Part shown: piece after piece, positions 1 through 35,438 of the stretch
Numbering within the stretch: the first letter of the stretch is position 1
Layout of the letters: the number at the start of each line of letters is the position of its first letter
Assembly: GCF_004324755.1 (NCBI RefSeq)
Contig: NZ_SDMQ01000020.1
Span: 1-35,438 of the forward strand
Reading direction: 5' to 3'
Length of the DNA: 35,438 bases
Source: Propioniciclava sinopodophylli
Lineage (GTDB): Bacteria; Actinomycetota; Actinomycetes; Propionibacteriales; Propionibacteriaceae
Translations under genes and position numbers: made by a program
The notes under the pieces: model-generated
What the model saw: only the letters and a program-made list of their open reading frames with translations
The model's database searches: none
Told to the model about the DNA's origin: nothing

Positions 1-1
1 G

Positions 2-259
2 CAACCAAGGACCCCCAGTGGAGAAGCCGGACAGACCGGCAGGACCACCACGCCCACACCCGAAACGCCGTCAACAACGACGCGAACCATCCCCAAGAAT
101 CACAGTCGGTGGATCAGGGTTCAGTCATCGGGCTGGGCCCACACTGGGGGCAACATTGCGATTATGGGCCGAGGCCCGTACTGGAGCTCCGTTCCGAGAG
201 AGGGATTCCCGAAAGACATGGCCTCGGACGAAGATCTCTACCGCAGTGAGGCGCCATGA
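2..259 (+). CDS. C-terminal end of an unknown gene entering from the left edge
   Basis: This frame is open from the first bases and ends at TGA 257-259, giving about 85 residues without a start in view. It begins with a Thr/Pro-rich stretch that looks like a linker and ends in a more ordered part with several Trp, Gly and Tyr residues (for example GGNIAIMGRGPYWSS). The alternative frame over the same bases, which runs into the methyltransferase, is Arg/Pro-rich and looks like an off-frame translation, so I prefer this one. Its stop overlaps the ATG of the next small frame (ATGA at 256-259), as in coupled genes. I do not recognise the family. The assignment rests on composition and overlap only. 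Confidence 0.4.
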   Translation, partial: QPRTPSGEAGQTGRTTTPTPETPSTTTRTIPKNHSRWIRVQSSGWAHTGGNIAIMGRGPYWSSVPREGFPKDMASDEDLYRSEAP

Positions 260-417
260 CTCGGGCTCAGATCTTTGCCGAAGAGCGACGAGGTGGTTGG
301 AGGTCCATCCGCGACTTCGAGGTCCGCGGCCGCGCAGAGACCGTCGTCGAACGTGCACCATCCCCAGGCGTCACGTCTCACGCACCGGTGATCGGGGTCC
401 CATGCTGGTGCGACTAG
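256..417 (+). CDS. Possible 53-aa gene coupled to FkbM methyltransferase
   Basis: ATG 256 overlaps the previous stop as ATGA, and the frame ends at TAG 415-417, overlapping the methyltransferase start at 402 in another frame. The product is charged in its first 35 residues (MTRAQIFAEERRGG at the N-terminus) and ends with a short Cys-containing tail (VPCWCD). No domain is recognised. Chained overlaps on both sides are the main support. It is short enough to be chance, or the N-terminal remnant of a frameshifted larger protein. Confidence 0.33.
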   Translation: MTRAQIFAEERRGGWRSIRDFEVRGRAETVVERAPSPGVTSHAPVIGVPCWCD

Positions 418-1205
418 GCGACGCAGAGTTCGAAGTGACGTCGACCAACCTGGAGTTCTGGCGACGAGTGAGTCTGGGCGACTGGGAGCCGGACTCATTC
501 AACGTCGTGCGGCAGTTTCTTGCTGGGTCAGGTGGCCCCTTCATCGATGTTGGGGCGTGGATTGGACCGCTGACCTTGTACGCGGCTGCGCTCGGCAGCT
601 CGGTGGTCGCGTACGAGCCCGACCCTGTCGCACGCACCGAACTCTTGGCGAACGTGGCCCTCAACCCTTCACTGGCCGATCGCATCACCGTCCGCCCGCA
701 AGCGGTGGGGACGGGACGTTCTGGGCGGCGCCTGGGAAACATCACGTCGACCTTGGGCGGCGACTCGATGTCGAGTCTGCTGTTCGCAGACGCGAGCGTG
801 GGCTGGGTGGTGGAAGAGATCCCACTCACCGACGTCCTCGCCGGGGCACCACACCCCGCCCTGGTCAAAATTGATATCGAGGGAGCAGAGGTGGAGGTGC
901 TGTCAGCGGCGAGTGAGTCCCTGGAGGCGTTGCCACCTCTCCTGCTGTCCGTCCACCCGCGATTCTGGGAACCGGACCCCGATCCTAGGCTGCGTCGTCT
1001 GGTGCAGTTGTTGGCCCTCTATCCGTCGGTGACGACCCCAGACGGCCAGCCGTTCGTCCTTACGGACCTGTTTGACGAACCATGGCGGAGCGGCTTGCTT
1101 GAGCTTGTCGTCGCATCGGGTCCACCATGGACCGCATGCCCGGATCGATCTGGTCCACCCCAAGGCGGAGGCAGCCCGCCACGGCTCGGTGGCCGGGATG
1201 GATAG
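402..1205 (+). CDS. FkbM-family SAM-dependent methyltransferase
   Basis: The 267-aa product carries the class I methyltransferase core of the FkbM family: a glycine motif FIDVGAWIGPLTLYAA at about residues 45-60, the acidic end of strand beta2 (VAYEPDP), and the family-typical VKIDIEGAEVEVL block near residues 155-167. FkbM enzymes O-methylate sugars or polyketide/peptide hydroxyls; the substrate here cannot be told. The open frame extends back to position 18, but that part is Arg/Pro-rich and unlike coding sequence, and ATG 402 lies just before the first conserved strand, so I start there. The ribosome site is weak (GGGG four bases upstream), consistent with coupling to the overlapping upstream frame. 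The last 30 or so residues are Pro/Gly-rich and may be disordered. Confidence 0.8.
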   Translation: MLVRLGDAEFEVTSTNLEFWRRVSLGDWEPDSFNVVRQFLAGSGGPFIDVGAWIGPLTLYAAALGSSVVAYEPDPVARTELLANVALNPSLADRITVRPQAVGTGRSGRRLGNITSTLGGDSMSSLLFADASVGWVVEEIPLTDVLAGAPHPALVKIDIEGAEVEVLSAASESLEALPPLLLSVHPRFWEPDPDPRLRRLVQLLALYPSVTTPDGQPFVLTDLFDEPWRSGLLELVVASGPPWTACPDRSGPPQGGGSPPRLGGRDG

Positions 1206-1386
1206 GCGCACCTGCTCCAACAGGGACCCCGCCCGGGTTCGGGAATTGCTGCGTGGCCGTCGAGGTCTGCGGGCAGTCGGGACCCGAGTCCACAGAGTCG
1301 CTTAACTTAACTGGGGGGGTGCCCGGAGTCATGGCCCTGGGCGCGCACCGCTCATCGAGGCCAGATCGTACGTCGCAGCGCGGCCC
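1206..1386. other. Convergent intergenic spacer
   Basis: About 180 bases separate the convergent methyltransferase and SARP genes. It contains a short imperfect inverted repeat (TCGGGACCCGA near 1280), an AT-richer patch TTAACTTAAC near 1303-1312 and a run of seven G. The hairpin has no T-run behind it, so I do not call a terminator. No gene or other feature is seen. Confidence 0.5.
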
Positions 1387-2145
1387 TCACCTCACGGCAC
1401 CGGCGGGTGCGGGGATGACGACAAAGGGGGCGAGGAGCTCGCGTATCGCGGCGGAGGGGCGTCCGTTCAGCTCGCGGCGGAGCAACTCGGCGTACGAGCG
1501 GTACTGGTGGATGGCCTCGGCGATGTTCCCCTCCTGCAGGTGGATCTTCACGAGCAGGCGGTGCGCGCTCTCGCGGAGGGGCTCGGTGCTGATCGCAGCG
1601 AGTGCGACTTGGAGCGCGTCATACCAGCGCCCCTGCTGGATGAGCAGTTCGCCGATTCTGTCCATGGCGTGCAGGCGTACCTGGCGGAAGCGTTCCCGTT
1701 CGACGATGACCCAGTCCTCGTACCAACCGGCCAGGATGTCGTTTCCGACCTCGATCAACTCCTGGGCCACGCGGAACACCGTCTCCGCATCGGGTTCCGA
1801 GCGCAGGACGCCCTCGGCACGGTCGATCACCCGGCGCAGGTCGACCTGGACGCAGGGGTTGAGCCACAGGTGGGTGTTGGAGACGCAGACCAGCTCCATG
1901 GGTTGGAGCCGCCACAGTGCCGAGCGCAGGCTTGAACTGGCGTGGCGGTCGTCGGCGTCGTACCACAGTGTCCCGCTGACGTAGGTGCGTCTGACGGGCC
2001 GGGGCTGGAAAGCGAGGAAGCAGACCAGACGCTGGGAGGCGGGGGCGATGGGCACGGGCTCGCCGTCGCATCGAACCTCGAAGTCCATGATGAGGTTCAG
2101 CTGCAAGGCCGGACCGGACGGATTCAGGACTGATGGAGTGGTCAC
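1387..2145 (-). CDS. SARP-type transcriptional activator (OmpR-like wHTH + BTAD)
   Basis: The 252-aa product matches a small SARP (AfsR/DnrI/RedD class): an N-terminal winged-helix DNA-binding domain (residues about 15-100, including FLAFQPRPVRRTYVSGTLW and SSSLRSALWRLQ) followed by a bacterial transcriptional activator domain of TPR-like helices (about 105-245; WYEDWVIVERERFRQVRLHAMD, LRESAHRLLVKIHLQEGN, AIHQYRSYAELLRREL). SARPs bind direct repeats on an 11-bp period and activate clustered operons. GTG 2145 is preceded by AAGGAG four bases upstream. In the given sequence this frame is continuous with the glycosyltransferase, but the ribosome site, normal SARP length and the G9 tract argue for a separate gene that starts here. 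It is the probable pathway regulator of the locus, given the phased repeats at 4449-4563 and 35187-35231. Confidence 0.85.
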   Translation of the reverse strand: MTTPSVLNPSGPALQLNLIMDFEVRCDGEPVPIAPASQRLVCFLAFQPRPVRRTYVSGTLWYDADDRHASSSLRSALWRLQPMELVCVSNTHLWLNPCVQVDLRRVIDRAEGVLRSEPDAETVFRVAQELIEVGNDILAGWYEDWVIVERERFRQVRLHAMDRIGELLIQQGRWYDALQVALAAISTEPLRESAHRLLVKIHLQEGNIAEAIHQYRSYAELLRRELNGRPSAAIRELLAPFVVIPAPAGAVR

Positions 2146-4425
2146 GGTACTCCTTGGGGGGGGGTTCACCGTCGATCGCTCGGCAACGCGTCGGACGGCA
2201 TGTGACGGATGGACAGCGGCGAGGACCCCGGCGCGCGGCAGGAGGTCGTGATACAGCGCGTAATCGTCCTCGAGGAGCCGGCGCACCTCGGTGAGGTCGA
2301 CTGGCGCCCAGTATGGCCCCTGGGTGTCCTTGCGGACAGTGCTTCTGCTGTGGAGCAGAGCCACCACAAGGTCGCAGGAGCGCAGGTCGTCCAGCTCGCG
2401 GGCGCCCGACTGCCAGACGAAGCGGGTGTCCTCCCCGACGCCGACGGCCGGGAACGGGTGCCTGCGCCACAGGCTCACCGCGTAGCACAGGCTGGTCCCG
2501 GCCAGCCACGGCCGGGCTCCGGTGGGCCAGGTGTACCGCCACGCCCGGGAGAGTTCCGGGTCACAGAACAGCAGGCGCGACGTGCCCGACAGTTCCGCCC
2601 TGCCTGACGCCAGGCCGTGCATCTGGGTGGACAGCCGGGTGGGCGACTGCCAGTCGTCGTCGTCCCAGTGGGCGATGAAGTCGCCGGTGGCCAGCTCACA
2701 GGCGAGGTTTCGTTTGGTGCCGAGCACGACGGGCTTGTCGAGCCGCTGGTAGCGGACACCGGGGACGCCGGCGACCAGGTCGATGATCGGGTCGTCCCCG
2801 TCGTCCAGCACGACCAACTCCTTGTCGGGGTAGTCCTGGTGCCGGAACCAGGCGATCGCCAGCGCCGCGAGATCGCGGCGATCCCGGGTGGGCATGATGC
2901 AGCTCACCCTTCCCGCCACGGCCCCGGACGTCTGCGTCCCGTCGAGACTCGCGTAGAACGCCAGGTCGTCGCCGGGCAGGTCGGGCACGGCCACCCGCGC
3001 CCACCCATGGCGGTCGACCGCGTGCCCGGCCTGCAGCGACCAGGTGTTGCCCGCGTGGCGCACGTACACGTAGTGCTCCCGGCCGGGCACGCGGATCAGC
3101 CGGGCGCCAGACCGGACGCAGGCGTCGAGGAAGTCCGCCTCCTCGGCGAGCGAACGGTCCGGGAACTGGTGGTGCTCCCACCACCGCCGGGCGAAGGCGA
3201 CCGTCCCGCCGTAGACCCCGCGTCGCAGCAGCCTGGGCTCCAGCCCCGGGGATGGCCGCCAGCACCGCCATCCGGCCGGTTCGAACCAGTCCACCCCCTC
3301 GAGCCCGGTGATGTCCGCGGTCCCGGCCAGCAGCGGGCCGAGTTGGGTGCTCACCCGGCGCGGACCGTGCCAGTCGTCGTCGTCGAACAACACGATGAAC
3401 TGGCCGCGGGCCGCCGCGCAGCCGAGGTTGCGCAGCGCGCCGATGCTGCGGCGTCCGGTGCCGGCGGGCGGGTGGACCAGCCGCACGCGGGGGTTGACGG
3501 GCAGGAGTGTCGCCAGGTGTGGGGGCCCGTCCTCGACGACCACCAGTTCGGCCTCCGCGTAGTCCTGGCGCAGGAAGTACTCGACCGCACGCAGGGCGAA
3601 CTGCGGGCGTCCGCGGGTCGGCATGACGCAACTCACCAGCGGCTGTCGCGCCGCGACCGGGGTGCGGAGAGCCGGCTGCGTGGACGCCGGCGTGACGGGC
3701 GCGTCGACGCGGAGCCTGATCAGCTCCCGGGGGGCGAAGTCGGTGCACGCGTCGCCGAGGCAGTGCTGCCGGTAGTCGACGCGGTCTCCGGCGAGGCGCT
3801 GCCCACAGAACCGCTCTTGGTAGAGCCGCCGGGCGGGCTCCAGCTGTGCGCCGTCGTCGACCGGCGCGGGCCGCCACACGAAGGCGCCCCCGACCCAGAC
3901 CCCGGGGAACCCGGCCCGGGCGGCCCGGATGTTGTAGTCCATCTCCCAGCACGGCCCCTCCCCGTACGCCGGGTCGGCGCCCCCTAGACCGTCCACCACC
4001 TCGCGCCGCACCAGGTAGCAGAAGTCGCCCAGCGAGTGGAGCGGGGCCAGGGTGCGCGCAGCGGTCCCGAACCGGCGGGCCAGTGCGGCGGACGCGGTAC
4101 GCACCCCGCGCAGGTCCCCGGTGGCGTCGACGCAGCCCTGCTCGTTCCACGCCCGGTTCGTGCTGGGCCCGGCGAGGCCTGCGCCGGTGCGGGCCAGCGC
4201 TGTCGTGAGCCTCGTGAGCCAGTCGGGGCCGACCAGTGCTCCGCCCTGGAGCAGGACGACGTCGGACTCCGACCGCCCGACCAGTTCGTTGAAGCCCAGT
4301 GCCCCCGCGGCGGACAACTCGACCACTTCGTACGGGCAACTCCCGGTGTGGCGGGCCAGGAAGTCGTGGCTGAGCCGCAGCGCGTCCGGGTGCGCCGGCG
4401 TCAGGCCCACCGCTGTCCTCGGCAT
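2146..4425 (-). CDS. Tandem three-domain GT2 glycosyltransferase
   Basis: About 760 residues with three GT-A/GT2-like modules. Module 1 (residues about 1-200) is degenerate at its start but keeps the acceptor-side block CWEMDYNIRAARAGFPGVWV. Module 2 (about 265-480) opens with VSCVMPTRGRP and has VVVEDG and FDDDDW (W near 352). Module 3 (about 508-740) opens with VSCIMPTRDRR and has VVLDDG and HWDDDDW (W near 592). The DxD acids of modules 2 and 3 are intact, so both could bind nucleotide-sugar and metal. No membrane segment or signal peptide is seen, so it is probably cytoplasmic. ATG 4425 lacks a clear ribosome site; GTG 4410 has GAGGA five bases upstream and may be the real start. In the given sequence there is no stop before the SARP; removing one G from 2156-2164 would end this gene in a TGA at 2144-2142, overlapping the SARP GTG as GTGA. 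The acceptor is unknown; glycosylation of the particle or envelope is only a guess. Confidence 0.8.
2156..2164. repeat. G9 homopolymer at the GT/SARP junction
   Basis: Nine consecutive G on the plus strand (C9 in the coding strand) lie immediately upstream of the SARP ribosome site AAGGAG. With nine bases the glycosyltransferase reads into the SARP; with eight it stops in TGA overlapping the SARP GTG. It is either a sequencing indel, a true fusion, or a slippage/phase-variation site. Confidence 0.8.
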
Positions 4426-4448
4426 GCGTCGAACTGTGGGGTCTGCCC

Positions 4449-4513
4449 ATCACCGGGGGGTGTGCACTGCGTCACGGCGGCGTCACCGCCTCGTGACCGC
4501 CGCGTGACCGCAC
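4449..4513. promoter_or_regulatory. Probable SARP operator: phased 11-bp direct repeats (array A1)
   Basis: TSAC words start at 4472, 4483, 4494 and 4505, exactly 11 bp apart, within units CGTCACGGCGG, CGTCACCGCCT, CGTGACCGCCG and CGTGACCGCAC. A further TCAC at 4450 sits two periods upstream. A heptamer-like core repeated with an 11-bp period is the binding mode known for SARP regulators, and a SARP is encoded next door. The array lies in the divergent region between the GT/SARP genes and the giant DUF4157 gene, so it could serve either or both. No convincing -10 box was identified. Confidence 0.65.
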
Positions 4514-4530
4514 GCAGGGCCCGGCCCCCT

Positions 4531-4563
4531 CGTGACGCCGGGGTGACGTCGACGTGATCAGGT
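4531..4563. promoter_or_regulatory. Second phased repeat block upstream of the cargo gene (array A2)
   Basis: Three more units, CGTGACGCCGG, GGTGACGTCGA and CGTGATCAGGT, place TGAC/TGAT at 4533, 4544 and 4555, again exactly 11 bp apart. The block is 28 bp out from the last unit of A1, so it is a separate phase, and it ends 12 bp before the cargo GTG at 4576. It could be a SARP site dedicated to the cargo gene, or the last unit may be fortuitous. Confidence 0.5.
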
Positions 4564-4575
4564 CGGGGAGTGACG

Positions 4576-7500
4576 GTGGAGGCTGTCCCCTCGACGAGTG
4601 GAGCCGGCGGTGACCACGGCTTGGCACGGAGCCTGTCCGTGGACCGGCGCGAGGGAGGCCGCGCGTCCGTGTCGAGGGCGCTTGAGCGGATGGGGCGGGC
4701 CTTCGGGGAGGACTTCTCCGATGTCGGCGTCGAACTCGGCGCGGATGCCGAGGCCGGAAGCCACGGCGCCTTCGCCTTCACGGAGCGAGGGCGGATCGCC
4801 TTCTCCAGCGGCCGCTTCGCCCCGGGGACGCCGACCGGTGACCGTGTGCTCGCCCACGAGCTGGCGCATGTCGTCCAGGATCGGCTGGGGACCGCCTCGG
4901 ATCCGGCAATCGGGGTCGAGGCGCTCGAAGCCGAGGCGGCACGGGCGGCCACGGCCGTCCTGGAGGGCCAGTCACCCCGGTTCGACGAGCACTCCGCCCC
5001 GCCCCATAACGCGGGCACACCCCGGGTCCTGCGCAACGGGGACGAGCACGAGACCCTCGTGCCCGTCGTGTTCGGCACCCGGGACGAGGCTCGCACGGTC
5101 ATCTTCGCGCGGCTGCCCGAACCGTCCCGGGCGGCACTCGGGTGGGTCACGGGCGCGACGATCGAACTGGAGGTCGAGGGCCGGAGGATCGCGACAGCGA
5201 GGCTGACCGACGAGGGCGCAGGCGTCCCCGAGGGTGTCGTCTCCGACGGGGACGGCGGCGCACGATGGTGGCACCACGAGGCGGGGAGCGCACTCACCGG
5301 TGCGTGGACGCCGCGGGGGATCGCGGTGGAGGAGGGGTCGACGCGTTACCTCGCCATCCTCGATGCCCGGGACACGCAGGCCTTCCGGTCGGCCCTGGGG
5401 ACCCGCACCCTGATCCTGGTCCGGCTCAGGGGCGGACAAGGCGGAACCGAGGGAGGCGAGGGTGCGGAAGCAGCAGCGGGTGAGACCGATCCGCTCCCGG
5501 AGTGGGCCACCACGCGCTTCGCCCGCCTCCAGGAGCGGCTCCGGGGCGAGCAGATGCGGATCGCGCGCGTGGCCCAGCAGACCGTCGGCGACACCACCGC
5601 GGAGACCCTGCACCGGCTGTACCGCCTTGAGGGGCTCCCGCAGCGCCTCGCGCTCGGCCGGGCCGGGGAGGCGCCCGCGGTCCAGGTCACGGTCGTCACC
5701 GGGCCCGCCTCCGCCCCCGGCGGGGCGTCCCCACAGACCAGCGCCAGCATCCCGCTCGTGGAGGCGGACTCCCCGGCGAACTCCTGGGAACGGATCCTCA
5801 CCCTGGCCCGCGGTCTCTACCTGGGTCGCCGGGACGCGGCCACCGCCCCTCCCCAAGCCGTCCCCCCGATGGGAATCCCGGGCTCGGGCGAACCCGACCC
5901 GGAGGCGGTACCCCCCAACGCGCCGGCCTACCCGGCAACGATCCGCTACTACGGCCCACCCACGGGGGTCGTTCGTGCCTCCCACACCTTCGCCATGGAG
6001 CTGGACTACTCCGAACTCGGGGAGTTCGCGGTGTTCGGTCACTTCGCCCTCAGGTGGTACGCCTGGGACATCTACCGGATCCGGGACGTGGCCGGGGCCG
6101 CCACCGAGGAGGGCGGACGGAGGGTCCGGCGCCAGGAGGGCGCGGTGGCCGTCCTGGAGCGCGGTTTCGGCGACATCGGCGAGGACCTCGCCTCCTCGTC
6201 ATTGTCCGAGCTCGTCAGCCAGCGCGACCTGATCGCGATCGACACGGCTGTCCGGGCCATCGGGACCCTGGTCAAGAGTTACGTGACCCTACTGAGCCAG
6301 CCGTCGGACGAACGGACCATCCAGTTCGACCGGGAGGGGACGTACGTCATCGTCTGCCGCAGTTCCCAGGCGCCGGTCCACCGGACCGAGCGGATCCGGA
6401 ACCCGGTCGTGCGCGCTCCCAGCGTCGCCCTGCACGTGCTGCAGGTGCGGACCGCGCAACGGATCGCCGCCGACCTGACCGCGGCCACCGAGGTGGAGGC
6501 GGTGGACGCCGAGATCGCGCGGCTCGAGGCGGAAGCCCGCACGGCACCGCAGGATCGGCTGCCGGCCCTCCAGGAGGAGATCGGACGGCTGCGGCAGCAG
6601 CGCGCGACGGCCACGGCGGCCGACCAGAGCGACCTGCCCACGCACATCGGCGCGACAGGGACCAACCTGCGCCAGCAGATCGCACTCCTGGAAAAGCTCA
6701 TCCGGGGCGACGACCCCCTGGACCCGGCCGTCCGGCTGCTGAGGGTGGAGCTCACCCTCTCCGGCACGAGCGCGGAGCGCGCTCTCGCGAACGCGCGCGC
6801 CGCGCTGGATTCGCTGCTGCTGCAGGAGCGCGCGCTGGCCGAGCTGACGGACCTGAAGGGTACGACGTACCGGCCTCACATGGCGTTCGTCCCCGACGCG
6901 GACGGGCGGACGCTGCCGCTCGTCATGGCGCTGGCCGAACACGTCGACAGCACACCGGAACGGCCCCGCTGGGTGCTCGTCGACCTGTCGACCCCGGGGC
7001 ACCGCGACCGCTACGAGGGAACCTCCAACACGGCCGGCGCCACCGGCACGGGGAGAGCGATCCGGCAGGCCTTCGGCAGGTTCGCGGGTGCCACGCCGTA
7101 CGGTCGGGGGTGGATCCACCTACGGCTTCCGGCGGCCCTGACCGACGTGATCGGGACCGCGACGGTGGAGACCAGCCTGCGGGCGCGCCCGGACTCCACC
7201 GGACGGTTCCTCCAGCGGCTCGAGAGCCTGGCCACCGCGGCGGCATTGGCGGGACTCGTGGTCACGGGGCCAGCCGGCGTCGCGCTGGGGGTCGTGGGCG
7301 GAATCGCGGGCGGCGTCGTCGCCGGGCACAGGCTCCACCGCCGTCACGCCGGGGGCTATCTGGAACCCGACCTGCAGACGGCCATGGATGTCGCCGCCAT
7401 CGTCGGCGCCGCCGCGGGCGCGGCCGGTGCCGCTGCCTCGACCGTTCCCCGGGGATCGCGCTTCATCCGGGCGGCCGGCATGACGATCCGGGGCGTGGAG

Positions 7501-10056
7501 TACTACGGCTACGTCCAACTGGCCGGCTCGGCTTTCGCGATCCCCGTCCAGTACTTGAACCAGATGCGGGCGATCGCGAACGACCCGAACCTGTCCGAGG
7601 GGGAACGCCGGGCGCGGCGGGCCGAGGCCTTCCTGCAGGTGCTCAACACCTCGCTGCAGCTCGCGGTCACCGCCGCCCAGATGGCCGGGCATGCCCGGTC
7701 CGGTCGCGCGGACGACCCCACGGCACCACGGCCGGTCGAGGAAGGGATCCCCCCACCGCCACGCGAGGAGGGGACGCCGCGTCCACGCGAGGAGGGGACG
7801 CCGGCGCGTCCGGTCGAGGAAGGGGCGCCGGGGCGTCCGGTCGAGGAAGGCGTCCCTGTGCGCCCGGGGGACGGGGCTGCGGTCGAGGACAGCGTGCGCA
7901 CGTTCGGTGACGCGCGCACGGGCGCGGTCACGATCGTGCCGGGCAGCGGTACACGCAGCGCCTACGTGGCCGGCCGCCTGTACGAGACGACCGCCCTACG
8001 CCATCCGGAGGCCGAGGTGGGCCTCTTCGTCAACCCGACGACCAACGAACGGGTGATCGCGATCGGGGACGGGCAGTCAGTCCGGCTCGCCCACGACGAC
8101 CCGAACTGGACGCGGCTCCTCCCGGAGGAGTCCCGGGGAGGCGGGCGATGGGTGCTGGAGCAACACAGCCACCCGATCGACCCCGTGACCGGCGTGACAA
8201 GGCGGGCCGACTACTGGCCCAGCGGAGCGGACGGTGACTTCCTCGGGGTGGTGATCGAGGCGCTGACGCCACCCCCGCACAAGGCGACCGGCGGGATCCT
8301 CGTGCACACCGGTGGAGGGCGCACCCTGAGGGGCACCTACAGCTACGACCCTGCGGCGGCGCGGCCGTACAGCGTCGAGATCCCGGTGCCGGGACGTCCC
8401 GCGCCCTATCGCCGCTCGTACCGCACCCTGGAGGACTTCTACGCCGACCGCGCCGAGCACACCGGGGTGCCGGCCCCGAGCGAGGTACCGCCGAGCTTCC
8501 CGGGCGCGACCCGGGCCCGTCCTCGTGGGGCGGCCGAGCCGGCTCCAGGCGGCTCGGACGCCGCCCCGCCACCCGCTGCGCGGGCCCCGAGCAGCGAGCC
8601 ACCCACGCCCGGCACCCGCACCGAGCGATTGCGTGCCCTCGAGGTCGCCGCGGCCGAAGCGCAGGCCAGCGGGGACTCCGTGAGGTCGGCGGCGGCGAAC
8701 CGCCGCCTGATCGAGGCCCAGAACGAGGTCAGGGCCGGGCTGGAGGACACCGGTCTCCCGGCAGGCACCCTCGCCCGACTGCTGGACACCGGGATCTCCC
8801 CGGACCAGATCAGGACCCTGCGGGGCTGGCTGGGGGAGGGCGCCGCCAGCTACCTCGGCGGTCGCCTCAGCCCGGCCGAACGCGAGGCCCTGCCCCGCGT
8901 GGCCGACGCGCTGGCGCCCCACGTGAGCGACCCGGCCTTCGTTGACGGGCTCGCCCGGCTGGGTGCCCCGCCGAGGGGGCGGGGTCCGCGGACGATCGTG
9001 CCGCTGCTGGACGGGGTGCCCACCACCCGGATGAGGCGTTTCGTCGAGCTGTTGTCGGATTCCGGGCTGGGTCTCACCACGCCCTCCGAGTCCATGCTGT
9101 CGTTGCTCAAGGACCCCGCGGTCCTGGACTTGAGCCACAGCTACCCCGAGTTCGTGGCGTCCATGGTCCGGGGCGGTGCGGCTGCGAGGCGCCGCCACGA
9201 GGTCCTCCGCAACGTCGCACAACGGTTCGCCACGGACCAGGCGGCTGCGGGCGACTACGTGCGGGCGCTCGACGATGCGCCCGACATCAGGGCGATGGAG
9301 GCGATCGTCGGGCTGGAGTCACCTCCCCGCCGGGTGCCGATTCGTCCTTCGGCGACGTTGCGTGCGTATCCCGAGCGGTGGGACTGGGGGGGCCACGTCG
9401 ACGCGGCACACAGGTTCGTCCGCGACCACCCGGAGTTCGCCCCCGGGGTGCCGAGGACACCCCCGGACGGCCCCGCTCTCACCGCCCTCGTCGAGCGACT
9501 CGCCACCCTGTACCAGACCCGGGCGCTCGCCCGGCCCGGCCTCGAAGGACTCACACACGCCGAACGCGTCCACCTCCTGAACGAGTTCATCGCTGCCGGA
9601 CGCGAGGCCGGTCTTGTCGGCGACAACGCCGGAGTGCTGAACAACCTCAGCGGAGCGCTCGCGGAGGGCCTGTTCACCCCCTCCGGTGCGTTGACGCAGC
9701 GCCGTCTGCCGCACCCGGAGGGTGGCCACACGATCATCGACTACGAGCTGCCGGCAGCCGCCTCCGTGATCCCCGGCCGGCGCAACTTCGTGGAACTGAA
9801 GTCGAACGAGGTGCCGGACGCATCCCTCGCCCGCGCCCACGTCCGGGACGCGATCGCGGACGCGGCGGCCGTCGCGCAGGCGGGCGGCGTCCACCTCATC
9901 GAGTACGTTCGCACCCCCGACCCGGGGACCCGGGCACGGATGCTCGCGGAGCTGTTCGGCCCCACCTCTCCGTTGCAGGCGGTCCGGTTCGGGGACGGGC
10001 CGTGGATCCTGCGGACCGACCGGCCCGCCTGGCTGGCGAGCGAGCCTCCGCCCTGA
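4576..10056 (+). CDS. Giant DUF4157 protein; candidate eCIS cargo/toxin
   Basis: 1826 aa. The start is set at GTG 4576 because GGGGAG lies five bases upstream; the earlier in-frame GTG 4570 overlaps that site. Order of parts: (i) DUF4157 (about residues 35-105) with the zinc-protease-like motif HELAH at 94-98 and the typical GRIAFSSGRFAPG strand; (ii) a long unassigned region, with a Glu/Ala/Arg coiled coil at about 635-705; (iii) a hydrophobic Gly/Ala-rich section at about 885-1040 that could insert in membranes; (iv) a repetitive EEG-x-P linker at 1054-1098; (v) a JAMM/MPN-like block with HSHP (H1197, H1199) and SGADGDF (S1216, D1219); (vi) a helical segment; (vii) a C-terminal domain with IIDYEL (D1722) then VELKS (E1740, K1742), a D...ExK arrangement like PD-(D/E)XK nucleases. 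DUF4157 proteins are strongly associated with eCIS loci, and the gene stops 7 bases from the convergent particle operon. I infer an injected effector; the nuclease and peptidase activities are predictions from motifs only. Confidence 0.8.
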   Translation: MEAVPSTSGAGGDHGLARSLSVDRREGGRASVSRALERMGRAFGEDFSDVGVELGADAEAGSHGAFAFTERGRIAFSSGRFAPGTPTGDRVLAHELAHVVQDRLGTASDPAIGVEALEAEAARAATAVLEGQSPRFDEHSAPPHNAGTPRVLRNGDEHETLVPVVFGTRDEARTVIFARLPEPSRAALGWVTGATIELEVEGRRIATARLTDEGAGVPEGVVSDGDGGARWWHHEAGSALTGAWTPRGIAVEEGSTRYLAILDARDTQAFRSALGTRTLILVRLRGGQGGTEGGEGAEAAAGETDPLPEWATTRFARLQERLRGEQMRIARVAQQTVGDTTAETLHRLYRLEGLPQRLALGRAGEAPAVQVTVVTGPASAPGGASPQTSASIPLVEADSPANSWERILTLARGLYLGRRDAATAPPQAVPPMGIPGSGEPDPEAVPPNAPAYPATIRYYGPPTGVVRASHTFAMELDYSELGEFAVFGHFALRWYAWDIYRIRDVAGAATEEGGRRVRRQEGAVAVLERGFGDIGEDLASSSLSELVSQRDLIAIDTAVRAIGTLVKSYVTLLSQPSDERTIQFDREGTYVIVCRSSQAPVHRTERIRNPVVRAPSVALHVLQVRTAQRIAADLTAATEVEAVDAEIARLEAEARTAPQDRLPALQEEIGRLRQQRATATAADQSDLPTHIGATGTNLRQQIALLEKLIRGDDPLDPAVRLLRVELTLSGTSAERALANARAALDSLLLQERALAELTDLKGTTYRPHMAFVPDADGRTLPLVMALAEHVDSTPERPRWVLVDLSTPGHRDRYEGTSNTAGATGTGRAIRQAFGRFAGATPYGRGWIHLRLPAALTDVIGTATVETSLRARPDSTGRFLQRLESLATAAALAGLVVTGPAGVALGVVGGIAGGVVAGHRLHRRHAGGYLEPDLQTAMDVAAIVGAAAGAAGAAASTVPRGSRFIRAAGMTIRGVEYYGYVQLAGSAFAIPVQYLNQMRAIANDPNLSEGERRARRAEAFLQVLNTSLQLAVTAAQMAGHARSGRADDPTAPRPVEEGIPPPPREEGTPRPREEGTPARPVEEGAPGRPVEEGVPVRPGDGAAVEDSVRTFGDARTGAVTIVPGSGTRSAYVAGRLYETTALRHPEAEVGLFVNPTTNERVIAIGDGQSVRLAHDDPNWTRLLPEESRGGGRWVLEQHSHPIDPVTGVTRRADYWPSGADGDFLGVVIEALTPPPHKATGGILVHTGGGRTLRGTYSYDPAAARPYSVEIPVPGRPAPYRRSYRTLEDFYADRAEHTGVPAPSEVPPSFPGATRARPRGAAEPAPGGSDAAPPPAARAPSSEPPTPGTRTERLRALEVAAAEAQASGDSVRSAAANRRLIEAQNEVRAGLEDTGLPAGTLARLLDTGISPDQIRTLRGWLGEGAASYLGGRLSPAEREALPRVADALAPHVSDPAFVDGLARLGAPPRGRGPRTIVPLLDGVPTTRMRRFVELLSDSGLGLTTPSESMLSLLKDPAVLDLSHSYPEFVASMVRGGAAARRRHEVLRNVAQRFATDQAAAGDYVRALDDAPDIRAMEAIVGLESPPRRVPIRPSATLRAYPERWDWGGHVDAAHRFVRDHPEFAPGVPRTPPDGPALTALVERLATLYQTRALARPGLEGLTHAERVHLLNEFIAAGREAGLVGDNAGVLNNLSGALAEGLFTPSGALTQRRLPHPEGGHTIIDYELPAAASVIPGRRNFVELKSNEVPDASLARAHVRDAIADAAAVAQAGGVHLIEYVRTPDPGTRARMLAELFGPTSPLQAVRFGDGPWILRTDRPAWLASEPPP
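7735..7869 (+). repeat. Tandem EEG-P linker repeats inside the cargo gene
   Basis: Imperfect tandem copies of about 27-30 bases encode units such as VEEGIPPPPR, EEGTPRPR, EEGTPARPV, EEGAPGRPV and EEGVPVRPG. The stretch separates the hydrophobic section from the JAMM-like domain and is probably a flexible hinge. Such a repeat could change copy number between strains. Confidence 0.75.
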
Positions 10057-10063
10057 CGTTCGG

Positions 10064-11362
10064 CTACGGGAGCCGGTACAGGTCCGGATGGCGGGCTCGC
10101 TCCCGGGCCTCGGTGGTGTGCGGCGCCTCGTAGCGTTCCCGCCCGGGCAGGCCACGTGCAGCCTCGTCCAGTTCGGTCTGGTCCTCGACCACGCCGATCG
10201 ACGAGAAGAAGGTCGCCAGGGCATCCCGGAACGCGCCCTCGCGGGCGGACTGGGGCATCGCGTTGATCCGCCGGCCGTGCTGGAAGAAGAACCGGATCCC
10301 GAGCTGATTCGACGTCGGGTCCTCGAAGGTCCAGGCCGACATCGCCGAGTCGTTGACCAGTTTGAAGAGTTGCTGCCCCGAGAGTTGCCGCACGAGTTCG
10401 CCCTCCGCTCCGCTGCGCGTGCCCGCCAGGGTCGTGGCGAGGGCCGTCGCGCCGGCCTGTGCGACCATCACGGGAGTCCGGAACGCCGGGGTGTTGGGCG
10501 GCCGCACCTGCATCAGCCGGAGGGCGGGGTGGTCCGGTGGACGGCGTTGCAGCATGACGTAGTCGCGAACGCGCTGTTGGTCACGCTCGATGCCGAACCC
10601 GCGCTCGGTGGCCGCCGCGAACGCCTCCTGGTCGGACTCCGCCCGCCGTCGCTCCTGCTCGGCGAAGTCGATGAACCCGAAGAAATGCTGTGCGTCCACC
10701 CAGCCGTAGGTCCGGGAGTAGAAGTAGCGCGGGTGCGCGCTCTCCCGGCCCCGCACCTCGGGCTCGGTGAAGTGGCGCAGGAACAGGTACGTCCAGATCC
10801 GTCGCGCGATCGACCCGCAGGTGACTCCTCCCGAGAAGTTGGACGACACCCGGGACCACATCCTGAGCTGGGCATCGGTCGACGACTGGTCGCGGGCGAG
10901 GGTGAGCACCCGTTCGGCCTCGGCGATGAGGTTGTTGCCGGTGGTGCGCCTGGGGTAGGTGGGCTCGCGCAGGATCCCGGACGCCGATGTCGTGAGCGCG
11001 CCGACGTCTCCCGTGTCGAGCAACCGGTCCACCTGCGACTCCTGCTCCGCGGCGCGGGAGGGGGTCGGCGGGGCACTGCCTCGCTGCTGGACCGCGTGGG
11101 TGGTCTCATGGAGGAGCCTGACGATCCCCTCGACGCGGTCCGGCTGGAATGCGCCGGGCGCGAAGTGGATGTCGTTGCCACGGGTCACGGCCGCGGCGTC
11201 GTGCTGCGCTGCCAATCGGGCCGCGGCGTCGTCGGTGTGCACCCGGACGTCGTTCACGTCGGCCTGCAGCTTGGCGCCGATCCATTCGGCGGCGGGCGAC
11301 GGCAGCGGACGGCCGGCTTCCGCCGGCTTCGGTGGGGACAGACGATCCCGCTTCGGCTTCAT
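10064..11362 (-). CDS. DUF4157 protein, last gene of the eCIS operon
   Basis: 432 aa. The N-terminal third is DUF4157: VHTDDAAARLAAQHDA, then NDIHFAPGAF, then HETTHAVQQ with H85, E86 and H89 forming an HExxH-type site. The rest (about 130-432) is an unrecognised domain rich in aromatics, including RRIWTYLFLRHF and RTYGWVDAQHFFGFIDFA. It starts at ATG 11362, with GGGGGAG six bases upstream inside the end of the ATPase gene, so it is cotranscribed with the particle. Its stop faces that of the giant cargo gene 7 bp away. In eCIS loci DUF4157 proteins are thought to be cargo or cargo-associated; a second, smaller effector or a loading factor are the main options. Whether the HExxH is catalytic is unknown. 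Confidence 0.75.
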   Translation of the reverse strand: MKPKRDRLSPPKPAEAGRPLPSPAAEWIGAKLQADVNDVRVHTDDAAARLAAQHDAAAVTRGNDIHFAPGAFQPDRVEGIVRLLHETTHAVQQRGSAPPTPSRAAEQESQVDRLLDTGDVGALTTSASGILREPTYPRRTTGNNLIAEAERVLTLARDQSSTDAQLRMWSRVSSNFSGGVTCGSIARRIWTYLFLRHFTEPEVRGRESAHPRYFYSRTYGWVDAQHFFGFIDFAEQERRRAESDQEAFAAATERGFGIERDQQRVRDYVMLQRRPPDHPALRLMQVRPPNTPAFRTPVMVAQAGATALATTLAGTRSGAEGELVRQLSGQQLFKLVNDSAMSAWTFEDPTSNQLGIRFFFQHGRRINAMPQSAREGAFRDALATFFSSIGVVEDQTELDEAARGLPGRERYEAPHTTEARERARHPDLYRLP

Positions 11363-11365
11363 CCT

Positions 11366-13366
11366 TCACTCCCCCAGTGGGTAGTGCTCGCCGGCCCGCC
11401 GGTACTCCCGGCGCAGCGCCGCCCTGAGGTGGTCGTCGTCGGGTTCGGTGTCGTGGTCCAGGGCCAGCAGGACAGCGTGGAGAGCGGCGTTGCGTATCGC
11501 GCCGCCGGTCAGGGAGCACCGGCGGGCCACCTCGGTCAACAACGGCTCCGAGATCCTGTGCCCGGGCGGCAGGTGGCCCGCCCAGATCAGCCAGCGCTGC
11601 TCGGCGGTGGGCGGGACGAACTCGACCGTCACGTCGAGGCGACGCAGGAACGCCTGGTCGATCCGCGAGGCGGCGTTGCTGGTGATGAGGACGATGCCGG
11701 CGAACGCCTCCAGGCGCTGCAACAGGTAGTTGGTCTCGAGGTTCGCATACCGGTCGTTGGCGTCGCCGACATCGGTGCGCCGGGCCATCAGTGAGTCCCC
11801 CTCGTCGAGCAGGAGGACCACGCCGAGTTCCTCGGCGGCCGACAGCACCCGCTCGAGGTTCTTCTCGGTCTCCCCGATGTACTTGTTCACGACCCCCGCG
11901 AGGCTGACCCGGTAGGCGTCCAGGCCGAGGCGACCGGCGAGGTGCCGCGCGGCGAGGGTCTTCCCGGTGCCGCTTGGCCCGCTGAAGAGCGCCCGGACGC
12001 CGCGGTCGCCGCTCGCGCTCGCCTCGGCGAGCCGCTCGCGGTGGCGGCAGTGCAACAGGAGGGTCTCGAGTTCGTGCTCCGCGGCGTCGGTGAGCACGGG
12101 ATCGATTCCGCCGGCCGGGGGGAGCCGGACGGCCAGCGGCTCCAGTTGCCTGCGGCGCAGTTGTGACACGGCGTCCCGGACCGCGTCCAGCCGGATCGGC
12201 GGGCGTTCCGTGGCGGCGGCGTCCAGGAGTCCGGCCGCCGCGACCACGTTGCCGGGGGTCACCAGGAAGCTCTCGCTGACCTTGGCCACCTCGTCGCCCG
12301 TCACCCGGCCCAGCCCTGCCCTGCGCCAGAGCTCGTACCGCCCGTCTGCGGGACAGTGCCCCAGCTCGATCACGGCGGGGTTGTCCAGCAGGGGACCGGT
12401 GAGCCCTCCCGAGGGCCCGCAGCTGATCGCCACGACCCGGTGGACGCCCGGCAACGGGGCCAGGTCCAGCGTCTCGTCGGGCCGGGGGGAGCACCGGACC
12501 AGCGGCAGGACGGGGGCCAGCGCCGCGAGCGCCCCGAAGGTCCGCCAGACGTCCGGACCCGCCGTCGCGTGGTCGCAGACCAAGGTGTCCCAGCCGTTCC
12601 GCGCCGCGGCCGCCGCAGCCAGGGTCCGGCGGCCGGAGCGGGTGGCCCCGCGCAGCACGACGGCGGACAGGCGGTCGGCCAGGAGCAGGTCGGGCAGATC
12701 GGCGCGCACGGTGGCGAGGTCCTCGGCCACCCAGACGTCCTCCAGGTCGGGGGCCTCGTCGGCGTCCATGAGCACGAGCCCGTCGGGGAGCGACTCGGCG
12801 GACACGCGGCCGCTCTGGAGCACCTCCCACACCGGGACCGGGACCCGCACCACCCACTCGGCGCGGGGCTCGGTGACGTCGAGGACGTCGAGGATGCCCC
12901 TCCTGGCCAGCCGCAGGCAGCACAGCGCCAGCTCCCGCTCGTCGGTGTGCGAGGCGATCAGCCAGCGGAGCAGGCCGACGCAGGGTCGTCGCCCGGCGAC
13001 GGGGGCCTGCCAGGCGGCGAAGAGGGATCCGAAGCGCAGGTCATCCTCGACCAGACCGGCAGCGCTGACGACGAGGGCCTCCGTGGGGTCCAGCTCCGCC
13101 CAGCCGCTGGGGATGCCGAGCATGCCACTGAACTCGTCCAGTTGCCGCTGCCACCACAGCACCACGTCACCGGCGTTGCTGTCCTCGGGGACCCAGCGTC
13201 GCAGCTCGTCGTCGTAGGCGGCCAGCCATTCGCGGCCGGCGAAGCGATCCGGGTCGTCGTCCGGCCCGAGCCGCTGGAGGACCCGCGCGAGGACGACCGC
13301 GCGCACGAGTTCGGCGTGCTGGGCGGAGTAGTTGGTGGGGGTGGCGGTGTCGGTGATGGAGGTCAT
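11366..13366 (-). CDS. AAA+ ATPase of the eCIS (Afp15/Pvc15-like)
   Basis: 666 aa. The C-terminal half is a classic AAA+ module: Walker A GPSGTGKT (K469), pore-like segment VVNKYIGETEKNL, Walker B VVLLLDEGD, sensor-1 LITSNAAS, arginine-finger region FLRRLD and sensor-2 region LTGGAIRNAA. The N-terminal half (about 1-400) includes a degenerate second ATPase-like fold (VVLRGATRSGRRTLAAAAAA resembles a worn P-loop). Afp15-type ATPases act in assembly or stability of the particle and sit near the end of eCIS operons, as here. ATG 13366 has GAGGGAG upstream and follows the previous stop by one base. The cysteine pairs in the N-terminal half have no known role. Confidence 0.93.
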   Translation of the reverse strand: MTSITDTATPTNYSAQHAELVRAVVLARVLQRLGPDDDPDRFAGREWLAAYDDELRRWVPEDSNAGDVVLWWQRQLDEFSGMLGIPSGWAELDPTEALVVSAAGLVEDDLRFGSLFAAWQAPVAGRRPCVGLLRWLIASHTDERELALCCLRLARRGILDVLDVTEPRAEWVVRVPVPVWEVLQSGRVSAESLPDGLVLMDADEAPDLEDVWVAEDLATVRADLPDLLLADRLSAVVLRGATRSGRRTLAAAAAARNGWDTLVCDHATAGPDVWRTFGALAALAPVLPLVRCSPRPDETLDLAPLPGVHRVVAISCGPSGGLTGPLLDNPAVIELGHCPADGRYELWRRAGLGRVTGDEVAKVSESFLVTPGNVVAAAGLLDAAATERPPIRLDAVRDAVSQLRRRQLEPLAVRLPPAGGIDPVLTDAAEHELETLLLHCRHRERLAEASASGDRGVRALFSGPSGTGKTLAARHLAGRLGLDAYRVSLAGVVNKYIGETEKNLERVLSAAEELGVVLLLDEGDSLMARRTDVGDANDRYANLETNYLLQRLEAFAGIVLITSNAASRIDQAFLRRLDVTVEFVPPTAEQRWLIWAGHLPPGHRISEPLLTEVARRCSLTGGAIRNAALHAVLLALDHDTEPDDDHLRAALRREYRRAGEHYPLGE

Positions 13367-13367
13367 C

Positions 13368-14816
13368 TCACGCTCCCTCGAAGTGGAAGCACACCACACG
13401 GCCGAGGCGCGGCACCCAGCCGAGGTCCTGGTCCAGGCCCGCCAGCCGGACGCCGAGGTCGATCTCCTCGAGGCCCAGGACGACGTCGAGGTGCGTCCGC
13501 GTCACCGCGACGAGCCCGGGCCGCTCGAAGCTGGCCGGGGTGAGGCCGGCGTCGGCCAGGAAGCCGGCGGCAGCGTCCCACCAGGCCGGACGCCGCCGGA
13601 GGGCGGGCGCGGGCGCCTCGTCGAGGGCGGCCAGCAGGGCCCACAAGGGGTCGCGGCGACGGCGCCCGCGCCGGGGACGGTCCCGGAGAACCCATTGCGC
13701 GAACCGGCTGAGGTCGGCCGCGCCGGCGTCCTCGCCGCCGAACCTGAGCACCAGGTGGAGCAACTGGACCGCGGCGGCGTGGCGCGTGGCGACACCTTCG
13801 GGCCATCGTGACGACGGCGGGACAGGGGTCGCGCGGCGCCGGACGCCGGCGCGCCTGGCGGGTCCCCGTGGCGTCCGGGGCGGGGCGCCCACCGGCCGGG
13901 GCACCCGGTGCGTCCGGGGCGGTGACTGACCGCGCCGGGCGGGCGTGCCGATCCGCAGGCGGGCGGGACCGCCCCGCCGGGGAGGCGAACCGCCGTCGGG
14001 CGCCTGCGGAGTGGGGGATCGCCCGGGGCCACGTCCCTGGAGCCTTCCCCACGCGGGGGCGTCGAGCGGCGAGGGCCGGTCCGAGCGGACCAGAGCGACG
14101 GCGCCGCGGGCCCTCGTGGGATGGGGGCGCCGCGCAGGGCTGCGCGAGGTCGCCGGTGGTCGGGATTCCGGAGGTGCCGCCGTGGCGGGCGCGCGGCGGG
14201 TGGCCCGGCGGGGACGCCGGATCCCCGGCCTGCCCAGGGTCGCCGCGGCAGCGCGCAGGGCCGCCCCGGCCCTGTTGCCCCGTCCGCGAACCGTGACCGG
14301 GGGGTCCGGCTCCGGCGGCAGCACGGCGCCGAACGCCTGCCGCTCCGCGGGGTCGAGCAGCGCCAGCGCCCGGCCGGCCACCTCCGGTGTGGTGGCTGCC
14401 AGCTCCCGCAGCGCGGCCGGCAACCACGGGAGGTGCTCCCGCCAGGCCCCGTAGAGCGGCGTCCCGCCGTGGCCGCGCGCCCGGCGGAGCCAGGAGGTCC
14501 AGTACCAGCGGTCGCCGGCCACCCCGTCGGTCAGGTCGCGGGTGAACGCGGCCAGCGCCTCGACCAGGTCGTCGAAGAGCAGCGCCGGGGCGTCCGCGGC
14601 GGTCGGGTCGCCGGGTCGCACCGCCCGGCCCCGGAGGGAGAGCAGCGCGGCCCGGGCCGCGTCCGGGTCGGACGGATCCACCCGCAGCCGGCGCACGATC
14701 AGCACGCGCCGATCCCGCGCGAGGTCGAGCGCGGGATGCAGCAGGGTCTCGGCGGCGGCCCTCGCCACGCCGGGCGGCGCGGCGGCGCGGAGGCGCTCGA
14801 CCACGAGGTCGGTCAC
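13368..14816 (-). CDS. Unknown eCIS operon protein with Arg/Pro-rich linker
   Basis: 482 aa, starting at GTG 14816, which overlaps the previous stop as GTGA. It has a helical N-terminal part (1 to about 170), a long Arg/Pro/Ala-rich middle (about 180-340) that must be disordered if translated, and an ordered C-terminal part (about 345-482) ending in LEEIDLGVRLAGLDQDLGWVPRLGRVVCFHFEGA. All three minus frames through the middle look Arg/Pro-rich, so the composition reflects extreme GC and I see no clear frameshift. The C-terminal block looks like a conserved structural module of eCIS operons next to the ATPase, but I cannot name a family. By position it could correspond to the tape-measure slot, though it lacks the long continuous helix expected. 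Confidence 0.65.
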   Translation of the reverse strand: MTDLVVERLRAAAPPGVARAAAETLLHPALDLARDRRVLIVRRLRVDPSDPDAARAALLSLRGRAVRPGDPTAADAPALLFDDLVEALAAFTRDLTDGVAGDRWYWTSWLRRARGHGGTPLYGAWREHLPWLPAALRELAATTPEVAGRALALLDPAERQAFGAVLPPEPDPPVTVRGRGNRAGAALRAAAATLGRPGIRRPRRATRRAPATAAPPESRPPATSRSPARRPHPTRARGAVALVRSDRPSPLDAPAWGRLQGRGPGRSPTPQAPDGGSPPRRGGPARLRIGTPARRGQSPPRTHRVPRPVGAPPRTPRGPARRAGVRRRATPVPPSSRWPEGVATRHAAAVQLLHLVLRFGGEDAGAADLSRFAQWVLRDRPRRGRRRRDPLWALLAALDEAPAPALRRRPAWWDAAAGFLADAGLTPASFERPGLVAVTRTHLDVVLGLEEIDLGVRLAGLDQDLGWVPRLGRVVCFHFEGA

Positions 14817-16375
14817 TGCTTGCCCTCCTCCTCGGCCAGCGCGAGCAGCAGCTCCTCCATCAGCGGCCTGACCGGGTAGGTCGTCTCCCGGCCCAGGCCC
14901 CAACTGGCGACGAAGAACACGTACAGCTGGCTGCTCGGCACCGCACCCAGGTCGGGGAGGCCCGCGAGTCCGGCCAGGTCGTCGAGCTGGAGGAGGGTCC
15001 GGGGGAACACCTGCTGGTGCACGACGTAGTACACGAACGGACGCCCGAGCTGTTGCGGGGCACGGTCGCTGGTGTGCAACCGCTCCCGCACGGGGTTTCC
15101 CTCTTCGTCCTCGCCCCACGGCGCCACGGTGGGCACGGGACGCCGGTGCCAGGAGTCGCGGAGCATCGACTCGGCGACGTCCCAGTCGATGAGCCCACCG
15201 AAGCGGGCCAGTCGCCCGAAGAACTGCTCCGGCTTGAACCCCGACGGGATCCCACCCTGCAACGAGTCCAGGCGGAGGAGCAGCCGCTGGAGCAGCGGGA
15301 TCGCGACAAGCAGCGCGGCCGACCGGTCGCCGTCGAGGCGGAGCAGCCTCTCGTGGAGCGCAGCCAGTCCCTCGCCGAAGCTCGCGACGAGATCGCGGGC
15401 GACCGGCAGGAAGCCGGCCGGCGGGAGCAGGCCGAACAACTCGCTCGCCACCGCGTCGGACGCCCTGTTCTCCTTCCACAACTGGTTGGTCTGCTCCGTG
15501 AACTGGTGGAACCGGGCCTGCCCTGCCGCGATGCGCTCGTCACCGGTCAGCGTTCCGGTGTTCCCCCCGGCCGGTTCGGGGTGGACGATCCGCCGGCGCG
15601 CCGACCACAGGTCGAGGTCGGCGACGGACAGCCCGTCCCACCAGAACACCGCCAGCGGCAGGTCGTCGGTGGTCAGGTCGGTCAGGGTCGCGAGACCGGT
15701 CGGGACGTAGGGGTCGAACAGGCCTGCGGGCAGCCCGCCCCAACCGGGGGTGCCCAGGTCGGAGTCCGCCGCCGCGCACCACATCGCCAGCATGTTGCGG
15801 CGGTTCGCCGCCGTGACCTCCCGGCCGCCCACCTGCGTCAGTGCGGGAAGCGCGATCGCGCGGAACTCCAGTCCCGCGACCGTCCACTGGCCGGCGCACT
15901 TGCCGCCCTCGGTACGTTCGGCCGGCCGCACCGCGATGAGGTGGGCGCCCGCCTGCAACGGCGAGGCCGCGGTCGGCGACGGCGCCGAGCCGCAGCAGTG
16001 GAAACCTGTCAGGTCGGGCGCGGTGGGCGCCTCCAGCACGCCGAGCAGCGGGAGGGTGGTCTCGGCACCGAGGGTGACCGGCCGCCCGGACCTCGTGATG
16101 CCGGCGCCGGGGGCGACGGTGAGGGTGTTGCCGCCACTGCCTTGCGGCGCTCCGGCCGCAGCCCCGGCGCCGGTGGACACCCGCAACCCCGTGATGATGC
16201 CGTGCCCGGCGGCGCGACCCAGAAGCCGGTCACGCTCGCGCGCCGCATCCTGGTCGGCCGTCAGGTCGGTCGCGGTGAGGACGCGTCCGGTGCGGTAGCT
16301 CGGCCACCGCAGGCCGGCGGAGGTGCCCGGGCTCGTGGTCTCCGGGAAGTGGCTCTGCAGGTTGAACGCGGTCAC
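14813..16375 (-). CDS. eCIS baseplate/fibre-associated protein, unknown function
   Basis: 520 aa from GTG 16375, with GGGGG upstream overlapping the preceding stop. Near the N-terminus the pattern YRTGRVLTATDLTADQ... HGIITGLRVSTG, followed by a Gly-rich beta stretch (LTVAPGAGITRSGRPV), is shared in outline with the preceding 750-aa protein (GMVLGVDDVVTEQNYW... LGTVYGLQVTAG... VSPGLLVDQFGRD), so the two share a start module, probably beta-rich. Residues about 115-135 hold HCCG. The C-terminal half is helical and ends in an acidic helix (LMEELLLALAEEEGKQ). The role is unknown; a position after the gpI-like wedge suggests baseplate periphery or fibre attachment. Confidence 0.65.
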   Translation of the reverse strand: MTAFNLQSHFPETTSPGTSAGLRWPSYRTGRVLTATDLTADQDAARERDRLLGRAAGHGIITGLRVSTGAGAAAGAPQGSGGNTLTVAPGAGITRSGRPVTLGAETTLPLLGVLEAPTAPDLTGFHCCGSAPSPTAASPLQAGAHLIAVRPAERTEGGKCAGQWTVAGLEFRAIALPALTQVGGREVTAANRRNMLAMWCAAADSDLGTPGWGGLPAGLFDPYVPTGLATLTDLTTDDLPLAVFWWDGLSVADLDLWSARRRIVHPEPAGGNTGTLTGDERIAAGQARFHQFTEQTNQLWKENRASDAVASELFGLLPPAGFLPVARDLVASFGEGLAALHERLLRLDGDRSAALLVAIPLLQRLLLRLDSLQGGIPSGFKPEQFFGRLARFGGLIDWDVAESMLRDSWHRRPVPTVAPWGEDEEGNPVRERLHTSDRAPQQLGRPFVYYVVHQQVFPRTLLQLDDLAGLAGLPDLGAVPSSQLYVFFVASWGLGRETTYPVRPLMEELLLALAEEEGKQ

Positions 16376-16379
16376 CGGG

Positions 16380-18632
16380 TCACCCCCGTTCGATCGTGTG
16401 CCGGCTGAAACACGTCACGAGACGCTCGGCCGGGTCCCATCCCAGGAACAGGATCCCCGCCTCATCGATCCACTGGCCCAGGGTCGTTTCCTGGCCCCGC
16501 ACCTCGACCTTGATGTCGTCGACCGGGAACAGCAGCCGGAGGTAGGCCGGCCACGGGGGCTCCGACAGCTCCGTCCGCTCGCCCACGATCGTCCACACGT
16601 TGGGGTAGGTCGGGTGCCGCTGCACCTCGACGATGTTCAGCGGCGCGCCGGTCGGCTCCTCGAAGATCTTGATGCCGACGTCCTGGTCCCGGACCAGCAG
16701 CACGTCCTCGACCGCCCCCCGCGGTTGCGGGTGGAACCAGACCTCGATCACGGGCAGCTTCCGGTCCTGGACGGACGGGGTGAGGGTGGCGAACTCGACG
16801 GTGGCCTGCTGCGCCGCCGGGGCGGCGCCCACGTCGTCGATGAGGGCCACGGCGTAGGCGTCCACGTCGCCCTCGGCCGTGGCGTTGAGCAGCACGGGCG
16901 ACCCGGACGCGACCACCTCCGCCAACCTGCGGTCGCCCCCGTCCGACTGGACCACGGTCTCCCCTCCGGGGAAGCGGACCCGCAGCATCTGGCCGTCGCG
17001 CACCGTCAAGTGCGTGGTCGGGGTGACCGGGACCAGGCGCCAGCGGTCGCCGAACCGCCCCCCGCCCTCCGGGGCGGCGCGATACTCGCGGCGGGTGCCG
17101 TCGTCCAGGTGGACGGCCACGCGGTCCGGGAGCGCGACCGGTGAGGCTCCCTCGGCGGTGAACCAGGCCCGGATGGCGGTCAGGCGGCCGTCCGCGGTGA
17201 CCGTGGCGGAGAGCTGGGCGAACTCCTGCGGCTGCCCGGCGGCGGCGTCGTCGATCCAGGCCGTGGCGTAGGCGTCCACGTCGCCGTCGAGGCGGGCGTC
17301 GACCAGCACGAGGCCCGCCTCGACGGCCTCGGCGAGCGTTCGGTGGTCGTCGTCTCGCCCGACCAGGGTGTCGTCCCCGGGGAAGGTGACCCTCAGGAGT
17401 TCGCCGTCGGCGACCGTGAGCCCGGCGGCGTCGGGGGGCACCGACAGCCGCCACCGCTCGTCGAAGGGGCCCGCGCCGACGGGGGCGGCCCAGTAGGACG
17501 CCGACGTGCCGTCGGACAGCGTCACCGTGAGGGAATCCGGCAGGCGCACGTCCTCGCCGCTGGTGAACCACGCGCTCACCCCGGTCAGCGTGCCGCCGGC
17601 GTCCACCTCCGGCGAGAGGTGCGCGAACTCCAGCGGCCGGACCAGCGGATGCGCCCGCGACCCCAGCAGCTGCACGAGCTGGCCGTGCAGCAGGTACGGA
17701 CGTCCGGTGTCGTCCGGCGCCTCGAACTCCTCGACCTGCGGGGACGCCACGTCGAACGGGTTCGCGGGCGTGAAGGTGAGGGTCGACAGCAGGATCTCCG
17801 GCACGGGGGTCGGCTCGCTCGGTGTCACCACCCCGGGCGGGGTCGTCAGGTCGGGCAGCAGCGCAGGGCGCACCCTGGTGACCCACTGGACGAACAGCCG
17901 GTCGAGCACGTCGGGGGCCGCCTCGGCGGGGATCCGGAACCGGCTGGCGCCGGACGGCCACAGGTCGTCGGGCCCGTCGCCGGCCGAGTCGAGCAGGCCG
18001 AGCAGGGCGACCAGCAGGTCAGGCTCCTCGGAGTCGCCCTCCGGCAGCCCGGCGACCGCGTCGACCCGCGCCAGCAGGCGGGCGAGTCGGCGGTCGGTGT
18101 CCCACCGCGGCATGGGCGGCCGGTCGAAGGTCAGGTCGACCTCCCAGCAATCCCGGATGCGGGAGGGCGTCATCAGCTCGTCACTGCTGCTGCACGGCGA
18201 GCCGGGCAACGGCACCAGGGTGTCGAGGACCTGCTCGTAGCGCGCGACGACGTACACGGTGAGCCTCCCGTCGGAGAGGCGGCTGGCGACCGTGCCCGGC
18301 TCGGCGAGTTCACGGGCGGCCAGCCACTGGCCCAGCCGCGCGCACTGGGGGCAGCGGATGACCGCGTCACGGCCGAACTGGTCGACCAGCAGGCCGGGGC
18401 TCACCGTGACCTCGACGTCGCTCTCGGCGCCGGCGGGTCGGCCGGCGGTCACCTGCAGCCCGTAGACCGTCCCCAGGCCCGCCAGGCCGCGCTGGGCGAG
18501 GTAGCGGTGGTACAACCAGTAGTTCTGCTCGGTCACGACGTCGTCGACGCCCAGCACCATGCCGTGGGCGTAGTTGACGCGCTGGTCCGGGCCGGACGTC
18601 ACCGTGCCGGTGGAGATGCAGGTCTGGGTCAT
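16380..18632 (-). CDS. Large repeat-containing eCIS protein, fibre-like candidate
   Basis: 750 aa; ATG 18632 has AGAGGA six bases upstream and follows a 49-bp gap after the gpI-like gene. The N-terminal module (about 1-110) carries GMVLGVDDVVTEQNYW, a YGLQV strand and a CPQC pair. From residue 335 there are three homologous blocks of about 135-143 residues starting at EFAHLSP (335), EFAQLSA (470) and EFATLTP (613). The first two share AWFT, LPD, RWRL, VADGE/VRDGQ, LLRVTFPG/MLRVRFPG and GDVDAYA; the third is diverged (EVWFHPQ, YLRLLFPV). Tandem beta-rich domains suggest a surface fibre or receptor-facing component in the place of Afp13, but no adenovirus-type fibre repeats are visible. Confidence 0.65.
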   Translation of the reverse strand: MTQTCISTGTVTSGPDQRVNYAHGMVLGVDDVVTEQNYWLYHRYLAQRGLAGLGTVYGLQVTAGRPAGAESDVEVTVSPGLLVDQFGRDAVIRCPQCARLGQWLAARELAEPGTVASRLSDGRLTVYVVARYEQVLDTLVPLPGSPCSSSDELMTPSRIRDCWEVDLTFDRPPMPRWDTDRRLARLLARVDAVAGLPEGDSEEPDLLVALLGLLDSAGDGPDDLWPSGASRFRIPAEAAPDVLDRLFVQWVTRVRPALLPDLTTPPGVVTPSEPTPVPEILLSTLTFTPANPFDVASPQVEEFEAPDDTGRPYLLHGQLVQLLGSRAHPLVRPLEFAHLSPEVDAGGTLTGVSAWFTSGEDVRLPDSLTVTLSDGTSASYWAAPVGAGPFDERWRLSVPPDAAGLTVADGELLRVTFPGDDTLVGRDDDHRTLAEAVEAGLVLVDARLDGDVDAYATAWIDDAAAGQPQEFAQLSATVTADGRLTAIRAWFTAEGASPVALPDRVAVHLDDGTRREYRAAPEGGGRFGDRWRLVPVTPTTHLTVRDGQMLRVRFPGGETVVQSDGGDRRLAEVVASGSPVLLNATAEGDVDAYAVALIDDVGAAPAAQQATVEFATLTPSVQDRKLPVIEVWFHPQPRGAVEDVLLVRDQDVGIKIFEEPTGAPLNIVEVQRHPTYPNVWTIVGERTELSEPPWPAYLRLLFPVDDIKVEVRGQETTLGQWIDEAGILFLGWDPAERLVTCFSRHTIERG

Positions 18633-18681
18633 CGCTGGTCCTCTTCCTTGGAGTGGCGAATGCGTGGCGTCTCGGGGCGGG

Positions 18682-21093
18682 TCACAGGGGTGGCCCGTCG
18701 GGGAGGCGGTCGCGGCCGGTGACCATCCGGTCGGTGACGTCGAAGGGCCAGGTGGCGCTGAGGTGGCCGGCGGCCACGAGCGTGAGGTCGAGCACGATCG
18801 GCGTGAACCGCCAGCTGTCGCCCAGTTCCGTGTCCAGCCCGAGCCGGGCGGCGTCCACCATGAACGTGCTGTCGTACACCTCCAGGGTGTACTCGGCGTG
18901 CGCGGGCTTGCCCTGCTCGACGATGCGCCGGGCCAACTCCACCTTGTCCTGCTCCAGGCAGCGCGGCACCTGGAGGACGAAGCGGTGGGCGTTCTGGCGG
19001 ACGCGGTCCAGGCCCGGGCCGCGGGTGAGGAACCGTTCGACCAACCGGATGCGGGAGCGCGTGGCCGGCACCCCGTGGAGCCGGAAGACGCCGCGCTCGC
19101 TCACCGCGGGGTCGAACAGGACGCGCAGCATGCCCACCAGCCCGGCGGGCGTGCCGCGGCGGCGGTGGAAGGCGTCGACGTGCTCGATCAGGAAGCGCCG
19201 CCGGTCCACGGGCCAGGCGGGGTCGAGGAGCAACGCGAACCACCGGCCCAGCCAGTCCAGGTCGACGTCCCGGGCCGTCCGCGCGTCCAGCAGCAGGTGG
19301 GTGTGCTCGATCTTCTCCTCCAGCACGGTCAGCACCCCTTCCGGGTTGGCCAGCATCCGCTCCAGGAACCGGGCGCCGAGGTCGTGTTCGGCGTAGACGG
19401 CGGGCAGGTAGTGCTGCACGTAGGAGAACCGCGGGAACCAGGCGCGAAGCGACCGGATCGCTGCGGACGCGCGTCCGCCGCCGCTCAGCGTGACCCGCAG
19501 CTGCAGGTAGCGACCCACGACGTCCTGGAACAGCAGTTCGAGCGTGCCCAGCCCGTCCGGGAGCGGTGCGGCCGGGTCGCGCGGATCCCGCTGGTCACGC
19601 CAGGGGTCGGCCCAGGGCAGCTCCGAACCTCCGCCGCGCCGGAGCGGGGCCGGTTGGGTCACCCAGGGCTGGGCGGGGAGCACGTCGACCTCGTCGGCGG
19701 CCCGGGCCTCGACCAGGATCGAGGTGCCGGACGGGACCAGCGCGTCCAGCAGCAGGCGGTGCCACACGCACGCGGGCAGTCGGGAGTCGAACGGCTCGCC
19801 GGGCAGGTCGCCCACCGGCGGCGGAGTGACCAGGGTGGCGGTGCCGGCGAACCGGCACTCGGTGAACACCCCGACCTCGATCCACCGCTCGCCGAAGTCG
19901 TACCACAGCGACCCGGCAGCGCGGACCAGCGCACGGCCCGCCCACCGGCGCAGCGGCAGGAAGTCGTCCTGCGCCACGACCGCGCCCGTGCCGGGGTCGA
20001 GGGTGAAGGCCACCACCTGGTCACCCTGGGCGTCGGCGAGGTACAGCAGGGGGTTCTCCAGCGGGCGGGCGCTGCCGGCGGGCAGGTAGGCGAAGTCGTG
20101 GGCGAGCAGCGAGATCCGGCGTGGTGTGTGGGTGGGGTCGTCGCTGTCGATCACCTCGATGATGTCGCGCAGCGGACGCGACCACACCAGCGTCTCCCGG
20201 GCGAAGCAGTGCACCGTCGAGTAGCCGGGGTCGGCGTCGGACTCCAGCACCAGCACGGTGCCCGGCGGACCGGGCTCGATGCTGACCGGCCGCAGCGGGG
20301 TGCCGTCGCCGCCCCGCAGCGCCCAGCCGGGGGTGCTGGGCTGGGTCCGGTACGCCCGGGTCGTGACCGTGCCCTCGGCGTCGAGGTCGGCGAAGGTGCC
20401 GGGCCGGGTGTTCTCCTCGCCGGCCACGCGCAGGTTCCGGTCGAGGTGCCAGTAGGTGCCGTGGTCACGGTCCAGGACGAGCACCCCGCCCTCGGCGGTG
20501 TCGGCCAGATCCCACGGAGCGAACGGGGCGGCCCCGAAGGTGATCCGCTCGGGTCCCCCGCCGGCATGCAGGTCGAAGGCGAACAACCCGGCGCCGGCCG
20601 GCCCGTCATAGCCGACCACGAGGTGATGCGTGGTCGTGACGGCGAGGCCCACCAGCACCGCCGGGTCCACCGGGCAGGTGACCACGCTGCCGAACCGGGC
20701 ACCGGCGGGGGCACGGCAGCCGCAGTGGGCGTGCAACTCGTCGATCGTCCACCAGGGTGCGGACGCCGCGGCTCCGACTTCCCGGTGGTGGATGGTCCGC
20801 CGGTCCGGGCCGATCCAGTACCACGCCCCGTAGCGGTCGCGCCCGGCGCCCCGGCGGGCTTCCGCGGTCATCGGCAGGGTGCGCAGCGCAGGCTGGAAGC
20901 GGGCCGTGTCGCGCCGCAGCCGCAGCCAGTCGCGTCGCGCGTCGTACTCCCAGGCGCTGTCGGGCAGGGAGAGTTCCGGCGACGGCCCGATCGCGCCGAC
21001 GTCGCGCAGCGGGAGGTCGTGGACGGTGTCGAGGCACGCGCCCCAGTCCATCGGCCCGTGCAGCAGGTGGAACTCGGATCCCTGGACGTCCAT
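18682..21093 (-). CDS. gpI-like baseplate wedge protein with probable beta-propeller insertion (Afp12-like)
   Basis: 803 aa. ATG 21093 is chosen because GAGGAGG lies five bases upstream, overlapping the preceding stop; an earlier in-frame start lies inside the upstream gene and gives an Arg-rich extension. The C-terminal 230 residues match the phage tail protein I/gp7-type wedge (FSYVQHYLPAVYAEHD, FLERMLANPEGVLTVLEEKIEH, DLDWLGRWFALLLDPAWPVDRRRFLI, RRRGTPAGLVGML). The long N-terminal part has repeated short strands with Asp/Gly turns (GVLVLDRDHGTYWHLDRNLR, NPLLYLADAQGDQVVAFTLD), consistent with a propeller. HCGC lies near residue 120. It would form the baseplate wedge with the J-like protein just upstream. 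Confidence 0.88.
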   Translation of the reverse strand: MDVQGSEFHLLHGPMDWGACLDTVHDLPLRDVGAIGPSPELSLPDSAWEYDARRDWLRLRRDTARFQPALRTLPMTAEARRGAGRDRYGAWYWIGPDRRTIHHREVGAAASAPWWTIDELHAHCGCRAPAGARFGSVVTCPVDPAVLVGLAVTTTHHLVVGYDGPAGAGLFAFDLHAGGGPERITFGAAPFAPWDLADTAEGGVLVLDRDHGTYWHLDRNLRVAGEENTRPGTFADLDAEGTVTTRAYRTQPSTPGWALRGGDGTPLRPVSIEPGPPGTVLVLESDADPGYSTVHCFARETLVWSRPLRDIIEVIDSDDPTHTPRRISLLAHDFAYLPAGSARPLENPLLYLADAQGDQVVAFTLDPGTGAVVAQDDFLPLRRWAGRALVRAAGSLWYDFGERWIEVGVFTECRFAGTATLVTPPPVGDLPGEPFDSRLPACVWHRLLLDALVPSGTSILVEARAADEVDVLPAQPWVTQPAPLRRGGGSELPWADPWRDQRDPRDPAAPLPDGLGTLELLFQDVVGRYLQLRVTLSGGGRASAAIRSLRAWFPRFSYVQHYLPAVYAEHDLGARFLERMLANPEGVLTVLEEKIEHTHLLLDARTARDVDLDWLGRWFALLLDPAWPVDRRRFLIEHVDAFHRRRGTPAGLVGMLRVLFDPAVSERGVFRLHGVPATRSRIRLVERFLTRGPGLDRVRQNAHRFVLQVPRCLEQDKVELARRIVEQGKPAHAEYTLEVYDSTFMVDAARLGLDTELGDSWRFTPIVLDLTLVAAGHLSATWPFDVTDRMVTGRDRLPDGPPL

Positions 21094-21103
21094 GGTGGCC
21101 TCC

Positions 21104-23437
21104 TCAGCACGTGGCCGGCACGACCGGCACCGAGACGAGGGTGAGCGGGACGGGCTGCGCCTGGGCCCGCGGGTCCTGGGCCTCACCGGTGCCGACCAGG
21201 ACGGTCGCGTCCGGGAGTTGCAGCCCGGTCATGGCGACCGTGGACAACGGCGAGACGACCACCGCGGCGCCGCCCGGGCTGGGCAGGGCGGCCGTCATCA
21301 GCACCGAGTGCACGTACCGCACCCCGGGGACCCGGGTCGCGACCGCCTCCACGTCCTGGGTGCGCAGGGTCAGCCCGAGGGGCCACCCGGTGCCGTCGAG
21401 GCCTCCGGTGAGCGGGCTGAGGAAGGTGCGCACCGCGGTGGCCACCGCCTGCTCCACCACGGTCGGCACCTGGCCGGGGACGGGCACGATGCCGACCGAC
21501 ACCCAGACACGCACGTACTCCGGGCCGCGGACATGCAGTTCGGTCGTGATCAGGCGGCGGGGCTCCAGCCAGCCGCAGACGGCGTTGAGGAACAACCGGT
21601 CCGGGCTGGGGGACTGCTGGTTGAGCGGGTCCGACCGCGGCACGACCAGCAGCGTCACCACGCCGGGCACCCTTTCCTCGGGTCCGGCCTGCGGGTGGAA
21701 CAGGGGCAGCACCTCGACCCGGCCCAGGTCGACGCCGGGGGTGCGGCGGGTGAGGTCGGCGAAGTCGGTGGCGGTCACCAGGCGGTCGCGGTGCCGCAGC
21801 CAACTGCTGATGGCGGCCTCGCCGTCGGCCGCCGACTCGCCGGCGCCCGCCCCCCACGTCGGCAGCGGGTTGGTGACCGTGAACCCGCCCGGCAGGGTGG
21901 CGCCCTTGGTGATCGCCCCGATCGGCTGGGTGCCCTGCAGGCCCCCGCCGTACCAGTAGCTGGCCCGGACGAGGGCCCCGCGTGGCACGCGTGCGCCCGC
22001 GAGGCCCGAGCCGAAGGTGATCCGGCCGGACGCGCGATCGAGGCTGAACGACTGCCCGTCGCGGGGGGCGGCGAAGAGGTCGTCGATCTCCCGCCAGGCG
22101 ACCCAGGTGTCGGGGTCGCGACCGGTGTCGTCGCGCACCTCGACGACGAGGGGGTGCTCTGCGTCGACGATGACCGGCTGGTTCGCCAGGGTGAACCCCT
22201 GGAACGGCGTGCCCGTGCCGAGGCCGAGTTGCTCCGCGGCGACGCGGACGGCCTGGGCGACCCGCACCGCGTTCACTCCGACCCAGGTGATCCGGGTGGA
22301 GGGCGCGACGGTCCCTGGCTGCTGGAAGCCGTCGTCGCAGCAGCACTCGTCGTCGATGGCCGTGGCCGTCGCCGGGGCCGGGCCGGGGGCGGGGCCGCCG
22401 GACCCCGTGGCCGGGGTGGACTCGGTGGGGTAGCGGAGCCGGAGCCAGGAGACGAGCCGGCTGGAGACCTCGGGGTCGTCGAGCCGCGGCGGGTAGTCTC
22501 CGGCGCCCTCCTCGGCCGGGTCGAAGGCCCACACCAGCAGCTTCTCGTACGCGGGCAGCCGCACCTGGATGATGCCGGGCCCCTGCAGGACGGGTTCGGC
22601 GTAGCTCAGCTCGAGCCGGCGGTACTTGGCCGGCCCGAGGCCGAACCCCTCACCGGCCTGCGCGGACGGGTCGGGCTCGGCGATCTCGACGAACAGCCCC
22701 GGATCGGTCACGTCGCTGCCCACGGTCGGGGTGACGAGGGCACGCCCCTCGATCCGGGCGGCGGGGTACACGCCGATCGAGAGCACCTGGTTGGCGATGG
22801 CGGCCCGGACCTGCGCCCGGTCGGCGTTCGGCGGCGCCAGCAGGGCCAGCCACACGCAGCGGTCGATGGTGCCGTGCTCGGCGTCGGCCAGGTCCACGAC
22901 CGGGTCCGGCCGGCCGGTGGCGGGGTCCTCCAGGCGCAGGGGCGCGTAGTAGGTCAACTGGGTGGTGTCGGTCTCCAGGAAGGACTCGTACACGGTCCGG
23001 TAGCGTTCGCGCGCCTCGGCGTCCGGCTGGTGCGGGCGCTTGACGTAGGCCTGTGCGGTGACGGGCAGCAGCGGCAGGTCGACGGCGGTCGCGAACGGGA
23101 CCTGACCGGCCCGCAGTTCGGTCCCCGCCGGGAGCACCGGGCCCGCCTCGATCGCTCCCTTGGCGTTGGTGACGGTGACCAGGCCGAGCCCGGGTGTGGG
23201 CGGCTGGAGGGCGATCCCCAGCATCGACAGGAACTTGAGGCGGTTGGCCTCCGGGATCCGGTTGCTGCGGTAGAGCAGGTTGTCGGTGAGGAAGGCGAAC
23301 AGCTCGAGCAGGGTGATGCCGGGGTCGCTGGCGTTGAGGTTGGTCCACTCCGGGGTGTGGACCGCGATGCGTGCCTTGACCTCGGCGACCAGTTGGTCGT
23401 AGCCGCGGTTGTCGAGGACGGGGATGTTCAGGCTCAC
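21104..23437 (-). CDS. Baseplate J-like wedge protein (gp6/Afp11-like)
   Basis: 777 aa from GTG 23437 with GAGGAGG five bases upstream. The N-terminus reads WTNLNASDPGITLLELFAFLTDNLLYRSNRIPEANRLKFL, the hallmark of the Afp11/baseplate J family; the C-terminal part has the conserved LRHRDRLVTATDFADLTRRTPGV and VSVGIVPVPG blocks. It should form the iris ring of the baseplate that contacts the sheath. An acidic Cys cluster DDECCCDDG follows a Gly/Pro/Ala-rich linker near residue 355, an unusual insertion. The preceding gp25-like gene ends 10 bases upstream. Confidence 0.93.
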   Translation of the reverse strand: MSLNIPVLDNRGYDQLVAEVKARIAVHTPEWTNLNASDPGITLLELFAFLTDNLLYRSNRIPEANRLKFLSMLGIALQPPTPGLGLVTVTNAKGAIEAGPVLPAGTELRAGQVPFATAVDLPLLPVTAQAYVKRPHQPDAEARERYRTVYESFLETDTTQLTYYAPLRLEDPATGRPDPVVDLADAEHGTIDRCVWLALLAPPNADRAQVRAAIANQVLSIGVYPAARIEGRALVTPTVGSDVTDPGLFVEIAEPDPSAQAGEGFGLGPAKYRRLELSYAEPVLQGPGIIQVRLPAYEKLLVWAFDPAEEGAGDYPPRLDDPEVSSRLVSWLRLRYPTESTPATGSGGPAPGPAPATATAIDDECCCDDGFQQPGTVAPSTRITWVGVNAVRVAQAVRVAAEQLGLGTGTPFQGFTLANQPVIVDAEHPLVVEVRDDTGRDPDTWVAWREIDDLFAAPRDGQSFSLDRASGRITFGSGLAGARVPRGALVRASYWYGGGLQGTQPIGAITKGATLPGGFTVTNPLPTWGAGAGESAADGEAAISSWLRHRDRLVTATDFADLTRRTPGVDLGRVEVLPLFHPQAGPEERVPGVVTLLVVPRSDPLNQQSPSPDRLFLNAVCGWLEPRRLITTELHVRGPEYVRVWVSVGIVPVPGQVPTVVEQAVATAVRTFLSPLTGGLDGTGWPLGLTLRTQDVEAVATRVPGVRYVHSVLMTAALPSPGGAAVVVSPLSTVAMTGLQLPDATVLVGTGEAQDPRAQAQPVPLTLVSVPVVPATC

Positions 23438-23447
23438 GGGGGCCTCC

Positions 23448-23852
23448 TCAGGTGTCCCGGCTCAGGGTCATCGACACACGCTCCGCCACACCGGTGGCGA
23501 CGAGGGTGTAGCTGACGGTGATGTCCACGGCCCGCACGTCGGCCGGGCTGACCGTGGCGGTGACGTCGTCGAGCCGGATGCGCGGTTCCCAGCGGGCGAG
23601 GGCGACCTGGATGTCCTCGACGATCAGCCGCAGGGTGGCAACTGTGTTCGGTTCGAAGAGGTACCGGTCGACCCCGCACCCGAAGCCGGGCCGCTGGACC
23701 CGCTCCCCCGGCCGGGTGCGCAGGATCGTGGCGAGGCACTCCCGGACGTTCAGCTCCCCGGTCGACCAGGCGACCGAGCCGTCGGGGCCGACGCGGGGTG
23801 GAAACGACATCCCGGCGCCGTAGAGCAGCGCCTCGCGGCTGGTGGGGATCAT
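23448..23852 (-). CDS. gp25-like baseplate wedge protein (Afp9-like)
   Basis: 134 aa, ATG 23852 overlapping the previous stop as ATGA. It carries the GPW/gp25 pattern: an early Gly-rich start (SFPPRVGPDGSVAWSTG), the ILRTRPGERVQRPGFGCGVDRYLFEPN block with the conserved Arg and Gly residues, then IVEDIQVALARWEPRIRL. It is known in the family to bridge wedge to sheath and start sheath polymerisation. Length is normal. Confidence is high. Confidence 0.94.
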   Translation of the reverse strand: MIPTSREALLYGAGMSFPPRVGPDGSVAWSTGELNVRECLATILRTRPGERVQRPGFGCGVDRYLFEPNTVATLRLIVEDIQVALARWEPRIRLDDVTATVSPADVRAVDITVSYTLVATGVAERVSMTLSRDT

Positions 23853-25522
23853 GGCCTGGGTCCCTTCGTGGTGCTGGCGACCATCGGGATCGGGAAGCAG
23901 ATCTTCAGGAAGGGGAGCCACCAGAACACGATGTTCAGCAAAATCAGGAAGATGAACATCACGATGAAGGCGACCAGGAAGATGATCTGGAGCGACAGCG
24001 AACAGATCTTGCCGAGCTGGACCTCGAGGGCCTGCTCCAGTCCCTCCTCCTTCAGGATCTTCGGGGTGACCTGCGTGAGCACCTTGCGCAGGGACGGTGG
24101 CATCTCGATCGCGACGCCCCGGTTGAACTGCCTCAGGTTGTTGATGTCGGGCAGCTGCAGCAGGATCGGACGGGCCGGCGCGTCGGCGTCCATCGCGCGG
24201 GCCAACTCGAAGGCCCGCGTGGGTTCGCTGAGCACCGGGCGGCACGGCGGGCTGACCCACACCAGGCGGATCACGTAGCGGGGGACCGACGCCGCAGTCC
24301 CGTCGAGGTTCGGGGTGCGTCCCGGCCCGTGCTCACGAATCATCCCCTGCAACTCGGGCGGCAGCGTCCGCTTGTTGCCCTCGACGGCTGCGGCGGCCAG
24401 TTGGGTGAGGCTGCCGCTGGTCTGGTGCCCGGCGAGCCAGGCGGCCGGAAGCGGAGGGCTGGGGTCCGACCGCAGGTCGTAGGTGCTGGGTGGGCTGCCG
24501 GGGGAGTCGTCGCCCTCGGTCAGGGGCAGGTAGTCCCTGGGGTCCACCAGACTCCTGAGCGCGTCGGTCAGCGACGTCTCGGTGCCGTCGACGAGCAACT
24601 CGACGGCCTCCAACCCGTCGTACAGGGCCTCGGCGGCCGATCCGCCGGGCAAGGCGGTTCCGAACACGATCCGTTGGTAGACCGCCTTCTGCTCCTGCCG
24701 CAGCCAGGCCATGAGGTCGAGCAGGACGAACAGCGAGGCGTAGCCGACGTTCAGGCCCGTGGTGCCCGGCTTGCGCAGCTGCGTCCACGGGACGACCACC
24801 CGGTCGACCAGCGTGTCGACCGCGGGGTCGTCCAGCGGGCCGAGTCCGAGCGGTTGCCGGAGGGCGGCCAGGGCAGCCGCGGGGTCGGCCAGCACGGGCT
24901 CGACCGACTGGCGCTGGGCGACCGGGATGTAGCCGAAGTACACCCGGCGTGCCGCCTCGCGGCCGGCCGGCAGCCCCAGCCGGGCGGCGGTGCTCCCCGG
25001 CGTCCCGAAGCCGGTGACGGGGGCGGTGTGCAGGGGGTGCTCCTCCTCGCCGTCGGCGAGAGCCGCCCCGGCGACCGGCACCCACTGCCGGCCCACCCGG
25101 GCACGCTCGGTGCCGTCGGGGGCCAGTTGCCTCAGCACGAAGAAGGCCCGGTCACCCTCCCGTGCCGAGACCAGGTGGTCGGGGATGCCGGGCCGTCGGC
25201 ATGCCAGGGTGGCGGTCACGAGGTAGTACCGCATGCTGAGCGGCTGGTACAGCCGGAACGGGCCGGTGGCCGTGCTGGTCCCGGCGGCGACGCCGGACGG
25301 GGCGGTCTGCTCCAGGTCGTCGGCGTGCCCACCCGCCAGGAGCCGGGTGAAGTCGGTGACGAAGTCGTCGCTGGCGAACTCGGCGATCCAGGGCTGGGCG
25401 ATGCCCGAGGCCGCAGGCCCGACCGGGCCGCGCCACAACGGGGACGGGGCGAGCCACTGCAGGTCGGAGGAGCTGTGCTTCGGGATCGGCAGCACCCGGG
25501 TGGGGATCATGGTCTGGGTCAT
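23849..25522 (-). CDS. eCIS-associated protein with C-terminal membrane segment (CisA-like candidate)
   Basis: 557 aa. ATG 25522 lies just after the previous stop; a second ATG four codons in is possible. The first 500 residues are soluble-looking, with a Pro/Gly-rich zone around 345-375. The last 50 contain a very hydrophobic stretch, IIFLVAFIVMFIFLILLNIV followed by WWLPFLKICFPIPMV, long enough for one or two transmembrane helices. A membrane segment is foreign to a baseplate protein. From memory, Streptomyces CIS clusters encode a membrane-associated protein, CisA, needed for particle function at the membrane; this gene would fit that role, but I cannot align them here. The segment uses visibly more A/T codons, as expected for Ile/Phe/Met-rich sequence. 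Confidence 0.72.
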   Translation of the reverse strand: MTQTMIPTRVLPIPKHSSSDLQWLAPSPLWRGPVGPAASGIAQPWIAEFASDDFVTDFTRLLAGGHADDLEQTAPSGVAAGTSTATGPFRLYQPLSMRYYLVTATLACRRPGIPDHLVSAREGDRAFFVLRQLAPDGTERARVGRQWVPVAGAALADGEEEHPLHTAPVTGFGTPGSTAARLGLPAGREAARRVYFGYIPVAQRQSVEPVLADPAAALAALRQPLGLGPLDDPAVDTLVDRVVVPWTQLRKPGTTGLNVGYASLFVLLDLMAWLRQEQKAVYQRIVFGTALPGGSAAEALYDGLEAVELLVDGTETSLTDALRSLVDPRDYLPLTEGDDSPGSPPSTYDLRSDPSPPLPAAWLAGHQTSGSLTQLAAAAVEGNKRTLPPELQGMIREHGPGRTPNLDGTAASVPRYVIRLVWVSPPCRPVLSEPTRAFELARAMDADAPARPILLQLPDINNLRQFNRGVAIEMPPSLRKVLTQVTPKILKEEGLEQALEVQLGKICSLSLQIIFLVAFIVMFIFLILLNIVFWWLPFLKICFPIPMVASTTKGPRP

Positions 25523-25524
25523 GG

Positions 25525-26247
25525 TCACCACACGTTCCCGGCGCCGGGGGTGTAGCTGCTGCCGATGACGGTGGAGGCGATGATCGCGTTGCACTGGATG
25601 GCCCCCGAGTAGGTCCACATGCCCGAGTTCACGGTGGCGGAGCCGCAGTCGACGGTGATCGTGGGCGCGGAGATCGACAGCTTGCTGGCCGCCGTGAGCG
25701 TGACCCCGCCCGGGGCCAGTTCGAGGGAGTTGCCGCTGCTGTCGGACGCCGTGACCGTGTTGCCGGCGTCGGAGAGCTCGACCTGCTGCCCGCCCGGTGT
25801 CCGCAGGGTGAGCGTGACCGCGCCCCGGGTGTCGTCGAGCGTGATCTTGATGCCGCTGCGCGAGGTGAGCGAGCGGATGTTGTTGTCCGAGCCCACGCTT
25901 TCCGGGGCGGAGTCCCGGCCGTTCCACAGCGATCCGACCACGTACGCGTCGCGTGGGTTGCCGGCACCGAAGCTGACCAGCACCTCGTCGCCCACCTCGG
26001 GGACGAACCAGCTGCCCCGTCCATCGCCCGCGTTCATCGTGGCGAGCCGCGCCCAGGGGGAGAACTCGGCCGCGTCCGGGTCGGGCGCCCACGGCAACCG
26101 GACGCGCACGCGCCCCTGGCCGTGGGGGTCGGAGTTGTCGGTCACGAGGGCGGGGTAGACGCCGTAGTAGTGCCGCCCCGGGTCGCTGACGAGCGCCTGC
26201 AGGCTGAGGTCGGTCGCATTCGGGTCCAGGACGGTGTGGCCGCTCAT
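25525..26247 (-). CDS. gpV/gp5-like spike protein
   Basis: 240 aa; ATG 26247 overlaps the hub stop as ATGA. The N-terminal OB-fold carries YPALVTDNSDPHGQGRVRVRLPWA and SWFVPEVGDEVLVSFGAGNPRDAYVVGSLWNG, typical of VgrG/gpV spikes. The C-terminal 130 residues alternate short beta strands (VTLTLRTPGG, SLELAPGGVTLTAASKLSI, TVDCGSATVNSG), a trimeric beta-helix needle. It ends in a short unrelated tail, and no PAAR domain is attached. In Afp8/Pvc8 this part is fused to the hub; here it is a separate gene. Confidence 0.93.
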   Translation of the reverse strand: MSGHTVLDPNATDLSLQALVSDPGRHYYGVYPALVTDNSDPHGQGRVRVRLPWAPDPDAAEFSPWARLATMNAGDGRGSWFVPEVGDEVLVSFGAGNPRDAYVVGSLWNGRDSAPESVGSDNNIRSLTSRSGIKITLDDTRGAVTLTLRTPGGQQVELSDAGNTVTASDSSGNSLELAPGGVTLTAASKLSISAPTITVDCGSATVNSGMWTYSGAIQCNAIIASTVIGSSYTPGAGNVW

Positions 26248-27320
26248 CGCGCACCCCCGATGCCGGGGCGCTCGACGTCCAGGTGGGTGCGCAGCCCCGT
26301 GTGGAGGTCGTAGGTGTGCCGTACGCGGGTCACCGTGTAGCGCCCCTCGAACATCGTCCCCAGGCCGCCGAGCTCGACCGGCCCCCCGACCCGGGCTGCG
26401 GGTGTGCCGCCCGTGACGGCGGTCCCGGTCACGAACCGGCGGGCGCGCTCGAGGTACGCGGCCCTGGCCAGTGCGCGGGCCTCGTCGGCCGCGAGCGGGA
26501 CCCCGCGCACCAGCGGCTCCGTGCGCCGCCCACGTGCCTCCTCCAGCACGGCGGTGCCGGACGTGAGCGAGCCGAGTTCGGCGCCGAGCTCCCCCGCACC
26601 GATCGCCTCGTCGATGGCGTCCTTGTCGGCCACCGACCAGCCGGTCGCGCGCACCTCGCTGACCTGGTCGGCGAGGTCGGCGCGAACGGCGAACGACAGC
26701 AGGTTGGCGCCGTACGCGAGCCGGGGGACGTCCGCGCCCACGCCGCGCCCCGGTCGCCGCGCGACGTGCAGGTCCCGGCCGTCGAGCCACACCTCGGCGT
26801 CCTCCTGCCGGGCCAGGCCGCGCAACAGGGCGAGGTCGGACTGGTTGAGCTGGGCCACCACCGCGCGCTGGACGGGGGGTACGTCGACCCTGGCCCGTAG
26901 CCCGTGCGCCCCGGCGATCCGGTCGGCGACGGCGCCCAGCGAGCTGTCCTCGAAGGTGCGCGTGCGGCGGGTCAGGCGCAGGTCGTAGAGGGCGTCCTCG
27001 GCGTGCACCGTCGCCTGTGCCACGTCGTCGGCCCGGTAGTCGGCGGCGATCGCGCTGATGGTGCCGCTGAAGACGGTGGTGCGGTCAGGCCCGAGCGCGA
27101 CCGAGAGCTCTGCGCCGAAGTCGAGCAGGTCGCGGTCGGCGTACAGGTACCCGGGCCGCCCGTTCCGCTGGCCCCAGTTGCGCACCGTGAGCACGCAGCG
27201 GCTCAGCCCCACGATGTCGCACTCCACGTCGAGGGCGAGCAGGTTGTCGGCCAGCTCGGGCTGGTCCTGCCCGGCGACGGTCAGCCCCGGGGTGGCGACG
27301 TAGGCGGCAAGGATGCTCAT
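26244..27320 (-). CDS. gpD/gp27-like spike hub protein
   Basis: 358 aa from ATG 27320, three bases after the small upstream gene. The phage late-control D pattern is clear: N-terminal beta-domain with FSGTISAIAADYRADDVAQATVHAEDALYDLRLTRRTRTF (positions about 84-125), then SLGAVADRIAGAHGLRARVD, LNQSDLALLRGLARQEDAEVWLDGRDLHV, and a C-terminal barrel GRYTVTRVRHTYDLHTGLRTHL. It forms the trimeric hub that joins tube to spike. It overlaps the spike gene by four bases. Confidence 0.92.
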   Translation of the reverse strand: MSILAAYVATPGLTVAGQDQPELADNLLALDVECDIVGLSRCVLTVRNWGQRNGRPGYLYADRDLLDFGAELSVALGPDRTTVFSGTISAIAADYRADDVAQATVHAEDALYDLRLTRRTRTFEDSSLGAVADRIAGAHGLRARVDVPPVQRAVVAQLNQSDLALLRGLARQEDAEVWLDGRDLHVARRPGRGVGADVPRLAYGANLLSFAVRADLADQVSEVRATGWSVADKDAIDEAIGAGELGAELGSLTSGTAVLEEARGRRTEPLVRGVPLAADEARALARAAYLERARRFVTGTAVTGGTPAARVGGPVELGGLGTMFEGRYTVTRVRHTYDLHTGLRTHLDVERPGIGGAR

Positions 27321-27323
27321 GGC

Positions 27324-27491
27324 TCAGTCGGCTCGCAGTCGGTGGGACAGGCGCGCCCGCTCGTCGAGCCAGACGTCGAGCCGGGAGGCCAGGTCCGTCT
27401 CCGGCCCCGTGGCGGCGCGCGGTGCCGCGGGGGTGGACGCGGGCGCCGGCGGTGGTTGGACGACCTCCACCTCGTTGATCTGGATGGGCAT
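27324..27491 (-). CDS. Small eCIS protein (Afp6/Pvc6-like), 55 aa
   Basis: A 55-aa frame between the LysM protein and the hub. ATG 27491 has AAGGAG seven bases upstream; an earlier GTG at 27497 is too close to that site. The product starts MPIQINEVEVVQPPP, continues through a Pro/Ala linker and ends with an amphipathic helix (DLASRLDVWLDERARLSHRLRAD). Afp/PVC clusters have a comparably tiny gene next to the LysM and hub genes, so I assign it by position, size and the short beta-strand plus helix layout. Function in assembly is unknown. Confidence 0.8.
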   Translation of the reverse strand: MPIQINEVEVVQPPPAPASTPAAPRAATGPETDLASRLDVWLDERARLSHRLRAD

Positions 27492-27493
27492 GG

Positions 27494-28321
27494 TCACGCT
27501 CCTTCGATGTCGATGGCGGCGCGCGGGTTGATCACGGTGCCGGCGGTCAGCAGCCGGGGGTTGTCGATGCCGTTCGCGGTGGCCACGGCCTTCCAGTCGC
27601 CGCCGCCGGCGCGCGCGGTGAGGGACGCGACGGTCTCCCCGGAGCGGCTCTGGGCGAGCGGCGTCGTCCCCACCCCTGCGCCGGCCAAGGCGCCCAGGCC
27701 CAGGGACGCCGATGCTCCGGCGCTGATGCCGATGCCGGCCGACATCGACACGCCGGCGCTCACCCCAAACCCGGCGCTGATCGAGGCGCCGGCCCCGATC
27801 GAGGCGCCGGCCCCGATCGAGGCGCCGGCCCCGAACGGGGTGTTCGGGCGGCTGGAGGGAGACGGGGCGTTGTCACGGTTCGGCGGACCGACGGAGGCGA
27901 AGCCGAGGTTCACCACCGCCCGCAGGGGCACGCCCTCGGGGGAGAAGAAGTTGAGGGTCTGGCTCATCGAGCTGACCGTGCCGAAGAACAGGAAGGTGCC
28001 CCAGCTGAACCGGACCACGCGCCGCTTCAGTTCCTCAGGCAGGGTGAGCCGCACCAGCAGGTCGGTCTTCTCCTGCACGGAGGTGCCCGCCGTCGACGTG
28101 TCGAACGTCAACTCGACGGTGAGCGTGGAGCTCTGGCCCGTCTGCTGGGCCGCGGTCTTGTTGGCCAGCCGGTCTTCGGCGGGCGCGCTCCCGTCGGCGC
28201 TGCCGGTCGGGGTGTAGCTCAGGGAGAGGGAACTGGGGTCGAAGTCGACCGCCAGGTCCACGCCGCCGGCCACGGCCTGCCCGCTGTCCCTGTCCCACTC
28301 GGTGATCGTCGCGTGGCCCAT
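27494..28321 (-). CDS. LysM hub-adaptor (Afp7-like) with hexapeptide-repeat insert
   Basis: 275 aa; TGATG joins it to the preceding gene. The N-terminal domain (1 to about 150; DFDPSSLSLSYTP, STLTVELTFDTS, RVVRFSWGTFLFFGTVSSMSQTLNFFSPEGVPLRAVV) is the CIS tube/hub-adaptor fold. The C-terminus (about 228-270; GETVASLTARAGGGDWKAVATANGIDNPRLLTAGTVI) is a LysM domain. In Afp and PVC this protein connects the tube to the hub. Between the two, at about residues 165-220, lie roughly nine hexads of the form hydrophobic-(G/S)-A-G-x-(S/G), an insert also present at the C-terminus of the neighbouring tube protein. Three of them are encoded by perfect 18-bp DNA repeats. Confidence 0.9.
   Translation of the reverse strand: MGHATITEWDRDSGQAVAGGVDLAVDFDPSSLSLSYTPTGSADGSAPAEDRLANKTAAQQTGQSSTLTVELTFDTSTAGTSVQEKTDLLVRLTLPEELKRRVVRFSWGTFLFFGTVSSMSQTLNFFSPEGVPLRAVVNLGFASVGPPNRDNAPSPSSRPNTPFGAGASIGAGASIGAGASISAGFGVSAGVSMSAGIGISAGASASLGLGALAGAGVGTTPLAQSRSGETVASLTARAGGGDWKAVATANGIDNPRLLTAGTVINPRAAIDIEGA
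27781..27834. repeat. Three perfect 18-bp tandem repeats in the LysM protein gene
   Basis: The unit TCGAGGCGCCGGCCCCGA occurs three times without a mismatch, encoding the hexapeptide IGAGAS on the minus strand. Identity at the DNA level points to recent copy-number change. Confidence 0.9.
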
Positions 28322-28932
28322 CAGAACCCCCCGATCGAGGCGGACGCGCCGGCCGAGAACGATGCGCCGGCCGAGAACGACGCGCCGGCGGAGAGCGAGC
28401 CGCCCCCGGAGACGGACAGCCCGGCGCTCAGGCTCACCGAGGCGCCGATCGCCGCGACCGCCCCCAGTCCGCCGGGCGGGACAGCGCGCAGGCTGCGGTA
28501 CACCAGGGCCAACTCCTCGATCGCCACCGCCTGGTCGCCCCGTGCCTGCAGGCCGGGGGCCTTGATGCGCACCGGCAGGCAGCCGTCGACGGCGAACGCG
28601 ATCGCGGGGTCGCCGGCGGCGGTCAGCACGGTCACCTGCCCGTGCGCGGTCACCACCGCCCCGGGGCGCGTCCCCTGGGTGAACCATGTCCACAGCTGCA
28701 GGTCCGAGGTCATGCCCCGCCGCAGCACGAGCTGCGCTCCGGTCACGCGCCCGATGAGGTGCACCTGGGCGTCGTTCACGCCGCCCACCTCGACGGTGGC
28801 GGGCTGCATGGTCAGCTCGAGGCCGTCGCACTCGGCGAACGCACCGTCGCACAGGGGGCTGGTCACGCTGGGCAGCGGGTCGTCGAGGTCGAGCAACACC
28901 TCGAACCGGAACACCCCCATCAGCCCCGTCAT
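28321..28932 (-). CDS. Second tail-tube protein (Afp5-like) with hexapeptide tail
   Basis: 203 aa; ATG 28932 overlaps the previous stop as ATGA. The body follows the T4 gp19-type tube fold (FRFEVLLD, FAECDGLELTMQPATVEVGG, VTGAQLVLRRGMTSDLQLWTWF, AVAIEELALVYRSL), like the 151-aa tube protein, and in Afp-type systems such a second tube protein forms the layer next to the baseplate. The last 45 residues are unlike a normal tube protein: seven hexads IGASVS, LSAGLS, VSGGGS, LSAGAS, FSAGAS, FSAGAS, ASIGGF. A matching run sits in the next protein, so the tails may pack together. Confidence 0.88.
   Translation of the reverse strand: MTGLMGVFRFEVLLDLDDPLPSVTSPLCDGAFAECDGLELTMQPATVEVGGVNDAQVHLIGRVTGAQLVLRRGMTSDLQLWTWFTQGTRPGAVVTAHGQVTVLTAAGDPAIAFAVDGCLPVRIKAPGLQARGDQAVAIEELALVYRSLRAVPPGGLGAVAAIGASVSLSAGLSVSGGGSLSAGASFSAGASFSAGASASIGGF
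28346..28399. repeat. 18-bp tandem repeats in the second tube gene
   Basis: Three consecutive 18-bp units beginning GCGCCGGC (28346, 28364, 28382) encode the SAGASF hexads on the minus strand. The first two differ only in the last base; the third has diverged in its second half. Confidence 0.85.
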
Positions 28933-31070
28933 GACCCGGCCCCCAGTTCCAGCAGGCCGTCGCCGGTGCGCAGCAGGGTGATCGTGATGAACTCCACCGG
29001 CGACGAGGGCGCCACGTGCAGGTTGACCACGACCTGGGCGTCCGCGGCGGGGTCGGGGGAGGGGCCGGCCACCTCGACGCGCGCCGCATGGAAGGCGCCC
29101 GCCGCGGTGAGCTGGGCGAGCAGCGACTCGAACCGGCGCGCGACCATCGCGACGAAGCGGTCGTCGGCCACCTCGAAGACGTACCGGCGTCCGGCACGGA
29201 GCACCAGCTTCCGGAGCCAGCTGACGGTGCGCCGGACGGACAGTTGGAGCCAGGGGGCGTCGGCCAGGGTGTGGGCGCTGAGTGCGGCGAAGCCGTTCGG
29301 GCCCTGCCGGATCACGTTGAGATGGGCGTCGAAGAGGCGCCGGACGTCGGCGTCGGCCAGCGGCGTCCCGGCGAATGCCACGGGGCCTCGCAGCGGGACC
29401 GCGGCGGGGGCGACCCACACGCCGCGCCGCAATTCGCGGGCTGCGACCATGCCGGCCACCGGCCCGTCCGGGGGGATCGAGGCGTCCGCCGACAGCAGCA
29501 GCCACGGGTGCCAGAGCGTGGCGTAGGCCAGGGGCACCACGGACGCGTCGGGACCCAGGGCCGGCTCCTGGGCCAGCCGCACCTGCCAGGCCAGCGCATC
29601 CGGGGCGTCGAAGTGGGCGGGCAGGCTGAGCAAAGCGACCCGGTCGGCGAGGGCGGCACACAGCGTGACCAGGGCGACCTGGACGCCTTGTGCGGGGGCC
29701 GGATCGTACGCCCGGGGGTCGACGAGTTCCAGGTGCGGCTCCTGTGGGGGAGAGGACGGCGCCGGCGGGGACGTCTCGACGACGGGGGGCGCCTCCACGG
29801 GTGGGGACGACACCTGCGAGAGGCAGCAGCGGAAGTCCGACCAGTCCGGGGGCTCGGGCGGGGGCTCGGGGACGATCACCTCCACCGGCGGCACCGCCGG
29901 CTCCCACTGCCGGTGACCGAGGTCGGGGCACGCCACCAGCCCGACCTCGTCGACGGCCGCCAGGGCGTGGATGCCCCGCAGGGCGACCGGGTGGGGGCTC
30001 AGTGAGGTCAGGGCGTCGATGTGGGCGACCAGGGACGCCACCGTGTCGGACGCCACGTGTGGGTCGAGGAAGCAGGTCACCGGGTCGAAGGTGGCCAGGT
30101 CGTCGTCCCCCCGGTCGATGGGGGGCGCGCCACCCGTGTCGGTGGCGTCCGGGACGACGAGTCCCCCGGCGGCGACGAGCGACGTGGTGTCCCGGGAAGC
30201 CCGCAGCACGAGCGAGCGGCCCGGCACCGGGGCGCCGGCGTCCGGGGGCTGGAGCGCGTCCGGCCACGAGCCCAGGCCGAGGTCCGTGCGTCGTTCCAGC
30301 AGACGGGCCTCACCGTCGACGACCTGGTCGACGCGCAGGTCGAACCGCACCAGGCGCACCGACAGCAGCGGGGTCACCGAGGGGAGCCCCGCGACGGCGC
30401 CCGGTTCCACCCTCGGCCCGGCGAGTTCGCGGAGGACGTCCAGCTGCACCCCGGCGTCCGTGGTCCGGCGTGCGCCGGTCCGAACGTACAGGTGGGGCAG
30501 TCCCTCGCCGAGGTCGAGCTCGAGCAGGTCGCCGTCGGCGACGCTCCCTGCGGCCCCGATCGGGAGCACGAGTTGGCCGGAGGCGTCCCCGTCGATCCGC
30601 TGGTAGGCGGGTCCGTGGGGCAAGGCCCTGCGCGTCACGCTGGTGGCCAGCTGGATCCCCGCCGACCAGGCCCCGGCCCAGGCGGCGTCCACGACCACTT
30701 CGTGCGCGACGCCGGCGAGGTCCACGACGCGCAGGCCAGGCACCGGCCAGCGTGCGGCCCGTGCCTGCGGTCCCGCCACGCGCACGACCCAGCACCGGCG
30801 CCCGCCGTTTTCGAAGAAGGCGCGCACGGCGGCGGCGAGCTGGGCGAGCACGGGGCGTCCGCCGTCGAAGGCCAGCACCAGGTCGCCGCCGAACACCGTG
30901 CGGTAGCCGTTCGGGTCGTCGAGGGCGACAGGGGTGTGGAGCGGGCCGCGCTCGGCGAACCCGACGAAGGCGGCGACGTCCAGCCGGACGGGGGCCTCGC
31001 GCTCGGGCAGGGTGACGTCGACGACGACTCCGGGGAGCCGGCCGTCGAAGGTGAGCCCGGACGCGGTCAT
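28929..31070 (-). CDS. Second sheath-like protein, enlarged (Afp3/4-like)
   Basis: 713 aa from ATG 31070, four bases after the tube gene stop. The N-terminus (LPGVVVDVTLPEREAPVRLDVAAFVGFAERGPL) and C-terminus (ARELRRGVWVAPAAVPLRG, VIRQGPNGFAALSAHTLA, VRRTVSWLRKLVLRAGRRYVFEVADDRFVAMVARRFESLL, and a terminal beta strand) follow the tail-sheath pattern. The centre is expanded and includes a Pro/Glu-rich linker around residues 400-460 with an FRCCLSQ motif. In Afp-type systems extra sheath proteins form the layers next to the baseplate. The size of the insertion suggests an external decoration domain. Confidence 0.85.
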   Translation of the reverse strand: MTASGLTFDGRLPGVVVDVTLPEREAPVRLDVAAFVGFAERGPLHTPVALDDPNGYRTVFGGDLVLAFDGGRPVLAQLAAAVRAFFENGGRRCWVVRVAGPQARAARWPVPGLRVVDLAGVAHEVVVDAAWAGAWSAGIQLATSVTRRALPHGPAYQRIDGDASGQLVLPIGAAGSVADGDLLELDLGEGLPHLYVRTGARRTTDAGVQLDVLRELAGPRVEPGAVAGLPSVTPLLSVRLVRFDLRVDQVVDGEARLLERRTDLGLGSWPDALQPPDAGAPVPGRSLVLRASRDTTSLVAAGGLVVPDATDTGGAPPIDRGDDDLATFDPVTCFLDPHVASDTVASLVAHIDALTSLSPHPVALRGIHALAAVDEVGLVACPDLGHRQWEPAVPPVEVIVPEPPPEPPDWSDFRCCLSQVSSPPVEAPPVVETSPPAPSSPPQEPHLELVDPRAYDPAPAQGVQVALVTLCAALADRVALLSLPAHFDAPDALAWQVRLAQEPALGPDASVVPLAYATLWHPWLLLSADASIPPDGPVAGMVAARELRRGVWVAPAAVPLRGPVAFAGTPLADADVRRLFDAHLNVIRQGPNGFAALSAHTLADAPWLQLSVRRTVSWLRKLVLRAGRRYVFEVADDRFVAMVARRFESLLAQLTAAGAFHAARVEVAGPSPDPAADAQVVVNLHVAPSSPVEFITITLLRTGDGLLELGAGS

Positions 31071-31074
31071 GGTG

Positions 31075-31530
31075 CTACTCGACGATGAGGTCTTCGATGG
31101 ACAGGACCAGCTCCTCGATCGCCACGTCGGTGCCGGTCTTGGCGTTCAGGCTCGGTGCCGTGTAGCGGATCGGGCGGGCGTTGACCAGCGTCCAGGTCAT
31201 CACGGTCGCCGTGTGGGCCTCGTCCTGCAGCTGGATCTGCACGGTCCGCAGGCCGTCCTGGGAGCCCGTGCGGATCTGGTGCACCCACTCGTACAGGTCG
31301 AGGGAGCCCACCACGCCCCGCTTCAGGGTGACGTCCCCCACCTTGTAGAGGCCGTTGATCTTGACCGGGCGGTTGGCCTTCGAGTTGCCGGCCCGGTACT
31401 CCATCGTGGTGGTCTCGATATTGATGCCGGTGACCTCGGCGAAGCCGCCGCGCACGGTGTTGGCGTCCCCGGTCTGGAAGTCGACCAGGTAGTTGAAGTT
31501 GCCGTAGGGGTTCTCGCGTTCCTTGGCCAT
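31075..31530 (-). CDS. Main tail-tube protein (Afp1/gp19-like)
   Basis: 151 aa, the usual length. ATG 31530 has AAGGAG six bases upstream, the strongest ribosome site of the operon, fitting a high-copy subunit. Family landmarks are the N-terminal NFNYLVDFQTG, GGFAEVTGINIETTTMEYRAG, VGDVTLKRGVVGSLDLYEWV and the last strand VAIEELVLSIEDLIVE. It polymerises into the inner tube that holds or delivers cargo. It sits between the two sheath genes. Confidence 0.95.
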   Translation of the reverse strand: MAKERENPYGNFNYLVDFQTGDANTVRGGFAEVTGINIETTTMEYRAGNSKANRPVKINGLYKVGDVTLKRGVVGSLDLYEWVHQIRTGSQDGLRTVQIQLQDEAHTATVMTWTLVNARPIRYTAPSLNAKTGTDVAIEELVLSIEDLIVE

Positions 31531-31558
31531 CGTCGTCTCCTTGTCGTGTGGTCGCCGG

Positions 31559-33466
31559 TCAGGACTGCGCCGAGGCGGTGAACTGGCTGATCCGGAAGAT
31601 GACGAACTCGGCGGGCTTGGCGGCCGCGATGCCGATGCGGCAGATCAGGCGGCCGTTGTCGAGGTCGTCAGGGGTCATGGTCGACTCGTCGCAGTGCACG
31701 AAGTACCCCTGTTCGGGCGCGCGTCCCAGCAGGGCACCGTTCCTCCACTCCGTGTACAGGAAGCCCTCGACGGTGTGCCGGACGGCGTCCCACAGGGCCG
31801 GGCCGTTGATCTCGAAGACCACCCACTGGGTGCCCTGGTCGATCGAGCGTTCCACGTAGTTGAAGTAGCGGCGGATCGAGAGGTACTTCCACTCCGGGTC
31901 GTCGGAGATGGTCCGGGCGCCCCAGACCAGGAAGCCGGAGCCCGGGAAGTACCGCAGGCAGTTGACGCCCTCGGGGTTGAGCAGGTCCTGTTGGGCCTTG
32001 TTGACCCTCAGTTCCAGATCGAGGGCGGACCGCACCACCTCGTTGGCCGGCGCCTTGATGACGCCGCGGGTGTTGTCGGAGCGGGCCCACACCCCGGCCA
32101 GGTAGCCGGACGGCGGCACGAGCACCCGCCCGCCGCTGATCGGGTGGGACACGACGAGCCACGGGAAGTACAGGGCTGCGTGCGTGGAGCTGCGCAGGTT
32201 GCGGTAGTCGAGCACCGTGGACGGCAGGCTGTCGGGCGGTGCGTCCAGGGCCGCGACCCGGTAGAGCAGTCGTTCACAGTGGGTGACCACTGCGCCGGCG
32301 ATCGCCTGGGCGATCGGGGTTCCGGCCGCGGGGTCGGTGGACCAGCCGGTGGAGGAGCCGGGCGCCGCCACGATGGAGATGTCCTCGATCGACTCCAGGG
32401 CCAGCAGGCCGTTGGACGGCAGGGCGGTGGGATCGTCTTGGTAGTCGGTGTAGGTCGGCGAGCCGCCGTACTCGGTGACGTCGGGGGCGTTACCGTCGGA
32501 GCCGTCGTGGAGCGCGATGACCCGCTGGCGGTCCGCCAGCGGGGTCGCCGGGTTGGACGCCGTGGCCAGGGCGTCGCCGCCGAACAGCACCCGGGCGAGC
32601 AGGCCCGCGGCTGCGTCGGCAGGAGTGCTCGGGTCCACCAGCTCGTCGGCACCCTCGATGGCCAGTGGCACGGTCAGCGTCTGCCGCCGGGTGAGCGGCG
32701 TCCTGGTCAGCACGGTGGTGAGTCCGGTGCCGATCGGGCGCGGGTCGAACCCGAACTCGCCCACGGTCACGGTGGGACCGAACGACGGGAGCCCGCGGGC
32801 GTCGGACGTCGGTCGCTGCACCTCGACGAGCACGCTGATGGGGTACACCGCGTCCACGTCACCGAGCGCCGCCTCGGTCGTCCCGGACAGCACCCAGTCG
32901 CCGGCGGCGTCGCGACGGACCACGAAGACGTCGCCCGTCGGCGTCGACCCACCGCTGACCACCCACACGGTGTCGAACTCGCGGACGCGGGTCAGGGTGC
33001 GGACCCCGCCGGCCGTCACCAGGCAGTCGCCGCCCGACCGCAGCGTGAGGATCACCCGCATGTTGCCGGCCGCGCCCGGGAACCGCGCCCGCATCGTGAC
33101 GGTGGGGGCCGCCGCGTCGCCGGGGGTCGGCACGACGACCGTCCCGTGCGCGTCCTCCGGCGCCGCCGGGTCCGGGTGTGCGAAGGTCCGCGCCACGTAG
33201 AGGCTGGCTCCCCCCTCGTCGAAGAATCCCTTGACGCCCAGGGCCATGTGGTTGGTGAACTGACCACCGCCGTCGAACACCAGGTCGGCCGCGTCGCCGT
33301 AGATGGTGACGAAGTCGGCGTACGACGTGAGCAGTTCGGGCCGGCCGCTGGTCGGCCCGAAGCGGGTGGGGCCGACGAACGCCGCCACGCTGGTGCTGAC
33401 GCCCTGGATCGTTCGGGGGCCCGGGATCTCCTCGACGTAGACGCCGGGTGCGAGGTACTGCGGCAT
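31559..33466 (-). CDS. Main contractile sheath protein
   Basis: 635 aa; ATG 33466 has GGAG seven bases upstream and is followed by MPQYLAPGVYVEEIPG, the almost invariant start of eCIS sheaths. A longer frame reaching back to 34486 is an off-frame artefact over the previous gene. The C-terminal core is well kept (LRYFPGSGFLVWGARTISDD, WKYLSIRRYFNYVERSIDQG, WVVFEINGPALWDAVR, FLYTEWRNGALLG, IRCRIGIAAAKPAEFVI-type end). Residues about 95-330 form an extra beta-rich domain, making the protein larger than Afp2-type sheaths; such insertions face outward. Confidence 0.95.
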   Translation of the reverse strand: MPQYLAPGVYVEEIPGPRTIQGVSTSVAAFVGPTRFGPTSGRPELLTSYADFVTIYGDAADLVFDGGGQFTNHMALGVKGFFDEGGASLYVARTFAHPDPAAPEDAHGTVVVPTPGDAAAPTVTMRARFPGAAGNMRVILTLRSGGDCLVTAGGVRTLTRVREFDTVWVVSGGSTPTGDVFVVRRDAAGDWVLSGTTEAALGDVDAVYPISVLVEVQRPTSDARGLPSFGPTVTVGEFGFDPRPIGTGLTTVLTRTPLTRRQTLTVPLAIEGADELVDPSTPADAAAGLLARVLFGGDALATASNPATPLADRQRVIALHDGSDGNAPDVTEYGGSPTYTDYQDDPTALPSNGLLALESIEDISIVAAPGSSTGWSTDPAAGTPIAQAIAGAVVTHCERLLYRVAALDAPPDSLPSTVLDYRNLRSSTHAALYFPWLVVSHPISGGRVLVPPSGYLAGVWARSDNTRGVIKAPANEVVRSALDLELRVNKAQQDLLNPEGVNCLRYFPGSGFLVWGARTISDDPEWKYLSIRRYFNYVERSIDQGTQWVVFEINGPALWDAVRHTVEGFLYTEWRNGALLGRAPEQGYFVHCDESTMTPDDLDNGRLICRIGIAAAKPAEFVIFRISQFTASAQS

Positions 33467-33495
33467 GACTGGTCTCCGCTCGCTGGATGGTCGGT

Positions 33496-34284
33496 TCAGG
33501 CCGGGGTGGCCGTCAGGGATAGAGCCAGGACCTCGCCGAAGGTGAGCGTCCTGGTCAGGGTGGGGCCGCCGCCGGGGTCGAAGGTGGCTTGGGCTTGACC
33601 GATCACCGACGCGGTGTCGGGGACATCGGGGTGCTGCGGATCGGTGAAGGTGAGGGTGTCCGGCGCGCTCGAGATCCCGATCTCGACCGTCCAGGTCATC
33701 GTGGACAGCCCGGGCCCGGACGGCGGTGACCCGAACAGCGGCGGCAGCGCCTCGGGGTAGGGGGCGTTCAGGAGGAACACCCCGGCCGCGTCGCACCGGG
33801 CGGTGTGGGCCCGGCCGGCGAGCTCGATGGTGAGCACGGCCCATGGCAGCGGCCGGGGGCCGCCGGCGCGGAGCACCTGACCGCGCACGACCGCCCAGCC
33901 GCCCCGGAGGAGTGAGGTGGGCGCCGCGTGGAGGGTCACCGTGTGCGGCGCGGCCTGCGGCGCGGTGACGTCCGTGAGCACCGGCAGGTAGCGGCGCCGC
34001 GGGTCGGTCACCAGGACGCGGTAGGGCCGCGAGGTGGCCGCGGGCCAGTCCAGCGGCCCTTCCCCCGGCGCGCGGACGCGCTGCTCGAGCGGGTGGTCGG
34101 GCAGCGTTCCGAAACCGAGGAGCTGCGACGTCGGCGAACGCCGGGCGGTACGCCGGGCGCGAGGGTCGGTGCGCGGCCACGCCTCGGCGACCAGACCGGA
34201 GACGACGGTGCCGCTCACCGCGTCCCGGCAGTCGAGGCTGAGGACGCCGCGGTAGCCGAGCCGCTCCAGGGGGACGGTGCTCAC
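33496..34284 (-). CDS. Beta-sandwich, carboxypeptidase-regulatory-like eCIS protein
   Basis: 262 aa from GTG 34284, which overlaps the cap gene stop as GTGA; a longer frame from 34854 is an off-frame reading of the cap gene. The sequence suggests two small beta domains: GYRGVLSLDCRDAVSGTVVSGLVAEAWP near the start, and a middle VVRGQVLRAGGPRPLPWAVLTIELAGRAHTARCDAAGVFLL pattern typical of carboxypeptidase-regulatory-like (transthyretin-type) folds. No catalytic site is seen. Its place between cap and sheath suggests a structural or terminal component. The role is not established. Confidence 0.7.
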   Translation of the reverse strand: MSTVPLERLGYRGVLSLDCRDAVSGTVVSGLVAEAWPRTDPRARRTARRSPTSQLLGFGTLPDHPLEQRVRAPGEGPLDWPAATSRPYRVLVTDPRRRYLPVLTDVTAPQAAPHTVTLHAAPTSLLRGGWAVVRGQVLRAGGPRPLPWAVLTIELAGRAHTARCDAAGVFLLNAPYPEALPPLFGSPPSGPGLSTMTWTVEIGISSAPDTLTFTDPQHPDVPDTASVIGQAQATFDPGGGPTLTRTLTFGEVLALSLTATPA

Positions 34285-34850
34285 GAGGGCCTCCTGACGT
34301 CGAACTCCCGCACCCGCACCGGCGGGCCGACGGGGACGTCGGTCGCCGATTCGATCCGCACCACCTTGGCCTGGTACGGGACCGACAGCTGGAGGCTGCC
34401 CGGGAGCGCCTGCCACAGCTGGAAGACCTCGTCGTTGGAGAGTTGTCCGGCGAGGACCTCGACCGTCTCGTCCTCCCGGAAGACACCCGGCATGGCGGCG
34501 TTCAGGAAGCCCGACGACAGGACGGGCTGGTCGGCGAAGGTGCGCATCGCAAACCCGAGCAGGGCGTGCTCGCTGGCCGCGCTCGGCGCCCACGCGGTGA
34601 GCAGGAGGTACACGACGACCGGCAGCGGCCGGCGCTGGTCGGGGCCCGCTGCGGGCAGCGTGCGCTGCGTCGCGTCGATCGCGACCTGGTAGACGAAGAC
34701 GGAGATTCCCGTCGCCATCGGGCTGGAGAAGCCGGCCCCGTTGTAGACGGCGAACTGGGGCTGGAGCCCGCCGGGGGTGTGCACCCACGACTGCTCCAGA
34801 AGCCGGCGCACCGCCTCGGCCACGGCACCGATCGCCTGGAAAGTGGCCAC
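34281..34850 (-). CDS. DUF4255 cap/tail terminator (Afp16/Pvc16-like)
   Basis: 189 aa; start GTG 34850, with GAGGGG six bases upstream, directly following a TGA of the possible leader frame. The DUF4255 pattern is visible: FQAIGAVAEAVRRLLEQ at the start, VFVYQVAIDATQRTLP, PLPVVVYLLLTAWAPSAASEHALLGFAMRTFADQPVL, and LSNDEVFQLWQALPGSLQLSVPYQAKVVRIE. Family members cap the tube and sheath and fix particle length. It is the first recognised gene of the operon, as the cap gene often is in actinobacterial clusters. Confidence 0.92.
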   Translation of the reverse strand: MATFQAIGAVAEAVRRLLEQSWVHTPGGLQPQFAVYNGAGFSSPMATGISVFVYQVAIDATQRTLPAAGPDQRRPLPVVVYLLLTAWAPSAASEHALLGFAMRTFADQPVLSSGFLNAAMPGVFREDETVEVLAGQLSNDEVFQLWQALPGSLQLSVPYQAKVVRIESATDVPVGPPVRVREFDVRRPS

Positions 34851-35171
34851 TCACGTCCCCTCTCCCGTCCCCCCGCCCTCGCCGGGCTCGGGGGGCTGAT
34901 TGCGCAGCAGTCTGATCGGCGCTCGTTGCCCGGGCGTCACCGCGGCGTCACCGATCGTGCTCAGCCACATCCTCACCGCGTCGACAACGGCAGCGTCCGT
35001 AGGAGCGTTGTGCCGCACGAGCGCGGAGGAGTTGAACACATCGCCACGAGGGTCGGTGTGGCTCACCATCCTGCGCCGACCGAACCGCTCCGACCACACA
35101 GTGACGACGAGCACGTTGACAGGGCTGGCAAGTTCATCCCGGGCGCTGACCATGGGAACAAGGGTGGTCAC
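34851..35171 (-). CDS. Possible 106-aa leader gene of the eCIS operon
   Basis: An open frame from GTG 35171 (or ATG 35153) to a TGA that touches the cap gene's GTG. Composition is protein-like in the centre (VNVLVVTVWSERFGRRRMVSHTD, then a helix DAAVVDAVRMWLSTIGD) and Gly/Glu/Pro-rich at the end. No family is recognised. For it: abutting stop/start and mostly G/C third positions. Against it: no ribosome site at either start, and phased TSAC repeats that look regulatory lie both upstream and inside it. It may instead be an untranslated leader. Confidence 0.4.
   Translation of the reverse strand: MTTLVPMVSARDELASPVNVLVVTVWSERFGRRRMVSHTDPRGDVFNSSALVRHNAPTDAAVVDAVRMWLSTIGDAAVTPGQRAPIRLLRNQPPEPGEGGGTGEGT
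34935..34956. promoter_or_regulatory. Two CGTCACCG direct repeats, 11 bp apart
   Basis: CGTCACCGCGG and CGTCACCGATC are consecutive 11-bp units about 85 bases upstream of the cap gene start, matching the core of array A1. With only two units this is weaker, and the bases may simply encode part of the 106-aa frame. Confidence 0.35.
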
Positions 35172-35186
35172 GGAGCCCTACGGCGA

Positions 35187-35231
35187 TATGACGGGCGGAT
35201 GACCGCCAGTGTCACCGGCCCATCACCCCGG
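35187..35231. promoter_or_regulatory. Probable SARP operator of the eCIS operon (array B)
   Basis: Four TSAC words start at 35189, 35200, 35212 and 35223, spaced 11, 12 and 11 bp, in the contexts ATGACGGGCGG, ATGACCGCCAG, TGTCACCGGCC and CATCACCCCGG. The core resembles array A1 at the other end of the locus. On the minus strand the array is followed, eight bases on, by TAGGGC (35180-35175), a fair actinobacterial -10-like sequence, which is the geometry expected for SARP-activated promoters. This would drive the 19-gene operon. Confidence 0.55.
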
Positions 35232-35328
35232 CCACCTCCCCACCAGGAAAGCACGCCCGCGGCAAGTCGGTCCTGCGCTCGGGAACCGACGACAGGCTAC
35301 CCCCGCGCACAGCGGCATGAGCGAGTGA

Positions 35329-35351
35329 TACCAGAGTGGTAGCATGGCGTA
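35329..35351 (+). promoter_or_regulatory. Palindrome and leaderless promoter of the RHH gene
   Basis: TACCAGAGTGGTA (35329-35341) is an inverted repeat with 5-bp arms. It overlaps TAGCAT (35340-35345), a -10 element six bases before ATG 35352, so transcription would begin at or next to the start codon. A small palindrome over the promoter fits autorepression by the ribbon-helix-helix protein. Confidence 0.5.
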
Positions 35352-35438
35352 ATGGCCATAACGCTGCGCCTGGAACCCGAGGACGAGAAGGCGCTCGCGC
35401 TGCTCGCCGAAGCCGAGGGAGTGAGTAAGCAGGAAGCG
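35352..35438 (+). CDS. Ribbon-helix-helix (CopG/Arc-like) protein, N-terminus only
   Basis: The frame begins MAITLRLEPEDEKALALLAE and runs off the window after 29 residues. A short strand (ITLRL) followed by an acidic turn and a helix with a second helix starting at GVSKQEA is the layout of ribbon-helix-helix DNA-binding proteins, often antitoxins. It probably heads a toxin-antitoxin or small regulatory operon whose partner lies outside the window. It is transcribed away from the eCIS operon and is likely unrelated to it. Confidence 0.7.
   Translation, partial: MAITLRLEPEDEKALALLAEAEGVSKQEA

Follow-up and report, generated by a model that had tools for sequence, protein, structure and literature searches.

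Described systems and the locus

GeneTack 'translational coupling' pairs (PMC3711429) resemble the gene pair described here in the form that it takes in Kineosphaera limosa, where the stop codon of the first gene overlaps the start codon of the second and a Shine-Dalgarno sequence lies just upstream. The pair differs from them in that, on the DNA analysed, the overlap is bypassed by a run of C that is one base longer, and in that no overlap was seen in a more distant relative (genome G404, from another family of the order). Slipped-strand phase-variable homopolymer genes share with this locus a run, C9, placed where a change of one base shifts the frame; unlike in such genes, a single length was seen here, the relatives do not share the tract, and the start of the downstream gene is retained. 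Regulators with a BTAD domain near loci for extracellular contractile injection systems (eCIS), which resemble phage tails, have already been described, BTAD being listed as an eCIS shell domain and a likely regulator (PMC8213781), and the regulator reported here likewise adjoins a locus for sheath, tube, baseplate, ATPase and eCIS_core proteins. Unlike those regulators, it is paired with an upstream GT2 glycosyltransferase and is divergent from the cargo gene; a term search of the main text of that paper did not return 'glycosyltransferase'. The SARP domain of AfsR (PDB 8hvr, 8jke and 8k60) is matched by the regulator in sequence, but the regulator consists of 252 residues only.

The window, meaning the whole stretch of DNA analysed, is a complete contig of 35,438 nucleotides (NZ_SDMQ01000020.1) of Propioniciclava sinopodophylli (GCF_004324755.1). 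Sheath, tube, baseplate, AAA ATPase and eCIS_core proteins were found to be encoded on it (Pfam matches over the cut-off, with one Baseplate_J match below), which together identify an eCIS locus. Among the titles and beginnings of abstracts listed in searches of an open-access library, no mention was found of a GT2-SARP pair in eCIS loci.

Homopolymer tract and continuous reading frame

Inspection of the sequence identified the following features at the junction of the pair:

1387..2145, minus strand: 252-codon gene of the SARP-type regulator, which has a BTAD domain, starting at GTG 2145
2142..2145, minus strand: GTGA, shared by the regulator start GTG and the TGA at which the glycosyltransferase stops when arranged as in K. 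limosa
2146..4425, minus strand: glycosyltransferase part with two GT2 domains, start at ATG 4425 or GTG 4410
2150..2155, minus strand: Shine-Dalgarno AAGGAG of the regulator, retained within the joined frame (GAGGAG in K. limosa)
2156..2164, minus strand: C9 homopolymer (G9 on the plus strand), where K. limosa differs by one base

The preliminary description had placed nine G directly before AAGGAG, TACC and GTG. The length of the run and the order of the elements were confirmed, with AAGGAG at 2155-2150, TACC at 2149-2146 and GTG at 2145-2143 following the run on the minus strand; however, the G9 at 2156-2164 belongs to the plus strand, and the coding strand reads C9. With nine bases, the ORF at 1387-4425 (minus strand) is open for 1012 codons and runs from a GT2 glycosyltransferase with two domains into a SARP/BTAD regulator, as had been proposed. 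Downstream of AAGGAG the first stop codons occur at 1389 in frame 0, at 2144 in frame +1 and at 1621 in frame +2. The +1 stop is the TGA at 2144-2142, which overlaps the GTG as GTGA, so that the predicted consequence of one base fewer, a glycosyltransferase stop overlapping the regulator start by four bases, was also borne out, and it is the arrangement of K. limosa. The two frames are thus continuous in the assembly through an uninterrupted stretch of C that is one base longer.

This four-base coupling had further been said to be used throughout the locus, which is an overstatement. Comparison by eye of NTGA sites with the gene layout gave four-base overlaps at junctions 14816, 23852, 26247, 28932 and 25528, the last being doubtful as an ATG at 25522 is the likelier start. 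Four, perhaps five, such overlaps are therefore real, while others are small gaps.

The two proteins

Pfam searches of the joined protein identified Glycos_transf_2 in two stretches of its first part (97.5 bits against a cut-off of 23.3) and BTAD in its last part (64.7 bits against a cut-off of 22.1; 66.9 bits in K. limosa). The glycosyltransferase was found to be conserved up to approximately residue 730, beyond which the tail is variable. Searches with phmmer aligned regulator residues 14-239 to the AfsR SARP domain (PDB 8hvr, E 1e-4) and residues 16-239 to PDB 8jke and 8k60 (E 0.002), although the top-scoring PDB matches were not AfsR but TPR parts of O-GlcNAc transferase, at residues 161-220. 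Pfam DNA-binding models gave no match at E 0.001 to the joined protein or to the K. limosa proteins. The GTG at 2145 is a sensible start of a complete regulator, given that the 252-residue protein aligns to the AfsR SARP domain. Matches to the regulator began at or before residue 16 of the GTG-started protein in 68 of the 79 loci with a match.

The Shine-Dalgarno duplex energies are nearly equal in the window (-8.0) and in K. limosa (-8.2), indicating that the base change at 2155 brought no clear gain. A scan of 1100-4700 found no promoter-like site, and the single terminator-like site that it gave lies within the glycosyltransferase gene, near chance level.

Comparison with Kineosphaera limosa

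The closest relative of this stretch was identified as K. limosa NBRC 100340 (locus L031), with 97.4% identity across window positions 120-4499. Of the 4380 aligned columns, 113 are mismatches, and the only gap falls exactly at the tract, which in K. limosa is interrupted and one base shorter. The K. limosa genes accordingly encode two proteins, with a 760-codon glycosyltransferase ending in a TGA that overlaps the regulator GTG (GTGA). What sets the tract apart is its position, as the sole gap against K. limosa in those 4380 columns.

Across window positions 120-3000 eleven differences from K. limosa were counted, three of them at the tract within 12 nt; the simulated probability of any such cluster is approximately 0.007, for a stretch that was picked afterwards. 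The two substitutions among them lie within 10 bases of the gap, in an otherwise near-identical stretch, and slippage alone is no explanation for them. From the alignment, a reasonable reading is that a substitution created an uninterrupted run which then gained a base, this polarity being the probable one. It could also be that the C5 of K. limosa is itself miscalled.

Further along, a 19.2-kb block (14653-33817) aligns to K. limosa with five gaps, of which four are multiples of three and one, at 25522, is a single base. That single-base difference also lies at a gene junction, where it reads as a spacer between a stop codon and an ATG. Positions 14653-23999 differ from K. limosa by 10 mismatches in 9347 aligned columns, while a 15-kb piece from another contig of the genome gave 39 short matches to K. 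limosa (the longest approximately 620 bases) at 66-94% identity. This disparity would be expected if the eCIS locus had recently been transferred between lineages that are far apart, or if the contig were foreign.

Other relatives and database searches

The preliminary description had asked whether homologues are two proteins or one fused, and the answer from K. limosa and G404 is two, with no fused protein. G404 carries a distant syntenic locus with a glycosyltransferase that is 52-54% identical and a regulator that is 53% identical, encoded by separate genes in different frames and without a C run. Its regulator probably starts approximately 76 nt past the stop codon of the glycosyltransferase; a further ATG in the regulator frame lies 7 nt past that stop. 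The claim of two GTGA-coupled genes joined by an extra base is thus supported by K. limosa and, as to the two genes but not as to the four-base overlap, by G404. In another genome, G041, a glycosyltransferase with 72% identity ends on its own, and no match to the regulator was found in the 16 kb fetched.

Among 76 loci (L002-L077), both proteins were matched at E 1e-8 in one, that of K. limosa. In a set of 82 loci, some of which are the same place twice, the regulator was matched in 79 and the glycosyltransferase as well in only three of these (L031, L156 and L192, the last two being one place). The pair is not joined at either place, and no joined protein was found among the loci of the two checks, so that to date the joined frame has been seen on this contig alone. 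Of the two other loci that bear the pair, only that of K. limosa shows the GTGA overlap, and it alone aligns at the tract itself. The survey drew on sampled or length-limited listings of the collections, with many loci carrying flanks of only 1.5 kb. In the Streptomyces fuscichromogenes locus (L048), a GT2 match was observed directly after an eCIS ATPase match, with no regulator match at E 1e-8.

DNA searches of the family (198 genomes) and the order (391 genomes) gave, among the matches listed, G041 and G404 as the only strong ones besides this genome. Within the genus of G404, a search that scored three candidates per genome gave matches at E <=1e-40 in 26 of 215 genomes, and among these G404 alone had a glycosyltransferase match. 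Viral contigs gave no match to the junction pattern and one distant glycosyltransferase at the protein level; plasmids gave one 68-base BTAD match only, and phages three weak glycosyltransferase matches only.

eCIS setting of the pair

Upstream of the glycosyltransferase, the following features were identified:

4411..4569, no strand assigned: stretch between glycosyltransferase and cargo gene, presumed promoter region, in which no sigma-70-like site was found
4570..10056, plus strand: neighbouring ORF of 1828 aa, divergent from the pair and encoding a putative cargo protein that has an eCIS_core domain at its N-terminus

At three loci the pair and an eCIS_core ORF are transcribed divergently, the ORF having 1828 residues here, 410 in K. 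limosa and 1938 in G404 (positions 4411-4569 of the window, near 5960-6000 of L031 and near 8391 of L156). Homology to K. limosa DNA ends at 4499, between the pair and the eCIS_core ORF, indicating that the neighbour differs while the pair is kept. Judging from the unequal ORFs of 1828 and 410 residues, it looks as if the cargo was exchanged while the glycosyltransferase-SARP pair stayed. Past 4499, patches of K. limosa homology were observed at 11450-12160, 12814-13064 and 13355-13850; the K. limosa contigs end near 13850 and 14653, with the interval between them unseen.

Homopolymer statistics and assembly

Dinucleotide shuffles of the window contained at least one G9 or C9 run in 94 of 100 cases (mean 3.45 per shuffle); a nine-base run is therefore expected and is by itself no sign of selection. 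In the genome (3.07 Mb) such runs are rare, with 17 G/C runs of at least 8 bases, of which fifteen are of 8, one is of 10 and this tract, the second longest, is of 9. Elsewhere in the genome, 8-base runs were found inside long ORFs whose GC3 is coding-like.

The contig opens with 119 bases that were found again no more than 62 bases from the ends of three other contigs (C43, C39 and C2). This sharing links the window contig to the genome and suggests that short reads were assembled. The repeat is perhaps the end of a mobile element; homology to K. limosa starts right after it, at 120. A contaminating contig, considered because the window makes up an entire contig that closely resembles K. limosa, is less likely in light of the shared repeat.

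Explanations for the continuous frame

Very probably, a private homopolymer difference of one base has made two ordinary genes continuous, and neither a selected fusion nor a switch is involved. The relatives compared keep two genes, which favours a slip or an assembly error over either design. The most likely cause is a recent slippage indel, with a somewhat smaller share of our judgement given to an assembly miscall. Under the latter, which taken by itself is possible but clearly not the favoured account, the strain would truly have two genes and the length of the run would have been miscalled. Homopolymers are a classic site of indel errors, the pair is separate at both other loci (K. limosa and G404), and frame transitions that occur as singletons are, in the view of the authors of GeneTack, likely to stem from indel mutation or sequencing error (PMC3711429). 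Against a miscall, short reads, apparently those used here to judge from the 119-base repeat, are usually good at nine bases, 8-base runs elsewhere sit in long coding-like frames, and the two substitutions at the tract would not be produced by a miscall of length.

The preliminary description had left the choice between an indel and a slippage switch; an indel, of the assembly or of the strain, is best supported, while the switch has gained no positive evidence. A contingency locus, in which a fast-slipping C run switches between a coupled two-protein and a joined one-protein state and so shifts the dose of the regulator, is improbable. Its bolder form, in which C9 toggles the eCIS regulator between a coupled, free form and one fused to the glycosyltransferase and keeps a clonal population mixed for deployment of the system, is a little more improbable. 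The genome carries NucS and gave no match to MutS_I, in a search that was positive in 11 of 14 control genomes, and repair by NucS leaves short indels uncorrected (PMC8228993), so that a long C run could drift. A nine-base run in such a genome, its rank as second-longest G/C run and its place just before an overlapping stop and start speak for a contingency locus. However, K. limosa has an interruption in the tract and G404 lacks the run, a single state was seen (in one assembly of the strain), and the regulator keeps its start and Shine-Dalgarno sequence in both states, so that any switch would be weak. Ribosomal slippage, in which a +1 shift on CCC-C would bring ribosomes to the TGA at 2144 and so yield both products from one DNA state, is very unlikely. 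CCC-C is shift-prone in Escherichia coli, with up to approximately 1% at the second codon (PMC4519876), and the +1 frame does stop at 2144, but the run is not conserved and efficiency away from the start codon is expected to be low, so that leakage at C9 should be small. Least probable of all is a selected fusion in which the glycosyltransferase tethers or controls the regulator: the 1012-codon open frame would suit it, but no joined protein occurs among the loci examined, a complete Shine-Dalgarno sequence and start persist at the junction, and the glycosyltransferase tail past approximately residue 730 is not conserved.

On the preferred reading of two ordinary genes, the GT2 glycosyltransferase and the downstream SARP/BTAD regulator would form a two-gene unit at the cargo end of the eCIS locus, with an ancestral state probably as in K. 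limosa. In that state, ribosomes that terminate at the TGA could reinitiate on the GTG that overlaps it, aided by AAGGAG. In the continuous state they would read on into the joined protein, while the same Shine-Dalgarno sequence and GTG may start the regulator internally; as both are intact, the regulator should still be made. The likely outcome would be an altered dose of regulator together with a C-terminal extension of the glycosyltransferase past its unconserved tail, the joined product of 1012 residues being a by-product or an altered glycosyltransferase.

Biological significance

The locus carries a caution, in that one homopolymer base creates an apparent glycosyltransferase-regulator fusion for which the relatives examined give no support. 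Should the length of the tract vary among cells of one population, slippage would be connected with the control of a contractile injection system, in a lineage where mismatch repair of the NucS type leaves short indels uncorrected. With an eCIS_core gene divergent to it at three loci, the GT2 and SARP pair offers a modest lead on possible control or modification of cargo.
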